Assembly (NCBI GenBank): GCA_019115665.1
Contig: DXDD01000064.1
Span: 1 to 60,457, forward strand
DNA from: Candidatus Eisenbergiella pullistercoris
GTDB lineage: Bacteria; Bacillota; Clostridia; Lachnospirales; Lachnospiraceae
DNA: 60,457 nt
Reading direction: 5' to 3'
The position numbers were made by a program, and so were the translations under genes. The notes under the pieces were generated by a model that was not told the origin of the DNA, searched no databases, and was given only the letters and a program-made list of their open reading frames with translations. Positions 1-60,457 of the stretch are shown piece by piece (within the stretch, counting starts at the first letter, position 1; each line of letters begins with the position of its first letter).

Positions 1-39
1 CAAGGAAAACCTGGACTTCACATTTTTTTCACAAAATTA

Positions 40-66
40 TTAGCACTCACCTCTTGACAGTGATAA
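40..66. promoter_or_regulatory. CIRCE operator (HrcA binding site)
   Basis: TTAGCACTC at 40-48 is followed by a 9-bp spacer and CAGTGATAA at 58-66. The left arm matches the CIRCE consensus exactly and the right arm matches GAGTGCTAA at 7 of 9 positions; the spacer length is also canonical. It overlaps the -35 region of the promoter of the first Hsp20 gene, so HrcA repression relieved by heat is the expected control. Confidence 0.85.
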
Positions 67-82
67 TAATAGGTGTTATATT
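54..82 (+). promoter_or_regulatory. SigA-type promoter of the hsp20 pair
   Basis: TTGACA (54-59, perfect -35), a 17-bp spacer, and TATATT (77-82) preceded by an extended TGn. The -35 lies inside the CIRCE element. Transcription should start near 89, giving a leader of roughly 115 nt before the ATG at 206. Confidence 0.8.
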
Positions 83-205
83 ACAGCTAGAACAAAGGAA
101 AGGGGTATAGAAGGAAGGAAACCGAAAGGTCCCGAAGATCCGTACCGGTTCCGGAGTCCGGAAAAACAAACAACAATGGATTCATATAAAAAGGAGAGAT
201 GACTT

Positions 206-628
206 ATGTTGCTGCCCAGCATTTTTGGTGAAGATTTATTTGACGACTGGATGATGGATTTCCCGTTCAGAGGAAACGGCTCCGCGAACCTGATGAGGAC
301 GGATGTGAAGGAAACCGATAACAGCTATGAGCTGGATATGGATATGCCCGGATTTGATAAGGGCGATATCAAAGCGGAGCTGAAGAACGGTTATCTGACC
401 ATCAGCGCTTCCTCCAACAGGAATAACGATGAGAAGGATAAGGACGGAAAATATATCAGACGGGAACGCTATACCGGATCCTGCAGCAGAAGCTTCTATG
501 TGGGCGACGATGTGAAGCAGGAGGATATCAAAGCGAAATTTGAAAACGGTATCCTGAAGGTGACGGTGCCGAAGAAGGAAGAAAAGCCCGCGGTGGAGGA
601 GAACAAATACATCTCCATCGAAGGATGA
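206..628 (+). CDS. Hsp20/alpha-crystallin small heat-shock protein
   Basis: This 140-residue protein is a small heat-shock chaperone that holds unfolding proteins in the cytoplasm without ATP. The alpha-crystallin domain spans about residues 28-125, with the typical MPGFDKGDIKAEL strand and the GxLxVxVPK segment. The C-terminal ISI near the end is the IxI motif that docks between subunits. The start at 206 is set by AAGGAGAG at 191-198. The protein begins with MLLPSIFGEDLFDDWM, which is repeated exactly in the next gene, so the two are recent paralogues. The promoter with CIRCE upstream implies heat induction through HrcA. Family assignment is firm; client specificity is unknown. Confidence 0.95.
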   Translation: MLLPSIFGEDLFDDWMMDFPFRGNGSANLMRTDVKETDNSYELDMDMPGFDKGDIKAELKNGYLTISASSNRNNDEKDKDGKYIRRERYTGSCSRSFYVGDDVKQEDIKAKFENGILKVTVPKKEEKPAVEENKYISIEG

Positions 629-653
629 GAGAACTGAGGGATGAATAAACGGC

Positions 654-675
654 GGCGGACGCGCAGGCGTCCGCC
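654..675 (+). other. Intercistronic GC hairpin between the hsp20 genes
   Basis: GGCGGACGC at 654-662 and GCGTCCGCC at 667-675 form a perfect 9-bp stem with a 4-nt loop. No U-tract follows, so it is not a standard terminator. It could stabilise or process the mRNA and set different levels of the two chaperones. Confidence 0.5.
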
Positions 676-780
676 GAAGCGGAAGGATACGCAGGAGAGA
701 AAACGTTATGCCCTGCGGGCGCAGAAGGCGGTATGGCCGGCATATCCGCAGAGGCTTGAGATAGAATGGAGGAATGACTT

Positions 781-1257
781 ATGTTGCTGCCCAGCATTTT
801 TGGAGAAGATTTATTTGACGACTGGATGGATTTCCCGTTTGACGACAGATTTGAGAAGAGGCTGAACAAAGAGCTGTACGGGAGGAAGAATCCCGTATTC
901 GGAAAGCATGCGGCCCGGATCATGAAGACCGACGTAAGGGAGAAGAAGGACGGTTATGAGGTGGATATCGATCTGCCCGGATTTAAGAAGGAGCAGATCC
1001 GGATCGAACTGAAGGAAGGCTATCTGACCATCAGCGCCGAGAAGGGCCTGGATAAGGACGAGGACGATAAAGAAGGAAGGTATATCCGCCGGGAGCGCTT
1101 CAGCGGTTCCTGCAGCCGGACCTTCTATGTGGGAGAGAACGTGGAGCAGTCCGATATCAGGGCAAGCTTTAAGCACGGCATCCTGAAGCTGACCATCCCG
1201 AAGAAGGAAGAAAAGCCTGCCGTGGAAGAGAACAGATATATCTCGATCGAAGGATAA
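781..1257 (+). CDS. Hsp20/alpha-crystallin small heat-shock protein (paralogue)
   Basis: This is the second small heat-shock chaperone, 158 residues. It shares its first 16 residues and its C-terminal EEKPAVEEN...YISIEG with the upstream gene. It differs by an insertion of about 18 mostly basic residues before the alpha-crystallin domain (residues about 18-42), which is where sHsps vary in substrate binding. The ISI near the C-terminus is the IxI motif. GGAGG at 769-773 supports the ATG at 781. No separate promoter is evident in the 152-bp gap, so co-transcription from the CIRCE promoter is likely. The two proteins could form mixed oligomers; that is inference. Confidence 0.95.
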   Translation: MLLPSIFGEDLFDDWMDFPFDDRFEKRLNKELYGRKNPVFGKHAARIMKTDVREKKDGYEVDIDLPGFKKEQIRIELKEGYLTISAEKGLDKDEDDKEGRYIRRERFSGSCSRTFYVGENVEQSDIRASFKHGILKLTIPKKEEKPAVEENRYISIEG

Positions 1258-1304
1258 AAAGCGTAAAATGGAGCTGCAGCTCCTGAAGCGGAAAACAGAA
1301 ATCC

Positions 1305-1363
1305 AAAAGCGGATACGCCGTCAGAGCATTCCATACAGGAAGGCGGCGCGTCCGCTTTTTTTC
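1305..1363. terminator. Bidirectional terminator between hsp20 and the SGNH gene
   Basis: AAAAGCGGATACGCCG at 1305-1320 pairs with CGGCGCGTCCGCTTTT at 1344-1359 with two mismatches, and a T-run follows to 1362. The A-run at the left end gives a U-run when read on the minus strand, so it can stop both the hsp20 operon and the convergent gene ending at 1407. Confidence 0.75.
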
Positions 1364-1406
1364 GTGCGCACATTTTTTCATAGGCTGACGCAGACGGGAA
1401 GGCCGG

Positions 1407-2510
1407 CTAGTGGACTTCCAGATAAGCCTTCAGCTCCGCCACCTCCTCCGTCAGCAGGGAGGTAAAATAGACGGCTCCGTCCGGATTGAGATGATCCGCG
1501 TCCCCGAAGTATTTCAGATTGGTCTGAAAACGCTCATCGTGGGAGTAGTCATAATAGCTGACGCCGTATTCCAGCGCAATTTCATTGATCACGGTATAGA
1601 ACTCATACAGGAAATCCGCAGGCACATACTGATTGTAATATACCGTAAAGGGCGTTGTGATCAGGACCGGAACAATGTTGTTCTCCTTGCACAGCGTGAT
1701 CAGATCGATCAGAAGCTGCTTCTTGTCTTCTTCAAAATATTCTTCCTTGTTCTCAAAGTGCCGCTGATAGCGGGCCAGCCCCTTGGCTTCAAACTCCTGA
1801 ACCATTTCGGCGCCGTAAATTTCTTCCGGCGAGGCGGCTCCTGCGTCCGCTTCTCCGGCAGGATCCGCGGGCATCGCCGCATTTTCCGACCCGGCGGCGT
1901 CTGCCGCCCCGACGCCCGCTGCCTCTGCCGCCTCCTCCGCCATCCCGGCCTCCGCCGCATAGGTAATATTTTTCCTGTTTTCAGAGAGGGAAGGAAACAC
2001 GATGGGCGGTTTCAACAGCTCAAAGATCTCATCCCCCGCGGAGAGGATGGGAAAACGGACCGTGACCAGATCCTTGTACAGGCTGTAATCCGGATTGTAT
2101 TCCGGGGAGAGGATCCGGTAATACCGCACGCTGATGGCTTCCTGATCCGCCGGCGACGTGGCCTCCTCGTTGAAGGAAAAGTAGGAAACCGGAATGAAAA
2201 GAATGCTGCCGTCCGCGAAGTCGTCCTTGTGCATGTTGATCAGGGAGTAGTCATAGAGGAAGGACTGGCTGGTCAGGGCGAAGTTGAAGGTCTGATATCC
2301 CCGTTCGTTTGCCAGCGCGTCCCAGTTAAAGTCGCACTGGCCGTGGGAGCTGCCCACGTTTGCCAGCTGGATCTGATGAGGAACAAAATTGAATACATTG
2401 ACCTCCGCCATGCCTGTGCTGACCTTCTGCTCATACATCATGTCCAGATAGAACAGGAAGCAGAAGGTGATGCATACGGCGAGAACGGATTTGACGATAA
2501 ATTTTTTCAT
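1407..2510 (-). CDS. Membrane-anchored SGNH/DltD-like acyltransferase partner protein
   Basis: This 367-residue protein has an N-terminal membrane anchor (residues about 5-24) and an extracytoplasmic SGNH-like domain. GSSH at residues 53-56 looks like the nucleophile block and DADH near residue 337 like the Asp-His block. It lies 9 bp after the MBOAT gene with no clear ribosome binding site, which suggests translational coupling. Known MBOAT/SGNH pairs such as DltB/DltD and AlgI/AlgJ-AlgX move acyl groups through the membrane and attach them to wall or secreted glycans, and that is the inferred role. An Ala-rich low-complexity insert of about 45 residues sits near residues 185-235. The acceptor polymer is unknown. 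Confidence 0.75.
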   Translation of the reverse strand: MKKFIVKSVLAVCITFCFLFYLDMMYEQKVSTGMAEVNVFNFVPHQIQLANVGSSHGQCDFNWDALANERGYQTFNFALTSQSFLYDYSLINMHKDDFADGSILFIPVSYFSFNEEATSPADQEAISVRYYRILSPEYNPDYSLYKDLVTVRFPILSAGDEIFELLKPPIVFPSLSENRKNITYAAEAGMAEEAAEAAGVGAADAAGSENAAMPADPAGEADAGAASPEEIYGAEMVQEFEAKGLARYQRHFENKEEYFEEDKKQLLIDLITLCKENNIVPVLITTPFTVYYNQYVPADFLYEFYTVINEIALEYGVSYYDYSHDERFQTNLKYFGDADHLNPDGAVYFTSLLTEEVAELKAYLEVH

Positions 2511-2519
2511 GGGCGTCTG

Positions 2520-4028
2520 TCAGAATTGCATGTAAATGAATTCTGTGGTTACTCCTTTCTCGGAAAAAAGCAGGATGACGAGCAAAAGCAGGATATAAAC
2601 CGGCCAGCGGATGAAGAAGCGCTGCCGGGAGATCAGGGCGATCACATCGGTTTTCAGAGATGCCAGATCAAAGAAAAACAGAGGGATCAGAGGCAGGCAG
2701 GAATACAGCAGACCGGCCGGGGTAAGCCCCATCTGGAGCGCGCAGCTGTGAAGGTAGGAGGCAGGAGAGCCGATCCCGGAAAACAGGTTCCGGATCACAT
2801 AGAGCGCGTCTGAAATGGTGGAGGCCCGGAAAAAGATCCAGGCAAAGCAGACCAGCAGGAAGGTAACGGGAACGGCGGCGACGCTCAGAAGGGCGTGCAG
2901 CCGCCTGTCTGTCTGAAAACGCGAGGTCTTCTGATTCCAGGGGAAAAATCCTTCGATTACCTGCAGCGCGCCGTGGATGCCGCCCCAGAGGACAAAATTC
3001 CAGCTGGCTCCGTGCCACAGGCCGCTGACCAGGAAGGTGATCATGACGTTAAGCGCGTGACGGACGCGTCCCACCCGGCTGCCGCCCAGAGGAATATAGA
3101 TGTAGTCCCTCAGCCAGCCGGAAAGGGAAAGATGCCATCTTCCCCAGAAATCCCTGATGGAGGAGGCAAAATAGGGCGAGCGGAAATTGGGGGACAGGCG
3201 GATGCCCAGGATCCCGGCGGAGCCCAGAGCGATGTCCGTGTATCCCGAAAAATCGCAGTAAAGCTGAACGGCATAGAAAAAGGTGGCCAGCACCAGGGAA
3301 AAGCCGGTATAGGACGGCAGGTCTCCGTAAACCTGATTGACATAAACGGAAAGCCCGTCCGCCAGCACCAGCTTTTTGAAAAAGCCCCAGGCCATCAGCT
3401 TCAGGCTGTAGGAAGCCTCCTGATAGGAAAAACGCCTGGGCCTGTGAAGCTGGGGAAGCAGAGAGCCGCCCCGCTCGATGGGGCCCTGCATGACCTTCGG
3501 GAAAAAGGAAATATAGACCGCATAGATTCCGAAATGCCGTTCCGCGGGGATTTTTCCCCGATATACATCCACAAGGTAGCTGATCGTCTGGAACAGATAG
3601 AAGGAAATCCCGATGGGAAGCGCAAGACGCAGAGTCAGCGGCTGAACGGGAATGGAAAACCGCTGCAGCAGAGCGGCCATATTTTCGGAAAAGAAGTTCA
3701 GGTATTTAAAGAAAAACAGCAGTGCGGCGCACAATACCACCGACAGGATCAGAACCGTCTTCCCCGCGGCCGGAGACGCGTGCTTTGTCCGGCGTCCGCC
3801 CGCTTTTCGGCGGGTAGGCCGATGCAGCGCTCCTTCGATATACAGCGCCGCGAAATAGGAGACTGCGGTGGTAAGCAGAAGCACGGGAATGTATGCTGCG
3901 CCCCAGGAGGCATAGAAAAAATAGCTGGCGGCCAGCAGCAGGGCCCAGCGCCATTTTCCGGGAAAAGCCCAGTACAGCAGGAATATGACAGGCAGAAAAA
4001 CGGCGTAGCCGAAGGAATTGAACAGCAT
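2520..4028 (-). CDS. MBOAT family O-acyltransferase (AlgI/DltB-like)
   Basis: This 502-residue polytopic membrane protein starts with the characteristic MLFNSxGYxxFLPVIFLLYW segment. It carries the MBOAT histidine block SGLWHGASWNFVLWGGIHG and the PIxRGGxLLPQ loop. MBOAT proteins pass an acyl group, usually acetyl or D-alanyl, across the membrane to an extracytoplasmic partner. Here the partner is most likely the SGNH protein encoded immediately downstream. AAGGGA lies upstream of the ATG at 4028, and a promoter with a perfect -10 box lies at 4073-4102. A second MBOAT occurs at 15722, so the organism carries at least two such modules. Substrate and acceptor cannot be read from the sequence. 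Confidence 0.92.
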   Translation of the reverse strand: MLFNSFGYAVFLPVIFLLYWAFPGKWRWALLLAASYFFYASWGAAYIPVLLLTTAVSYFAALYIEGALHRPTRRKAGGRRTKHASPAAGKTVLILSVVLCAALLFFFKYLNFFSENMAALLQRFSIPVQPLTLRLALPIGISFYLFQTISYLVDVYRGKIPAERHFGIYAVYISFFPKVMQGPIERGGSLLPQLHRPRRFSYQEASYSLKLMAWGFFKKLVLADGLSVYVNQVYGDLPSYTGFSLVLATFFYAVQLYCDFSGYTDIALGSAGILGIRLSPNFRSPYFASSIRDFWGRWHLSLSGWLRDYIYIPLGGSRVGRVRHALNVMITFLVSGLWHGASWNFVLWGGIHGALQVIEGFFPWNQKTSRFQTDRRLHALLSVAAVPVTFLLVCFAWIFFRASTISDALYVIRNLFSGIGSPASYLHSCALQMGLTPAGLLYSCLPLIPLFFFDLASLKTDVIALISRQRFFIRWPVYILLLLVILLFSEKGVTTEFIYMQF

Positions 4029-4072
4029 GGGAGTCCCTTTCTGACCGGTTGGTCGCTTTTTTCACGTAGCCT

Positions 4073-4102
4073 ATTATACTACAGGACCGGGAAAATATAC
4101 AA
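4073..4102 (-). promoter_or_regulatory. Promoter of the MBOAT-SGNH pair
   Basis: On the minus strand, TTGTAT (4102-4097), an 18-bp spacer and a perfect TATAAT (4078-4073). It lies between the cotH stop and the MBOAT start, so the acyltransferase pair can be expressed independently of the VTC-DUF4956-CotH unit. Confidence 0.65.
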
Positions 4103-4149
4103 GCCCGCGCCTGCGGAACGCTTTGCGAATGGCGCGGAACCACGGCTCT

Positions 4150-5883
4150 TTATGTGCCGGCCCCCTGCCGGCCGGCGCTGAGCTGAGCGGCAGCGACCCA
4201 TTCGCCGTAGAGAAATTCCTTCCTTTCGGACAGGAAGGAGCGGACCTGCTCCACCTGTTCCAGATAGGCCTGCGCGGCGGCTTCCTCCGGACCGGAAGCA
4301 GCTGGCGTCCGGGAAGTGTCTTCCTCCGGCTGAGCCTTTTCACTCACCCGGCCCCAGCGCAGATAGTCCATGACCGCGCTGGCGGAAAGCTCCTCTGCCC
4401 ATTCCATCAGGCCGGTTTCCACAAGCTCATTCAGCCAGGGGTAGAGAATGGACGCATAAACATCGACCACATCCTGATAGAAGGCGTTGTTGTAATACAG
4501 AAGCTGCCACCAGATCAGGCTGCCCGGAATGTCCCGTGCGGAGAAGCCGGAGGGATCCATATAGTCGATCCCTTCCTGTATGCGTTCCACGCCGTAGGCC
4601 CAGTCATAGTCCCAGACGGGGCCGGCATGCAGAAGGCCGTTCCGGTCCTTGTAAAAATACTGGCTGGTGGAGGAGCAGTCGATGTTCTTGCTCACCTCCT
4701 CCACCAGATATTTGCCCACAAAGCTCGAAAGATCGATACAGGCGGAAAGCGCCTGATAATCGTTCCCGCCGACGCTTTCGCGCATGACGTTCTCACATTC
4801 CTGCAGATAGGAGGAAATGTACTGATACTGGGCTTCGGAAAGATATTCGGGAGACTTGGAGACAAAGTACGCCCCGCTTTCCAGAATGAAGCCGCTGGCC
4901 TCGTCCGCGTAGCGCATGGCGTTATCCCCCTCCAGAAGATAGCCGCCGGTGATGTCGTCCGGATCGCTGTCATAGCTCCACCATTTTCCGGTGACGGAGC
5001 TGTTCCAGTCGTCCAGGGTCCGGCCGGTGGTAAGCTGCTGCAGGTTTTCCTCGTCCTGGCCGGGATTTTCCTGCGCGGTCAGCTCTCCCAGATCGGTAAG
5101 TCCAAGATTTTCCGGGGTGATCCGCTGATACAGCTCGTATACGCCCTCATAGCTGTTGTTGATATACAGATCCACCCGGATGCAGGGCATGGCGGAGGCG
5201 CCGGCGAGCGTTCCCATCTCATTGGAGATCCGGTTTCTCAGGAACGTGAGATCGCTGGATGCGATCAGGGAATACTCCGAAGCCGCGCCGTCCATCCCGG
5301 GAAGTAAGACAGCGTCGGAAAGGGTGATGTTGTAGGGCTTTTTATCCTGCTCCCAGCTTGTGTTCCCGCGCCCTTTGATCCGGTCAAGCCCGCCGGAATA
5401 AAGGGTTTTTCCGTTTTCATCCAGAAGGACCGCCTGCCCGGAGTCGGACTGCTCCTTATCCTCCTGAATGCGGGAAAGATCGTGCTTCAGCGTGAGAAAG
5501 ACGGAAGGGATGGAGGAACCGGTCAGGACGGAAAGACGCTGGCCGCTGCCGAAGGACCAGGTCTGACCGGAGGAAAGGCGGGAAGGAAGGAGCGCGCTGC
5601 CGTTTTCTCCGGAGGTAAGACGCGCCCTGCCGCCCTCCGTCTGCACAAGACGTCCCGCGGCCCAGGAGGGCAGAAAAAGATAGTATTCCCCGGTATCGGA
5701 ACGCCGGGCATCGATGGAAACGGCAGTCTGTCCGGCAGTCAGCTGTGCGGTAACGGCGTCAGAGCCGCCCCCGGACCGGATGCTGATAAAAGCGGTCTGC
5801 GCCTGCTTCAGACCGGAGAGAAAAAGCAGGGAAAAAGCGCCGAGAAGCAGGAGCAGACATGCGGCCTTCCACTTTTTGTCCAT
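4150..5883 (-). CDS. cotH: CotH family protein kinase, membrane-anchored
   Basis: This 577-residue protein has an N-terminal signal-anchor (residues about 8-24), a beta-rich region, and a CotH kinase fold. Diagnostic motifs are KGRGNTSW (about 170-177), the following KKPY, and WDYDWAYG at 424-431, whose Asp residues match the metal and catalytic positions of CotH. Bacillus CotH is an atypical protein kinase that phosphorylates spore-coat proteins. An anchored CotH outside a spore-coat locus presumably acts at the cell surface or envelope. I chose the ATG at 5883 because AAGAGG lies 7 nt upstream, directly after the DUF4956 stop. A start at 5916 would overlap that gene and lacks an RBS. Target is unknown. 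Confidence 0.88.
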   Translation of the reverse strand: MDKKWKAACLLLLLGAFSLLFLSGLKQAQTAFISIRSGGGSDAVTAQLTAGQTAVSIDARRSDTGEYYLFLPSWAAGRLVQTEGGRARLTSGENGSALLPSRLSSGQTWSFGSGQRLSVLTGSSIPSVFLTLKHDLSRIQEDKEQSDSGQAVLLDENGKTLYSGGLDRIKGRGNTSWEQDKKPYNITLSDAVLLPGMDGAASEYSLIASSDLTFLRNRISNEMGTLAGASAMPCIRVDLYINNSYEGVYELYQRITPENLGLTDLGELTAQENPGQDEENLQQLTTGRTLDDWNSSVTGKWWSYDSDPDDITGGYLLEGDNAMRYADEASGFILESGAYFVSKSPEYLSEAQYQYISSYLQECENVMRESVGGNDYQALSACIDLSSFVGKYLVEEVSKNIDCSSTSQYFYKDRNGLLHAGPVWDYDWAYGVERIQEGIDYMDPSGFSARDIPGSLIWWQLLYYNNAFYQDVVDVYASILYPWLNELVETGLMEWAEELSASAVMDYLRWGRVSEKAQPEEDTSRTPAASGPEEAAAQAYLEQVEQVRSFLSERKEFLYGEWVAAAQLSAGRQGAGT

Positions 5884-5893
5884 ATGCAACCTC

Positions 5894-6568
5894 TTAATAA
5901 ACGGCTTCTCCGTCATGGGAGATCAGAGAAGCGTTCTGTATGTGGCGGAGTGCGGAAACGGAGTCCAGAAGCTCCCTTTCCTGCCTGGTCCGGCATTCAA
6001 TGATGAGATCCGTGCCCTCTGCGGTGCGGCTGCGGGATTTCACCCTGGGGCCTGCGCAGAATTTCTGCACGGTGTTCATGAGCTCGTCCTCCCGGCCCTC
6101 CCGGTCCATGTTGATTACCAGAAGGAGAGACGGCCTGCCCTCCGGGATCAGCTCCAGAAGGAACAGGAGAATGGTCACCACCAGGGAAATGAGCAGCGCA
6201 AGCTCATAATTGCGGGCGCCCAGGATGATTCCGGTGCCGATGGACCAGAAAAGGAACAGAAGATCCTTGGGCTCCTTTACCGCGGTACGGAAACGGACGA
6301 TGGACAGCGCGCCCACCATACCGAGGGAGATGACCAGGTTGGACTGCATGGCGAGTATGATGCCCGCCGTGACGACGGGAAGAACGCCGAGGACGATATT
6401 GAACTGCTTGCTGTAAAAGCCCTTTCTCTGCGACAGATAGTAAACCGCGTAGATGTAAAGGCAGAACAGGATGGCAATCCCCAGCGTGATGCAGATGGAA
6501 GCGGTGGACAGGGTGTTGTTTTCCATCGTTTCCAGGAAGGAATTTTTGATGATGTCCTGAAAGCTCAT
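5894..6568 (-). CDS. DUF4956 family membrane protein
   Basis: This 224-residue protein has three or four membrane helices (about residues 22-45, 60-78, 80-95 and 105-145) and a soluble C-terminal domain. The signature GALSIVRFRTAVKEPKD, with its conserved Arg-Phe-Arg, identifies DUF4956. The family has no established function but often sits beside VTC-domain and CotH genes, as here. AAAGGAG precedes the ATG at 6568. It lies 52 bp after the VTC gene and 10 bp before cotH, consistent with one operon. A reasonable inference is that it is a membrane partner or channel for the VTC or CotH activity; nothing here proves it. Confidence 0.88.
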   Translation of the reverse strand: MSFQDIIKNSFLETMENNTLSTASICITLGIAILFCLYIYAVYYLSQRKGFYSKQFNIVLGVLPVVTAGIILAMQSNLVISLGMVGALSIVRFRTAVKEPKDLLFLFWSIGTGIILGARNYELALLISLVVTILLFLLELIPEGRPSLLLVINMDREGREDELMNTVQKFCAGPRVKSRSRTAEGTDLIIECRTRQERELLDSVSALRHIQNASLISHDGEAVY

Positions 6569-6620
6569 GGGAAGGCTCCTTTCTTTATGCCTGCTTTCTT
6601 TTAGTCTGTTTCTCGTTCAT

Positions 6621-7319
6621 CTATCCGCCGTATGGGTACAGGCGGCAGAGCGCGTATTTGGAAAAGGTGGTCCGCTCCAGCTTTCCCGTATCCAGGGCCT
6701 TTCGGATATGGGAAGGGAGGAACTCGTCGTACTTGACCTCCATGATATGCTGTCCCGGGCGCAGGACGGGCCGTTTGGGCAGCGCCGGATCCGAAAGGCG
6801 GCGGACATGGCCGGAGGAGGCCAGGTTCCGGTCAAAGGTGATGCGCACGTTTCCTTCCGTACAGGTGTAGGCGGTGCGCTCATATTCCACAAGGACCCTG
6901 GGAAGAAGGCGGCGCAGCAGCATCCCGGCCTGCAGAAAGGAAAGCGGGGGCCGGTCTCTGCCGCAGGCGCGGACCGGCCTCCCTTCCAGGAGTGACCGGC
7001 ATTCCTCTGCGGTGAGAGAGCAGCTTTTCTTCAGGGTAAGGTCATGATCCTTGATCTTCTGTTCCAGCTGGATAAAGCTCATGTCCTCGTCATAGACCCG
7101 GATCCGCAGCTTGCAGCGCGGGGAGACGCCGCCCAGATTCTCCCGCAGGGCCGAATCCTGCCAGTCGTCAAAATAGACGCTCCGGATCCGGTAGGCGCCC
7201 TCCGGATGAAAGGCGTCCGGCTTCAGAAACGGCCGGATCCTTGCCGTGATGAGGGCGATATCCTGCTCGTTCACCAGATATTTCTGCTCATGTCTGTATT
7301 TCCCTCTGAAACGGTCCAT
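6621..7319 (-). CDS. VTC domain polyphosphate polymerase
   Basis: This 232-residue protein consists of a single VTC domain, the tunnel-shaped catalytic fold that polymerises ATP gamma-phosphate into polyphosphate in yeast Vtc4. Expected basic and acidic tunnel residues are visible: the YRHEQKY opening, YRIRSVYFDD, KLRIRVYD, QLEQKIK, VEYERTAY, ITFDRNL and MEVKYDEF. The start at 7319 has GAAGGGAG upstream. It is the first gene of the unit with DUF4956 and CotH and has a good promoter about 200 bp upstream. Polyphosphate synthesis is the inferred activity. No SPX regulatory domain or membrane segment is present, so membrane association may come from DUF4956. Confidence 0.88.
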   Translation of the reverse strand: MDRFRGKYRHEQKYLVNEQDIALITARIRPFLKPDAFHPEGAYRIRSVYFDDWQDSALRENLGGVSPRCKLRIRVYDEDMSFIQLEQKIKDHDLTLKKSCSLTAEECRSLLEGRPVRACGRDRPPLSFLQAGMLLRRLLPRVLVEYERTAYTCTEGNVRITFDRNLASSGHVRRLSDPALPKRPVLRPGQHIMEVKYDEFLPSHIRKALDTGKLERTTFSKYALCRLYPYGG

Positions 7320-7517
7320 CGCCGCTCCCTTCCGCCGGGTAGCGTTCCCGACTGTCCGGTTTTCCGAAAAAAAGGCACAAAAAAGCTGCCCGAGATATAG
7401 TTATGCCCGACTATCTCTCAAACAACACCATAATATGTTTATGAAACGATCTCCCTTTCCCCAAAAGACGCGGGATTCCTTCCCCGTTCAGGGGAAGATC
7501 TGCCGCATGCTGCCAAC

Positions 7518-7546
7518 ATTATGGCAGGACAGGCGGAAAAAGTCAA
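7518..7546 (-). promoter_or_regulatory. Promoter of the VTC-DUF4956-CotH operon
   Basis: On the minus strand, TTGACT (7546-7541), a 17-bp spacer and CATAAT (7523-7518). The resulting leader is about 190 nt. It contains a CTTCCCC/GGGGAAG hairpin at about 7479-7497 and a weaker one at about 7401-7428 followed by a T-run, so the leader could carry post-initiation control. I see no gene in 7320-7517. Confidence 0.75.
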
Positions 7547-7550
7547 TAGA

Positions 7551-7588
7551 AAAAAGACCGGCGCAAAAAAACTGCGCCGGTCTTTTTT
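7551..7588 (-). terminator. Rho-independent terminator of phosphoketolase
   Basis: AAAAGACCGGCGCA (7552-7565) pairs perfectly with TGCGCCGGTCTTTT (7573-7586) around an A-rich 7-nt loop, and both flanks are A/T runs. On the minus strand it ends in a U-run just after the stop at 7611. It also insulates the promoter at 7518-7546. Confidence 0.9.
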
Positions 7589-7610
7589 CAACAGTTAAAA
7601 GCAACGGGAT

Positions 7611-9998
7611 TTACTTCGTTTCCGGCGTATGCCACTTCCAGTCGCGTACCTCCGGCAGATCGATGCCGTACTCATGGATGTACTGCTTGTGCTCCACCAG
7701 CTTGTCGTTCATCTGCTGGATCAGATAGGAGCCGCGGTTTCCAAGCTGAGGCAGGTTCTGAATGGCGTTCTTCACCAGGCTGAAGCGGTCGATCTCATTC
7801 TGCACGCGCATATCGAACGGCGTGGTGATGGTGCCCTCTTCCTTGTAGCCGTATACATGGATGTTGCGGTTTTCCCGGCAGTAGGTCAGCTCATGGATGA
7901 GCGTAGGATAGCCGTGGAAAGCGAAGATAATGGGTCTGTCCTTCGTAAACAGCGCGTTGTAGTCCGCGTCGGTCAGGCCGTGCGGGTGCATGGCGGAGGG
8001 CTGAAGCTTCATCAGGTCCACCACATTGATCACGCGGATCTTCAGCTCGGGAAGCGAGTCTCTGAGGATGGTGACGGCAGCCAGGGTTTCCAGGGTGGGC
8101 GTATCGCCGCAGCAGGCCATGACGATATCCGGCTCTTCTCCGGCGTCGTTGCTCGCCCATTCCCAGATGCCGATGCCCTGGGTGCAGTGCTTCACGGCCT
8201 GCTCCATGGTCAGCCACTGAGGTCTGGGATGCTTGCTGGTCACCAGAACGTTCACATAGTTCCTGCTGCGGATGCAGTGATCGAAGCAGGACAGCAGGCA
8301 GTTGGTGTCCGGAGGCAGATACAGGCGCACCACGTCCGCCTTCTTATTGGAGATATGATCCAGGAAGCCGGGATCCTGATGGGTGAAGCCGTTGTGATCC
8401 TGCTGCCATACGTTGGAGGAAAGGATCAGGTTCAGGGAAGCGATGGACTGCCTCCAGGGAAGCTGGTTGCAGACCTTCAGCCATTTCGCGTGCTGGGCGC
8501 ACATGGAATCCACCACGCGGATGAACGCCTCATAGCTTGCGAAGAAGCCGTGGCGTCCCGTGAGCAGATAGCCTTCCAGCCAGCCCTCGCACATATGCTC
8601 GCTGAGGAAGGAGTCCATCACGCGGCCGTCATGGGCCAGGAACTCGTCCGTATCCAGAAGCTCGTTGTTCCAGTCGCGGTTGGTTTCCTCGAACACCTTT
8701 CCGAGACGGTTGGACATGGTCTCGTCCGGCCCGAAGATACGGAAGTTGCGGGCGTCCTTATTCAGCTTGAAGATATCCCGCACGAAGCCGCCGAGGACCA
8801 CCATATCCTGGGACTCCACGGAGCCGGGAGCGGGTACGTCGATGCCGTATCTGCGGAAGTCGGGCATGCGCAGATCGCGCAGCAGCTTTCCGCCGTTGGC
8901 ATGGGGATTGGAGCCGATCCTTCTGTCTCCCCTGGGAGCCAGGGCCTTCAGCTCGGGGATCAGCCTGCCGTTTTCGTCAAAAAGCTCTTCCGGATGATAG
9001 CTCATCAGCCAGTCTCTGAGCATGTCAAGATGCTCCGGCTGATCCATCATGATCGGAACCTGATGGGCGCGGAAGGAGCCTTCGATCTGCTTGCCGTCCA
9101 CCACCTTCGGGCCGGTCCAGCCCTTGGGCGTGCGCAGTATGATCATGGGCCATTTGGGTCTGGATGTATCGTGGTTTTCTCTCGCGTTTTTCTGAATGGC
9201 CTTGATGTCGTCCATGGCGGCGTCCAGCGCCTCCGCCATTTTGCGGTGCATTTCCATGGGAACGTCGCCTTCCACAAAGTAAGGCTTCCAGCCGCAGCCG
9301 TCGAAGAAATGCTCCAGCTCCTCATGGCTGTTGCGGGCGAATACCGTGGGATTGCTGATCTTGTAGCCGTTTAAGTGCAGGATCGGGAGCACGGCGCCGT
9401 CCGTTTCCGGATTCAGGAACTTGTTGCACTGCCAGGAGGTGGCCAGAGGGCCCGTCTCCGCTTCGCCGTCGCCCACGATACAGGCGGCCACCAGATCGGG
9501 ATTGTCAAATACCGCTCCGAAGGAATGCGCCAGGGAATAGCCGAGCTCGCCGCCCTCGTTGATGGAGCCGGGAGTTTCGGGAGCCACATGGCTGGAGATG
9601 CCGCCCGGGAAGGAGAACTGCTTGCACAGCTTTTTTAAGCCGTCCATATCCTCGCCGATGTTGGGATACACCTCGCTGTAGGTGCCCTCCAGATAAGTGT
9701 TCGCCACAAAGAAATTTCCGCCGTGGCCGGGGCCGGATACCAGGATCATGTCCTGATCATACTTCTTGATGACACGGTTCAGATGCACATAGATGAAGTT
9801 CTGGCCGGGAACGGTTCCCCAGTGTCCCACGATTTTCTTCTTCACATGATCCAGCGTGAGCGGTTCGCGAAGAAGGGGGTTGTCCAGCAGGTAAAGCTGC
9901 GCTGCGCCGAGGTAGTTGGCGGCGCGCCAGTAGGCATCCATCTTTTTCAGATATTCGTCTGTAAGCGGCTGCCGTTCTTCGATCTCCATGTTTGCCAT
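7611..9998 (-). CDS. xfp: Xylulose-5-phosphate/fructose-6-phosphate phosphoketolase
   Basis: Phosphoketolase splits xylulose 5-phosphate, and often fructose 6-phosphate, with inorganic phosphate to give acetyl phosphate plus glyceraldehyde 3-phosphate or erythrose 4-phosphate. It is a cytosolic ThDP enzyme. The protein is 795 residues, the normal family length. The ThDP-binding GDGEAETG motif is followed by the Asn segment [24 protein letters not shown] and the N-terminal [10 protein letters not shown] segment are also family hallmarks. AGGAGGAGAG lies just before the ATG at 9998. It is monocistronic, with its own promoter and strong terminator. It gives the cell a pentose and hexose route to acetate and ATP. 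Confidence 0.97.
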
Positions 9999-10045
9999 AG
10001 GGCTCTCTCCTCCTTTTTCTTGATTGACAGTTGTCTGATAGATAT

Positions 10046-10086
10046 ATATTAAACTTTTTCCGGGTATCGGGCAATGGGAAATTGCC
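10046..10086 (-). promoter_or_regulatory. xfp promoter with palindrome over the -35
   Basis: On the minus strand, TTGCCC (10074-10069), a 17-bp spacer and TAATAT (10051-10046). The palindrome GGCAAT-N5-ATTGCC at 10070-10086 covers the -35, which is the usual position of a repressor operator. A second small palindrome, GACAGTTGTC, lies in the leader at 10025-10034. Which regulator binds is unknown. Confidence 0.5.
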
Positions 10087-10163
10087 AGAAAATCATATTT
10101 TTTTGGTGAAATTCACGAAAACGGAAAAGGAGAAAGGAAAGTTCCCCCATTCTTCCGTATGGC

Positions 10164-10230
10164 ATGTGGACGAAAATATATTTTTATGTGGACATAAATA
10201 CATTCAGGCATTAAAATACATTTGTGTCCA
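10164..10230. repeat. Three imperfect copies of a TGGACA-type motif upstream of cas6-like gene
   Basis: ATGTGGACGAAAATATATT (10164-10182) and ATGTGGACATAAATACATT (10186-10204) match at 16 of 19 positions and are spaced exactly 22 bp, two helical turns. A third copy (10215-10230) is inverted and reads TGGACACAAATGTATT on the minus strand. This AT-rich stretch lies between divergent xfp and the cas6-like gene. It looks like a multi-site operator. I see no gene in 10087-10422. Confidence 0.45.
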
Positions 10231-10366
10231 TTTCAATATTCCAGTTCTTTTGCTTCTGGTTACAGAGCGTCTGTTTTGCTTTTGGGATAAGATCCTCTTT
10301 TTTCTTATTGATGAAGTGAACGTGAATGAACCCCAACACGGAGTGTCCGCCGACAGTAAACGTACG

Positions 10367-10401
10367 CCTGCGGCGGGAGACGGGATGTCCCCCGCCGCAG
10401 G
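10367..10401 (+). other. Strong hairpin just upstream of the cas6-like ribosome binding site
   Basis: CCTGCGGCGGG (10367-10377) and CCCGCCGCAGG (10391-10401) form a perfect 11-bp stem with a 13-nt loop, ending 6 nt before the AGGGAGGA of the cas6-like gene. There is no U-tract. It could shield or expose the RBS, and because Cas6 proteins bind RNA stem-loops it might also be a self-binding site; the latter is speculation. Confidence 0.6.
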
Positions 10402-10422
10402 AAGATGAGGGAGGATTTTATT

Positions 10423-11109
10423 ATGTTAGTATTCGAGCTGCCCATGCAGATTTATTTTCTTGCCCCGGTTCCGGCAGAGCAGGTTTCCGGCAGGATCGCC
10501 CGCCTTCTTGACGGCGCGCTGGAAAAGAACGGGCCCGGGGGAGCGCAGAAAAGCCTGTTCTGGCCCTATACCTTTGACCAGCCCTGTCCGCTTGAGGCGG
10601 AGCACATCTATCTGGAAGGAAAAATCTATACGGTGCGCATCCGGACCGTCAGCCAGGAGCTGGCGGAATTTTTTATCCGGCGGCTGCCGGGGGCGGGAAA
10701 CGACTGCATTCACGTGCTGAGCGGACAGCTGCGGCTGATCCCTCGCTGCCTTCTGGAACGGGTGCATTCCCTGACTCCCGTGGTGGTAAAGACGGAACGA
10801 GGCTACTGGCGCAATCAGATGCAGCTGGTGGAATATGAGGAACGGCTGAAGGAAAACCTGATCCGGAAATACAACTTTTTTCAGCACGCCAGCCTTTCCG
10901 GAGACTTCCTTCTGTTCCGGGATATCGCGTTCATGAACCGCAAGCCCGTCCGGGTGGCGCAGAGCGATATTTCCCTGCTGGGAGACAAGGTGAGCCTGAA
11001 GGCCGCCTCCAACGATACGGCGCAGGAGCTTCTGTATATGGCGCTCGGAACGGGAATGGGAGAAAATAACGCCAGGGGCTGCGGCTTTCTGGGCTATCGC
11101 TTCCGCTGA
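10423..11109 (+). CDS. cas6: Cas6-like CRISPR RNA endoribonuclease, orphan
   Basis: This 228-residue protein resembles Cas6, the RAMP-fold endoribonuclease that cuts pre-crRNA in type I and III systems. The main evidence is the C-terminal glycine-rich loop GTGMGENNARGCGFLGYRF, close to the GlGekNslGfG loop of Cas6, together with length and beta-alpha pattern. I chose the ATG at 10423 because AGGGAGGA lies about 7 nt upstream; the in-frame ATG at 10405 has none. No CRISPR array and no other cas gene is in the window, so it is an orphan here. The usual N-terminal catalytic His around residue 46 is not obvious, so it may bind RNA without cutting, or serve an array elsewhere. Confidence 0.72.
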   Translation: MLVFELPMQIYFLAPVPAEQVSGRIARLLDGALEKNGPGGAQKSLFWPYTFDQPCPLEAEHIYLEGKIYTVRIRTVSQELAEFFIRRLPGAGNDCIHVLSGQLRLIPRCLLERVHSLTPVVVKTERGYWRNQMQLVEYEERLKENLIRKYNFFQHASLSGDFLLFRDIAFMNRKPVRVAQSDISLLGDKVSLKAASNDTAQELLYMALGTGMGENNARGCGFLGYRFR

Positions 11110-11203
11110 CCGATACTCCCGTTATGACATTCTACAGCCCCATGTCCCGGATCAGAAACGCGATCTGACAGGGAAACAGCTCCGCCGGCAAAGAGGAGGA
11201 AAA

Positions 11204-11223
11204 GGGCCGCCATGCGGCGGCCC
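11204..11223 (+). other. Hairpin downstream of the cas6-like gene
   Basis: GGGCCGCC and GGCGGCCC form a perfect 8-bp stem around ATGC. It has no U-tract, so it is at best a weak stop for the cas6-like transcript. The remainder of 11110-11240 shows nothing else. Confidence 0.4.
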
Positions 11224-11240
11224 GGCCGGCGGAAAGAAAC

Positions 11241-11285
11241 AAAAAGGAAACCGCCCGCTCCCGATGAAAAGGGAACGGGCGGTTT
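11241..11285 (-). terminator. Terminator of the MalY-like aminotransferase gene
   Basis: AAACCGCCCGCTCCC (11248-11262) pairs with GGGAACGGGCGGTTT (11271-11285) at 14 of 15 positions. On the minus strand the stem is followed by CCTTTTTG. It lies between convergent genes and may also stop the plus-strand transcript. Confidence 0.75.
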
Positions 11286-11299
11286 CCCTGTCTACAGGC

Positions 11300-12502
11300 T
11301 CATCCTCTGTTGAATACATACTCGTCCAGCCTTCTCATGGCTTCCTTTACCAGGGAAAGGGGAAGGGCCAGATTCATGCGGATGGCCCAGGGACGGTTGA
11401 ACGGGCGGCCGTCCTGCCAGATCACTCCCGCCGCGATGCCGGACCGGATCAGCTCATCCATGCTCACGTCATGACGCCGGCACCATTCCTCACAGTCCAG
11501 ATAGAGCATATAGGTGCCTTCCGGCTTCGCCAGCTTCACGCCTTTAAAATTTTCACAGATGTACTGATACGCATAGTCCACATTTTCCGTCAGCACAGTC
11601 CTGAGCTCATCCAGCCATTCCTGTCCCTCCGGACGGTATGCGCCGATGAGGGCGTGCATGGAGAGCACGTTCATGCTGTTGTAGTGGCTGAGGCCGGACT
11701 GTTTTACAACCCTGTCCTTCAGATACGGATTGTAAATGATGTGGTAGGAGCCGATCAGCCCGGCCAGATTGAAGGTCTTGGAGGGCGCGTAGATGGCGAT
11801 GGTACGGTTTTTGGCGTCCTCGCTTACGGACTGGGTGGGGATATGCTTATGGCCGGTCAGCGTCAGGTCGGACCAGATCTCATCGGAGATCACCACGCAG
11901 TCGTTTTTCCGGTAAACCTCCATGGCGGCTTCGATCTCTTCCCGTTCCCAGACCCGTCCGCAGGGATTGTGGGGGGAACAGAAGACGGCGAAGTGGATGT
12001 GGTTTTCCCGGAGCTTTCTGTCCATATCCTCATAATCCATCCGCCACACGCCATCCTCATCCTGCTTCAGGTCGCTCAGCACGATCTTCCGGCCGTTGTT
12101 TTCCAGCGTGCCGGTAAAGCCGACATAGGTGGGAGAGTGCAGGAGCACTGCTTCGCCGGGCGCGGTGAACGCCTGCAGGGCGGAGGCGACGCAGCCAAGG
12201 ACTCCGTTTTCATAGCCGATGGCCTCTCTGGTCAGCCCCTCCACGCCGTTTCTGATCTTCTGCCAGGAAATGATGCTGTCATAATATTCGTCGGAAGGGT
12301 CGAAATAGCCGAAGGCCGGATGCTTCGTCCGTTCGATGACCGCCTCCTGGATGGTGGGAGCCGTGGCGAAGTTCATGTCGGCCACCCACATGGGAATCCT
12401 TGAAAAGCCCTCCTTTATGGGAGCGTTTGGAAAGGGAATGATATCCACCGCGATGGCATCCTTTCCCGTTCTGTCAATGATGGAAGTAAAATCGTATTTC
12501 AT
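11300..12502 (-). CDS. MalY/PatB-family aminotransferase (cystathionine beta-lyase type)
   Basis: This 400-residue cytosolic PLP enzyme belongs to fold-type I, MalY/PatB subgroup. These enzymes usually cleave C-S bonds of cystathionine or cysteine to give homocysteine or sulfide, pyruvate and ammonia. Hallmarks are MWVADMNFATAP near the N-terminus, CSPHNPCGRVW, the ISDEIWSDL metal-free PLP Asp segment, and APSKTFNLAG, whose Lys forms the Schiff base. The ATG at 12502 is preceded by AAAGGAG at good spacing; open frame extends upstream to 12550 but with poor initiation context. It is monocistronic. The exact substrate cannot be told from the sequence, and transaminase activity is possible. Confidence 0.9.
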   Translation of the reverse strand: MKYDFTSIIDRTGKDAIAVDIIPFPNAPIKEGFSRIPMWVADMNFATAPTIQEAVIERTKHPAFGYFDPSDEYYDSIISWQKIRNGVEGLTREAIGYENGVLGCVASALQAFTAPGEAVLLHSPTYVGFTGTLENNGRKIVLSDLKQDEDGVWRMDYEDMDRKLRENHIHFAVFCSPHNPCGRVWEREEIEAAMEVYRKNDCVVISDEIWSDLTLTGHKHIPTQSVSEDAKNRTIAIYAPSKTFNLAGLIGSYHIIYNPYLKDRVVKQSGLSHYNSMNVLSMHALIGAYRPEGQEWLDELRTVLTENVDYAYQYICENFKGVKLAKPEGTYMLYLDCEEWCRRHDVSMDELIRSGIAAGVIWQDGRPFNRPWAIRMNLALPLSLVKEAMRRLDEYVFNRG

Positions 12503-12584
12503 GGTCATTCTCCTTTGTGCTGTCTGTCCGCCGTTTTTGCCCGGCGGCATTGATCCGATCCGGCTCTGCGCAGCCGTTTTAAGG

Positions 12585-12593
12585 ATTATACCA
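12585..12593 (-). promoter_or_regulatory. Extended -10 of the MalY-like gene
   Basis: On the minus strand, TGGTATAAT (12593-12585) is an extended -10 with a perfect TATAAT. The -35 position carries only a weak TTCTTC-like match. The leader contains a GC hairpin near 12531-12552. Confidence 0.6.
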
Positions 12594-12686
12594 CGTGCGC
12601 GGGGGAGAAGAAAAGAGGGGGTTCGTCCGGCTTTGACAGGAACAGGCAGCCCGAAGGCTTCCGGGGAATTATTTTGCCCATACAGG

Positions 12687-12716
12687 TTGACAGCCGTTTC
12701 CTTATCATGTTATTAC
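12687..12716 (+). promoter_or_regulatory. Promoter of the GH43 operon
   Basis: TTGACA (12687-12692), an 18-bp spacer, and TATTAC (12711-12716) preceded by TGT, an extended -10. It would drive the GH43, membrane protein and MBOAT genes. Confidence 0.6.
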
Positions 12717-12847
12717 AGACAGAAGAAAGAACAGAAGCGCCGGCGGCCCGCCGGGACAGGACGGCGGGGCCGTGAAGAACGCGGCGGACCGCAGAAAAGA
12801 ACGCCGCCGGCGGAAAGCGCTGACCAATCAGGAAATGGGAGGAAATC

Positions 12848-14194
12848 ATGGAAAACAGATATGCAACCGGAGCTCATAATCCATTTCTTCCGCTGGGAAT
12901 CTATATCCCGGACGGGGAACCCAAGGTCTTTGACGGGAGGGTCTATCTGTACGGCTCAAAGGATGTGTTCGGGGGAGAGTACTGCTGTCACAAGTATCAC
13001 GTGTATTCCGCCGCTGTGGATGATCTGAAGCACTGGACGGATCACGGGCCGGCGCTGGCCTCTACGGATGAATACGCCGATGAGGGGATCCTGGACGGGG
13101 TGCCCTGGTCGGACGGCCTTCTGTGGGCGCCGGACGTGGTGGAGCGGGACGGCTGGTATTATCTGTATTTCTGCCTCTCGGACGGAACGGAGGGCGTGGC
13201 GAGAAGCAGGAAGCCTTACGGACCCTTTGAAGAAGCCCGGCAGATCCTCATGGACGGGGAGCCGATCTCGGGGATCGACCCGTCGGTGCTGCGCGATGGG
13301 GACGACTTCTATTATACCTGGGGACAGGGAAACTGCCATATGGCGAAGCTGAACGACGATATGTATACCTTGGACGGGACCACCTACGCGGAGGCGCTGA
13401 TCTCCCATGAAGACGGCTGCCAGGGCTTTCACGAGGGCTCTTCCCTGAGAAAGCTGGGAGACTGGTACTGCCTGGTCTATGCCAGCGAATACACGAAGGA
13501 ATATCCCAACCGCGGCGGAGCCCCCACGAAGCTGGACTACGCGGTGAGCCGGAACGTATACGGGCCCTACGAATACCGGGGCACCATCATTGACAATACC
13601 GGGGTGGATCCCAGCACCTGGAACAACCACGGCTCCATCCTTCGGATCAAAGATCAGTGGTATGTCTTCTACCACGGTTCCTCCGGCAGCCGGAAATACA
13701 ATCGGAGAGCCCGGGTGGAGCGGATCGAAGTGGATGAGAAAAACGGGCTGATCAGGCAGGCGCAGATGACCTCCTCAGGCTTTGCGGACGCGCTGGATCC
13801 GCGGGAGAGGCTGGATGCGGCCTATGGCTGTCAGGTGACGGGAGGCGCGTATTTCACGGAAGAAAACGGCAGCTTCCCCATGGTGCATATCACTTCCGGC
13901 TGCAGCGTTTCCTACCGGTATTTTGACTATGGAAGGGAAGCGGGAGACTGGAGGATCACGCTTGCGCTGCGCCCGCTTCAGGAAGGCAGGGCCGTGGTGC
14001 TTGTTGGCGGAGAGGAGAAGGCGGAGATTTTCTTCGCTCCCGCCGGGACGGAAAACGAAGCGGCGCTTACGCTGGCGGAGGGCGTTCTGACCGGGCTTTC
14101 CGGAAAGGCGGAACTGGAGATCCGTTTTGCATCCGAAAGGGAAGGGGAGCTGGCGTCTCTGTACTGGATCGAACAGCGGGCCGCAGAAAGCTAA
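12848..14194 (+). CDS. Glycoside hydrolase family 43 protein
   Basis: This 448-residue protein is a five-bladed beta-propeller hydrolase of GH43, which act on arabinosides, xylosides or galactosides of plant or surface glycans. The inverting triad can be proposed as the Asp of GIYIPDGE near the N-terminus, the Asp of SGIDPSVLRDG, and the Glu of FHEGSS. WAPDVV is also typical. The last 130 or so residues look like a beta-sandwich module. No signal peptide is visible, so it probably acts on imported oligosaccharides in the cytoplasm. GGGAGGA lies before the ATG at 12848. Its place ahead of acyltransferase genes may be coincidental. Substrate is unassigned. Confidence 0.88.
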   Translation: MENRYATGAHNPFLPLGIYIPDGEPKVFDGRVYLYGSKDVFGGEYCCHKYHVYSAAVDDLKHWTDHGPALASTDEYADEGILDGVPWSDGLLWAPDVVERDGWYYLYFCLSDGTEGVARSRKPYGPFEEARQILMDGEPISGIDPSVLRDGDDFYYTWGQGNCHMAKLNDDMYTLDGTTYAEALISHEDGCQGFHEGSSLRKLGDWYCLVYASEYTKEYPNRGGAPTKLDYAVSRNVYGPYEYRGTIIDNTGVDPSTWNNHGSILRIKDQWYVFYHGSSGSRKYNRRARVERIEVDEKNGLIRQAQMTSSGFADALDPRERLDAAYGCQVTGGAYFTEENGSFPMVHITSGCSVSYRYFDYGREAGDWRITLALRPLQEGRAVVLVGGEEKAEIFFAPAGTENEAALTLAEGVLTGLSGKAELEIRFASEREGELASLYWIEQRAAES

Positions 14195-14270
14195 GGATGC
14201 GCCTGCCGGCTGCTTTTCGGTATCGGTGAAAGAAATTGTTGAAAAAAAGAAAAGGAAGATTTTGAAGACC

Positions 14271-15689
14271 ATGAATCGGTTCTCCCGTTTTTTCAGAGAC
14301 AGGCGCGCTGCTTTTTCCGGGCTGATGCTGGCCGTGTCCGTGCTGTTTTACCTGTTTTTCGCCTGTTATGACGGCGCGGTGATCTGTGTGGATTCGCCAA
14401 GCTATATTCATATGGATATTTCCAGGGAACCCTTATACTGCATGTTCCTTGCGGGGCTGAGGGCGGCGTTTGCCGCCGCTCCGGCGGGGGCTTTCGGGGA
14501 GGACGCGTATCTGACGGCCGCCGCCTTCCTGCAGAGCCTTCTTGCGGCGTCTGCGGCCTGGAGTCTGGCGGCTTATCTCTGGAGGGAGCTGGAGCTGCCC
14601 AGACCCCTGGCCCTTCTGCTGCTGGGCATGCCGCTTGCGGTATCCCTTCTGTGCCGTTTCGCGGCGCAGCGCGGCTCCATGTATTCCAACAGCATTCTGA
14701 CGGAAGGGATCGCCATCCCGCTGTATCTGCTGTTTTTCCGGTTCCTGCTGGAATATTTCCGAAAGCAGTCCGGCAGAAGTCTGCTTCTTGGCTGCCTGCT
14801 TTCTTTCCTGATGATCTCCGCCAGAAAGCAGATGCTGATCTCGCTTGTGATGCTTGCGATCTGTATCCTGTTCGTCTTTTTCAGGAGGAAAAAGCTCCTT
14901 CGCGGCCTGCTTCTGGCTGTCGGCTGCGCGGCGCTGGTCATGGGGGGCAGCGTGCTCCTGGATCTGGGCTACAATTACGCGGTGCGCGGAGAGGCGGTGC
15001 GGCATTCCAGCGACGGCCGCTTCCTGACGACGATGGCCTTCTATACGGCGGAACGGGAGGACGCGGAGTATATTTCGGATGAAAAGATCCGGGAGCTGTT
15101 CCTTGAGATCTACGACGCCTGCGACGCCGCCGGCTATCTGAAGCACAGCGCCGGACAGGGCTGGCTGAACCGGGTGAGCCATTTCGGGGATTTTTACGAC
15201 TGTATCCAGATCGATACCATGTGGCCCGCGGTGAACGCCTTCGTTCAGGAAAACTATGGGGATGGAACGGTATTTTTAAGCGAGCATGCGGATCAGGTCA
15301 TGGGCGTGATCAACCGCAGCGTCATCCCTCATAACCTGGGGAAAATATTCGGCTCCTTTCTGGACAATTTCCTTTCCGGCCTGATCACCACGGTGGCGCA
15401 GAGAAACCGGATCCTCAACTGGTACAGTCTGTTCGTGTATCTGCTTTACCTGTTTCTTCTTGCCTGTCAGATCCGCCGGGTGCGGCGGGAGGGCGCGGAC
15501 GAAAGGATCGCGGAGACGGCGGGGCTTACCCTTCTTTCCATCCTGTGCAACGTGGGGCTGGTCTCTCTGGTGATCTTCTGCCAGACCAGATATACGATCT
15601 ACAATATGGCGCTGTTCTATATCAGCCTGCTGCTGCTTCTGTACGACTGCGGGAAATTCCTGCTTGTCAAAAGAAAGCGGATGGTCTAA
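14271..15689 (+). CDS. Polytopic membrane protein, glycosyltransferase-like
   Basis: I do not recognise a named family with certainty. The 472-residue protein has about nine hydrophobic helices. The first is followed by an extracytoplasmic loop with VDSPSYIHMDISREPLY, which resembles the Asp-containing first loop of GT-C type lipid-linked sugar transferases. A large soluble loop (about residues 235-375) lies before the last helices. The ATG at 14271 is preferred; upstream in-frame codons overlap the GH43 gene, and a TTG at 14262 with AAGGAAG upstream is an alternative. It lies between GH43 and MBOAT genes and could modify the same surface polymer. That role is inferred only from neighbours. 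Confidence 0.7.
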   Translation: MNRFSRFFRDRRAAFSGLMLAVSVLFYLFFACYDGAVICVDSPSYIHMDISREPLYCMFLAGLRAAFAAAPAGAFGEDAYLTAAAFLQSLLAASAAWSLAAYLWRELELPRPLALLLLGMPLAVSLLCRFAAQRGSMYSNSILTEGIAIPLYLLFFRFLLEYFRKQSGRSLLLGCLLSFLMISARKQMLISLVMLAICILFVFFRRKKLLRGLLLAVGCAALVMGGSVLLDLGYNYAVRGEAVRHSSDGRFLTTMAFYTAEREDAEYISDEKIRELFLEIYDACDAAGYLKHSAGQGWLNRVSHFGDFYDCIQIDTMWPAVNAFVQENYGDGTVFLSEHADQVMGVINRSVIPHNLGKIFGSFLDNFLSGLITTVAQRNRILNWYSLFVYLLYLFLLACQIRRVRREGADERIAETAGLTLLSILCNVGLVSLVIFCQTRYTIYNMALFYISLLLLLYDCGKFLLVKRKRMV

Positions 15690-15721
15690 ACTGAAAAGGA
15701 AAATCTGTTTGGAGCGAGCCT

Positions 15722-17224
15722 ATGCTGTTTAATTCCTATATTTTTATCTTCCTGTTTCTTCCCCTCTGCCTGGGCGGCTTTTATCTGTTTTCGCGGCTGG
15801 GGAAAAGCGCGCCTGCCAGACTGTGGCTGACAGGCTTTTCGCTGTGGTTTTACGGGTATTTTAATCCGTCCTATCTGCTGATCATGGTATGCAGCATCCT
15901 GTTCAACTATGCGGTGTTCCGTCTCATGGGGCCTGCGGGGACGCGCGCCGTGCCCTTCCGCAGAGCGGCGACGGCGTTCGGCGTGGCCGGCAACCTGGCC
16001 GTGCTGTTTTATTTCAAGTATTATGATTTTTTTGTGGAAAACGTGAATGCGGTCTTTGGGACCTCCTTTGTCCTGAAGGGCATCCTGCTCCCGCTTGGGA
16101 TCAGCTTTTTCACCTTCCAGCAGATCGGCTTCGTGGTGGATGCGTACCGGGGAGAGGTGAAGCGCTGCTCCTTCCTTGACTATGCTCTTTTCGTCTCCTT
16201 TTTCCCTCAGCTCATCGCCGGCCCCATCGTCAGCCAGGGCGAGATGCTGCCCCAGTTTGCCGGGATCGGAAAAAAGAAGCCGGATGCGGAAAAATTTGCC
16301 GCCGGCATCTATCTCTTTACCCTCGGCATGGTAAAAAAGGTGCTGGTTGCGGATACCTTCGGCCTTGCCGTGGACTGGGGATACTCCAATATCCCGGCGC
16401 TTTCCTCCACGGACAGCCTGCTTCTGGTGTTCTTTTATTCCATCCAGCTCTACTTTGACTTCAGCGGCTACTGCGACATGGCCCGCGGCCTTGCCTGGCT
16501 GTTCGGCATGGAGATTCCCGTAAACTTCAATTCCCCCTACAAGGCGGTCAATATCATTGAATTCTGGAGAAGCTGGCACATCACCCTCAGCCGCTTTTTC
16601 CGCCAGTATGTCTATATTCCCCTGGGCGGAAACCGCAGAGGCAGGCCCCGCATGTACGCGAACCTGATCCTGATCTTCCTGCTCAGCGGCATCTGGCACG
16701 GCGCAGGCTGGACCTTCGTGACCTGGGGAGCGGCCCAGGGCGTCCTCTACATCATCACCCGCGCCCTCCAGCTTCACCGAAAAGCCCGCCCGAAGCCGGA
16801 GCCCGCTCCCGCTGTCAGAAAAGCCCTCCATGCGGCCGGAACCCTGTTCACCTTCTGCTTCTACAGCTTTGCCTGCGTTTTCTTCCGCTCCGAGAGCATG
16901 ACTCAGGCCTTCGCCGTATTCCGCAGACTGTTCACAGCCGGCTTTGCCCTTCCCACCCCCGCTTTTGTGGAAGGCTTCAACCTGGATGAGTTCTGGTATG
17001 TCCTCAAGCTCCTCCATGCGGATACCCTCCCCAACAGCACCCTGTACCTTCCCGCCGCGATCACAGCAGGAACCCTGCTCACCATATTCCTCGCCCCCAA
17101 CGCCGACCAATGTGCCGAACGCTTCCGCCCCCGCGCCAGGAATGCCGTCCTGACGGCATTCCTGTTCTTATGGTGCGTTGTTTCCCTGTCAGGAGTGAGC
17201 AGCTTTTTGTACTTTAACTTTTAA
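15722..17224 (+). CDS. MBOAT family O-acyltransferase, second copy (AlgI/DltB-like)
   Basis: This 500-residue polytopic protein is an MBOAT acyltransferase. It begins with MLFNSYIFIFLFLPLCLGG, carries FFPQLIAGPIVSQGEMLPQF and the histidine block SGIWHGAGWTFVTWGAAQG. It should pass acyl groups across the membrane for transfer onto a surface glycan. GGAGCGA lies before the ATG at 15722, 32 bp after the preceding gene. Its SGNH partner is probably the gene at 17674, although the two are separated by 449 bp of repeats. It is clearly divergent from the MBOAT at 2520-4028, so the two modules probably act on different acceptors. The last third of the coding region becomes noticeably C-rich. Confidence 0.92.
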   Translation: MLFNSYIFIFLFLPLCLGGFYLFSRLGKSAPARLWLTGFSLWFYGYFNPSYLLIMVCSILFNYAVFRLMGPAGTRAVPFRRAATAFGVAGNLAVLFYFKYYDFFVENVNAVFGTSFVLKGILLPLGISFFTFQQIGFVVDAYRGEVKRCSFLDYALFVSFFPQLIAGPIVSQGEMLPQFAGIGKKKPDAEKFAAGIYLFTLGMVKKVLVADTFGLAVDWGYSNIPALSSTDSLLLVFFYSIQLYFDFSGYCDMARGLAWLFGMEIPVNFNSPYKAVNIIEFWRSWHITLSRFFRQYVYIPLGGNRRGRPRMYANLILIFLLSGIWHGAGWTFVTWGAAQGVLYIITRALQLHRKARPKPEPAPAVRKALHAAGTLFTFCFYSFACVFFRSESMTQAFAVFRRLFTAGFALPTPAFVEGFNLDEFWYVLKLLHADTLPNSTLYLPAAITAGTLLTIFLAPNADQCAERFRPRARNAVLTAFLFLWCVVSLSGVSSFLYFNF

Positions 17225-17263
17225 CCCCTACGAGCCGGGCAGCCGCAAGCCGGGCCCCGCGAC

Positions 17264-17330
17264 GGAAAACTGCCGCAGGCAGCTTTCCAGGCGCGGAGAT
17301 CCGGCCTGCGGCTATGCGGCGACAGCCGCA
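17264..17330 (+). other. Hairpin-rich intergenic leader of the repeat region
   Basis: Two hairpins lie just after the MBOAT stop: GGAAAACTGCC/GGCAGCTTTCC (17264-17274 with 17278-17288, one mismatch) and TGCGGCT/AGCCGCA (17307-17313 with 17324-17330). Neither is followed by a U-tract. They run directly into the 65-bp tandem repeats, so the whole intergenic stretch 17225-17660 appears highly structured. Confidence 0.5.
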
Positions 17331-17384
17331 AAGCGAGACGGAGCGAAGCGCAGTCGAGCGTGCCCGGCGGGTTCCCGAGAGGCC

Positions 17385-17645
17385 CCCCAATCCCCGCCTG
17401 CGGGCGCAGGCGAAGCCGACCGCCCGCCTCAACGAGTCAGAGAGAGGCCGCGCCACCCCCACCCGCGGGCGCAGGCGAAGCCGCTCGCCCGCCTCAACGA
17501 GTCAGAGAGAGGCCACGCAATCCCCGCCCGCGGGCGCAGGCGAAGCCGTCCGCCCGCCCCAACACAGCAGAGAGAGGCCACCCCCTCCCCGCCCTGGCGG
17601 ACAGGCGAAGCCGCATCCGCCCGCCCCGCTCCGTCATCAACCCGA
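17385..17645. repeat. 65-bp tandem repeat, about four copies
   Basis: Units beginning GCGGGCGCAGGCGAAGCCG start at 17400, 17465 and 17530, exactly 65 bp apart, and a fourth diverged copy aligns at 17595. A partial copy precedes the first. Copies 1 and 2 also share CCGCCTCAACGAGTCAGAGA. In each good copy GCGGGCG pairs with CGCCCGC 14 nt downstream, and the loop contains a smaller GGC-GAA-GCC stem. There are no unique spacers as in a CRISPR array. The frame through the repeats happens to stay open but would encode only Arg/Pro/Ala-rich sequence. Confidence 0.85.
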
Positions 17646-17673
17646 CCACCCCGCCCAACCAGGAGGCCCCAAC

Positions 17674-18735
17674 ATGAACCAACACCGAAAATGGCTGCTC
17701 CTTTTCCTGGCAGCCCTCACCGCAGCCCTCCTCGCGGTAACCGCCCTTGTCCTCATCGTAGACCCCTTTTTTCAATACCATGCCCCTCTTCCGGGCTACC
17801 CCTACAAGGTAGACAACCAGCTCTCCCAGAACCCGGGCATGGCAAGAAGGCTGGACTATGACAGCGTCCTGCTGGGTTCCTCCATGACGGCCAGCTTCGA
17901 CACCGACTGGTTTACACAGATCCTGGGCCTGAACACCGTAAAGCTCAGCTACAACGGAGCCCTCCCCAGGGATGAAGCCAACATCCTGGAAATCATCTTC
18001 GACGCGAAGCAGGATACGGTGAAAACCGTTTTCATGGCGCTGGACCAGAATACCCTCTCCGCGGATGTGGACGCTACCAAGTACCCCATCCCGGAATACC
18101 TGTACGACAAAAACCCCTTCAACAACATCCGCTACGTGCTCAACAAGGATGTGCTTCTCAATTACATTCTGAAGCCTCTTGCGGACCCCACGGAACGAAC
18201 CGACTGGAATCAGCTGTACAAGCCCTGGTGGACGGACCAGTATTATACCAAGGCCAATGTGCTGATGTATTACGAACCCGCTCCCGAGGCGCAGGAGCAG
18301 ATGCCGGAGGATCTCTTTCTTTCCGGCGCCGCGGCCAATCTGGATGTCAATATCTGCCCCTATATCGAGGCGCATCCGGAAACGGAATTCGTCTTTTTCT
18401 ATCCGCCCTACAGCATCCTTTACTGGAACGATGTCACCAGGCAGAAGCAGCTGGAGGCGGAGATCGCGGAGCTGGAATATGTGACCGGACGGCTCCTTTC
18501 CTATGAAAACGTGCGGATGTTCTGCTTCCAGAACCAGCGTGACATTGTCTGCGACCTGAACAACTATGCGGATTATACCCATTATCATGCGGACGTCTGC
18601 CGCTACATCGTGGAATGCTTTGCGGACGGCGCCTGCGAGCTGACGCAGGAAAACTACAGGGAGGTGTTCGCCGATCTGTCCGCTCTTGCGTCCGCCTATG
18701 ACTACGAAGCGATCTACGACAACTGGTATGAATGA
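17674..18735 (+). CDS. Membrane-anchored SGNH/DltD-like protein, second copy
   Basis: This 353-residue protein has an N-terminal signal-anchor (about residues 7-29) and an extracytoplasmic SGNH-like domain. LLGSSMT at residues 66-72 is the likely Ser block. DYTHYH near the C-terminus supplies Asp and His candidates. The start at 17674 is fixed by AGGAGG at 17661-17666 and by the anchor that follows; the open frame upstream runs through tandem repeats and is not credible as protein. With the MBOAT at 15722 it forms the second acyl-transfer pair of the window, inferred by analogy with DltB/DltD and AlgI/AlgJ. The acceptor glycan is unknown. Confidence 0.75.
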   Translation: MNQHRKWLLLFLAALTAALLAVTALVLIVDPFFQYHAPLPGYPYKVDNQLSQNPGMARRLDYDSVLLGSSMTASFDTDWFTQILGLNTVKLSYNGALPRDEANILEIIFDAKQDTVKTVFMALDQNTLSADVDATKYPIPEYLYDKNPFNNIRYVLNKDVLLNYILKPLADPTERTDWNQLYKPWWTDQYYTKANVLMYYEPAPEAQEQMPEDLFLSGAAANLDVNICPYIEAHPETEFVFFYPPYSILYWNDVTRQKQLEAEIAELEYVTGRLLSYENVRMFCFQNQRDIVCDLNNYADYTHYHADVCRYIVECFADGACELTQENYREVFADLSALASAYDYEAIYDNWYE

Positions 18736-18770
18736 CGGAAGCGTTTACGCTTCGGAATGGAGGAAAGATC

Positions 18771-19946
18771 ATGACCGAACTGCTGACGGCGTTTGCCGTT
18801 CTGATCGCCGCGCCCTTCTGCATCGGCCTTCTTCCTGCGCTGGCGATGCCGGGGGAGAAAACGGCATGGCGGAAAGCGCGGGACGAAGAAAACACAGAGG
18901 CGGAACGGAAGGGAGGCAAAGGGAGCTTCCCCTGGGAAAAAGCGCCTGTGAGCGTCTGCCCCGCTGCCGTATATGCGGCGGGATTCGTACTGATGCTTGC
19001 GGTATTCCAGCTCCTTTCCGTGCCCGTTATCCTGACGCAGACCTGGGGATTTCCGCAGATCGTAAGGCTGTATTCCGTTTTTCTGGCGGTCCTGTCCGCC
19101 GCCGGCCTGGCGTTCGGCCTCCCGGTGCTTCGCGGGATGCTTCTGGATCTGAGGACGCTTGCGGCCGGAAGGAAAAAGCCTTCCCCTGAGACGGCGCTGT
19201 ACTGGGCGCTTGCTCTGGGGCTGATCCTGTTTCAGATGTATATGGCCTATACCCATGCGTTTTTTGACGGAGACGACGCCTATTATGTTGCCCAGGCTGT
19301 CATCGCCGAGCAGACGGACGTGCTTTACCGGATCCTGCCCTATACGGGGCTTTCCACCGAGCTGGATTACCGCCACGCGCTGGCGTCCCTTCCCATCTGG
19401 GAGGCATATCTTTCCCGGATGACGGGGATTCATCCTGCCATCATCGCGCACAGCGTGCTGCCGCTTGTGCTGATCCCGCTCACCTATCTGGTTTATTTCC
19501 GGATCGGCATGCGGCTTCTGGGAAATCATCTCCGGAAGACGGCCGTATTCCTGATCCTGGTGAGCCTGCTTCAGATTTTCGGAAATACTTCCATTTATAC
19601 GGGCGCAACCTTTTTCCTGATGCGGACCTGGCAGGGAAAATCCCTGCTCTGCAATCTGGTGCTTCTTACGGCCGTATGGACGTTCCTTCAGCTCTGGGAA
19701 AAGGGAAAGAGCGGAGAAAGGAAGGGAAAGGCGCAGGCCGGCTGGTGGCTGCTTCTCTGCGCGGTCAACGTGACGGCGGCCATGGCCACCACCATGGGAG
19801 CCTTCCTGCTCGCCCTTTTTACCGCTGTCTGCGGGCTGGTCCTGGCAGTGCGGCAGAGGCGGCCGGGATATCTTTTTCCCCTTGCCGCGGCCTGTGTTCC
19901 CGGTCTGGCATACCTGGCCATTTACGCGGCTGTCGTCTTTTTGTGA
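18771..19946 (+). CDS. DUF6077-like polytopic membrane protein
   Basis: This 391-residue protein has about nine hydrophobic helices and resembles the DUF6077 membrane proteins common in Lachnospiraceae, whose function is unknown. HAFFDGDDAYYVAQAV, with its acidic loop after a helix, and the YTGLSTELDYRHALASLP segment recall GT-C type transferases that use lipid-linked sugars. GGAGGA lies before the ATG at 18771; an ATG at 18732 overlapping the previous stop lacks an RBS. It ends in a helix, and the next gene begins with three more helices 24 bp later. DUF6077 proteins are usually longer, so the function may be split across the two genes. Confidence 0.7.
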   Translation: MTELLTAFAVLIAAPFCIGLLPALAMPGEKTAWRKARDEENTEAERKGGKGSFPWEKAPVSVCPAAVYAAGFVLMLAVFQLLSVPVILTQTWGFPQIVRLYSVFLAVLSAAGLAFGLPVLRGMLLDLRTLAAGRKKPSPETALYWALALGLILFQMYMAYTHAFFDGDDAYYVAQAVIAEQTDVLYRILPYTGLSTELDYRHALASLPIWEAYLSRMTGIHPAIIAHSVLPLVLIPLTYLVYFRIGMRLLGNHLRKTAVFLILVSLLQIFGNTSIYTGATFFLMRTWQGKSLLCNLVLLTAVWTFLQLWEKGKSGERKGKAQAGWWLLLCAVNVTAAMATTMGAFLLALFTAVCGLVLAVRQRRPGYLFPLAAACVPGLAYLAIYAAVVFL

Positions 19947-19969
19947 CGCGGCGGAAACAGAGGTGACTT

Positions 19970-21556
19970 ATGAAAGAAATCCTGACGATCTTTATGGACT
20001 ATTGCGGAAGCGGCATTTATCCCTTCCTGTTCCTTCTGTCCCTGGTTTATCTGTTCGCGACGGAGAAGGACAGAAAAATACGGCTGGTGCTTCTGGAGAC
20101 TTCGGCGGTGATCCTGCTCCTGTTTTTCTTCCCCCTGTTCAAAATGGCGATGGATCAGGTGGAGGAGGCGGGGACCTATTACCGAATCCTGTGGCTTCTG
20201 CCCATGACGGTGGTGACCGCATACGCCGGCGTCCGCCTCATCGGGCGTCATACGCGGATCGGCCTGATCCTGCTCGCCGCGGTCTGCATCCTGGGCGGGG
20301 ACTATGTATATGACAACGTCAATGTATCCAAAGCGGAAAACCGCTATCATATGCCGGCGGTGGTGCCGGCGATCTGCGACCTGATCCGGCCGGCAAAGGA
20401 CGAGGAGCGGGTGTGGGCGGTATTCCCATCCGAGCTTCTGCAGTATGTCAGGCAGTATACCTCCGAGATTCAGATGCCCTACGGCAGGGAAATGCTGGTG
20501 GCAAGCTGGGATCATACGGAGCACCCTCTGTATGCGCTGATGGAGGCGGAGACGATCCACATCGATCTGGTCGCGGAGCTGCTGGATGATTACGGCGTTC
20601 AGTATCTGATCCTGAACAGGGCGAAGCCCGTGAAGGGCGAGCCCTCGGAATACGGGCTGGAAAAGATCGGGGAGATCGGCGGATACGACGTGCTCCGGAA
20701 TACGGACGTGCCGGTTTATAAAAAGGGATATGTGCTTCCGGAGGAAGAGGCTGCGGCCGACGGCGGTCCAGGCGCCGGCGAGGTTATGGCTGCGGCTCCG
20801 GAAACGAACGCGGCCGAAACAGAAGAACCGCCCGGAACCGCGGAGAACGCGGCCATGGCTGGCCCGGAAACGGAAAAAAGAAACGGCTATGTGGTCGCGG
20901 TGGACGCGGGACACCAGGAAAAGGGAAATTTTGAAGAGGAGCCGGTCGGCCCCGGCGCATCGGAAACCAAGGCAAAGACTGCGGCGGGAACGGAGGGAAA
21001 GGCCAGCGGCTTAAAGGAATATGAACTGACCCTTGCGGTATCTCTGAAGCTTCAGAAGGAGCTGGAGGAGCGGGGCTATGAGGTGGTCATGATCAGGACC
21101 GCGAACGATGTGGACATCAGCAACGCAGAACGCGCGCAGATCGCCAATGAGGCGGAAGCGGACGCCTTTCTGCGCATCCATGCCAACGGCTCCGGGAATA
21201 CGGAGGCAAACGGCGCGATGACCATCTGCCAGACGGCGGAGAACCCTTATAATGGAGCGCTTTATCCGGCCAGCAGAGCGCTGGCCGGATATGTTCTGGA
21301 CGGGCTGGTAAACGCCGCGGGCTGCAGAAAGGAAGCTGTCTGGGAAACGGACACCATGAGCGGGATCAACTGGTGCCAGGTTCCCACAGCCATCGTGGAG
21401 ATGGGATACATGACGAACCCGGCGGAGGATCTCGCCATGGCTTCGGAGGAATATCAGGATAAGCTGGCTGCGGGGATCGCCGACGGAGTGGACCGCTTCT
21501 TCGCAGAGAGGGAAAGTTATTTTTCCACCAGGAAGATCAGTTCCGCAAACCTCTGA
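19970..21556 (+). CDS. Membrane domain fused to N-acetylmuramoyl-L-alanine amidase (Amidase_3)
   Basis: This 528-residue protein joins two parts. Residues 1-115 hold three or four membrane helices, followed to about residue 250 by a soluble region resembling the C-terminal part of DUF6077 or GT-C proteins. After an Ala/Glu-rich linker, residues about 304-515 form a zinc amidase that cuts the amide bond between MurNAc and L-alanine in peptidoglycan. Zinc ligands are H315 (DAGH), E350 (KEYE) and H404 (RIHAN), and the catalytic Glu is E477 (VEMGYMTN). AGAGGTGA precedes the ATG at 19970. A membrane sugar-transferase-like module tied to a wall hydrolase is unusual. Its 3' end overlaps the convergent gene by 40 bp. 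Confidence 0.85.
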
Positions 21557-22737
21557 GCGATCCTCCGCCGGCCGGCCTCATTCAGATGCCAGCCGTCCGT
21601 CAGGCACTCCGCGGCCTGATTTTCCGATACGGCCCCGTAATAGTTGTCGATGATGCTGACGCCGTTCGCCATGGCCACATCGATCTCATGAAGCACATAA
21701 TCCGGAAGCGTGCCGTTTCCCAGATCCTCCGTGTCCGCGTTGATCAGATTCCCGTTCTCATCGGTAAACTGCCCGTAAGCGGGGGAAAGGACGACGATGC
21801 GGATATGGGGAAAGGTCTGCTGGATCAGCTGGATGGAGGCGTTCAGCGCGCCGTTCCAGGTGATCAGGTTGATATCGTTGTTTTCATCCATGACAGGCCG
21901 GTCGTCCATATAGTCGTTCAGATCATACATGATCACGATCATGTCAACGGCGGAGAAATCCACGCTCTTTAGCGTATCCAGGGCGGCCCGTGTGCCCTCC
22001 TGATCCTCCACCAGCCCTGCCGCGTAATCCATCAGCGTATAATCCCCGCCGCAGAGGGAAGCCGTTACCAGATACAGGCTCAGGGCGTCCGCCGGATAGC
22101 TGTCGGAATAGGCTTCGTACTTCATGGAAAGGTAGGAATCCGGGATCGCGCAGTTATGGACGACGGCGCCGCATTCCTGAGCGATCAGCTCCGCCAGTCC
22201 GGCGCTGCCGCGCTCGTCGGCAAACGGGGCGTTTCCCAGACAGACGATGGTCTCCACCCCGTCGTCCTCATGTCCCGCAAGCAGGCTTTCGTCCATGGGC
22301 TGGATATAATCCTGAGGCTCCGTGTCAAATTCCGAGGTATCCGCATTGGGATCGTAGCCGGAATCCTCTCCGATGTTCCAGATGATCAGCCGGATAACGG
22401 CGATCAGGAACATGAGTACGATCACGGCCAGGATCCCGAGGTGGATATAATCGGAACGGTTCAGCTGCTTTCTTCTTCCGGAGGAGGAGCGGCCGGTTCC
22501 TTTTCTGCCGGCCGACGCATGCCTCGTCCTGCGCCTTCTTTTTTTTCGCCTGCGGCCCGCGCCGGAAGCGGCGGCACGGGAAGGGCGTCCGCCGGACCTC
22601 TTCCCGGAAGGATGCGCGCCGTCCGCCGCTTCTTCAGAGAAAAGATCCGTCTCGGAGACGGTTTCGTCCAAAAGGGGAAAATCATCGGAAAAGCCGTTTG
22701 TATCCGGGATCCCGGAAGGTCTGGTGCTGTCTGCCAT
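21517..22737 (-). CDS. SGNH/GDSL hydrolase family protein with altered nucleophile block
   Basis: This 406-residue protein has a long basic N-terminal cytoplasmic tail rich in Arg/Lys/Ser (about residues 35-90), one membrane helix (about 98-120), and an extracytoplasmic SGNH-fold domain. The block normally reading GDSxxxG is [12 protein letters not shown], with Asn in place of Ser. The C-terminal [15 protein letters not shown] keeps the Asp and His. It may be a non-hydrolytic binder or use another nucleophile. GGAGGAAA lies before the ATG at 22737. The 3' end overlaps the amidase gene on the other strand by 40 bp. Its surface location fits wall-glycan modification, but the substrate is unknown. 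Confidence 0.75.
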
Positions 22738-22827
22738 ATGTTTCCTCCATGCGTTCTCATTCGGGAATATTCTGAAATAACAGTACCATAATAGTACCAT
22801 TTCTGCCCCGGCCTGTCCATGAAATGT

Positions 22828-22856
22828 TTGAAAAAGGAACCGCCCTGTGATATGGT
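22828..22856 (+). promoter_or_regulatory. Promoter of the small EamA-type transporter pair
   Basis: TTGAAA (22828-22833), a 17-bp spacer, and TATGGT (22851-22856) preceded by TGA as an extended -10. The divergent side carries a tandem ATGGTACTRTT repeat (22782-22803 on the minus strand) close to the SGNH gene start. Confidence 0.5.
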
Positions 22857-22891
22857 AATATTACTGTCTGCGGCAGGGAATGGAGATCAAA

Positions 22892-23302
22892 ATGGAAAAG
22901 AAAAAAAGAAAACGGAACGTCCGCCTGAAGGATATCCTCGTTCTGCAGGCGGTGATCGTCCTGTATACGTTTTCCAGCGTCGCGGCGAAGCTGGCGAGCG
23001 GGCAGGAGCCCTTTTCGGCTCCGTTTCTGCTCTTTTATCTGGCCGAGCTGACGATACTCGGCGTTTATGCGCTGCTGTGGCAGCAGCTGATCCGAAAATT
23101 CGAGCTGTCCGTGGCCTATGCCAACCGGGCGATGGCGCTTCTGTGGTCCCTGCTCTGGGCTGTGGTCCTGTTCCACGACCGGGTGACGGTGAAAAACGGG
23201 ATCGGCGCAGTCCTTGTCATCGTGGGAACGGTGATCGTCAACGGCGGAGAGAACCGGGACGGGGAAGCCGGTGAAAGAAAGGAGGAAAGGGCCGATGAAT
23301 GA
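22892..23302 (+). CDS. Small EamA/SMR-type membrane protein, first half of a pair
   Basis: This 136-residue protein has a short basic N-terminus and four predicted helices, the size and pattern of a half EamA/SMR transporter such as ArnE or EmrE. It ends with a hydrophilic tail. GGAG lies 8 nt before the ATG at 22892. The following gene overlaps it by 8 bp and encodes another four-helix protein, so the pair probably assembles as a heterodimer. In other bacteria ArnE/ArnF-like pairs flip undecaprenyl-phosphate-linked aminosugars. Given the nearby surface-glycan genes, flipping a lipid-linked sugar is a sensible but unproven role. Confidence 0.72.
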   Translation: MEKKKRKRNVRLKDILVLQAVIVLYTFSSVAAKLASGQEPFSAPFLLFYLAELTILGVYALLWQQLIRKFELSVAYANRAMALLWSLLWAVVLFHDRVTVKNGIGAVLVIVGTVIVNGGENRDGEAGERKEERADE

Positions 23303-23642
23303 AATGAAGCCGGGCTTTTACGGCCTTCTGCTTGCGGGTGTGCTCTGCGCGTCCTTTTCCCAGGTCCTTCTGAAAAAAGGGGCGATGCGGACCTGGCCTT
23401 CCTTTCTGCGGCAATATCTGAATCCCTGGGTGGCGGGAGGGTATTTCCTGCTGCTTGGCTCCACGGCGCTGAACATTGCCGGCCTGCGGGGCCTGTCCTT
23501 TATGAACGGCCCGGTGATGGAAGCCTTCGGATATGTATTCGTCCTTTTTCTGAGCCGGCTGTTCTTTGGAGAGCGGATCACGAAACGGAAACTTGCAGGT
23601 GTGGGCTGTATTCTGGCCGGGATGCTGATTTACTATCTGTAG
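23295..23642 (+). CDS. Small EamA/SMR-type membrane protein, second half of a pair
   Basis: This 115-residue protein has four hydrophobic helices and the SQVLLKKGAM motif after the first helix, which matches the conserved QxxxK region of EamA/SMR proteins. The C-terminal GERITKRKLAGVGCILAGM is also typical. AGGAGG lies 9 nt before the ATG at 23295, which overlaps the end of the partner gene by 8 bp, so translation is coupled. Inferred role as for its partner: half of a heterodimeric transporter or lipid-sugar flippase. It overlaps the convergent zinc-ribbon gene by 65 bp. Confidence 0.72.
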   Translation: MNEMKPGFYGLLLAGVLCASFSQVLLKKGAMRTWPSFLRQYLNPWVAGGYFLLLGSTALNIAGLRGLSFMNGPVMEAFGYVFVLFLSRLFFGERITKRKLAGVGCILAGMLIYYL

Positions 23643-23907
23643 CGGGGCCGGCTCCGGCGGCCTGAGCCGGCTGCCGGAACCATCCGGCGCCGCTTTTGGA
23701 GCGGTATTTTACGGAAAGCTCCCGCAGCGCTTTTTCGTCGGCGCATTTTTCCTTCAGGGCGCGGCGGTCCTGGCGGGAGAGATTCACATATTTCAGATAG
23801 GAAATGTCCAGCTCTGTCAGCTTTCCGCTGCAGGCGGGGCAGTAGGCCTTGTGCCCGTTTAAAATATGGATACGGCGGCAGTATCTGCAGTAGTGGATGT
23901 ACATCAT
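23578..23907 (-). CDS. Small zinc-ribbon protein
   Basis: This 109-residue protein begins with a treble-clef or zinc-ribbon motif: C7xxC10 and C23xxC26 (YCRYC and YCPAC). A basic helical segment follows and the tail, about residues 70-109, is low complexity. It is cytoplasmic and could bind nucleic acid or protein; I do not recognise a function. AAGGAGGAAG precedes the double ATG at 23904-23907, so initiation is convincing. The tail overlaps the 3' end of the convergent transporter gene by 65 bp, which suggests the tail is tolerant to sequence change. Confidence 0.7.
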   Translation of the reverse strand: MMYIHYCRYCRRIHILNGHKAYCPACSGKLTELDISYLKYVNLSRQDRRALKEKCADEKALRELSVKYRSKSGAGWFRQPAQAAGAGPATDSKSASRPEYSPHLQVSVS

Positions 23908-24075
23908 GGCGGCTTCCTCCTTCTTCTTTCCGGCCGCTGCGCGGCTTCCTGTTTTTTCCTATTTTGTCACAGGATTCCCGAAGGAACAAGAAAAAACGTT
24001 CGACAAAAAGGGACAGATTAAGAAAAAATTAAGGAAAGAACGGGGCGCGCAGGCGGGAAACGGGGAAATGGAAGG

Positions 24076-24105
24076 TTGAAGAACAAAAGCTTCCTGTGCT
24101 ATACT
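24076..24105 (+). promoter_or_regulatory. Promoter of the GH25 surface protein
   Basis: TTGAAG (24076-24081), an 18-bp spacer, and TATACT (24100-24105) preceded by TGC as an extended -10. The distance to the ATG at 24168 is about 60 nt. Confidence 0.65.
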
Positions 24106-24167
24106 TGGCGTACATATGCAGGAAAATGCCGGCGGAAGCCGGTTCAGTGCCAGTGGGAGAAGGATCG

Positions 24168-27100
24168 ATGAGTGACGGAAGCCGGGAGACGGGGAATATG
24201 TCGAAAAACACCGATGATCTGCAGCGCGCCTTTGAGGAGGGCTGGGAGATCAGCGAAGATGATTTTATGGAAACGAAGGATCTTGCGGAGACTGCGGCTC
24301 AGCTTCAGATGGCAGCTCCCTCAGGGGATGCGGACGAATATGAAGAATATGAAGAGGATCCGGAGGAGGAATACGAAGAAGATCCGGAAGAAGAGTACGA
24401 AGACTGGTCAGACAGACGCAGGGAGAGCGTGAGCGCTTCTTTTCGGGAAGAAACGGCCCGCGGGGAAAACAGCCGTCGTACGGCGGGGAAACGGCGTCCG
24501 GAAGCGGCGGAAAAGGAAAGCCGCCGTGCTTCCTCTGCGCACAGAGGAAATCATGAGGCCCCGCCCGTGCGCAGGCAGGGCCGTGCAGTTTCGTCCGTGC
24601 GCAGGCAGAACCGTCCGGTCTCGTCCGTGCGCGGGGAAGACCGTCAGGCTTCTGCGGACCGGAGAGGAAAACGGCAGACGCCTCCCGCCCGGAGAACCGG
24701 TGAAGCGCGCGGCAGGGCGGATGCCGGAAGAAGGCGCGGAAGAAAGGAAAATGCCTTTCTGACATTTTTAAAGGGACTTTCCGCCATGGACAGGGTGATC
24801 GGCCTGACCGGGGCCGCAGTCTGTCTTTTCGCCGCGTTCACTTTTACCATTGTTTTGTCGGCAAGAACCCGGGAGAGACAGGTGGAGGCTTTTTCGCAGG
24901 TCGGAGAAGAGCTTGCGCAGATTTCCGTTGCGGACGAGAGCACCTTCCTTGCCGTTGCGGACGGCCTTCTGGCCAGACAGCAGGCGGCGGCCGTTGTGGA
25001 ACCGGAGTATGAGGAAAAGGACGTTACTTCCGACGTTCAGGTCGGGCTGAATATGACCTCCGTGGAAAAGGATCTGAAGATCAAGTTCGTAAACCGCGGG
25101 ACGGGGAAGCTGATTCCCTATGTGGCCTTTGAGGCGAAGATCACGGGCCCGGAGCAGACCTGGAACAAAACGGACGACGATGAAGACGGCATCATTTATC
25201 TGACGGGGATCCCCGGAGGAGATTATACGGTGGAGGTGACCGGACCGGAGGATCTGGAGGGGTATGTTCTGCCGGATGGAGCACAGAGCGTAACTGTTAA
25301 GAATCAGATATCCTATGAAAAGATCGACGTATCAGACGAGATCAAGAGCGAATCTGAAGTGAACGCGGCGGCGGAGGATACGGAAATCAAGACGGAGGTG
25401 GAATCCGTGCTGCAGGATACGGTGGAGTGGGTGGAATCCACCCGTACGCCCATCGGAGCGGAAGGAAGCCTGTATATCGAAGTGAAAAAGGCCGATATTC
25501 CGGATCCTTCTCTGTCAGCCAGCCTGTCCTTCGCTCTGTTTGCCGGCGTGAAGGAGGACGGAATCCAGCTGCTGACAGAGCCGTCGGAAAGCACAGAGCC
25601 GTCTTCAGAGGAAACAGGCGGTGAGGAAGGCGGCACGCCGCCCTCAGAGAGCACGGATCCCGAGCCGGAGACCGTAGCGGTAACCGGCGTATCGGCAAGC
25701 CCGGACAGCCTGAGCGGAACCGTGGGAGGAAGCGGGAAGATCGATGTGACGGTCAGCCCGGATAACGCCTCGGACAGGAGCGTGAGCTTTTCTTCTGACA
25801 ATGGAGGCGTCGCCAGTGTGGACGGAAGCGGAAATGTGAGCTATAAAGGCGCGGGAAGCGCCGTCATTACAGTGAAGACCAGTGACGGCGGTTATACGGA
25901 TACCGTGTCCGTAAGCGTTTCGGAAGCGGAAAAGAAGGTGGAAAGCGTTTCCATTTCCGGAGATTCCACGGTGACAGTGGGAGGAAGCATCAGCCTCAGC
26001 GCTTCCGTAAGCCCTTCGGACGCTTCTTATGACGGGATTTCCTGGTCTTCTTCCAATACCGGCATCGCGACGGTGGATAACGGAAAGGTGACCGGCGCGG
26101 CGGCGGGAAGGGCGACCATTACCGCGGAGGCGGGGGGCGTGAAGGCAACAAAGGAAATCGAGGTGAAGGCGGCTGAGGTGACGCTCACCGGTCTTCAGAT
26201 CAGCGGTTCCAGCGGCGCGAAGAAGGGAGAAAACGTACAGCTGACCGTTACGGCGCAGCCTGCGGGAGCAGACGCTTCTGTGACATGGTCCTCTTCCGAC
26301 TCGGGAGTCGCCAGCGTGGACGGAAACGGCAGGGTGACCTGCATCGCGCCGGGAACGGCCACCATTACTGCGGTTTCCCAAAAGAATTCCGGCATAAAGG
26401 CTTCCATTACCTTTACGGTGACAGCGGATGCCTCCAATTCCGTGACCCTAAACGAGATGAAGATCACGGCAGGGCAGACGAAGGCTGCGGATGTGAAGAT
26501 TACGGGAAGCGTGTCCTCCAGCAGTTTTTCCATTGCCGATACCAAATATGCCACGGTAGATGAGAACGGAAATGTGAAAGCCATCCGTGCCGGAAGCACG
26601 GAGCTGACGGTAAAGGTAACCTTCTCCGACGGCAGCACGCAGACAAAAACGGCAAAGCTGACCGTAGAAGCGGCTGAAGTAAAGGGAATCACGCTGGACA
26701 AAACAAAGGTGACGCTGAAGGTGGGGGAAAGCCTGAAGCTGAATCCGGCCATCGATACCACCGGCTATACGGGCTGTCTGTGGTATACCTCCGACTCTTC
26801 CATCGTGACCGTGACGGAACACGGAAACGGAACCATCACGGCGGTGAAGGCGGGCAAGGCGACGATTACGGCCTGCAGCTCCGAGGATACCTCCAAAAAG
26901 GCAGCCTGTGAGGTGACGGTGACGGGCGGAAAGGCCGAGGAAGACACCAAAACCCTTCTGAAGGATAAGGACGGCAGGCAGCTTTTCATCAAAAAGGACG
27001 GGGCCTATGTGGAGGCGGTTGTTGCCGATTATTTTAAGTATGACGTATTCTACCGGCTGAACGATAACGTGGAATACAAATATACCGGCTGGCAGACCAT

Positions 27101-27806
27101 AGACGGAAAGCGCTATTATTTTGACAAGAACGGAAACAAAGTGACCGGAAAGCAGGTCATCCAGGGCGTCCAGTATGATTTTGGCGCGGACGGCGCGTTA
27201 AGCAGCGGCTCCGGCGTGCTGGGCATCGATGTGTCCAGGCACAACGGAAGCATCGACTGGGAAAAGGTGAAGAATTCCGGCGTTTCCTTCGTCATCATCC
27301 GCTGCGGCTACAGGGGTTCCGCTACAGGCGTCATGGTGGAGGACTCAAAATTCAGGAGCAACATACAGGGAGCCGCCGCGGCAGGCCTGAAGGTGGGCGT
27401 TTACTATTTCTCCCAGGCGGTCAACCGGGTGGAGGCTGTGGAGGAAGCTTCCGCGGCCCTTGATATCATCTCCGGATATAAGATCTCCTATCCCGTATTC
27501 ATCGATGTGGAAGCGGCGGGAGGAAGGGCGGACGGCATCAGCAACGCCGCCCGGACCGAGGTGGTGCAGGCCTTCTGCGAGACCATACGGGACAGCGGCT
27601 ACACTGCCGGCATCTATGCCAACAAGAACTGGCTGGGGAGCAAGATGAACACCGGAAGCTTCGGCGGGTACAACATCTGGCTGGCTCAGTACGCCGCGGC
27701 CCCCACCTATAACGGCAGATATGAGCTGTGGCAGTATTCCAGCACCGGAAAAATAGACGGCATCAGCGGAAACGTGGATCTGAACATCAGCTACCTGGGA
27801 TACTGA
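24168..27806 (+). CDS. Membrane-anchored multidomain GH25 lysozyme with bacterial Ig-like domains
   Basis: This 1212-residue protein has a long acidic then Arg-rich cytoplasmic N-terminus (1-200), one membrane helix (about 208-230), a Cna-B-like beta domain (about 300-390), a Ser/Glu linker, five BIG2-like Ig domains (about 502-920), a cell-wall-binding repeat segment with TGWQTIDGKRYYFDKNG (about 960-1010) and a C-terminal GH25 muramidase (about 1014-1212). GH25 residues are visible in LGIDVSRHNG and VFIDVEA. It should cut the MurNAc-GlcNAc bond of peptidoglycan at the outer face. GGAGAAGG lies before the ATG at 24168. The type II anchor with an intracellular tail is unusual for a lysozyme and suggests a tethered, controlled role. 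Confidence 0.9.
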   Translation: MSDGSRETGNMSKNTDDLQRAFEEGWEISEDDFMETKDLAETAAQLQMAAPSGDADEYEEYEEDPEEEYEEDPEEEYEDWSDRRRESVSASFREETARGENSRRTAGKRRPEAAEKESRRASSAHRGNHEAPPVRRQGRAVSSVRRQNRPVSSVRGEDRQASADRRGKRQTPPARRTGEARGRADAGRRRGRKENAFLTFLKGLSAMDRVIGLTGAAVCLFAAFTFTIVLSARTRERQVEAFSQVGEELAQISVADESTFLAVADGLLARQQAAAVVEPEYEEKDVTSDVQVGLNMTSVEKDLKIKFVNRGTGKLIPYVAFEAKITGPEQTWNKTDDDEDGIIYLTGIPGGDYTVEVTGPEDLEGYVLPDGAQSVTVKNQISYEKIDVSDEIKSESEVNAAAEDTEIKTEVESVLQDTVEWVESTRTPIGAEGSLYIEVKKADIPDPSLSASLSFALFAGVKEDGIQLLTEPSESTEPSSEETGGEEGGTPPSESTDPEPETVAVTGVSASPDSLSGTVGGSGKIDVTVSPDNASDRSVSFSSDNGGVASVDGSGNVSYKGAGSAVITVKTSDGGYTDTVSVSVSEAEKKVESVSISGDSTVTVGGSISLSASVSPSDASYDGISWSSSNTGIATVDNGKVTGAAAGRATITAEAGGVKATKEIEVKAAEVTLTGLQISGSSGAKKGENVQLTVTAQPAGADASVTWSSSDSGVASVDGNGRVTCIAPGTATITAVSQKNSGIKASITFTVTADASNSVTLNEMKITAGQTKAADVKITGSVSSSSFSIADTKYATVDENGNVKAIRAGSTELTVKVTFSDGSTQTKTAKLTVEAAEVKGITLDKTKVTLKVGESLKLNPAIDTTGYTGCLWYTSDSSIVTVTEHGNGTITAVKAGKATITACSSEDTSKKAACEVTVTGGKAEEDTKTLLKDKDGRQLFIKKDGAYVEAVVADYFKYDVFYRLNDNVEYKYTGWQTIDGKRYYFDKNGNKVTGKQVIQGVQYDFGADGALSSGSGVLGIDVSRHNGSIDWEKVKNSGVSFVIIRCGYRGSATGVMVEDSKFRSNIQGAAAAGLKVGVYYFSQAVNRVEAVEEASAALDIISGYKISYPVFIDVEAAGGRADGISNAARTEVVQAFCETIRDSGYTAGIYANKNWLGSKMNTGSFGGYNIWLAQYAAAPTYNGRYELWQYSSTGKIDGISGNVDLNISYLGY

Positions 27807-27829
27807 TCCGCCGGGACGGCAGGTTTTGT

Positions 27830-27858
27830 TTGGTAAATCAGGAATTATGTGTTATACT
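27830..27858 (+). promoter_or_regulatory. Promoter at the head of the dTDP-rhamnose/polysaccharide genes
   Basis: TTGGTA (27830-27835), a 17-bp spacer, and TATACT (27853-27858) preceded by TGT as an extended -10. Transcription would start near 27865, about 80 nt ahead of rfbB. Confidence 0.65.
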
Positions 27859-27945
27859 ATTACAAAATGCGGGCAGGGAAACCGGACGGACAGGTTCCGG
27901 CCGGTTCCCTGACAGGAAAATACAGAGTCTGAAACGGAGGAGAAC

Positions 27946-29031
27946 ATGAGAACCTATCTGGTAACGGGCGGCGCCGGCTTCATCGGCTCCAATTATATTC
28001 ACTATATGTTTAAGAAATACGGGGACGAAATCCGCATCATCAACGTGGACGCCCTGACCTATGCGGGAAATCTGGAAAACCTGAAGGACGTGGAGGGAAG
28101 GGATAACTACACCTTCATCCGCGCCAACATCTGCGATAAGGAAGCGATTGAGAAGATCTTCGCGGAAAACGACATCGACCGGGTGGTGCATTTCGCGGCG
28201 GAGAGCCATGTGGACAGAAGCATTAAAAATCCCGAGATCTTCGTGCAGACCAACGTGCTTGGCACGGCGGTGATGCTCAACTGCGCGAAGGCGGCCTGGG
28301 AGAAGGAGGACGGAACCTTTCAGGAGGGAAAGAAATTCCTCCATGTCTCCACGGACGAGGTCTATGGTTCCCTGGAGAACGAGGGCGAGTATTTTTATGA
28401 GACCACGCCCTATGCGCCCCACAGCCCCTATTCCGCCAGCAAGGCGGGCTCGGACATGCTGGTAAAAGCCTATATGGACACCTATCATTTCCCGGCCAAC
28501 ATCACCAACTGCTCCAACAACTACGGCCCATATCAGTTCCCGGAGAAGCTGATCCCGTTAATCATCAACAACGCGCTTCACGGAAAGAAGCTTCCGGTCT
28601 ACGGAGACGGCAAAAACGTGCGCGACTGGCTGTATGTGGAGGACCACGCGAAGGCCATCGACATGGTGCAGGAGAAGGGGCGCCTGTTTGAGACCTATAA
28701 CGTGGGCGGACACAATGAGAAGCAGAATATTGAGATCATTCATATCATCCTTGACACCCTGCGGGAGATGCTTCCGGATTCCGATCCCAGGAAAGCGCAT
28801 ATCAACGAGGACCTGATTACCTACGTGGAGGACAGAAAAGGCCACGACCGCCGCTATGCCATCGCGCCGGACAAGATCCGTGCGGAGATCGGCTGGGAGC
28901 CGGAGACCATGTTCGCCGAAGGCATCAAAAAGACCATCGCCTGGTACTTCGAGCACGAGGACTGGATGAAAAACGTGACCAGCGGCGATTACCAGAAATA
29001 TTACGAGGAAATGTACCATACCGGGAAATAA
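27946..29031 (+). CDS. rfbB: dTDP-glucose 4,6-dehydratase
   Basis: RfbB converts dTDP-glucose into dTDP-4-keto-6-deoxyglucose, the second step of dTDP-L-rhamnose synthesis, in the cytoplasm. The 361-residue SDR protein has the NAD-binding GGAGFIGSNYIHYMF at the N-terminus, the HFAAESHVDRS segment, the STDEVYG segment carrying catalytic Asp-Glu, and YSASKAGSD containing the Tyr-x3-Lys pair. Length is normal. GGAGGAG lies just before the ATG. It heads a run of same-strand polysaccharide genes. Neighbouring rfbA and rfbC confirm the pathway; rfbD is not in the window. Confidence 0.97.
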   Translation: MRTYLVTGGAGFIGSNYIHYMFKKYGDEIRIINVDALTYAGNLENLKDVEGRDNYTFIRANICDKEAIEKIFAENDIDRVVHFAAESHVDRSIKNPEIFVQTNVLGTAVMLNCAKAAWEKEDGTFQEGKKFLHVSTDEVYGSLENEGEYFYETTPYAPHSPYSASKAGSDMLVKAYMDTYHFPANITNCSNNYGPYQFPEKLIPLIINNALHGKKLPVYGDGKNVRDWLYVEDHAKAIDMVQEKGRLFETYNVGGHNEKQNIEIIHIILDTLREMLPDSDPRKAHINEDLITYVEDRKGHDRRYAIAPDKIRAEIGWEPETMFAEGIKKTIAWYFEHEDWMKNVTSGDYQKYYEEMYHTGK

Positions 29032-29088
29032 ACGGACAGGCGCGTATAATCCCGCAGACGGCGGGCAGTAAAAGAAACGGAGGAAGCC

Positions 29089-29958
29089 ATGAAGGGTATC
29101 ATACTTGCAGGAGGGAGCGGAACCAGACTGTATCCGCTCACCAAGGCGATTTCCAAGCAGATCATGCCGGTCTATGACAAGCCGATGATCTACTATCCTC
29201 TTTCCACGCTGATGCTTGCGGATATCCGCGAGATTCTCATCATCTCCACGCCGCGGGATCTGCCCGTGTTCCGGGAGCTGTTCGGAACCGGGGAGCAGCT
29301 TGGACTTTCCCTTTCCTACGCGGTGCAGGAGGAACCGAGAGGACTTGCCGAAGCGTTTCTGATCGGAGAGGAGTTTATCGGAAAGGACCGCGTCGCCCTG
29401 GTGCTTGGGGACAATATTTTCTACGGCCAGAGCTTTTCCAAAGTGCTCCGTATGGTGGCGGCCAGGGAAAAGGGCGCCACGATCTTCGGCTATTATGTCC
29501 GCGACCCAAGAGAATACGGCGTGGTGGAGTTTGACGAAGACGGAAGGGCCCTTTCCATCGAGGAGAAGCCGGAGCATCCGAAGAGCAATTATGCGGTGCC
29601 GGGACTCTATTTTTACGACAATGATGTGGTTGAGATCGCGAAGAACGTGAAGCCTTCCGCGAGGGGAGAGCTGGAGATCACCGCAGTGAACAACGAATAC
29701 CTGCGCAGGGGAGACCTGCGGGTGGAGACGCTGGGCAGAGGCTTTGCCTGGCTGGATACGGGAAGCCACGATTCCCTGCTGGACGCCTCCGATTATGTGG
29801 CGGCGGTGCAGAAGCGGCAGGGCCTGTACGTTTCCTGCATCGAGGAGATCGCCTACCGCCGCGGCTTCATCAACAGGGAGCAGCTTCTGAAGCTGGCGGA
29901 GCCTCTGATGAAGACCAATTACGGAAAATATCTGGTGGAAGTTGCGAACGGGCTGTAA
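29089..29958 (+). CDS. rfbA: Glucose-1-phosphate thymidylyltransferase
   Basis: RfbA joins glucose 1-phosphate and dTTP to make dTDP-glucose, the first step of the rhamnose donor pathway. The 289-residue protein starts with the nucleotide-binding [17 protein letters not shown], followed by [13 protein letters not shown]. The LGDNIFYG segment holds the metal-binding Asp, and [10 protein letters not shown] and YFYDNDV are family typical. CGGAGGAAG precedes the ATG at 29089. It is 57 bp after rfbB in the same transcript. Allosteric control by dTDP-rhamnose is known for the family. Confidence 0.97.
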
Positions 29959-30037
29959 GACAGGCGGTCCGCGTTCGATGGGAACAGGGGGCGGGAACGC
30001 CTGCTTCCCGGGAAAATAAAGGAGAAAGTTTGTAAAA

Positions 30038-30610
30038 ATGGGAAAGATAACGGTAGAAACATGTGAAATCGAGGGCCTGAAGGTGATCACCCCCGCGGTT
30101 TTCGGGGATGAACGGGGCTATTTCATGGAAACCTATCATTATGAGGCATACAAGGAGGCCGGGATCGATCAGGTTTTCGTGCAGGACAATCAGTCCTCCT
30201 CCAGAAAGGGCGTGCTGAGAGGCCTGCATTTTCAGATCAATTTTCCCCAGGCGAAGCTGGTACGGGTCCTGAAGGGAGAGGTGTTCGATGTGGCTGTGGA
30301 TTTAAGAGAGGGCTCCCCTACCTTTGGAAAGTGGCATGGCGTGCTCCTTTCCGAGGAGAATAAAAAGCAGTTTTTCATCCCGGAGCATTTCGCCCACGGC
30401 TTTGTGGTGCTCTCCGACGAGGCGGAGTTCGCCTATAAATGTACGGATTTCTACCATCCGAACGATGAGGGCGGCCTGAAATGGGACGATCCGGAAATCG
30501 GCGTGAAGTGGCCGATCCCCGAGGGAATGGAACTGATTCTTTCCGAGAAGGATCAGAAATGGGGCGGACTGAAGGAGTACGCCGTGGACGGCGGCAGAAA
30601 GAAAGTTTGA
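30038..30610 (+). CDS. rfbC: dTDP-4-dehydrorhamnose 3,5-epimerase
   Basis: RfbC epimerises C3 and C5 of dTDP-4-keto-6-deoxyglucose to give dTDP-4-keto-L-rhamnose. The 190-residue cupin protein shows FGDERGYFMETYH, LRGLHFQ with the catalytic His, and FAHGFVVLSD; all are diagnostic. AAGGAGAAAG lies upstream of the ATG. The final reductase RfbD is absent between here and the exporter genes, so it must be encoded elsewhere if rhamnose is the end product. Confidence 0.96.
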   Translation: MGKITVETCEIEGLKVITPAVFGDERGYFMETYHYEAYKEAGIDQVFVQDNQSSSRKGVLRGLHFQINFPQAKLVRVLKGEVFDVAVDLREGSPTFGKWHGVLLSEENKKQFFIPEHFAHGFVVLSDEAEFAYKCTDFYHPNDEGGLKWDDPEIGVKWPIPEGMELILSEKDQKWGGLKEYAVDGGRKKV

Positions 30611-30620
30611 ACGGGAAAGA

Positions 30621-31640
30621 ATGAAGAAGGAAAAAAACAAAGCGGCGGCGGGAAAGCCGCTCAGTAAGAAGACAGGGATCACGATTTTCACCCTCATCAT
30701 GCTCATCATGGGGGTGATTATTGCGTGTTACCATAACCCGCTGGCGGACCCGGCGGACGAGCTTTTAAAGAAAATCATCGCCTGCGCGCTGATCGCGGCG
30801 GCCATCGTGGTATTCGCCCGGTTTTACGACAAGATCACCCAGCTTCCCCAGGAGCTGTATGCCAGCCGCCGCCTGATCTGGCGGCTGGCCAAAAACGATT
30901 TCAAACGGCGCTATGCCGGTTCCTACATGGGCGCCATCTGGGCCATGGTGCAGCCCGTGGTGACGGTCGCCATGTATTTCGTGGTGTTTCAGGTGATCAT
31001 GAAGCAGAAAATTGAGCTCGCGGGAAAAGGCGTGACGGTTCCCTATCTGGTGTTTCTGACCGCCGGACTGGTGCCCTGGTTCTATTTTTCCGAGGCGCTC
31101 ACCAGCGGCATGATGGCGCTTCTGGAGTATGAATATCTGGTGAAGAAGGTGGTTTTCAAGATCAGCATCCTTCCCATCATCAAGATCATCGCGGCCACGT
31201 TCATCCACCTCTTTTTTGTGATCGTGCTGCTCATCATTTCGGCCTGCTACGGCTTCTATCCCAGTCTGTATACGCTGCAGGTTTTCTATTACAGCTTCTG
31301 CACCTTTGCGCTGGTACTGGCGCTCAGCTATACCACCTGCTCCGTGGTGGTCTATTTCCGGGATCTGCAGCAGATCGTGGGTATCGGACTGCAGATCGGC
31401 ATGTGGGCCACGCCGGTACTGTGGAATATCGGGCAGATGAACGAGAACGTCCAGATGGTTCTGAAGATCAATCCGCTGGTGTACATCGTGGAGGGCTACC
31501 GCAGCGCGATTTACGGAGAACAGTGGTTCTGGGAGGATTTCTACTCCACCATGTACTTCTGGATCATTACGGTGGTGCTGTTCGTCATCGGCACGCTGGT
31601 CTATAAGCGCCTGAAGGTACATTTCGCGGATATCATGTAG
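30621..31640 (+). CDS. wzm: ABC-2 type polysaccharide exporter permease (Wzm/TagG-like)
   Basis: This 339-residue integral membrane protein is the permease of an ABC exporter for undecaprenyl-linked polysaccharide. The ABC-2 membrane domain spans about residues 85-335, with LIWRLAKNDFKRRYAGSYMGAIWAMVQP at its start as in Wzm and TagG; the following helices include VYIVEGYRSAIYG near the end. The N-terminus is extended by about 80 residues with two further helices, which is longer than typical Wzm. It begins 10 bp after rfbC. The ATPase partner follows, but a 194-bp palindromic element separates them. Confidence 0.92.
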   Translation: MKKEKNKAAAGKPLSKKTGITIFTLIMLIMGVIIACYHNPLADPADELLKKIIACALIAAAIVVFARFYDKITQLPQELYASRRLIWRLAKNDFKRRYAGSYMGAIWAMVQPVVTVAMYFVVFQVIMKQKIELAGKGVTVPYLVFLTAGLVPWFYFSEALTSGMMALLEYEYLVKKVVFKISILPIIKIIAATFIHLFFVIVLLIISACYGFYPSLYTLQVFYYSFCTFALVLALSYTTCSVVVYFRDLQQIVGIGLQIGMWATPVLWNIGQMNENVQMVLKINPLVYIVEGYRSAIYGEQWFWEDFYSTMYFWIITVVLFVIGTLVYKRLKVHFADIM

Positions 31641-31645
31641 GGAGA

Positions 31646-31839
31646 GTTACTATTCACAGCCCCTCCACCCGCATGCGCAAAACCAGCCAGCTTCGCTGTC
31701 TGCCGCTGCTGACGCAGCTTCCCGTTTTGCTTATTTGGGTGGAGTGACTGATTCCAGTCTGCCGGATCAACGCTTTGCTCTGCTTACATGCGAGCATGAC
31801 GCAGAGCAATCTTTGAACCGGCAGGCTGTGAATAGTAAC
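31646..31839. repeat. 194-bp MITE-like palindromic element folding into three arms
   Basis: GTTACTATTCACAGCC (31646-31661) is repeated as a perfect inverted copy GGCTGTGAATAGTAAC (31824-31839). Inside are two further hairpins. One uses CTCCACCC/GGGTGGAG (31663-31670, 31737-31744) plus GCAAAAC/GTTTTGC (31677-31683, 31724-31730). The other uses TGCCGGATCAA/TTGAACCGGCA (31760-31770, 31813-31823, one mismatch) plus TTGCTCTGC/GCAGAGCAA (31775-31783, 31801-31809) capped by CATGC-GA-GCATG. It encodes no protein. It starts 6 bp after the wzm stop and ends just before the RBS of wzt. A clear target-site duplication is not visible. Confidence 0.85.
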
Positions 31840-31852
31840 AGGAAGGAACAAC

Positions 31853-33268
31853 ATGGATACAAAACAGCTTGCCATCCACGTGGAGGGACTGAATAAGGTA
31901 TACCGTCTGTATGATCACAACAGGGACCGGCTCATCGATTCGCTGGGCCTTGCCAGAAAAAAACGCTACCGGGAGCATTTTGCCCTGAACAATGTGGATC
32001 TGGACGTATATCAGGGCGAATGCGTGGGCATCATCGGAACCAACGGCTCCGGAAAGTCCACCATTCTGAAAATCATTACCGGGGTGCTCAACCCCACATC
32101 CGGCACCGTGCAGGTGAACGGGCGAATCTCCGCCCTGCTGGAGCTGGGCGCGGGCTTTAATTATGAATACAACGGCATCGAAAACGTTTATCTCAACGGC
32201 ACCATGATCGGCTTTTCGGAGAAGGAGATCGACGAGAAGCTGCAGGATATCCTGGATTTCGCGGATATCGGAGATTATGTCTATCAGCCGGTGAAAACCT
32301 ATTCCAGCGGTATGTTCGTGCGGCTGGCCTTTGCGGTGGCCATTAACATCGATCCGGAAATCCTGATCGTGGACGAGGCGCTTTCCGTGGGAGACGTGTT
32401 TTTCCAGGCCAAGTGCTATCATAAGTTTGAGGAATTCAAAAAGCAGGGAAAGACCATCCTCTTCGTGAGCCATGATCTGAGCGCGATCAGCAAATACTGT
32501 GACCGGGCGGTGCTGTTAAATCAGGGCGTGAAGCTGGGAGAGGGAAGCCCCCGCGACATGATCGACATTTACAAGCAGGTGCTGGTGGGCCAGTATGAGC
32601 TTCCCAGCGGAGATAAAAAGGCGAATCTGGCGGCGGATGAGGATATCCGGAAATTGGCCGCCAAGAAGGCTGACGGCGGCGCGTCCCGGACATCGTCTCC
32701 GGCTGGGGAGACCGCGCAGGAGCAGACGGCTCAGACCGGACAGGCGGAAGAGGAAAACGCTGGACAGCCCGCGGCGGAAGGAGAGGGCCGTCCGGTTCCG
32801 GGCCTCAACATCCAGGCGCTCGAATACGGCACCAAAGAGGCCGAGATCGTGGAATACTATATGACGGACGGGGCGGGACTTCGCACCTCGGCCATTCTGA
32901 AGGGAGAGTCCTTTACCCTTCATATGAAGGTGAAGATTCATAAGGACATTGCGGCTCCCATTTTTGCCCTTTCCATCAAGAACATTAAGGGCGTGGAAAT
33001 CACGGGAACCAACACCATGGTGGAGCGAAGCTTTCTGGAAAGCGTGAAGGCCGGAGAGGTCCTCGCCATCACCTTCACCCAGAAGGTGCGCCTCCAGGGC
33101 GGCGAATACCTGCTTTCCCTGGGCGTGACAGGCTATGAGAAGGACGCTTTTACGGTATACCACAGGCTGTACGACATCCTGAACCTGACCGTGATTTCAG
33201 ACCATGATACGGTGGGCTACTTCGATATGGAATCGGATGTGAAAGTGGAGTACGAGAAGAAGTTCTAA
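31853..33268 (+). CDS. wzt: ABC exporter ATPase with C-terminal glycan-binding domain (Wzt-like)
   Basis: This 471-residue protein is the ATPase of the exporter. Walker A is GTNGSGKST at 62-70, the signature is YSSGMFVRLAFA, and Walker B is ILIVDEAL. After a low-complexity linker of about 60 residues, residues about 320-471 form a Wzt_C-type beta-sandwich. In E. coli O8/O9a this domain reads the capped non-reducing end of the finished polymer before export. AGGAAGGA lies before the ATG at 31853. Its presence here, followed directly by a methyltransferase-kinase gene, implies chain-end recognition in a Gram-positive envelope. That inference rests on domain order and neighbours. Confidence 0.93.
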   Translation: MDTKQLAIHVEGLNKVYRLYDHNRDRLIDSLGLARKKRYREHFALNNVDLDVYQGECVGIIGTNGSGKSTILKIITGVLNPTSGTVQVNGRISALLELGAGFNYEYNGIENVYLNGTMIGFSEKEIDEKLQDILDFADIGDYVYQPVKTYSSGMFVRLAFAVAINIDPEILIVDEALSVGDVFFQAKCYHKFEEFKKQGKTILFVSHDLSAISKYCDRAVLLNQGVKLGEGSPRDMIDIYKQVLVGQYELPSGDKKANLAADEDIRKLAAKKADGGASRTSSPAGETAQEQTAQTGQAEEENAGQPAAEGEGRPVPGLNIQALEYGTKEAEIVEYYMTDGAGLRTSAILKGESFTLHMKVKIHKDIAAPIFALSIKNIKGVEITGTNTMVERSFLESVKAGEVLAITFTQKVRLQGGEYLLSLGVTGYEKDAFTVYHRLYDILNLTVISDHDTVGYFDMESDVKVEYEKKF

Positions 33269-33291
33269 ACCGGCAGAAAACAGGAGGTAAT

Positions 33292-35361
33292 ATGACGGAG
33301 CAGATCGGAAAAGTGACGCTGGACCTTTCCCATTATCCGGGCGAGGATTATTACTGCGACGGGACGGTGGAGGATGAGATCCTGGAGATCGTAAAAAACG
33401 AGCCGTCGGGAAATTATCAGAAGCAGATCGAGGAAAAGAAAAGCTGGCCGGTGTTCTATCATCTGTCGCCGCAGCGGGAAAACATCGTCTCCTGGCTTCC
33501 CATGGATAAGAGCACGAAGGTGCTGGAGGTGGGAAGCGGCATGGGGGCGGTGACGGGCGTGCTCGCTGAGAAGGCGGGAAGCGTCACCTGTGTGGATCTG
33601 TCGAAGAAGCGCAGCACCATCAACGCCATCCGGAACCGGGAGCGGGACAACGTGACGATTCATGTGGGGAATTTCACGGATATCGAGCCGGACCTGCCCT
33701 GCGATTACGATTATGTGCTCTTAATCGGAGTGTTTGAGTATGGGCAGAGCTATATCCCCACAAAAACCCCCTTTGAGGATTTCCTGAAAATCAATCTGAA
33801 GCATGTGAAGCCGGGCGGAAATCTGGTCATCGCCATTGAAAACAAGATGGGGATGAAATACTGGGCGGGCTGTCAGGAGGATCATCTTGCAAAGTTTTTC
33901 GTAAGTGTAGAGGACTATCCGGAGGGCGGAGGCGTGCGCACCTTCACGAGGAAGGGACTGGAACGGCTGCTAAAGACCTGCGGAGTGTCGGATTATCATT
34001 TTTATTATCCCTATCCGGACTACAAATTCGCGGATGTGATCTACTCGGACAAAAGGCTTCCGAGACTGGGAGAGCTTTCCCGCAATCTTCGGAATTTCGA
34101 CGGGGACAGGCTGCTTTTATTTGATGAAAAGAACGCCTTCGACATGGTGATCCGGGAAGGGATCTTCCCCATGTACAGCAATTCCTATCTGCTCATGACC
34201 GGGCCCGCGCCGGAAACCGTTTACTCCAAGTTTTCCAACGACCGGGCGGACATCTATGCCATCCGGACGGACATCACACAGGACGAAGCGGGAATGAAGC
34301 GGGTCCTGAAGTATCCGGACAGTCCGGCGGCGGCGGAGCATGTGGAAAATATCGCGCGCTTCGGAAGGCTGCTTCAGGAGCGGTATGAGGAGGGCGGCCT
34401 GTATGTGAACCGCTGCGAGATCGCAAGGCAGCCGGACGGCCTGCCCTGCGCCTGTCTTGAATATCTGGAAGGGATCACGCTGGAGGAGCTTCTGGATAAC
34501 TGTCTGGAGGAGGGCGATCAGGCGGGTTTTGACGCCCTGTTTGAAGAGTATCTGCAGAAAATCCGGGTCCATCAGGAAATGCCGGTTTCCGATTATGATC
34601 TGGTGTTCGGAAATATTCTGATCGACGAAGAAGGCCGCTGGAATCTGATCGATTATGAATGGACGTTTGAGGAGCGGGTGGATATGGAGGCTCTGGCCTA
34701 CCGTTCCCTGTACTGCTATCAGCTGGGCGACGGAAGGCGGAAGAACCTTGCCGTGGAGCCTTTTCTGAAGCGGCTTGGCATCAGCGAGGAAAAGGCGGAG
34801 GAGTATCGGGCGAGGGAGAGACGGTTTCAGAAGGCGGTGACGGGAAACCGGGTTTCCATTTCCGACATGCGCGTGCTTTTGGGCCGCAGGGCCGTGCCCT
34901 GGCAGTCCTTTTTCGCTCAGGTGGAGCGCAGCATCGTAGAGATTTTTGAGGATTTCGGACAGGGCTACAGCCCGAAGCATTCCTATCGGATGTACCCGAG
35001 CTATGTGGTGGCCGATGTGATGCGGCTTACCATTCCCATAAAGGAGGGCGTGCGCGGCGTGCGCGTGGATCCTGCGGAGTGCTCCTGCATCATCCGGATG
35101 AAGTCGGCAAAGCTTTCCGGAAAGGAGCTGGATCTTGCGGACAAGGCGGTGCTTGCCATGAACGGCTGGGAACTGACCGGAAAAGGGGAAAAGCTGCCGG
35201 TCTTTTTCTTCCATACGGACGACCCCAATATCAATATCCGGCTGGAAAAAGAGGACAGTGAGGCGGGAGATATGCTGGAGCTGGAATTTGAGATCAACAG
35301 GCTGCCGGAGGAAACCGCTTCGGCCCTGGACGCGAATCTGAAAAGGAGACACTGGTTTTGA
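33292..35361 (+). CDS. Methyltransferase-kinase fusion, WbdD-like chain terminator candidate
   Basis: This 689-residue protein has three regions. Residues about 50-230 are a class I SAM methyltransferase, with motif I VLEVGSGMG at 77-85 and the Asp-containing VTCVDLS strand. Residues about 270-510 look like a eukaryotic-type or aminoglycoside-type kinase: RVLKYP supplies the N-lobe Lys, D436 to N441 (DLVFGN) the catalytic loop and D454 (DYEW) the metal Asp. The rest is a beta-rich domain. E. coli WbdD has the same methyltransferase-kinase order and caps O-antigen chains so that Wzt can recognise them. The gene follows wzt after 23 bp with AGGAGGTAAT, and its stop overlaps the next start. Confidence 0.78.
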   Translation: MTEQIGKVTLDLSHYPGEDYYCDGTVEDEILEIVKNEPSGNYQKQIEEKKSWPVFYHLSPQRENIVSWLPMDKSTKVLEVGSGMGAVTGVLAEKAGSVTCVDLSKKRSTINAIRNRERDNVTIHVGNFTDIEPDLPCDYDYVLLIGVFEYGQSYIPTKTPFEDFLKINLKHVKPGGNLVIAIENKMGMKYWAGCQEDHLAKFFVSVEDYPEGGGVRTFTRKGLERLLKTCGVSDYHFYYPYPDYKFADVIYSDKRLPRLGELSRNLRNFDGDRLLLFDEKNAFDMVIREGIFPMYSNSYLLMTGPAPETVYSKFSNDRADIYAIRTDITQDEAGMKRVLKYPDSPAAAEHVENIARFGRLLQERYEEGGLYVNRCEIARQPDGLPCACLEYLEGITLEELLDNCLEEGDQAGFDALFEEYLQKIRVHQEMPVSDYDLVFGNILIDEEGRWNLIDYEWTFEERVDMEALAYRSLYCYQLGDGRRKNLAVEPFLKRLGISEEKAEEYRARERRFQKAVTGNRVSISDMRVLLGRRAVPWQSFFAQVERSIVEIFEDFGQGYSPKHSYRMYPSYVVADVMRLTIPIKEGVRGVRVDPAECSCIIRMKSAKLSGKELDLADKAVLAMNGWELTGKGEKLPVFFFHTDDPNINIRLEKEDSEAGDMLELEFEINRLPEETASALDANLKRRHWF

Positions 35362-37349
35362 ATATCAAGAAAATGCTGCAGGCTCCCATGCGCAGCAGAC
35401 AGAAGTACAAATATGAGGCGAGAATCAAAGAACAGACCGTGCGTTATCACGACTGGATCCTCAGAAAGGAGGAGAAGGAGCGGGAAGGACGTACTCTGGA
35501 AGGGGAGTCCCTTGTGGTAAAGTGCGTTCCCTTCGCTTCCTGCCGGGCGGGCTTTTCCGTCAGAAACGCGGGAGAGGGAGCGGATATTCTGGTCTTTCAC
35601 GCGGACTGCGGAAAACCGGAGGAGGAAGCGCTCCGGCTGTTCGCGGACTTTTTTGCCAAAAATCCGGAAGCGGTTCTGGCCTATGGAGATGAGGACGAGG
35701 TTCTGCCGGAAAACGGCGGACGCCGCACCAATCCATGGCTGAAGCCGGACTGGTCGCCGGATACGCTGATTTCCTGTTTTTACTTCGGTAATATTTTTGC
35801 CGTAAGAACCTCTGCGGCCTGCGGCGTTCCCTGGCTGGGGAATGCGGACTGGAAACGGAATCTGTATGATTTCTGCCTGAAGCTTTCCGAAAAGGCGGGA
35901 GCCGGACATGTGGACAGCGTGCTTTTTCATGGAAAAGAGCCCATCCGGCCCTTCGGCATGGAAGAGGAATACGCGGATCTGAAAAAGGAAGCCTACATAA
36001 GGCGGAACTGGCCGCTTGAACCGGAGGGAATGGTTTCCATCGTGATCCCCTCCAAGGACAATCCGGGCGTGCTTTCCACCTGTATTCATTCCGCCATGGA
36101 GGCCAGCAGCTACCGGAATTTTGAGATCATCGTGATCGATAACGGAAGCGGCGAAAAGAACCGCGCCCGCATCGAGCGGATGCTTTCCCAGATGACGCCG
36201 GAATGCCGGTTCCAGTATGTGTATGAGCCCATGGAGTTCAATTTTTCCCATATGTGCAATCTGGGGGCGGCACGGGCGAAGGGAGATTATATCCTGTTTC
36301 TGAACGACGACATTGAGATCATTCAGGAGGACTGGCTGGAAAAAATGGTGGAAAAGGCGCAGCTTCCCCATGTGGGAGCGGTGGGCGTGAAGCTTCTCTA
36401 TCCGTCGAGCCGCGCCATTCAGCACGCGGGCATCACCAACATCCGGCTGGGCCCGGCCCATAAGCTGCAGTATCGGGACGATAGGACGGACTATTATTTT
36501 CTCCGAAACCGTCTGGCCTTCGACGTGCTGGGCGTGACGGGCGCCTGCCTGATGGTGAAAAGAAGCCTCTTTGAGGAGAGCGGCGGCTGGAATGAGGACC
36601 TGCGGGTAGCCTTCAACGACGTGGATTTCTGCTACCGTCTGCATGATATGGGCTATGTGAACGTGGTGAGAAACGATGTCGCCCTTTACCATCATGAGTC
36701 GTTAAGCCGCGGGCTGGACGACAGCGTGGAGAAGCTCAAGCGCCTGCACGGAGAGCTGGACCTTTTGTATGAGCTGCATCCTTCCATTTACGGCAGGGAT
36801 CCCTACTATCACCGCTATCTGGTGAAGGATGTGCTGGATCAGGAGTTTTACGCGGGAAACCGTTATGAATATGAGGACAGAATGGATCGGGTGGCCCCGG
36901 AGATCATGAAGGAGGGGCTGCGGCCGGAGTGGAGCAACGAGGTGCTGCGCATGGGCATCGAGTTCGCCGGAGACATGGACAAGTGGGAGACCGGAAAGGC
37001 CGGCGGCGGAGATTATTTCATCCAGGGCTGGTGCTATGCGCTTCAGGTGGATAACAGCCAGTACCGCTTCAACCTGCTCTTAAAGCCCGCAGGACGGGGA
37101 GACGGCCCTGCCGGAGAAGAGGCGGGCGCGGTGTGGAAGCTGTCCGTGAACCGCCAGTACCGCCCGGACATCCAGGAAAATCTGGGACATCTGGAAAAGA
37201 ATCAGGTGGCGCTCACCGGCGTCTGCGTGAGCTTCCCCAGAAAAGCCCTGCCGGAGGGCGAGTATCAGATCGGCTTTCTCTGGGAGGACTGCTGCTCCAG
37301 ACAGAAGCTTTACCAGTGGACGGCGGAGACGATGAGGATCACGTATTGA
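35358..37349 (+). CDS. Two-domain GT2 glycosyltransferase
   Basis: This 663-residue protein carries a complete GT-A family 2 domain at about residues 225-460: VSIVIPSKDNPGVLSTCI at its start, FLNDDIEII as the DxD-like metal site, and GVTGACLMVKRSLFEESGG plus FNDVDFCYRL as the acceptor region. The first 210 residues look like a degenerate GT2 domain (DEDEVLP and NPWLKPDWSPDTL). The C-terminal 120 residues are a separate small domain. It probably adds rhamnose or another sugar during assembly of the exported glycan. Initiation is at TTG 35358, overlapping the previous stop, with AAAGGAG upstream; an ATG at 35373 is an alternative. Confidence 0.85.
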   Translation: MNIKKMLQAPMRSRQKYKYEARIKEQTVRYHDWILRKEEKEREGRTLEGESLVVKCVPFASCRAGFSVRNAGEGADILVFHADCGKPEEEALRLFADFFAKNPEAVLAYGDEDEVLPENGGRRTNPWLKPDWSPDTLISCFYFGNIFAVRTSAACGVPWLGNADWKRNLYDFCLKLSEKAGAGHVDSVLFHGKEPIRPFGMEEEYADLKKEAYIRRNWPLEPEGMVSIVIPSKDNPGVLSTCIHSAMEASSYRNFEIIVIDNGSGEKNRARIERMLSQMTPECRFQYVYEPMEFNFSHMCNLGAARAKGDYILFLNDDIEIIQEDWLEKMVEKAQLPHVGAVGVKLLYPSSRAIQHAGITNIRLGPAHKLQYRDDRTDYYFLRNRLAFDVLGVTGACLMVKRSLFEESGGWNEDLRVAFNDVDFCYRLHDMGYVNVVRNDVALYHHESLSRGLDDSVEKLKRLHGELDLLYELHPSIYGRDPYYHRYLVKDVLDQEFYAGNRYEYEDRMDRVAPEIMKEGLRPEWSNEVLRMGIEFAGDMDKWETGKAGGGDYFIQGWCYALQVDNSQYRFNLLLKPAGRGDGPAGEEAGAVWKLSVNRQYRPDIQENLGHLEKNQVALTGVCVSFPRKALPEGEYQIGFLWEDCCSRQKLYQWTAETMRITY

Positions 37350-37480
37350 GCCGCGGCGGCGCAGAGCGAACGGGATAAACCGAACCGCGGCTTCGCGGAC
37401 GGCGCGGACTGCGGAAAAACTGCGGCGGCGCAGAGCGGACTGTGAAAAAGAAGCAGCGGACAAAAAGGAAAGGCAGACAG

Positions 37481-38908
37481 ATGGAAAAGGATTACAAAGA
37501 GGCATACGAACAGGAGAAATACAAAAGCACCTATCTGGCGGGCCGGGTGGCCGAGCTGGAGGATCAGGTGGACGACCTCCAGTTTAAGCTGGACCGGATC
37601 AAGAACAATCCGGTCTGGAAGGCCAGCGCGCCGTTTCGCAGGTGCATGCATTTCTGCATCCGTCAGGCGGACCGGGTGAAAAACTGCGGCAGCCTTTCCG
37701 GCGTGATCGCCAAGATGAAGTATAAGGCCAACGAGCGAAAGGCCATGTGCTATTACGGCACGGAAAGCTTCCCGGACGATGCGGAGCGGGAACGCCAGAA
37801 GAATACGGTGTTTGACCGTATGGTGAAGGTCAGCGTGCTGACGCCCCTGTGGAACACGCCGGAGAATTTTCTGCGGGAGATGATCGAATCCGTGCAGGCG
37901 CAGACCTATCAGAACTGGGAGCTGTGCCTGGCGGACGGCTCGGACGACGCCCACGCCTACGTGGGAGAGATCTGCCGGGAATACGCGGCGAAGGACAGCC
38001 GGGTCGTATACCGGAAGCTGGAAAAAAACGGCGGCATCGCGGAAAATACCAACCGGTGCCTGGAGATGGCGACGGGTGAGTTTGTCGCGCCCTTCGACCA
38101 TGACGACCTGCTGCACCCCAGCGTGCTGTACGAATATGTGAAGGTCATCAATGAAAAGAACGCGGATTATATTTACTGCGACGAGGCCACCTTTAAAAAC
38201 GGCGACGTGAACCAGATGATCACCATGCACTTCAAGCCGGACTACGCCATCGACAACCTGCGGGCCAACAACTATATCTGTCATTTCAGCATGTTTGACA
38301 GAAGGCTTCTGGAGGGGACGGAGCTGTACCGGACCAAATTCGACGGAAGCCAGGACCACGACATGATCCTGCGCCTGACGGATAAGGCGAAAAATGTGGT
38401 CCATGTGCCAAAGCTTCTGTATTACTGGAGGCAGCACGCGGGAAGCGTCTCCTCCGGCGTTCAGGCCAAGCCCTACGTGGTGGAATCCGCAAGGGGCGCG
38501 GTGGCGGATCACCTGAGACGGCACGGCTTTTCCAATTTCAAGATCACCAGCACCAGGGCCTTTGAGACCATTTTCAAGATCACCTATGAGATCATCGGGG
38601 AGCCTAAGATTTCCATCATCATCCCCAATAAGGACCATGTGGAGGACCTGCGGCGCTGCATCAGTTCCATCATGGAAAAGTCCACCTATGACAATTATGA
38701 GATCATTGTGGTGGAAAACAACAGCGAAACCAGAGAAATTTTCGCCTATTATGAGGAACTCGCAAACAATCCGGCGGTGAAAATCATCCCTTATAAAGGG
38801 GACTTCAATTATTCCGCCATCAACAACCTGGGCGTCTCCTACGCCTCCGGCGACTATGTGCTGCTTCTGAACAACGACATTCAGATCATCACGGTGAACT
38901 GGATGTAG
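37481..38908 (+). CDS. Tandem GT2 glycosyltransferase, N-terminal part (amber-interrupted)
   Basis: This 475-residue product has a coiled-coil N-terminus (about 5-45), one complete GT2 domain (about 110-330; VSVLTPLWNTPENFL, FDHDDLLHP, DEATF, QDHDMILR) and the first half of a second GT2 domain (SIIIPNKDHVEDLRR, LLLNNDIQII). A TAG at 38906-38908 stops it right after the second domain's DxD-like site. The reading frame continues without shift for 171 codons more, so this is one ancestral gene of about 650 codons broken by one nonsense change. AAGGAAAGG lies before the ATG at 37481. The first domain should still be active. The gap 37350-37480 holds only two copies of a GCGGCGGCGCAGAGCG repeat. 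Confidence 0.82.
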   Translation: MEKDYKEAYEQEKYKSTYLAGRVAELEDQVDDLQFKLDRIKNNPVWKASAPFRRCMHFCIRQADRVKNCGSLSGVIAKMKYKANERKAMCYYGTESFPDDAERERQKNTVFDRMVKVSVLTPLWNTPENFLREMIESVQAQTYQNWELCLADGSDDAHAYVGEICREYAAKDSRVVYRKLEKNGGIAENTNRCLEMATGEFVAPFDHDDLLHPSVLYEYVKVINEKNADYIYCDEATFKNGDVNQMITMHFKPDYAIDNLRANNYICHFSMFDRRLLEGTELYRTKFDGSQDHDMILRLTDKAKNVVHVPKLLYYWRQHAGSVSSGVQAKPYVVESARGAVADHLRRHGFSNFKITSTRAFETIFKITYEIIGEPKISIIIPNKDHVEDLRRCISSIMEKSTYDNYEIIVVENNSETREIFAYYEELANNPAVKIIPYKGDFNYSAINNLGVSYASGDYVLLLNNDIQIITVNWM

Positions 38909-38917
38909 GAGCTTCTC

Positions 38918-39433
38918 ATGTACGCCCAGCGCCCGGACGTGGGAGCCGTGGGAGCCAAGCTGTACTATCCGGACAAGACCATCCAGCACGCCGGCGTGGT
39001 CATCGGTCTCGGCGCGCACCGCACCGCGGGCCATGTGCACTACCGCCAGAAGCGGGAGAATCTGGGCTACATGGGCAGGCTCTGCTACGCTCAGAACATG
39101 TCCGCCGTGACCGGCGCCTGCCTGCTGGTGAAAAAGGCGCTCTACGAAGAGGCGGGCGGCCTGGATGAAAGCTTCGCCGTTTCCTTAAACGACGTGGACT
39201 TCTGCCTGAAGCTGAGAAAGCTGGGATATCTGAACGTGTTCACCCCCTTTGCGGAGGCCTATCATTACGAGTCCGCCTCCCGCGGCTCCGACATGACAGG
39301 AGAGGCCGCCGCGCGCTACAACGACGAATCCGCCCGCTTCCGGGAGAAGTGGAAGGAACAGCTGGAAGCCGGGGATCCCTACTTTAATCCCAATTTCAGC
39401 CTGGATAAGAGCGACTTTTCTTTACGCGTCTGA
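38918..39433 (+). CDS. Tandem GT2 glycosyltransferase, C-terminal part (after amber codon)
   Basis: These 171 residues are the second half of the second GT2 domain: VGAVGAKLYYPDKTIQHAG, TGACLLVKKALYEEAGG and LNDVDFCLKLRKLGY. They correspond to residues following the NDDIEII site in the paralogue at 35358. The frame is the same as the upstream part. AGGAG at 38907-38911, which includes the last base of the stop region, lies 6 nt before the ATG at 38918, so the fragment could be made by re-initiation. Whether it complements the upstream part or is dead is unknown. Confidence 0.75.
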   Translation: MYAQRPDVGAVGAKLYYPDKTIQHAGVVIGLGAHRTAGHVHYRQKRENLGYMGRLCYAQNMSAVTGACLLVKKALYEEAGGLDESFAVSLNDVDFCLKLRKLGYLNVFTPFAEAYHYESASRGSDMTGEAAARYNDESARFREKWKEQLEAGDPYFNPNFSLDKSDFSLRV

Positions 39434-39535
39434 GAATTTGTAGTAAGATAGAAGCGACGGAAAGCGCAAGGCGCTTTCCTGGAAGAATCGCTTCGCGATT
39501 CTTCTCACTGAATGAAATGCCGCCGTTCGGCGGCG
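39421..39535 (+). promoter_or_regulatory. Possible promoter and triple-hairpin leader of the phosphohexomutase gene
   Basis: TTTACG (39421-39426), 17 bp, then TAAGAT (39444-39449) is a plausible weak promoter. Three stems follow in the leader: GGAAAGCGC/GCGCTTTCC (39459-39479), GAAGAATCGC/GCGATTCTTC (39482-39504) and CCGCCG/CGGCGG (about 39520-39533). None has a U-tract. Confidence 0.45.
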
Positions 39536-39550
39536 GAAATGGAGGAGAAA

Positions 39551-41275
39551 ATGAGCTATATGGACGAGTACCGCTTCTGGCGGGAGGATTCTTATTTTGA
39601 TCAGAAGACGAAGGACGAGCTTGCCGGAATCGAGGGCAATGAGAAGGAGATCGAGGACCGGTTCTATAAGGAGCTGGAGTTCGGAACCGGCGGACTGCGC
39701 GGCGTGATCGGCGCGGGCACCAACCGGATGAACATCTACACGGTGAGAAAGGCTACGCAGGGACTGGCTAATTACATCATCAAACAGGGCGGAGAAAAGA
39801 AGGGCGTCGCCATCGCCTACGATTCCCGCTATATGTCCCCGGAATTCGCGGATGAGGCGGCGCTGTGCCTGGCGGCGAACGGGATTAAAGCGTACGTGTT
39901 CGACGAGCTTCGCCCCACTCCGGAGCTTTCCTTCGCGCTGCGTACCCTGGGCTGCATCTCCGGAATCGTTGTGACGGCCAGCCACAATCCGCCGGAGTAC
40001 AACGGATACAAGGTATACTGGGAGGACGGCGCGCAGGTGACCTCCCCCAAGGATAAGGAGATCATCGCCGAGGTGAAGGCGGTGACGGATTATCATTCCG
40101 TGAAGACCATGGCGAAGGAAGAGGCCGTGAAGGAAGGTCTGTATCAGGTGATCGGCGCCGAGATCGACGACGCCTACATGGTGGAGCTGAAAAAGCAGAT
40201 CATCCATCCCGAGGTGATTCAGGAGATGGCGGACGATATCCGTATCGTCTACACGCCCTTCCACGGCACCGGAAACAAGCCGGTACGGCGCGTGCTTTCC
40301 GAGCTGGGCTTCAAGCATGTATACGTGGTTCCCGAGCAGGAGCTTCCGGATCCCGCGTTCACCACGCTGGACTATCCCAATCCGGAGGATCCCAGGGCCT
40401 TCACCCTGGCGCTGAAGCTGGCGAAGGAAAAGAACGCGGACATCGTGATGGCCACCGATCCGGATGCGGACCGTCTGGGCATCTATGCGCTGGATACGAA
40501 GACCGGCGAGTACGTTCCCTTCACCGGAAACATGTCCGGCATGCTGATCGCGGAATACATCCTGAGAGAGAGAACGGCAACGGGAACCATGCCGGAGAAC
40601 CCTGCCATGGTAAAGACCATCGTGACCACCAACATGGCGGATCCGATCGCCGCGGATTACAACGTGAAGCTGATCGAGGTGCTGACCGGCTTCAAATATA
40701 TCGGAGAGCAGATCAAGCTGTTCGAGCAGACCGGCTGCAACAACTATGTGTTCGGCCTGGAGGAAAGCTACGGCTGCCTGGCCGGAACCCACGCGAGGGA
40801 CAAGGACGCCGTGGTGGCGGTGATGTGCCTGTGCGAGGTGGCCGCATGGTGCAAGAAGCACGGAAAGACCCTGTGGGATCAGATGGTGGAGCTGTATGAG
40901 AAGTACGGCTACTACAAGGAAAGCCTCTACACCATCACCCTGAAGGGAATCGACGGCTCCAGACAGATCACGGAGATGATGGATAAGCTGAGAAAGAATC
41001 CGCCCACCCATTTCGGAGATCTGCAGGTGACGAGAGTGCGCGACTATGCCACCGGCGTGATGAAGGAGCTGGCGACGGGAAAGGAAAGCCCCACCGGCCT
41101 TCCGGAGTCCAACGTGCTGTATTTTGATCTGACCAACGATTCCTGGTGCTGCGCGAGACCCTCCGGAACCGAGCCCAAGATCAAGTTCTACATGGGCGTG
41201 AAGGGAACGAGCCTTGCGGACGCGCAGGAGAAGAATGAGAAGCTGACAGAGGAACTGAAGGCTGTGATCGAATAA
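39551..41275 (+). CDS. Phospho-sugar mutase (alpha-phosphoglucomutase family)
   Basis: This 574-residue cytosolic enzyme interconverts hexose 1- and 6-phosphates, most likely glucose, supplying glucose 1-phosphate for RfbA. Active-site motifs are GTGGLRG near residue 45, TASHNPPEYNGYK with the phospho-Ser, DPDADRLG for magnesium, and RPSGTEPKIKFY for phosphate binding. Length and order match PgcA-type mutases of Firmicutes; mannose phosphate use is possible. GGAGGAGAAA lies before the ATG at 39551. Its place within the polysaccharide genes fits nucleotide-sugar supply. Confidence 0.92.
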   Translation: MSYMDEYRFWREDSYFDQKTKDELAGIEGNEKEIEDRFYKELEFGTGGLRGVIGAGTNRMNIYTVRKATQGLANYIIKQGGEKKGVAIAYDSRYMSPEFADEAALCLAANGIKAYVFDELRPTPELSFALRTLGCISGIVVTASHNPPEYNGYKVYWEDGAQVTSPKDKEIIAEVKAVTDYHSVKTMAKEEAVKEGLYQVIGAEIDDAYMVELKKQIIHPEVIQEMADDIRIVYTPFHGTGNKPVRRVLSELGFKHVYVVPEQELPDPAFTTLDYPNPEDPRAFTLALKLAKEKNADIVMATDPDADRLGIYALDTKTGEYVPFTGNMSGMLIAEYILRERTATGTMPENPAMVKTIVTTNMADPIAADYNVKLIEVLTGFKYIGEQIKLFEQTGCNNYVFGLEESYGCLAGTHARDKDAVVAVMCLCEVAAWCKKHGKTLWDQMVELYEKYGYYKESLYTITLKGIDGSRQITEMMDKLRKNPPTHFGDLQVTRVRDYATGVMKELATGKESPTGLPESNVLYFDLTNDSWCCARPSGTEPKIKFYMGVKGTSLADAQEKNEKLTEELKAVIE

Positions 41276-41285
41276 AAAAAGACAG

Positions 41286-41322
41286 GCCGGACGCTTCGCC
41301 AGAGAACTGCGGGGCGTCCGGC
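41286..41322 (+). other. Hairpin after the phosphohexomutase gene
   Basis: GCCGGACGC (41286-41294) and GCGTCCGGC (41314-41322) form a perfect 9-bp stem. G-rich sequence, not U-rich, follows, so termination is doubtful. The gap to the next gene shows nothing further. Confidence 0.4.
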
Positions 41323-41410
41323 GGGGGAAGGGCGTCCGCTGCGAGGCGGATGCCTTTCGCGGCGAAAAAGGCAAAGCCCTGCTTTGCCGTGCTCCGGAAT
41401 GAGGATCAGT

Positions 41411-42727
41411 ATGGGAAATCGGCTCTCGGCAGGCTGGAAACGGGCGCTGTCATATTTCAGAAGAAACGGCATATCGGCCGCCGGGTGGGCTGTGGCGGAA
41501 CGGCTCCTGCAGGAGGCCGCTCAAAAGGGGTACGCCTATGCGCCTCCGACGCCGGAGGAGCAGAAGCGGCAGAGAAAAGAGGCGGAGGAATGGAAGGATC
41601 CGCCCCTTCTTTCTGTGGCGGTGCCGGCCTTTGAAACGCCTCCGGCCTATATGAACGCCCTGCTGGACAGCCTGCAGGCGCAGACCTGGCCGCACTGGGA
41701 GCTGGTGATCGCGGACGCGGGAAGCACGGACGCGCTGCGGGCTCTGGCGGAAGGCAGAGGGGATCAGCGGATCCGTTACCGGAAGCTTTCCGGCAATCTG
41801 GGGCTTGCGGGAAATACCAATGAGGCGCTGAAGGAGGTACGCGGCTCCTATACCGGCCTGCTGGATCACGACGACCTTCTGACGCCGGACGCTCTCTATG
41901 AGATGGCCTGCGCGCTGAAAGAAAGCAGGAAAAAGGGGATCGATCCCGTTTTTCTCTATTCGGACGAGGATAAGTGCGACGGAGAGGGAAAGCGCTTCTA
42001 CGAGCCGCATTACAAGCCGGACTTTAATCCGGATCTGCTCCTTTCCAACAATTATATCTGCCATTTCCTGATGCTTGAGACGGAAGCCTTCCGCAGGCTG
42101 AAGGAGCGTCCCGGCTATGACGGGGCGCAGGATTACGATCTGGTGCTTCGGGCGGCGGCCGGCGTGTTTTCCGGCGTTCCGGAAGCGGCCTTTGTCCATG
42201 TGCCTAAGGTGCTTTATCACTGGAGGTGCCACGAGTCCTCCACCGCCTCCAATCCGGAGAGCAAGCGGTATGCCTATGAAGCCGGCCGGCGTGCGCTGGA
42301 GGATTTCTGCGCCGCGCAGGGGTGGCAGGCCCGGGCGGAGGATACCGCGCATCTGGGCTTTTACCGCCTCAGCTATCAGCCGGATATTCTGGAGGTGAGG
42401 AGGGACGTGGGAGCAGCCGCGCAGCCTCTTCCGTCCCGCCTGGGCAGGCTCTGCAGCGGGATCTATGAGGCGGACGGCGGCATGCGCTATGCCGGCCTGC
42501 CGGCGGGCTTCAGCGGCTACATGCACCGGGCCGTCCTTTCGCAGGATGTGGAGACCGCGGACATCCGCGCCATGCGGGTGCGTCCGGAGCTGGAGGAGGA
42601 GCTTGGGAAGGCTCTGGAAGCGGTGAGACGGGGAGAGGATCCCGGGGAGACGAGCAGGGCCTTCTGCGAAAGCGTCAGAAAAAAGGGCCTGCGGATCTGC
42701 TGGCTTCCGGACAGGAAGCCGCTGTAA
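41411..42727 (+). CDS. GT2 family glycosyltransferase
   Basis: This 438-residue protein has a GT2 domain at about residues 70-300: LSVAVPAFETPPAYMNALL at its start, QAQTWPHWELVIADAGST, LLDHDDLL as the DxD-like site, YSDEDKCD, and YDLVLRAA with VLYHWRCHESS, typical of rhamnan assembly glycosyltransferases and close to the first domain of the split gene. The C-terminal 120 residues are less conserved. GAGGA lies about 5 nt before the ATG at 41411, while earlier in-frame ATGs have weaker contexts. It ends 15 bp before the next glycosyltransferase gene, so the two are co-translated. Donor and linkage are not known. Confidence 0.87.
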   Translation: MGNRLSAGWKRALSYFRRNGISAAGWAVAERLLQEAAQKGYAYAPPTPEEQKRQRKEAEEWKDPPLLSVAVPAFETPPAYMNALLDSLQAQTWPHWELVIADAGSTDALRALAEGRGDQRIRYRKLSGNLGLAGNTNEALKEVRGSYTGLLDHDDLLTPDALYEMACALKESRKKGIDPVFLYSDEDKCDGEGKRFYEPHYKPDFNPDLLLSNNYICHFLMLETEAFRRLKERPGYDGAQDYDLVLRAAAGVFSGVPEAAFVHVPKVLYHWRCHESSTASNPESKRYAYEAGRRALEDFCAAQGWQARAEDTAHLGFYRLSYQPDILEVRRDVGAAAQPLPSRLGRLCSGIYEADGGMRYAGLPAGFSGYMHRAVLSQDVETADIRAMRVRPELEEELGKALEAVRRGEDPGETSRAFCESVRKKGLRICWLPDRKPL

Positions 42728-42742
42728 CAGGAGGAGAACGGA

Positions 42743-43702
42743 TTGAAGACCACGGTGGTGATCCCCAATTACAACGGGAAGCAATATCTTGCGGCCTGCC
42801 TGAAGAGCCTGGAGGAGTCGGAAGAGAAACGGCCTGACGTGCTGGTGGTGGACAACGGCTCTGCGGACGGAAGCGACCGGGAGGCCGAAGAAGCGTTTCC
42901 GTGGGTCCGCCTGATCCGCTTTCCGGAAAACCGGGGCTTCGACGCGGCGGTAAACGAAGGGATCCGTCAGAGCCGTACGCCTTATGTGTTTCTTCTGAAT
43001 AACGACACGATCGTCCGCCCCGGCTGCATCAGCGCCCTGGAGGCCCGCATGGACCGGGAGAAAGAGCTGTTTTCCGTTTCCGCCCGTATGGTGGACATGA
43101 AGGATCCTTCGGTCATGGACGGCGCGGGGGATCTTTACAGCGCTCTCGGCTGGGCGTATGCCGTGGGCAAGGGAAAGCCGGCGGCGCGTTACGAAAAGCC
43201 TGTGCGGATTTTTTCCGCCTGCGCGGGCGCGGCCATCTACCGCAGAAGCATGCTGGAACGCACCGGCCTCTTTGACGAGCTTCATTTTGCCTATCTGGAG
43301 GATGTGGATCTGGGCTACCGGGCGCGCATCCTGGGCTTTGAGAACGCATACGAGCCGTCGGCCGTGGTGCTCCACGCGGGAAGCGCCACCAGCGGCTCCC
43401 GCTACAACGAATTCAAGATCCGCTATTCCGCAAGGAATAACGTGTATCTGATCTATAAAAACATGCCGGCTCTTCAGATTCTTCTGAACAGTCCCCTCCT
43501 TGCGGCCGGCTTTGCGGTCAAGCTTCTCTTTTTTCTGAAAAAGGGATATGGAAGGGCCTATGCGGAAGGCCTGCGGGAGGGCCTCATTCTGTGCGCTTCC
43601 CCGGAAGGGCGCGCCCGCCGGGTACGGTTCAAAGGAGGCAATCCGGGGAATTATATCAGAATACAGGCGCAGCTGTGGATCAATATCTTCCGGCGGCTGT
43701 GA
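42743..43702 (+). CDS. GT2 family glycosyltransferase (rhamnosyltransferase-like)
   Basis: This 319-residue protein is a typical single-domain GT2 of the rhamnosyltransferase type: TTVVIPNYNGKQYLAACL at the start, VVDNGSADGS, LLNNDTIV as metal site, ACAGAAIYRRSMLE, and LEDVDLGYRARILG. A C-terminal amphipathic segment (about 260-300) can associate with the membrane. Initiation at TTG 42743 is supported by AGGAGGAGAA immediately upstream. It probably transfers rhamnose or a related sugar to the lipid-linked glycan in the cytoplasm. The following 128-bp gap ends the glycosyltransferase run and contains the next promoter. Confidence 0.9.
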   Translation: MKTTVVIPNYNGKQYLAACLKSLEESEEKRPDVLVVDNGSADGSDREAEEAFPWVRLIRFPENRGFDAAVNEGIRQSRTPYVFLLNNDTIVRPGCISALEARMDREKELFSVSARMVDMKDPSVMDGAGDLYSALGWAYAVGKGKPAARYEKPVRIFSACAGAAIYRRSMLERTGLFDELHFAYLEDVDLGYRARILGFENAYEPSAVVLHAGSATSGSRYNEFKIRYSARNNVYLIYKNMPALQILLNSPLLAAGFAVKLLFFLKKGYGRAYAEGLREGLILCASPEGRARRVRFKGGNPGNYIRIQAQLWINIFRRL

Positions 43703-43771
43703 GCGCGGGGACGCCTCCGCGGGAGAGGAAGCCGCCGCATTTTCATGCCGGATTTCTTAATAAAATTTAAG

Positions 43772-43800
43772 TTGTGCTTTTTTGTCGGATATTGTACAAT
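43772..43800 (+). promoter_or_regulatory. Promoter of the WbaP-like/LCP genes
   Basis: TTGTGC (43772-43777), a 17-bp spacer and TACAAT (43795-43800). The start of transcription would lie about 25 nt before the ATG at 43831. It suggests the initiating transferase and LCP ligase can be expressed separately from the upstream assembly genes. Confidence 0.6.
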
Positions 43801-43830
43801 ACAGGTTGTACATGGGAAACGGGTGAAGCC

Positions 43831-45258
43831 ATGATAAAGGATAACCAGCAGTATTTTAACCGACTGCATGTTATAGTGGACGCGCTGGTGATCGCAGGCT
43901 CCTATATACTTGCATGGTATCTCTGGATAGGAAGGAACAGAACAGGTACGGGCGCCGCGGTAGGCGTGCTGGATATGGGGATCTATTTCAGCGCGCTGTA
44001 TTTTGTTGTGCCCGGATATCTGATCCTCTACTACTGGTTCCGGCTGTATTCCCCGAAGCGGGTCCAGAGAAGCGAGACGGAGATCCTGAACGTGTTCAAG
44101 GCAAACATCGTGGGGATGACCGTTTTTCTGGCGATCCTGTTCATGGCGAACGACTGGCGGCAGCTGCAGCTGCAGCATTTCTCGCGTGGCATGGTGGCTC
44201 TGTTTACCGGCATCAATACGGTGAGCACGCTGCTGATGCGGGCTTTCATCCGTTACTGCCTGCATTTTATGCGCAAAAAGGGCTACAACCGCAAATATAT
44301 TCTTCTGGTGGGATATTCCCGCGCGGCGGAGGAATATATCAACCGGATCAACAGCAACCCGCACTGGGGATATGTGGTAAGAGGGATTCTGGATGATAAG
44401 GTTCCCAGGGGCGCAACCTATAAGGGAGTGAAGGTGCTCGGATCCATCAATAATCTTCTGTACATCCTGCCGGAAAACAAGCTGGACGAGATCGCGATCA
44501 CCCTGTCGCTGGAGGATTACGACCGTCTGGAGGCGCTGGTGGACCTGTGTGAAAAATCCGGCGTGCATACCAAGTTCATACCGGACTACAACAGCCTGAT
44601 CCCGGGACATCCTTATATGGAGGATCTGATGGGGCTTCCCGTGATCAACATCCGTTATGTGCCCCTGACCAATACCATGAGCGCCTTTGCCAAGCGGTGC
44701 GTGGATCTGGCCGGCTCCTTTTTCGGGCTGATCCTGATCTCGCCCCTGCTCCTTACGGTGGCGTTCCTGGTGAAATTCACCAGCCCCGGCCCCGTCATTT
44801 TCAAGCAGGAGCGGGTGGGGCTGCACAACAAGCCCTTTATGATGTACAAGTTCCGCACCATGTACCAGCAGCAGCCCGGAGAGGAAAAGAAGGGCTGGAC
44901 GGTAAAGGGGGATCCGCGGGTGACAAAGGTCGGCGGATTTCTGCGCAGAACCAGCATCGACGAGCTTCCTCAGCTGTTCAACGTGCTGAAGGGAGATATG
45001 AGCCTGGTGGGGCCGCGCCCGGAACGGCCTCAGTTTGTGGAAAAATTCAAAGAAGAGATCCCGCGCTATATGATCAAGCATCAGGTGCGGCCGGGGATGA
45101 CCGGATGGGCGCAGATCAACGGCTACCGGGGAGACACCTCCATCCGCAAGCGGATCGAATACGACATCTATTACATCGAAAACTGGAGCATGGCATTTGA
45201 TATCAAAATCCTTTTCCTGACCTTCTTTAAAGGATTTATCAATGAGAATGCCTATTAG
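43831..45258 (+). CDS. Undecaprenyl-phosphate glucose/galactose phosphotransferase (WbaP-like)
   Basis: This 475-residue polyprenyl glycosylphosphotransferase starts glycan synthesis by moving a sugar 1-phosphate onto undecaprenyl phosphate. It has about four N-terminal helices, a Rossmann-type CoA_binding_3 region (about 140-260), a fifth helix at about 290, and the catalytic bacterial sugar transferase domain: FKQERVGLHNKPFMMYKFRTM, TSIDELPQLFNVLKGDMSLVGPRPE and RPGMTGWAQINGYRG. The Asp-Glu of SIDELPQ is the catalytic pair. The ATG at 43831 has GGGTGA upstream; earlier codons fall in the promoter. Its sugar is probably glucose or galactose, judged from the family. Confidence 0.93.
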   Translation: MIKDNQQYFNRLHVIVDALVIAGSYILAWYLWIGRNRTGTGAAVGVLDMGIYFSALYFVVPGYLILYYWFRLYSPKRVQRSETEILNVFKANIVGMTVFLAILFMANDWRQLQLQHFSRGMVALFTGINTVSTLLMRAFIRYCLHFMRKKGYNRKYILLVGYSRAAEEYINRINSNPHWGYVVRGILDDKVPRGATYKGVKVLGSINNLLYILPENKLDEIAITLSLEDYDRLEALVDLCEKSGVHTKFIPDYNSLIPGHPYMEDLMGLPVINIRYVPLTNTMSAFAKRCVDLAGSFFGLILISPLLLTVAFLVKFTSPGPVIFKQERVGLHNKPFMMYKFRTMYQQQPGEEKKGWTVKGDPRVTKVGGFLRRTSIDELPQLFNVLKGDMSLVGPRPERPQFVEKFKEEIPRYMIKHQVRPGMTGWAQINGYRGDTSIRKRIEYDIYYIENWSMAFDIKILFLTFFKGFINENAY

Positions 45259-45296
45259 CCGTCAGATAGAAAAGAGAAAGAAACAGGAGAGAAAAT

Positions 45297-46574
45297 ATGG
45301 CATCATCAACAAGAAACGAGGGAACCCGCAGAACGAGCACAGGACGCTCCTCAGGCGGGAGCCGGCGGACTTCCGGCGGAGAGCGGCGTTCCTCCCGCAG
45401 AGATTACGACGCCTACGACGAGGAGAGAAGCTATTCCTCATCGGGCCGCAGGAGCTCTTCCTCCTCCCGCAGAACTTCCGGAGACGGCAGACGCACATCC
45501 TCCGGCGGCCGGAGAAGCCAGTCCCGTAAGAAGAAAACGAATCCGACGAAGCGCGTCATCCTGTTCAGCGTGGAGATCCTCGCCCTGGTGGTGCTTGCTC
45601 TTGTACTCTGGGCGGTGGGAAAGCAGGACGCGGTCCAGCACATCACCATCAATGAAAGCCAGATCGTGGAAAACATGAACGAGGGCGTGGAGCAGAACGA
45701 GGTCATGCAGGGCTACCGGAACATCGCCCTGTTCGGACTGGACGCCAGAGACGACGATCTGAAGAAGGGAAACCGCTCCGACACCATCATGATCGCCTCC
45801 ATCAATCAGGATACCGACGAGGTGAAGCTGGTCAGCGTCTACCGCGACACCTATCTGAACCTGAGCAACGATTCCTACAACAAATGCAACGCGGCCTACG
45901 CGGCCGGAGGTCCGGAGCAGGCCATCCTCATGCTGAACATGAATCTGGACATGAACATCACGGAGTACATCAGCATCAACTTCAACGGTCTGATCGAGCT
46001 GGTGGATTCGCTGGGCGGCGTGCAGATCAACGTGGAGGAAGCGGAGATCGAGCATCTGAACGACTATCAGAAGAGCATGTTCAGCACGGAAAGCAGGGTG
46101 GTGCTCTCCGAAGACTATACGCCCGTAACGAAGTCCGGGCTTCAGACGCTGAACGGCATGCAGGCCACCGCCTACTGCCGGATCCGCGCCACTGCGGGAG
46201 ATGACTTCCGCCGTGCGGAAAGACAGCGTACCGTGCTGCTGGCCTGTCTGGAGAAAGCCAAGAGCGCTTCCTTCTCCCAGCTGGAGTCCGCGCTGAACAG
46301 CGTGCTTCCGCATGTGGCGACCAATCTGGATACGGCGGAGATCCTGAGCGTGCTGCAGGAGGTCGGAAACTATACCGTTACAGGAACGGACGGATTCCCG
46401 TTTGAAGATACCCGTACCACGGGAACGCTGGGAAGCAAGGGAAGCTGCGTCATTCCTGTCGATCTGGAAGCGAACGTGGTCGCGCTTCATAATTTCCTTT
46501 TTGAGGAGGAGTACACTCCCTCCGAACAGGTGAAGTCCTACAGCGCGAAGATTTCCAGCGATACCGGATATTAA
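45297..46574 (+). CDS. LytR-CpsA-Psr (LCP) family wall-polymer ligase
   Basis: This 425-residue protein has a Ser/Arg-rich cytoplasmic tail (1-80), one membrane helix (about 85-105) and an extracellular LCP domain (about 140-330). LCP enzymes move lipid-linked polymers onto peptidoglycan. Conserved residues are in LFGLDARDDDLKKGNRSDTIMIASI, VSVYRDTYL and YCRIRATAGDDFRRAERQR, the Arg/Asp set that binds the pyrophosphate. GGAGAG lies before the ATG at 45297, 38 bp after the WbaP-like gene. It probably attaches the rhamnose-type glycan of this locus, so the polymer is inferred to be wall-linked. A terminator follows. Confidence 0.93.
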   Translation: MASSTRNEGTRRTSTGRSSGGSRRTSGGERRSSRRDYDAYDEERSYSSSGRRSSSSSRRTSGDGRRTSSGGRRSQSRKKKTNPTKRVILFSVEILALVVLALVLWAVGKQDAVQHITINESQIVENMNEGVEQNEVMQGYRNIALFGLDARDDDLKKGNRSDTIMIASINQDTDEVKLVSVYRDTYLNLSNDSYNKCNAAYAAGGPEQAILMLNMNLDMNITEYISINFNGLIELVDSLGGVQINVEEAEIEHLNDYQKSMFSTESRVVLSEDYTPVTKSGLQTLNGMQATAYCRIRATAGDDFRRAERQRTVLLACLEKAKSASFSQLESALNSVLPHVATNLDTAEILSVLQEVGNYTVTGTDGFPFEDTRTTGTLGSKGSCVIPVDLEANVVALHNFLFEEEYTPSEQVKSYSAKISSDTGY

Positions 46575-46601
46575 ATTCACAGAGGATCATAGAAAAAGCT
46601 G

Positions 46602-46628
46602 AAGGGGGCTGCGATACGCCCCCTTTTT
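46602..46628 (+). terminator. Rho-independent terminator after the LCP gene
   Basis: GGGGGC (46604-46609) and GCCCCC (46618-46623) flank an 8-nt loop; two flanking A-T pairs extend the stem, and TTTTT follows. It marks the end of the WbaP-LCP unit. Confidence 0.85.
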
Positions 46629-46665
46629 CTGTATAAAGCGTGAGAACGGAGAGGGGAACGGACCG

Positions 46666-47598
46666 ATGAAGATCGATGTGATCATCCCGACCTACCGGCC
46701 GGGGAAAAAATTTCTGGAGCTGATGAAGCGGCTTTCGGAACAGACCGTGAAGGCGGACCGGATCATCATCATGAATACGGAGGAAAAATATTTCGACGGT
46801 TTTCTGTACGGGACGGACTTCGCCAGGGAATATCCGGAGGCGGAGGTGCATCATCTGTCCAAACGGGAATATGACCACGGCGGCACGAGGGACCGGGCTG
46901 CGGGAAAAAGCACCGCGGAGCTTTTCCTGTGCCTGACGGACGATGCGGTTCCGGCGGACGGGCGGCTGATCGAGCGGCTCCGGGACGCCCTCTGTCAGTC
47001 GGAGGATATCGCCGTGGCCTATGCCAGACAGCTTCCGGGAAAGGACAGCGGGGAGATCGAGCGCTATACCCGGGCCTTCAACTATCCGCCGGAGAGCTGC
47101 GTCAAGGGACAGGAGCAGCTTGGGACGATGGGGATCAAGACCTATTTCTGCTCCAATGTGTGCGCCATGTACCGGAAGGATGTGTTCCGGAAGCTGGGCG
47201 GATTTGAGAAGCATACCATTTTCAATGAGGACATGATCTATGCGGCGAAGGCCGTGAAGGCGGGCTACCGGATCGCTTATGCGGCGGAGGCCTGCGTGTA
47301 TCACTCCCACAGCTATACGGCAAAGGAGCAGTTCCACCGGAATTTTGACAACGGCGTGTCGCAGGCCCAGCATCCGGAGGTTTTTGCCGGGGTTTCCTCC
47401 GAGTCGGAGGGCATAAAAATGATAAGGAAGACCGCGGCTCATCTGTGGAAAAGCAGAAAGCCATGGCAGGTGCTCAGGCTCATCGCGGACTGCGCGGCCA
47501 GGTATCTGGGATTTTTCCTGGGAAAGCATTACAGGAGCCTGCCGGCGGGACTGGTGATCCGCTGCAGCATGAACCGGGATTACTGGAAACGACGATAA
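46666..47598 (+). CDS. GT2 family glycosyltransferase
   Basis: This 310-residue protein is a single-domain GT2: KIDVIIPTYRPGKKFLELM, FDGFLYGTDFAREY, and REYDHGGTRDRAA with LCLTDDAVP as the metal site. The DHGGTRDRA signature is common in rhamnosyltransferases, and CSNVCAMYRKDVFRKLGGF with FNEDMIYAAKAVKAG forms the acceptor part. GGAGAGGGGA lies before the ATG at 46666. It lies between a terminator and glmS; TATAAA at 46632-46637 may be its -10 box. It probably contributes to the same surface polymer. Confidence 0.9.
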   Translation: MKIDVIIPTYRPGKKFLELMKRLSEQTVKADRIIIMNTEEKYFDGFLYGTDFAREYPEAEVHHLSKREYDHGGTRDRAAGKSTAELFLCLTDDAVPADGRLIERLRDALCQSEDIAVAYARQLPGKDSGEIERYTRAFNYPPESCVKGQEQLGTMGIKTYFCSNVCAMYRKDVFRKLGGFEKHTIFNEDMIYAAKAVKAGYRIAYAAEACVYHSHSYTAKEQFHRNFDNGVSQAQHPEVFAGVSSESEGIKMIRKTAAHLWKSRKPWQVLRLIADCAARYLGFFLGKHYRSLPAGLVIRCSMNRDYWKRR

Positions 47599-47655
47599 TC
47601 CCGGAAGAAAACGGGAAAAAGGAGAGTGCCGCCGCGCGGCAGAATGGAGGAAATC

Positions 47656-49482
47656 ATGTGCGGAATCGTAGGCTACGTTGGAAAAGAGCAGGCTGCCCCC
47701 ATCATCCTGGACGGCCTGGCAAGGCTGGAATACCGGGGATATGACTCCGCCGGGATGGCGGTTTTTGACGGGGAAAAGATACATATCACCAAATCCGTGG
47801 GAAGGCTGAAGGCGCTGAGCGAGCTCACCCACGACGGAGCGGCCATGCCGGGGACGGCGGGGATCGGCCATACCCGCTGGGCGACCCACGGCGCGCCCAG
47901 CAATGTGAACGCCCATCCTCATTTCAATGAAAAGGGCACCATCGCCGTAGTCCACAACGGCATCATCGAGAATTACCTGACGCTGAAGAACCGGATGATC
48001 CGGAGAGGCTATCATTTTATCTCCGAAACGGATACGGAGGTTCTGGCCCATATGCTGGATTATTATTACAAGGGCGATCCCATGGCTGCCATCACCAAGG
48101 TGCTGCACCGGGTGGAGGGCTCCTACGCGCTGGGCATTCTGTTCGCCGATTTTCCCGGAGAGCTGTTCGCCGTGCGCAAGGACAGCCCGCTGATCGTGGG
48201 GCAGAACGGAAACGGCTGCTTTATCGCTTCCGATGTGCCCGCCATCCTGCGCTATACCAGGACCGTGACCTACATTGAAAACCAGGAGATCGTGCGGCTG
48301 ACTCCGGAGGGCTTTCATGTATACAATGTGGACGCGGAGGAGATGGAGAAGCAGTCCGTCACCATCGACTGGGACGCGGAAGCGGCGGAAAAGGCCGGAT
48401 ACGAGCATTTCATGCTCAAGGAAATGTATGAACAGCCCAAAACGGCGGCGGATACGGCCAGCCCAAGGATTCGCAAAAATGAGATCGTGATCGAGGAGCT
48501 GGGGATGACGGACGAGGAGCTGCTGCAGATCAGGAAGATCCATATCGTGGCCTGCGGCTCCGCCTATCATGCGGGCGTGACCGGAAAATACGTGCTGGAG
48601 GGCATGGCCCGGATCCCCGTGGAGGTAGATCTGGCCAGCGAATTCCGCTACCGGGATCCCATCCTGGAGGAGGGGGCCATGGTGATCGTGATCAGCCAGT
48701 CCGGCGAGACGGCGGATTCCCTTGCCGCCCTGCGGGAAGCGAAGAAACGGGGCTTTTCGGTGCTGGGCATCGTGAACGTGGTGGGAAGCTCCATCGCCCG
48801 TGAGGCGGACCATGTGATGTATACCTGGGCCGGGCCGGAGATCGCCGTCGCCACCACCAAGGCCTACAGCGCCCAGCTCATCGCCCTCTACCTGCTCGCC
48901 ATGAAGTTCGCCCGCGTGCGCCATACGGTGACGGAGGAGGAATTTTCCGAGATGCTGGGCGACCTGCGCCGCCTGCCGGATCAGATCGAGATGCTGCTTA
49001 ATAACCAGAACCGGATCCAGCGCTTCGCCAACCGCTACATCGCGGCGAAGGAGGTCTTTTTCATCGGCCGGGGCATCGATTACGCCATCTCCATGGAGGG
49101 CTCGCTCAAGCTGAAGGAAATTTCCTACATCCATTCCGAGGCCTATGCGGCAGGCGAGCTGAAGCACGGTACCATTTCCCTGATCGAGGAGGGAACGCTT
49201 GTTGCGGCTGTGGCGACCCAGCCCGCCCTGTACCAGAAGATCATCAGCAACATGGTGGAGGTGAAGTCCCGCGGGGCCTTCGTCCTTGCCGTAACGAACG
49301 AGGGAAACCGGGAGATCGAGAAGGCGGCGGACTATGTGATCTATATCCCGATCACCAACCGTTTCTTTGCCAACTCCCTGGCCATCATTCCCCTGCAGCT
49401 GTTCAGCTATTATGTGGCGGTAGGAAAGGGCTGCGATGTGGATAAGCCCAGGAATCTGGCGAAGTCTGTGACGGTGGAATAA
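47656..49482 (+). CDS. glmS: Glutamine-fructose-6-phosphate aminotransferase (isomerizing)
   Basis: GlmS makes glucosamine 6-phosphate from fructose 6-phosphate and glutamine, the entry to UDP-GlcNAc and so to peptidoglycan and glycans. The 608-residue protein begins MCGIVGYVG, with Cys2 as the glutaminase nucleophile, and has two SIS domains with SGETADSL and the C-terminal KPRNLAKSVTVE. GGAGGAAATC lies before the ATG at 47656. No glmS ribozyme is recognisable in the 57-bp gap, so feedback by that route is unlikely here. It follows a glycosyltransferase gene and completes the precursor supply of this locus. Confidence 0.97.
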   Translation: MCGIVGYVGKEQAAPIILDGLARLEYRGYDSAGMAVFDGEKIHITKSVGRLKALSELTHDGAAMPGTAGIGHTRWATHGAPSNVNAHPHFNEKGTIAVVHNGIIENYLTLKNRMIRRGYHFISETDTEVLAHMLDYYYKGDPMAAITKVLHRVEGSYALGILFADFPGELFAVRKDSPLIVGQNGNGCFIASDVPAILRYTRTVTYIENQEIVRLTPEGFHVYNVDAEEMEKQSVTIDWDAEAAEKAGYEHFMLKEMYEQPKTAADTASPRIRKNEIVIEELGMTDEELLQIRKIHIVACGSAYHAGVTGKYVLEGMARIPVEVDLASEFRYRDPILEEGAMVIVISQSGETADSLAALREAKKRGFSVLGIVNVVGSSIAREADHVMYTWAGPEIAVATTKAYSAQLIALYLLAMKFARVRHTVTEEEFSEMLGDLRRLPDQIEMLLNNQNRIQRFANRYIAAKEVFFIGRGIDYAISMEGSLKLKEISYIHSEAYAAGELKHGTISLIEEGTLVAAVATQPALYQKIISNMVEVKSRGAFVLAVTNEGNREIEKAADYVIYIPITNRFFANSLAIIPLQLFSYYVAVGKGCDVDKPRNLAKSVTVE

Positions 49483-49706
49483 GCTCCCTGCGCGGGTTTT
49501 TATATTTTTTCAAGAGATCTGTCACAGTTTGAACACAAATACCCGATATACTAAAGACTGAGACAGAGGATCGGCGGGGTCCGCAGGCGGCCGGGGGCTG
49601 AAACCTGCCCGGCGGTCGAGACATGTCCGGCAGGCCGGGACCTGCCCGGCAGGCAGCAGCGGAACCGCTGTCAGAAAAAGAAAACGGAAGAAAAGAGGAA
49701 ACAGTC

Positions 49707-51443
49707 ATGTTTGATCAGGATTATTCCAAAGACCCTGAGAAAAAGGAAGCCCGGACAGATCAGGAACAGGCGTCCGCGGCAGGCGGCGCGGATCAGGGGC
49801 AGGCCGGGCAGGACTCCGGATACGGCACGCGGCAGCAGGAAGGCGCACAGGAGCAGGCCGGGCGGTATTCCGGCCAGACCGGATACGGAAGCTATTCCTG
49901 GCAGAACGGCTCCGGGTGGCAGAACGAATCCGCCGGGCGTCAGAACGGCTCCGGGTGGCAGAATGAATCCGCCGGGCGTCAGAACGGCTCCGGCTGGCAG
50001 AACGAATCCCGCCAGAACGGCGCTGCCGGGCAGAATGCCGGAGGCTGGCAGAATCCCTATAACAGCCAGAATCAGCATCAGTCCTGGCAGGGCAGCTATC
50101 AGTATGGAGCCGGAAGCGGAAATTACGGAACCGGAAATCCCGGAACCGCCGCCGGAAGGAAAAAGGAGAAAAAGCACAGAGAAAAGAAGCCCATGAATCC
50201 GTTCTGGAAGAAGGCGCTGGCGGTGGTGCTGAGCGCGGTGTGCTTCGGCGTGATCGCCGGGGTGAGCTTCCTGGCGGTGGCTTCGCTCGGGGGCTATCAG
50301 AAGGCTGCGGCTTCCGCGCCGGCCGCGGCTGAGCCGGAAACCGCGCCGGCGGAGCCTGTTCAGGAGCAGGCTGAGACGCAGAGCGGCGGCAGCGCTTCGG
50401 CTTCCGGGGGAACTTCTACCATGGTGGTCACGGATGTGACGGAGGTGGTGGAGCAGGTGATGCCGGCTATCGTGGCGATCACCAATGAATCCGTGACCTC
50501 CATCGAGAGCTTCTGGGGACAGACCTTTGAGCAGCAGCAGGAGTCCGCGGGAAGCGGCATTATCATCGGAGAGAACGACGAAGAGCTTCTGATCGCCACG
50601 AACAATCATGTGGTGGCGGATGCGACTCAGCTTTATGTGAGCTTTATCGACAACGCCATCGTGGAAGCGAAGGTCAAGGGGACCAGTCCCTCCATGGATC
50701 TTGCCGTGATCGCGGTGAAAAAGGAGAATGTGGAGGCCGATACGATGAACGCGATCACCATCGCACAGATGGGAGATTCCGATTCCCTGAAGGTGGGCGA
50801 GCCTGTGATCGCCATCGGAAACGCGCTGGGCTATGGACAGTCCGTGACGACCGGCGTGGTCAGCGCGCTGAACCGGGTGCTTGAGATGGATGAAACGGGA
50901 ACCAGCAACGCGATGATCCAGACGGACGCGGCCATCAATCCCGGGAACTCCGGGGGAGCTCTGCTGGATATCAACGGAGAGGTGATCGGCATCAATTCCA
51001 ACAAGATCGGCGGAAACGCCATTGAGGGCATGGGCTATGCCATCCCCATCTCCGCGGCGCGTCCCATCATCGAGCAGCTGATGAATCAGGAGACGAGAGA
51101 AGCGCTGGGCGAGGCGGAAAAGGGATATCTCGGCATTTCCTGCATCAATGTGACGGCCGCGATGGCGGAAGCCTACGGCATGCCGGAGGGCATCTATGTG
51201 GCGCAGGTATATGAGGGGACCGGAGCGGCGGAAGCCGGCATCGTGAAGGGAGACATCATCACGGGCGTGAACGGGATGACGGTGACGACCCAGGACGATC
51301 TGCTCAACGCGATGCAGTACTATGCGATCGGAGAAACGATCGAGATCACGGTGATGCATGGAAATCCCACAGAAGGCTACGCGGAGGAAACAAGAACGGT
51401 GACGCTGACCTCTCAGGAGGCCATGAACGCCGCGCAGCAGTAA
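49707..51443 (+). CDS. HtrA/DegP-like membrane-anchored serine protease with PDZ domain
   Basis: This 578-residue envelope quality-control protease has a long cytoplasmic Gln/Gly/Asn-rich N-terminus with 13-residue repeats (about 66-101), one membrane helix (about 168-192), an Ala/Glu/Ser linker, a trypsin-like domain and one PDZ domain (about 470-565). The triad is H301 (TNNHVVAD), D331 (SMDLAVI) and S415 (GNSGGALL). GAGGAAAC precedes the ATG at 49707. The 224-bp gap before it holds a possible -10 (TATACT near 49547), a weak U-tract site just after glmS and repeated CCTGCCCGGC motifs. No CssR-like operator could be confirmed. It is convergent with the kinase gene. Confidence 0.93.
   Translation: MFDQDYSKDPEKKEARTDQEQASAAGGADQGQAGQDSGYGTRQQEGAQEQAGRYSGQTGYGSYSWQNGSGWQNESAGRQNGSGWQNESAGRQNGSGWQNESRQNGAAGQNAGGWQNPYNSQNQHQSWQGSYQYGAGSGNYGTGNPGTAAGRKKEKKHREKKPMNPFWKKALAVVLSAVCFGVIAGVSFLAVASLGGYQKAAASAPAAAEPETAPAEPVQEQAETQSGGSASASGGTSTMVVTDVTEVVEQVMPAIVAITNESVTSIESFWGQTFEQQQESAGSGIIIGENDEELLIATNNHVVADATQLYVSFIDNAIVEAKVKGTSPSMDLAVIAVKKENVEADTMNAITIAQMGDSDSLKVGEPVIAIGNALGYGQSVTTGVVSALNRVLEMDETGTSNAMIQTDAAINPGNSGGALLDINGEVIGINSNKIGGNAIEGMGYAIPISAARPIIEQLMNQETREALGEAEKGYLGISCINVTAAMAEAYGMPEGIYVAQVYEGTGAAEAGIVKGDIITGVNGMTVTTQDDLLNAMQYYAIGETIEITVMHGNPTEGYAEETRTVTLTSQEAMNAAQQ
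49902..50009 (+). repeat. 39-bp in-frame tandem repeat in the htrA-like gene
   Basis: Units starting CAGAACGGCTCCGG lie at 49902, 49941 and 49980, 39 bp apart, the last partial. Each encodes QNGSGWQNESAGR. Differences between copies are single bases, so the array is recent and could vary in length. Confidence 0.85.
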
Positions 51444-51449
51444 AGGAGA

Positions 51450-51477
51450 GAGGCTCCGGCCATCAGGCCGGGGCCTC
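51450..51477. terminator. Convergent terminator between htrA-like and kinase genes
   Basis: GAGGCTCCGGCC (51450-51461) pairs with GGCCGGGGCCTC (51466-51477) around ATCA, with one wobble. The flanks are only mildly T-rich (TGTGTTTTC on the plus side). It overlaps the last codons of the minus-strand kinase gene. Confidence 0.6.
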
Positions 51478-53181
51478 CTGTGTTTTCTGATATCTGATCC
51501 GGATCTTTACTGTCGTACCGGCTCCGGGACGGCTGGAGATCTGCAGCCTGTAGTCCCTTCCGAAGTAGCGGGTCAGGCGTTCGTTGATGTTATAAAGTCC
51601 GTATCCTCCTTCCTTCGAGGAAGAAGCCGGGAGGGAGCCGTCCTTCAGCTCAAAGCCCTTTCCATTATCCGTGATTTCAAAATAAATGTCGTTTTCCGAT
51701 CTGTAATTTCGGATCAGGATCCTTCCGCCGCTGCGGATCTCCCGAAAACCGTGCTTGATGGAATTTTCAACCACGGGCTGCAGGATGATCTTAGGGGTGA
51801 GACAGGGGAAGGTATCCGCATCGATCTCCCAGGTCACCTGAAACAGACCGGGAAAACGGATGGCTTCGATCTCCAGATAGCTTTTTACGTGCTCCAGCTC
51901 CTGCGAGACGGGAATCATATCCGCCCCCTTGTGAAGGCCGATCCGGAAAAAGGTGGCGAGCGTGACGATCATGTCATCGATCTCATACTGGCGGTTTTCC
52001 TTGGCCTTCCAGCTGATGGAATCCAGGGCATTATAAATGAAATGCGGATTGATCTGAGACTGGAGCATCCGGATCTCCGCTATGCGCTGTTTTTCCTTTT
52101 CCTGCCGGATCCCGGCGACAAGGCTGCGGATCTCCGCGGCCATTTTGTCAAAGCTGATCTCCAGCGCGGCGATTTCGTTGGAGGGATTCCTGCAGATTTC
52201 CGTATCCTGATCCAGATCAAAATGCTCCATGGCTTTTTTCAGACCGGTCAGATGCCTGATCAGCCGGGAGGAAAGCCGGTTGGCCAGAATGAAGGCGAAG
52301 ATCAGGATCAGAAGATAGGAGACCAGAAGCGTGAGAAGCAGCCGGTTCATCTTGCTGAAAATGGCCTGATTGGACAGAATGCAGGCGATCTTTAAGGAAT
52401 TCTGGATCGAAGGGTTTTCCAGGGAATACTCCGTATACAGATAGCCCGGCTGCGCTGACGGGTTATCCGGAGAGTCCGGAAGAAGCTGGGACGGAATGTA
52501 GGGCCTGGCCCCGATCCAGCTTCTGTCGGGATGAAAAATGATAACGTCGCCGGAGGAAATGAAAAACAGGCAGTTCTCGTCCGGAGAAATGGAATACAGA
52601 GAACTCAGGTTGCTCTCGTCGATATAGAAAACGACGGAGCCGAGCTCCGTATTGGTGGAATAGTTATAAAGGGTCCTGCCGATGACATTATAGGACTTAT
52701 CCCCCAGGCGTATGCTGTCCTCGGAAAACAGAAACCGGTGGCGGGAAAGGGACGAAAGAAAAGCCTGGTCCGGTTCCGGGAAATCGGAGATTTCCGCGCC
52801 GAAGCGGTACAGCGTACCGTCGGTATCGATAAAATCGATCATGGAAACCGTGGAGGTCCGGTTAAGCAGTCTGTCAAATTCCAGCCTGTAAGACGCCTCC
52901 TTCTGCAGGGGATCCTCAGAGGGCGTCCGGTTTGTTTCGTAAAGCCCGCGGCTGGTCATCAGCTGAAGATAGGCGTTGTTCAGCCGGAATACAAGAAGGG
53001 AGAAGTTCGTTCGGATCTCAGAGGAAATGGATTCCATATAATTTTCCGTAAACTCCTCCTGTATGGTATGCCGGACGAAAAAATGCGTAAACAGGATCGC
53101 CGCTCCGGAGGGGAGCATGATGCTGCCAAACAGGAGAAGGAAAAGGAAATTTCTGATTTTCATTTTCAGGCCGATTTTCAT
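51463..53181 (-). CDS. YesM-like sensor histidine kinase
   Basis: This 572-residue membrane kinase senses an extracellular signal, usually sugar availability, and phosphorylates a YesN-type regulator. Two helices (about 10-32 and 285-305) bracket an extracytoplasmic Cache-like domain. HAMP follows, then the His_kinase domain with H380 in INPHFIYNALDS, and the HATPase domain with QPVVENSIKHGF, DNGKGF and GYGLYNI boxes. AGGGAGG lies before the ATG at 53181, overlapping the preceding gene's stop by 4 bp. It is the last gene of the FAD-oxidoreductase, regulator, sensor, kinase operon. The ligand is probably a product handled by the adjacent solute-binding protein. Confidence 0.93.
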   Translation of the reverse strand: MKIGLKMKIRNFLFLLLFGSIMLPSGAAILFTHFFVRHTIQEEFTENYMESISSEIRTNFSLLVFRLNNAYLQLMTSRGLYETNRTPSEDPLQKEASYRLEFDRLLNRTSTVSMIDFIDTDGTLYRFGAEISDFPEPDQAFLSSLSRHRFLFSEDSIRLGDKSYNVIGRTLYNYSTNTELGSVVFYIDESNLSSLYSISPDENCLFFISSGDVIIFHPDRSWIGARPYIPSQLLPDSPDNPSAQPGYLYTEYSLENPSIQNSLKIACILSNQAIFSKMNRLLLTLLVSYLLILIFAFILANRLSSRLIRHLTGLKKAMEHFDLDQDTEICRNPSNEIAALEISFDKMAAEIRSLVAGIRQEKEKQRIAEIRMLQSQINPHFIYNALDSISWKAKENRQYEIDDMIVTLATFFRIGLHKGADMIPVSQELEHVKSYLEIEAIRFPGLFQVTWEIDADTFPCLTPKIILQPVVENSIKHGFREIRSGGRILIRNYRSENDIYFEITDNGKGFELKDGSLPASSSKEGGYGLYNINERLTRYFGRDYRLQISSRPGAGTTVKIRIRYQKTQEAPA

Positions 53182-54149
53182 GAGACGCCTCCCTGTTCTT
53201 TTTCCGGCGAATAGCCGTCAAGCTTTTCGGAAAGAGTTTCCAGACGGGAAACCATATTTCTGGTATAGACGCGGATGAGGAGGACGACGCAGGCCGAGGC
53301 GGCAAGGAAGATGCCGAGCAGGACGGCGGCCATGATCAGCTGCTTCTGAAAGAGCGGCTGCAGGTAGATGGACGCCTGAAAGCACAGGTTGAAATCTTCC
53401 ATGGGAATGCTGATATAGACAAAACGCGAATCCGACCAGGAGGATTCCGTCATCCGAAAGGGCAGCATGTCCGGAAAGCCGGACCCGGCGGCGCGCCCGT
53501 CGAGCTGGATCGGAAGGAAGGTATCCTCGTCAAAGCGGAGGCAGGCGGAAAGATTGTCATGGTAGATGGTCTGCAGGGGTTCGAGGCTTTCCGTGAAAAC
53601 AGAGGGCTGGGGGAAGAGAAGCAGGTATCCTGCCGGAACGCCGCCGTCGTCCCTGACCATATGGATGCAGACCAGCTCCGCGGACGGGGAAGCGGGGGTC
53701 CCGGCCGAAATGCAGCGCCAGCCGCTTTCCTCTCTTCCGGAATAAAAGCTGCCCTGCAGGGCGTCGATGAGCTCCTGCACGCCGCGTTTGGCATAGCTGG
53801 TGGTATAGTAGCTGTAGCTCTCCGTCTGTGTGACAAAGATGAGGCCGGAAAGCTCCGCGTTGGAGGAAAGCATGTCGCGGAACGCCTGATAGAGGGCCGT
53901 GTGAAAGTCAAAGCTCTCGCTCTCCTCATTGGACGGAACGGAAAACAGAAGGGCGGCCTCCTCGATGTTGTTCAAGTGGGCTTCAATGGACTGGGACAGT
54001 ATGGTTCCGGTATGGATCACCTTCTGCAGATAATCCTGACGGAGAAAGCCGGAATACAGCAGAAAAATGACGATCATGTAAATCAGGACCATACCGGAAG
54101 CGGCGATGGAAACGGCATAATTTATTTTTGCGCGGAATCTGTGGAACAT
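53178..54149 (-). CDS. Two-helix Cache-like sensor protein without kinase domain
   Basis: This 323-residue protein has a helix at about residues 10-35, an extracytoplasmic region of about 220 residues, and a second helix at about 270-295 followed by a short cytoplasmic tail. It looks like the sensory half of a YesM-type kinase but ends before any HAMP or kinase domain. AGGAGGAGTT lies before the ATG at 54149, inside the end of the regulator gene. Its own stop overlaps the kinase start by 4 bp. Translation coupling with the kinase suggests a joint receptor, or a decoy that modulates it. Function is inferred from topology and context alone. Confidence 0.72.
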   Translation of the reverse strand: MFHRFRAKINYAVSIAASGMVLIYMIVIFLLYSGFLRQDYLQKVIHTGTILSQSIEAHLNNIEEAALLFSVPSNEESESFDFHTALYQAFRDMLSSNAELSGLIFVTQTESYSYYTTSYAKRGVQELIDALQGSFYSGREESGWRCISAGTPASPSAELVCIHMVRDDGGVPAGYLLLFPQPSVFTESLEPLQTIYHDNLSACLRFDEDTFLPIQLDGRAAGSGFPDMLPFRMTESSWSDSRFVYISIPMEDFNLCFQASIYLQPLFQKQLIMAAVLLGIFLAASACVVLLIRVYTRNMVSRLETLSEKLDGYSPEKEQGGVS

Positions 54150-55732
54150 AACTCCTCCTGTGACTGTCGGCTGCGGTATTCGGAAGGCAGAAGACCGGTC
54201 TGCTTTTTGAACACCTTGCAGAAGTAATTGGAATCCGGATAGCCTGCATTGGCTCCCGCCTCTGAGATGGAGCATTCTCTGCATTTCAGGAATTCGCAGG
54301 CCATTTCGATCCGGTAGCGGGTCAGAAACTCATTGATGGTACAGCCGGTTTCCTGCTTGAACAGACGCATCAGATAGAATCGGTTCATGTGAAGCTCGTC
54401 GGCAATGGAATCCACAGAGATATGGAACGGATAATTCAGGAAAATGTAGTTCTGCACATCCCGGACGGGACCGGAGAGCTGCGCCGGTATCTGCAGGAGC
54501 AGGCCGGCATGATCGAAAATGCAGCCGGTCAGCCGGCGGATATATTCCTTCATTTCAGAAAGCTGCGTCAAAGAAAGGATCTCCACGGCGGGAAGCGGCT
54601 TCCTGCCGAAGATCAGCTTCGTCATTTCCGGAGCGGCGCATGCCGCCGAAAGGATCTGGACGGCAAGCTCCGTCAGAGAATTTTTCAGCATGTCCCAGTT
54701 GATCTCCTTCAGAGAATCCAGTCTGGAAAAATACTGATTCAGGATCTGCTCCGTCACGGGACGGTTGAGCGTCCGGATGCCGGTGAGAAGCTGCGTTTGT
54801 TCGGCAGGGGTAAGCAGGACGGAGGACTGTCCGTCATGGGCGGACGCCTCTCCCTGCGGGGAGCGGAAAAAGAACAGCCCTCCGTCCGGATGCGTCCGCT
54901 TCTGCTGAAACGCCCAGGAGGCCTCCAGATAGGCGTCGCGGATCGAAGTCATTTCCGTAAACAGGCTGCTGACGCCGATGCTCAGAGAAAGCCCCGTCCG
55001 GGACGAATAGGCCCTTCCCGCCTCCTCCAGCCGCGCGCACAGGGTGGTCTGGACAGGAAGGCTGCCGCAGAAGATGAGCGCCGCGATGTGGGGATGCTCC
55101 CCGCCCTTCCGGCAGAGAAGAAAACAGGAGGGAGCGGTGTAGTTTTCCAGAAGAAAAGCGGGCAGGTTCCTGCAGGCTTCCCTGGCGGACGGAGGGTCAG
55201 TCTGATCCGGGCGGACGATGGCCAGGAAAAAGCTGCCGGAGGGCAGCCGGATCCCGTATTCGGCCTCCAGGGACGCGATCGCTTCTTCCGCGGGCAGGGA
55301 CAGCTGCAGAAGCTGGGAAAGAAACAGGGAAGCCGTCTGGGAGCGCTTTGCGAGTATTTTCGCGCGGACTCTGGCGAGGGTTTCAAAGAATTCGGAGTTT
55401 TTCAGGGGCTTGAGCAGATAGGCGAAGGCTCCCTTTTCAATGGCCGATTTGGCATAGCTGAAATCCGGATAGCCGGAAAGGATGATCACCTCCGTGGCCG
55501 GATCCTGCTCCTTGAGCTCTGAGATCAGGGCGAGCCCGTTCTTTCCGTCCATACAGATATCCGTGATAACCACATCGGGTCTGTTCTGCCCGGCAAGGGA
55601 GATGGCGCGGGCCGCCGATTCAGCCTCCCCGACGATCGTAAAGCCCAGCTCATCCCAGTCGTAGCTGTTGCGCATTCCTCTTAACACGTTTACTTCATCG
55701 TCAACGAACATGATTTTCAGAAGATTTTTCAT
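54122..55732 (-). CDS. YesN-like response regulator, AraC-type DNA-binding domain
   Basis: This 536-residue cytosolic transcription regulator has a receiver domain (1-120) with phosphoacceptor D58 in VVITDICMDG, acidic pocket D11-D12, S86 and K108. A long middle region of about 290 residues follows. The C-terminal AraC/XylS helix-turn-helix pair (about 430-530) has MNRFYLMRLFKQETGCTINEF and AGYPDSNYFCKVFKKQTG. AAGGAG lies before the ATG at 55732, overlapping the upstream FAD gene by 4 bp. It should activate genes for the adjacent catabolic or transport system; a shared 18-bp motif in two promoters nearby is a candidate target. Confidence 0.93.
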   Translation of the reverse strand: MKNLLKIMFVDDEVNVLRGMRNSYDWDELGFTIVGEAESAARAISLAGQNRPDVVITDICMDGKNGLALISELKEQDPATEVIILSGYPDFSYAKSAIEKGAFAYLLKPLKNSEFFETLARVRAKILAKRSQTASLFLSQLLQLSLPAEEAIASLEAEYGIRLPSGSFFLAIVRPDQTDPPSAREACRNLPAFLLENYTAPSCFLLCRKGGEHPHIAALIFCGSLPVQTTLCARLEEAGRAYSSRTGLSLSIGVSSLFTEMTSIRDAYLEASWAFQQKRTHPDGGLFFFRSPQGEASAHDGQSSVLLTPAEQTQLLTGIRTLNRPVTEQILNQYFSRLDSLKEINWDMLKNSLTELAVQILSAACAAPEMTKLIFGRKPLPAVEILSLTQLSEMKEYIRRLTGCIFDHAGLLLQIPAQLSGPVRDVQNYIFLNYPFHISVDSIADELHMNRFYLMRLFKQETGCTINEFLTRYRIEMACEFLKCRECSISEAGANAGYPDSNYFCKVFKKQTGLLPSEYRSRQSQEELCSTDSAQK

Positions 55733-57561
55733 GACGGCTCCTTGTGATGGATTTCCTGTGTTTCATCCGCTGTCAGCTCCATGGCATACAGCCTTGCCTT
55801 TCCGGTCCCCCAGGAGGCTTTTGGAACCAGCTTCACCCGCTTTACCGTGCGTTTCAGAGGCAGGAAACGGATCTGCCGATAATTTTCCATCTCGTCGCAG
55901 ACCTTTTCCCAGGTTCCGTCCCCTGCGTCCATCCAGATCTCAAAGGCGCGCAGAAGCGTTCCGGGAACAGGTACCGGTTCGTCGTCCAGGAAGCTGTTGC
56001 ATTTCATGGGATATCTTTTCACATACCATTTCTGATTTTCCCAGGTATCCCGGTTCAGATCGCTGTCAAACACCAGACGCAGGCTCTCTGCATGACGGGG
56101 CTGCGGAAGGGTCAGAATCAGCTCCTCTCCGTGCTCTCCCTCCCAGGCATGGTCTGTTCCCTCAAGACTTCTTTCCAGACCGTCCAGCAGAACCGGAACC
56201 TCCCTTCCGCCGCAGGTGATTCGCGCTCCCTCCATGACAGCCCCGCACTCCCTCCGGTATCCCGGCAGATAACAGCCGTCCTCCAGCAGCTCCTGCTGAA
56301 GAGTATGGATATGCTCCGGCCAGACCTGCGCCGGCCTGATGTGGAGCCGGCAGGCCAGAGCCGCGGCCGTTCCGACTGCCTGTCCCAGGATTCCGCAGGT
56401 GGCCATCACCCTGGTGCTGGAATTGGCCGTATGTGTGGTGCTGATATTGCGTCCGGCGAACATCAGGTTCTCAATATTTGACGAATACAGACAGCGGTAG
56501 GGAATTCCGTAAGGAGAAGGAGCCGGATGAAAAAGATTCGGCTTCTCCTTCGTCTGGAAGCCTCTCGGATCATGATCGTCCATGGTCCATCCCCCGTATC
56601 CGATCAGATCCGGAAAGCGGCCGCCCGTTCGCACATCCTCCTGCTTCAGGATATAAGCCCCCTCATACCTTCTGCTTTCCCTTTTTCCCGGCAGAAAGCC
56701 CATCCATTCCAGGTCCCAGTTCTTTGCGTCCACCTCTCCGCTGTTTTTGATGAAATCCCACACCCCATACGCGATTTTCAAAAGCTCGTCCCGCAGCTCT
56801 TCCGTATCATGGATGGCATCCTTCGTCCCTCCGATTTCCATCCACCAGAAATTGTCCTCCTTCCACTGATCCGGATCCTTCAGGTCCATCCGGTATGGAA
56901 AATCCTCCCTGGTATAATGATGCGCCCATTTCGGCGGAAGGAAGCGCACCGGCCGCCCGGTCTGCCTGGCCTGAATCAGGCAGGACATGCCCATCGTGCA
57001 GGCATCCGCCTTTTCCGGCGCGATGTCCTCTCCGAATTCTTCCCTGCTCTCCCGTCCCATCCGCCAGGCTGCGCCCGTAAGCGGCGCAAGAATGCTGTCT
57101 CCGGAACAGTCCGCGAAAACGCCGGCGTTCACCCGATGATACGTCTGCGTCGTGAGCTGCCAGCCGGTAACGGAGACAATCCGGTTTCCCTGCATTTCAG
57201 CGTCCAGACAGGAGCAGTTTAAAAGCAGCCGGATATTCTTCTCCTGCATCACCATCTCATACAGTACGCTGTCCCAGATGGAAAAATTCATATCCGGATT
57301 CCGATAGCAGTTCACCAGGGCGATTTCCTCCACAAGCCCGGTTTCTCTCAAATCCCTCCCGTTCGCGCCCCGGATCCACATCCGGATTTCGCTGGACGCA
57401 TTTCCGCCGAGCACAGGACGGTCCTGCATCAGCACTACCCGGCTCCCTCTTCTCGCCGCCGCGATGGCGGCGCACATTCCCGCAAGGCCTCCGCCCACTA
57501 CGCAGAAATCGGCCTCATGCTCCTTTACCGGAAAGGTCTCCCGTTCCTTTTTTCTGATCAT
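55729..57561 (-). CDS. FAD-dependent oxidoreductase (FAD_oxidored family)
   Basis: This 610-residue flavoprotein starts with the dinucleotide-binding VVGGGLAGMCAAIAAARRG (GxGxxG at 23-28) and has the PVLGGNASSEIRMWIRGANG segment typical of PF12831 proteins, and the FADCSGDS motif. About 150 C-terminal residues form a beta-rich module. The electron acceptor and substrate are unknown; family members near sugar transporters are thought to oxidise or reduce sugar derivatives. I chose the ATG at 57561, with AAAGGAG 11 nt upstream. The gene heads the operon with the two-component genes, whose start it overlaps by 4 bp, so flavoprotein and sensor are co-regulated. Confidence 0.88.
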   Translation of the reverse strand: MIRKKERETFPVKEHEADFCVVGGGLAGMCAAIAAARRGSRVVLMQDRPVLGGNASSEIRMWIRGANGRDLRETGLVEEIALVNCYRNPDMNFSIWDSVLYEMVMQEKNIRLLLNCSCLDAEMQGNRIVSVTGWQLTTQTYHRVNAGVFADCSGDSILAPLTGAAWRMGRESREEFGEDIAPEKADACTMGMSCLIQARQTGRPVRFLPPKWAHHYTREDFPYRMDLKDPDQWKEDNFWWMEIGGTKDAIHDTEELRDELLKIAYGVWDFIKNSGEVDAKNWDLEWMGFLPGKRESRRYEGAYILKQEDVRTGGRFPDLIGYGGWTMDDHDPRGFQTKEKPNLFHPAPSPYGIPYRCLYSSNIENLMFAGRNISTTHTANSSTRVMATCGILGQAVGTAAALACRLHIRPAQVWPEHIHTLQQELLEDGCYLPGYRRECGAVMEGARITCGGREVPVLLDGLERSLEGTDHAWEGEHGEELILTLPQPRHAESLRLVFDSDLNRDTWENQKWYVKRYPMKCNSFLDDEPVPVPGTLLRAFEIWMDAGDGTWEKVCDEMENYRQIRFLPLKRTVKRVKLVPKASWGTGKARLYAMELTADETQEIHHKEPS

Positions 57562-57672
57562 ATGCTTCTTTTCTCCTTTACCTGTTACATATTTCCACAT
57601 ATTTTTTGCTTTTTCTCATTTGATAATCATACAATATCATAATACGGGAAAAAAGGGCAGAAGAGGATTTCG

Positions 57673-57736
57673 GCACGATATTGCTATTTCCAGTCATTTC
57701 TGTCTTATTGTCCGGGCCGGACAATGTAAAATAAAA
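57673..57736 (+). promoter_or_regulatory. Promoter of second FAD gene with shared 18-bp upstream motif
   Basis: CACGATATTGCTATTTCC lies at 57673-57690. The -35 TTGTCC begins 34 bp downstream of the motif start (57707-57712), and TAAAAT (57731-57736) follows after 18 bp. A palindrome TTGTCCGGGCCGGACAA overlaps the -35. The same motif with the same 34-bp distance to the -35 occurs at 59107. This is the position expected for an activator such as an AraC-type regulator. Confidence 0.7.
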
Positions 57737-57837
57737 TAGAATAAATCAAATAGCCTGCCGCAGAAAAAAGCTGTGTCCGGGTTCCCGAATGGGTGAAGCG
57801 CCGCCTGACGGCGGCAGAATAAGGAGGTATCGGTTTG

Positions 57838-59088
57838 ATGAAAAAGTATGATCTGGCCGTTGTGGGAGGCGGATTTTCCGGCTGCGCCGCCGCCATAAGC
57901 GCGGCGAGGAGCGGCCTTCGCGTACTGCTGGCGGAACAGGGAAACGCGCTTGGCGGGAGCGCCGTAAACTGTCTCGTGAATCCTTTTATGCCGTACTGGA
58001 CGCAGAAGGACGGGAAGAGGACGGACCTTTCGGAGGGGCTGTTCGCGGAAATCTGCGGAGAAATGAGAAAGATCAGCCCGCGCGCCATCGACGGGATCAC
58101 CTTTAACGAAGAATATCTGAAGATCGTCCTGAACCGTATGACGACGGAGGCCGGCGTCGAGCTTCTGTTTCATTCCATGCTCACGGGCGCGTCGGCACAG
58201 AAGGGAAGGGTAAGCTCGATCGAAGTCAGAAACAAATCCGGACGGCTTGATATCTTCGCGGACTATTTTATCGATGCCACAGGGGACGCGGACCTTTCCG
58301 TGTCTGCCGGGTTCCCGGTCAGAAAGGGCAGGGAGAGCGACGGCCTGTGCCAGCCCATGACGCTGTGCTTCCGGATCGCGGATGTGGACTGCGAGGCGTA
58401 TTCCCGGGAATATGCCGGGATCAACGAGCTGTATCAGAAGTTCTGCAGGGAGGGAAAAATAAAGAATCCCCGCGAGGACATTCTCACGTTCCGCATGCTG
58501 GTGGGCGGCGTGGTGCATTTCAATTCCACCAGGATCGTAAAAAGGGATCCCACGGACGCGTTCGACCTCACCAGGGCGGAGCTGGAGGCGAGAGAGCAGC
58601 TTTTTGAGCTTTATACGTTTCTGCGCGACAATACGGAAGCCTTCAGAAACAGCACTCTGCTTGCAAGCGCTTCCTCCATCGGCGTCCGGGAAAGCCGCAT
58701 GATAGACGGCGAATATCTCCTTACGGGGAAGGATCTGACAGACTGCGTGAAATTTGAGGATTCCATCGCGCTGGGCAATTATGACATCGATATCCACAAT
58801 CCGGAAGGGACGGGAACCAGCCATTACTATTTCCCGGAGGGGCAGTATTATACGATCCCCTATCGGGCGCTGATCCCCAGGGGCTCCGAAAATCTTCTGG
58901 TCGCCGGAAGGTGCATTTCCGTGGATCATGAGGCCCAGGCGTCCATCCGGATCATGCCCACCGTCTGCTGCCTCGGAGAAGCCGCGGGCTGCGCGGCGGG
59001 ACTTGCGGCTTCCGCCGGCTGCGGCGTGCGGGACGTAGATGTGGACCGGCTGCATGAGCTGCTTGCCCGAAACAACGCCCGGTTTTAA
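57838..59088 (+). CDS. FAD-dependent oxidoreductase, second copy
   Basis: This 416-residue flavoprotein begins MKKYDLAVVGGGFSGCAAA (GxGxxG at 10-15) and includes NALGGSAVNCLVNPFMPYW, IDATGDADLSVSAG and a C-terminal GRCISVDHEAQASIRIMPTVC. It resembles FAD_oxidored proteins that are near sugar uptake genes. It is shorter than the enzyme at 55729 and lacks that protein's beta-rich tail. AAGGAGGT lies 9 nt before the ATG at 57838. It is divergent from the operon of the first flavoprotein. A motif-bearing promoter precedes it. Substrate and cofactor redox partner are unknown. Confidence 0.88.
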   Translation: MKKYDLAVVGGGFSGCAAAISAARSGLRVLLAEQGNALGGSAVNCLVNPFMPYWTQKDGKRTDLSEGLFAEICGEMRKISPRAIDGITFNEEYLKIVLNRMTTEAGVELLFHSMLTGASAQKGRVSSIEVRNKSGRLDIFADYFIDATGDADLSVSAGFPVRKGRESDGLCQPMTLCFRIADVDCEAYSREYAGINELYQKFCREGKIKNPREDILTFRMLVGGVVHFNSTRIVKRDPTDAFDLTRAELEAREQLFELYTFLRDNTEAFRNSTLLASASSIGVRESRMIDGEYLLTGKDLTDCVKFEDSIALGNYDIDIHNPEGTGTSHYYFPEGQYYTIPYRALIPRGSENLLVAGRCISVDHEAQASIRIMPTVCCLGEAAGCAAGLAASAGCGVRDVDVDRLHELLARNNARF

Positions 59089-59106
59089 AGGAAAAAGAAG
59101 CGGCCG

Positions 59107-59169
59107 CACGATATTGCTATTTCCTGTCATTCTTCTCTTCTTGCCGGAGGCGGCCGCGTAACATAAAAT
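59107..59169 (+). promoter_or_regulatory. Promoter of the solute-binding gene with shared 18-bp upstream motif
   Basis: CACGATATTGCTATTTCC (59107-59124) is identical to the copy at 57673. TTGCCG (59141-59146) starts 34 bp after the motif start, and TAAAAT (59164-59169) follows 17 bp later. The sequence after the motif, TGTCATTC versus AGTCATTT, is also similar. The conserved motif and spacing mark a co-regulated pair of promoters. Confidence 0.75.
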
Positions 59170-59246
59170 AAACGCATACATCAGTTCAGCCAAGATGCAG
59201 ATGTACGGAAAGCATTCATCGGACAATGGAGGAAAGGGGTAAATTT

Positions 59247-60457
59247 ATGAAAAAAGTACGGCTTGCAAAAAGTCTGGGAAGCATGTTCCTCGCGGGAGTT
59301 CTGACGGTTTCCTGCCTGGGCTGCGGAAATACCGCGCAGAAACAGGAGGCGGCTCCTGCCGCTTCTGCGGAAAGCGCCGCAGAAGAGACGGCTGCGGCGG
59401 AAACCGGAGAGACGGCCGCTGCACAAACCGGAGAGACGGCAGAAGAGGATCAGACTCCTGTGGAGATCACCATAGGCGGATGGGCGGATAAGGACACCAA
59501 TCCGGAGGAATATGAGGCAATGGAAACGGTAAAGGCCGCGTTTCAGGAAAAATATCCCTGGATCACGGTGAAGGAGGATACCTGGGGCTACAGCGTGGAC
59601 ACCTTCCTTCCCAAGGCGGCGGCCAATCAGCTTCCGGATCTTTTCGACGTATATCCGACAGAGATCAGCAAGATCGTGAACGCGGGCTATGCCGCCGACC
59701 TGACGGAGATGATGGACAAATACGGCTATACGGACGCGCTGCAGGACAACGTGCGGGATATGGTGACGGTGGACGGGAAGATCTACTTCGTGCCGGAATA
59801 TATGTACACCCTCGGCCTTGTGGCGAATTCGGCGATCTTTGAAGAGGCGGGCGAGCTGAACGAGGACGGGACGATCCCCTGGCCCGATACCTGGGAGGAG
59901 CTGGGAGAGCTGGCCGGAAGAATCAAGGAAAAGACCGGAAAGATCGGCTTCCAGATGCCTACCATGAACAATACCGGCGGCTGGCTTTTCACCAATATCG
60001 CATGGTCCTACGGAGCGGAATTCGTGAAGCAGGAGGACGGGAAATGGGTCGCAGCCTTCAACAGCGAGGAATGCGCCCAGGCCCTGCAGCTGGTGAGCGA
60101 TCTGAAGTGGAAGTACAACGCCCTGTCTGACAACCTATTTGTGGACAGCAACGAATATTACAGCACCTACGGTTCCGAGCAGGTGGCGATGATGATCGGG
60201 GATATGAGCTATTCCAATATGGAGTGGTACATCGATCAGTACCAGATGGACGGAACGCACATGGCGCTTGGAAAGATGCCCGGAGGCCCTGCGGGACGCT
60301 ATGCCCTCACAGGCGGTGCGGTATATATGATCCCTTCCAGCGTGGACCCGGCAAAATACGATGCGCTTTTCAAATGGCTTGATTTCAACGGCGCGGGCCC
60401 CGAGATGACGGAGGAAGCGGAAGCGAATTACGAATCCACGCTTCAGCGTCAGGCGGA
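59247..60457 (+). CDS. Extracellular sugar-binding lipoprotein of an ABC transporter (3' end cut off)
   Basis: The frame is open from the ATG at 59247 to the window end, at least 403 residues, so the gene is partial here. It starts with a basic N-terminus, a hydrophobic stretch and a lipobox-like SCLGCGN. An Ala/Glu/Thr-rich linker (about 30-70) follows, then the solute-binding fold: ITIGGWADKDTNPEEYEAM, GKIYFVPEYMY, PWPDTWEELGELAGRI, and VAMMIGDMSYSNMEWYIDQY. This is the family 1 carbohydrate-binding type. GGAGGAAAGGGG lies upstream. It belongs to the adjacent flavoprotein and two-component locus; permease genes presumably follow outside the window. Confidence 0.9.
   Translation, partial: MKKVRLAKSLGSMFLAGVLTVSCLGCGNTAQKQEAAPAASAESAAEETAAAETGETAAAQTGETAEEDQTPVEITIGGWADKDTNPEEYEAMETVKAAFQEKYPWITVKEDTWGYSVDTFLPKAAANQLPDLFDVYPTEISKIVNAGYAADLTEMMDKYGYTDALQDNVRDMVTVDGKIYFVPEYMYTLGLVANSAIFEEAGELNEDGTIPWPDTWEELGELAGRIKEKTGKIGFQMPTMNNTGGWLFTNIAWSYGAEFVKQEDGKWVAAFNSEECAQALQLVSDLKWKYNALSDNLFVDSNEYYSTYGSEQVAMMIGDMSYSNMEWYIDQYQMDGTHMALGKMPGGPAGRYALTGGAVYMIPSSVDPAKYDALFKWLDFNGAGPEMTEEAEANYESTLQRQA

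Follow-up and report, generated by a model that had tools for sequence, protein, structure and literature searches.

A candidate methyltransferase-kinase chain terminator related to Klebsiella O7 ORF6, encoded beside a Wzt_C-bearing glycan exporter in Lachnospiraceae

INTRODUCTION

Capping of a glycan chain by a methyltransferase-kinase, followed by recognition of the cap by Wzt, is known for Gram-negative O antigens. A locus of Candidatus Eisenbergiella pullistercoris, a Gram-positive bacterium of the Lachnospiraceae, raises the question of whether a related system operates there, because a gene with both kinds of domain directly follows wzt. We analyzed contig DXDD01000064.1 of assembly GCA_019115665.1 (positions 1 to 60,457, the whole stretch, referred to here as the window), with the piece at 31,646 to 35,361 as the object of study. 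A first-pass annotation had described the gene after wzt as WbdD-like and had proposed the same capping and length control as in Escherichia coli O8/O9a for a wall glycan.

RESULTS

A wzm-wzt-terminator-polymerase gene order. The features on which the argument depends are the following.

27946..30610, + strand, rmlB-, rmlA- and rmlC-type genes for dTDP-rhamnose precursors (reading of open reading frames)
30621..31640, + strand, wzm, ABC-2 type permease of the glycan exporter (Pfam ABC2_membrane, E 3e-16)
31853..33268, + strand, wzt, ATPase of 471 aa with a C-terminal Wzt_C domain at aa 323-459 (Pfam ABC_tran, and Wzt_C at E 2.7e-40)
33292..35361, + strand, putative terminator gene, 689 aa, from the ATG at 33292 to the stop at 35361 (Pfam, AlphaFold, Foldseek, hhalign)
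34189..34926, + strand, predicted kinase domain of the terminator, aa 300-545 as modelled (AlphaFold, Foldseek, residue conservation)
34927..35304, + strand, C-terminal all-beta domain of the terminator (secondary structure of the AlphaFold model, co-linear hhalign alignment)
35358..37349, + strand, GT2 glycosyltransferase, candidate part of the polymerase (Pfam Glycos_transf_2, E 1.4e-21)
37442..39433, + strand, second downstream GT2 gene, split by an in-frame TAG into ORFs 37442-38908 and 38918-39433 (open reading frames, Pfam)
43774..45258, + strand, WcaJ-type undecaprenyl-phosphate sugar phosphotransferase, candidate initiator (TIGR03023, 506 bits against a cut-off of 410.75)
45297..46574, + strand, LCP (LytR-CpsA-Psr) protein, candidate wall ligase (PF03816, E 8.8e-35)

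The boundaries of wzt and the 23-bp gap to the terminator gene had been given exactly in the first-pass annotation, and the Wzt_C-type tail that it described is the domain found by Pfam. The order wzm-wzt-terminator-polymerase matches that of E. coli O9, and the window wzt is 37% identical to Wzt of E. coli HS O9 over 460 columns, tail included. The rmlD gene, above its cut-off in a profile search, lies on a different contig of the genome. The beta domain (aa 549-670) and the interruption of the second downstream glycosyltransferase gene had both gone unrecorded at first pass.

The terminator combines a methyltransferase with a predicted kinase and a beta domain. Based on Pfam, AlphaFold (pLDDT 90), Foldseek and hhalign, the protein is predicted to consist of a SAM methyltransferase (about aa 10-300), a kinase (about 305-535) and the beta domain. 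The methyltransferase had been recognized from the motif VLEVGSGMG at aa 77-85, which lies where it was placed, and Pfam detects Methyltransf_12 at aa 78-178 (E 6.1e-8). Among 70 aligned relatives, L78, E79, G81, G83 and G85 are invariant and V77 almost invariant, whereas V80 and S82 are variable; at least 90% have C at position 84. With the window protein as query, phmmer listed 31 PDB sequences (E up to 10), most of them methyltransferases; none was a kinase or bore the name WbdD.

The kinase fold of the middle region is well supported by structure prediction together with invariant residues. A separate AlphaFold model of the region reached a pLDDT of 90.6, and the 50 Foldseek matches listed, of about 2000, were kinases only, with neither WbdD nor AmiN among these 50. 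Structure prediction, put forward at first pass as a check on the kinase-like domain, thus models this region as a kinase, and the three residues on which that call was based (D436, N441, D454) are correctly positioned and, like K340, E456 and W457, invariant in 70/70 aligned relatives. Profile searches matched JAK and GCN2 kinase sequences, and WbdD was absent from the matches listed (the best 60 of 232 and the best 60 of 72). Pfam assigned no kinase family to the window protein, nor to the kinase stretch alone at E up to 1; among the kinase domains of 35 relatives it gave weak matches to Pkinase in three and to APH in one.

The terminator is not a recognizable WbdD homologue. Since the absence of WbdD among the profile matches listed is insufficient as proof, we compared the protein directly with WbdD from E. 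coli HS (O9). In hhalign, the match of WbdD to the family profile was confined to 84 columns around the SAM site (probability 37.6%); with the kinase profile it extended over 18 columns (probability 1.4%). BLAST gave a 56-residue match at E 1.7 in which the D-N-D residues of the kinase loop are aligned, the spacing of WbdD D351, N356 and D369 being that of the window protein. The phosphate-site residues H132 and H133 of WbdD align with E149 and Y150 of the window, and R203 falls outside the aligned part. By sequence comparison, the window terminator is not recognizable as a homologue of WbdD. Set against WbdD from E. coli O9/O9a (PMC3482155), it resembles that enzyme in joining a methyltransferase to a kinase, in adjoining wzt, in gene order and in D-N-D spacing, and differs in that kinase homology is undetectable by sequence, the H132/H133 pair is missing and no coiled coil is seen. 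The label WbdD-like therefore holds for the pairing of a methyltransferase-kinase with Wzt in an O9-like gene order; it does not hold for kinship, where WbdD matches at the SAM site only.

Closer kinship with the Klebsiella O7 type of terminator. ORF6 of Klebsiella pneumoniae O7, whose terminator part is N-terminal, adds methyl-phosphate to the terminal rhamnose in vitro and is kinase-dead as a D441A mutant; its SAM-binding residues are Y28, Y66, G91, G93, E112 and Y158, and the orthologues named are from alphaproteobacteria, gammaproteobacteria and cyanobacteria, with Methanoculleus in the discussion (PMC11231755). Our link to ORF6 runs through a Pseudomonas asturiensis plasmid protein and the published residue numbers rather than through the Klebsiella sequence itself. 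The Pseudomonas protein carries all six ORF6 SAM residues at the published positions, and hhalign aligned it with a family profile (A1, 18 sequences) over 626 columns (E 1e-47) spanning methyltransferase, kinase and beta domain; the kinase profile alone aligned with it over 190 columns (probability 93.4%). The SAM-site residues of the window protein are Y21, Y56, G81, G83, D102 and Y150, of which all are invariant in 70/70 relatives except position 102 (D in 45, E in 25). The window and P. asturiensis proteins share the kinase motif D-x4-N-x12-D-x-E-W. Window D436 aligns with P. asturiensis D443, the published catalytic Asp of Klebsiella is numbered 441, and we infer that D436 corresponds to D441. 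A Citrobacter relative has FEREW where others have IDxEW, and the third kinase residue is therefore not kept everywhere. HMMs built from the Lachnospiraceae set recovered the Pseudomonas kinase only in part, and missed the Citrobacter kinase as well as the beta domain in both proteins.

These alignments suggest that the window terminator is of the Klebsiella O7 ORF6 type and more closely related to it than to WbdD. Both have the domain order methyltransferase, non-WbdD kinase and beta or Ig-like domain, share SAM-site residues and belong to systems with a rhamnose-containing chain (predicted for the window) and Wzm-Wzt-type export (PMC11231755). The all-beta domain occupies the position that the Ig-like putative CBM has in ORF6 and may have the same function. 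Unlike ORF6, the window protein has no coiled coil that we could see and no fused GT2 modules, and it comes from a Gram-positive host with an LCP gene in the locus.

The terminator gene is coupled to one subclass of Wzt_C. The first-pass annotation had suggested a genome survey of co-occurrence, and this revealed tight coupling. In 150 genomes of the same family, 73/76 high-scoring Wzt_C domains lay within 6 kb of a terminator gene, 66 of them directly upstream, whereas only 1/37 lower-scoring domains did so and none (0/37) was directly upstream; the two groups were split at 134 bits, a value picked after seeing the gap from 134.3 to 121.0. For the adjacency count, 11/89 genomes with a best E above 1e-5 were left out beforehand; one place per genome was used in the first adjacency count, and four second places were added for the 150-genome Wzt_C count. 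Named genomes gave 532 related stretches; in 76 of the 80 best, wzt with Wzt_C stood just upstream of the terminator, with intergenic distances of -29 to 597 bp (median, 18). An apparent single-ORF fusion of wzt and terminator in one stretch (L075) was rejected, as that stretch is full of ambiguous bases. A class-level search gave matches in 210/291 genomes, mostly to generic methyltransferases; best matches below 1e-20 occurred in only 17/291, comprising 9/10 genomes of the same family and 8/281 others. In a plasmid collection only 3/72,556 records matched, and the Citrobacter and Pseudomonas plasmids keep the order wzm-wzt-terminator. In 16/20 selected regions the two domains are encoded separately, the kinase-domain gene following the methyltransferase gene, and fusion is thus not needed.

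No prototype-like coiled-coil ruler is seen in the terminator. A coiled coil has been called characteristic of the capping strategy. The longest helix in the model of the window terminator has 21 residues, with no coiled coil seen, and across 70 sequences the tail beyond the beta domain has a median length of 12 aa (range, 6 to 64). A crude, home-made heptad heuristic scored 0/79 terminator sequences at 1.5 or more, a value exceeded by WbdD (1.66; shuffle maximum, 1.60) and the Citrobacter protein (1.51); the P. asturiensis protein scored 1.38, under its own shuffle maximum. The 622-aa Lachnospiraceae relative L027, which is not among the 79, has a likely coiled coil (score 1.47) in place of the beta domain, and this counts against a ruler-less design across the whole family. 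A coiled-coil-like segment also occurs at aa 28-55 of the split GT2 gene (37442..39433). Because the prototype ruler is not seen in the terminator, the length control proposed at first pass is doubtful.

DISCUSSION

We consider it likely that the product of the gene at 33292-35361 is an O7 ORF6-type chain terminator that caps the non-reducing end of the glycan, the cap being read by Wzt_C for export. On the inner side of the membrane, the kinase domain would add phosphate to the sugar (probably rhamnose) at the non-reducing end of a glycan linked to undecaprenol; the methyltransferase domain would next methylate that phosphate, and chain growth would stop. Wzt_C of the neighboring ATPase would bind the capped end, Wzm-Wzt would export the chain, and the LCP protein may later attach it to the wall.

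The enzyme might instead decorate repeats along the chain with methyl and phosphate side groups, with Wzt_C reading the backbone or the decorations. The site of action is not evident from the protein alone, the coiled-coil ruler by which known terminators are kept at the chain end is not observed here, and binding of internal repeats by the beta domain is conceivable; homology, however, leads to an enzyme type that acts on terminal rhamnose, and the tight pairing with one Wzt_C subclass fits an export signal, making decoration along the chain improbable. We regard it as very improbable that the methyltransferase alone matters, giving an O-methyl cap as with Geobacillus WsaE or E. coli O8 beside a noncatalytic or structural kinase domain: a Gram-positive bacterium with O-methyl caps and Wzm-Wzt genes has been described (PMC2943079) and the window kinase matches no Pfam family, but K340, D436, N441 and D454 are invariant with WbdD-like D-N-D spacing, and the kinase persists as a gene of its own where the two activities are split. 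A further alternative concerns only the last step and is compatible with O7-type capping, namely, that the capped chain goes to a surface protein, S-layer style, or into an exopolysaccharide. Two published Gram-positive capped glycans are carried by S-layer proteins (PMC2943079 and PMC6254364); the genome has four LCP matches, such that the LCP protein of the locus need not be specific, and one Wzy_C protein encoded elsewhere. Set against these points, the LCP and initiating transferase genes adjoin each other downstream of the terminator and in the direction of the locus, and we judge a destination other than the wall unlikely.

Capping as such is not new on Gram-positive S-layer glycans, where methyl or phosphate caps are already published. 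Geobacillus stearothermophilus, also Gram-positive, has WsaE with Wzm-Wzt and rhamnan chains ending in 2-O-methyl-rhamnose; its rhamnan, methyl cap and predicted ABC export resemble what is proposed for the window. Unlike in the window, its methyltransferase is fused to two glycosyltransferases, the cap is O-methyl, the target is an S-layer protein and, in the text available, no kinase is described (PMC2943079). The Clostridioides difficile Ox247 locus likewise combines a clostridial host, a rhamnose-rich chain, phosphate on the non-reducing end and ABC export, and its authors speculate on O9a-like termination; it differs from our proposal in that the rhamnose at the chain end bears a 2,3-cyclic phosphate and the target is the S-layer, and in the main text available the whole words methyltransferase and kinase are both absent (PMC6254364). 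Among the papers listed in literature searches on a Lachnospiraceae or glucorhamnan link, none was useful. The Gram-negative O-antigen capping logic appears to recur as a common, altered version in Gram-positive relatives. A more tentative reading, less likely than not, is a ruler-less system of capping and export throughout the Lachnospiraceae, in which a matched Wzt_C subclass is followed by one or more genes that carry the methyltransferase, kinase and beta (glycan-binding) domain in shuffled combinations, length may be set by the beta domain, coiled-coil glycosyltransferases or Wzt_C, and the product would be a methyl-phosphate-capped rhamnan placed on the wall by LCP.

Should the proposal hold, the surface glycans of a large gut-commensal family would terminate in a defined charged group on which export, and perhaps length, depends, and this capped end would be the outermost feature met by the host, phages and glycan-degrading neighbors. 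The cap and the coiled-coil ruler, tied together in the Gram-negative prototypes, would become separable, with natural versions in which the two enzymes share a gene, have a gene each or are joined to the polymerase.

Organization of the terminator locus

The gene for the 689-aa protein, a putative chain terminator and here called the terminator, forms the following unit with the export genes:

30621-35361, all genes in the same direction: wzm, wzt and the terminator gene (689 aa), with 23 bp between wzt and the terminator gene

A domain-family search assigned an ATPase domain and a Wzt_C domain (the glycan-binding tail; E 2.7e-40) to Wzt and a SAM methyltransferase domain (E 6.1e-8) to the 689-aa protein; for its middle part, neither the whole protein nor the kinase stretch alone gave a family match. 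Genes of the rmlB, rmlA and rmlC type, named by reading ORFs, lie 5' of wzm, and rmlD was found on another contig of the same genome. GT2 glycosyltransferases, a WcaJ-type initiating transferase and an LCP gene follow 3' of the terminator. The GT2 gene at 37442-39433 is broken by an in-frame TAG at 38906-38908, which is either natural or an assembly error; in 67 of 80 relatives, a GT2-like gene longer than 600 aa begins over 1.5 kb past the terminator. By ORF reading, an MBOAT-like membrane acyltransferase is also paired with a secreted SGNH-like protein at two places 5' of the locus (1407-4028 and 15722-18735).

The 194-bp stretch separating wzm from wzt (31646-31839) has perfect 16-bp terminal inverted repeats, GTTACTATTCACAGCC, and folds strongly as single-stranded DNA (z −10.3). 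The genome holds no second full copy, although its first 14 bases recur once, on contig C123. An Rfam search gave no match, and the stretch is missing from the wzm-wzt gap of a relative with a 90% identical terminator (L031). The stretch resembles a small mobile element or a structured one.

The middle region of the terminator is kinase-like

AlphaFold modelled the whole protein with a pLDDT of 90.0 (70 sequences in the alignment) and residues 300-545 alone with a pLDDT of 90.6 (35 sequences). When the latter model was submitted to Foldseek, kinases made up 50/50 of the matches listed, the top one being human PRPK (TM-scores 0.55 and 0.58). Sequence profiles matched, among the matches listed, JAK tyrosine kinases (best kinase E, 2.8e-5) and GCN2 (E 7.6e-4), a result independent of the structure models. 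K340, D436, N441, D454, E456 and W457 are invariant in all 70 aligned relatives. The first-pass annotation had read a kinase-like domain from D436, N441 and D454, and that reading is borne out.

Wzt_C is coupled to the terminator

Among 150 Lachnospiraceae genomes, 89 matched the window protein at an E value of 1e-3 or better and 94 contained Wzt_C (92 over its cut-off). Where the best E value was 1.2e-6 or lower (78 genomes), Wzt_C lay less than 900 bp upstream in 65, at another place on the contig, no more than 5 kb away, in nine and on a different contig in three, and one had none. Wzt_C domains scoring at least 134 bits (n = 76) were directly upstream of a terminator (<1 kb) in 66/76 cases and within 6 kb in 73/76, compared with 0/37 and 1/37 for lower-scoring domains; because the genomes are related and the 134-bit cut was set after seeing the score gap, these counts are not independent trials. 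A pattern scan of named genomes yielded at least 592 stretches, at least 532 of them relatives. In the best 80 of these relatives, a Wzt_C-bearing wzt stood just upstream in 76 (75 within 300 bp); the other four comprised two with one gene between, one contig end and one with ambiguous bases read through. The arrangement first noticed in the window, with its 23-bp gap, is confirmed. The terminator of L038, a locus on a contig labelled Candidatus Gastranaerophilales, is 51% identical and adjoins wzt; the label is possibly a binning error.

Relationship to WbdD and Klebsiella O7 ORF6

As the reference for WbdD, the E. coli O9/O9a methyltransferase-kinase, we used a 708-aa protein from the E. coli HS O9 locus, which bears the residues named for WbdD in PMC3482155 (R36, D82, H132, H133, R203, Y230, D351, W355, N356 and D369). 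The match of the family profile to this protein was confined to 84 columns at the SAM site (probability, 37.6%), and the kinase profile gave only 18 columns at a probability of 1.4%. In a BLAST match with an E value of 1.7, WbdD D351, N356 and D369 align with D436, N441 and D454, so the kinase-loop spacing is the same in both proteins. Judged by sequence comparison, the window protein is no recognisable WbdD homologue.

ORF6, the Klebsiella pneumoniae O7 chain terminator, was described in 2024 (PMC11231755). It combines a methyltransferase with an unrecognised kinase that is closest to AmiN, followed by an Ig-like domain, a coiled coil and a pair of GT2 modules. The enzyme phosphorylates the terminal rhamnose at position 3, with partial methylation in vitro, and its D441A variant loses kinase activity. 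Our link to ORF6 was made not from the Klebsiella sequence but through a 1457-aa Pseudomonas asturiensis plasmid protein, which carries the residues published for ORF6 (Y28, Y66, G91, G93, E112 and Y158; PMC11231755). The window family aligns with this protein over 626 columns (E 1e-47), beta domain included, and its kinase alone matches the window-family kinase profile over 190 columns (probability, 93.4%). On a Citrobacter plasmid with the gene order rmlBACD-wzm-wzt-terminator-glycosyltransferases, the terminator matches the window family over 474 columns (E 7.5e-44), its kinase having FEREW where others have IDxEW. Wzt carries Wzt_C on both plasmids. Counting against O7-type kinship at the level of domain models, Lachnospiraceae kinase and beta-domain HMMs recovered the Pseudomonas kinase only in part and neither domain in Citrobacter. 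We assign the window protein to the Klebsiella O7 ORF6 type. The Citrobacter locus (L112), a Wzm-Wzt glycan locus of the rhamnose type, lies on the Citrobacter braakii plasmid NZ_CP136728.1, typed as conjugative.

The first-pass reading, "WbdD-like", was right in its logic and wrong in taking WbdD as the nearest relative, the O7 type being closer; the length control and wall ligation that it proposed are putative.

Coiled-coil content of the terminator and its neighbors

Terminators of the chain-termination strategy are said to be characteristically marked by an extended coiled coil (PMC11231755), whereas none was seen in the window terminator by model or heptad test. The longest helix in its model has 21 residues, and the tail past the beta domain spans 6 to 64 aa (median, 12; 70 sequences). 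In a crude heptad test none of 79 relatives reached a score of 1.5, a value that WbdD reached (1.66) and the P. asturiensis protein did not (1.38). In the 622-aa relative L027, which is outside these 79, a likely coiled coil (1.47) replaces the beta domain. The window's second glycosyltransferase has a coiled-coil stretch near its start (aa 28-55), and at 45/76 loci a following large gene scored at least 1.5 within its first 200 aa.

Module shuffling and distribution

Twenty regions (L143-L162) were picked because they looked different, and all 20 contained a Wzt_C-bearing wzt, a methyltransferase and a kinase. The latter two were separate genes in 16/20, six of which had the kinase gene with GT2 modules, and in 4/20 they were fused with GT2 modules, the ORFs being 1238 to 1890 aa long. 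This shuffling after wzt in related genomes is similar to what has been described for O antigens, and it argues for joint function of the parts. Within the phylum, the kinase profile matched 9/299 genomes at 1e-3, four of the nine being Lachnospiraceae; within the class, the whole profile gave matches below 1e-20 in 9/10 Lachnospiraceae genomes and 8/281 others. On these counts, the terminator is common in its own family and rare around it.

Capped chain ends have precedents in Gram-positive glycans: the Geobacillus S-layer rhamnan is capped with 2-O-methyl-rhamnose and predicted to be exported by Wzm-Wzt (PMC2943079), and the Clostridioides difficile Ox247 S-layer glycan has a cyclic-phosphate rhamnose end, for which the authors speculate on O9a-like termination (PMC6254364). 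In stating that the strategy is widespread, PMC11231755 cites a census of chain-termination systems from 2019. That census reportedly includes Gram-positive bacteria too. Among the papers listed in our literature searches, none dealt with this methyltransferase-kinase in Lachnospiraceae, although the 2019 census could contain it. The window system would be a variation on a chain-capping principle already known.
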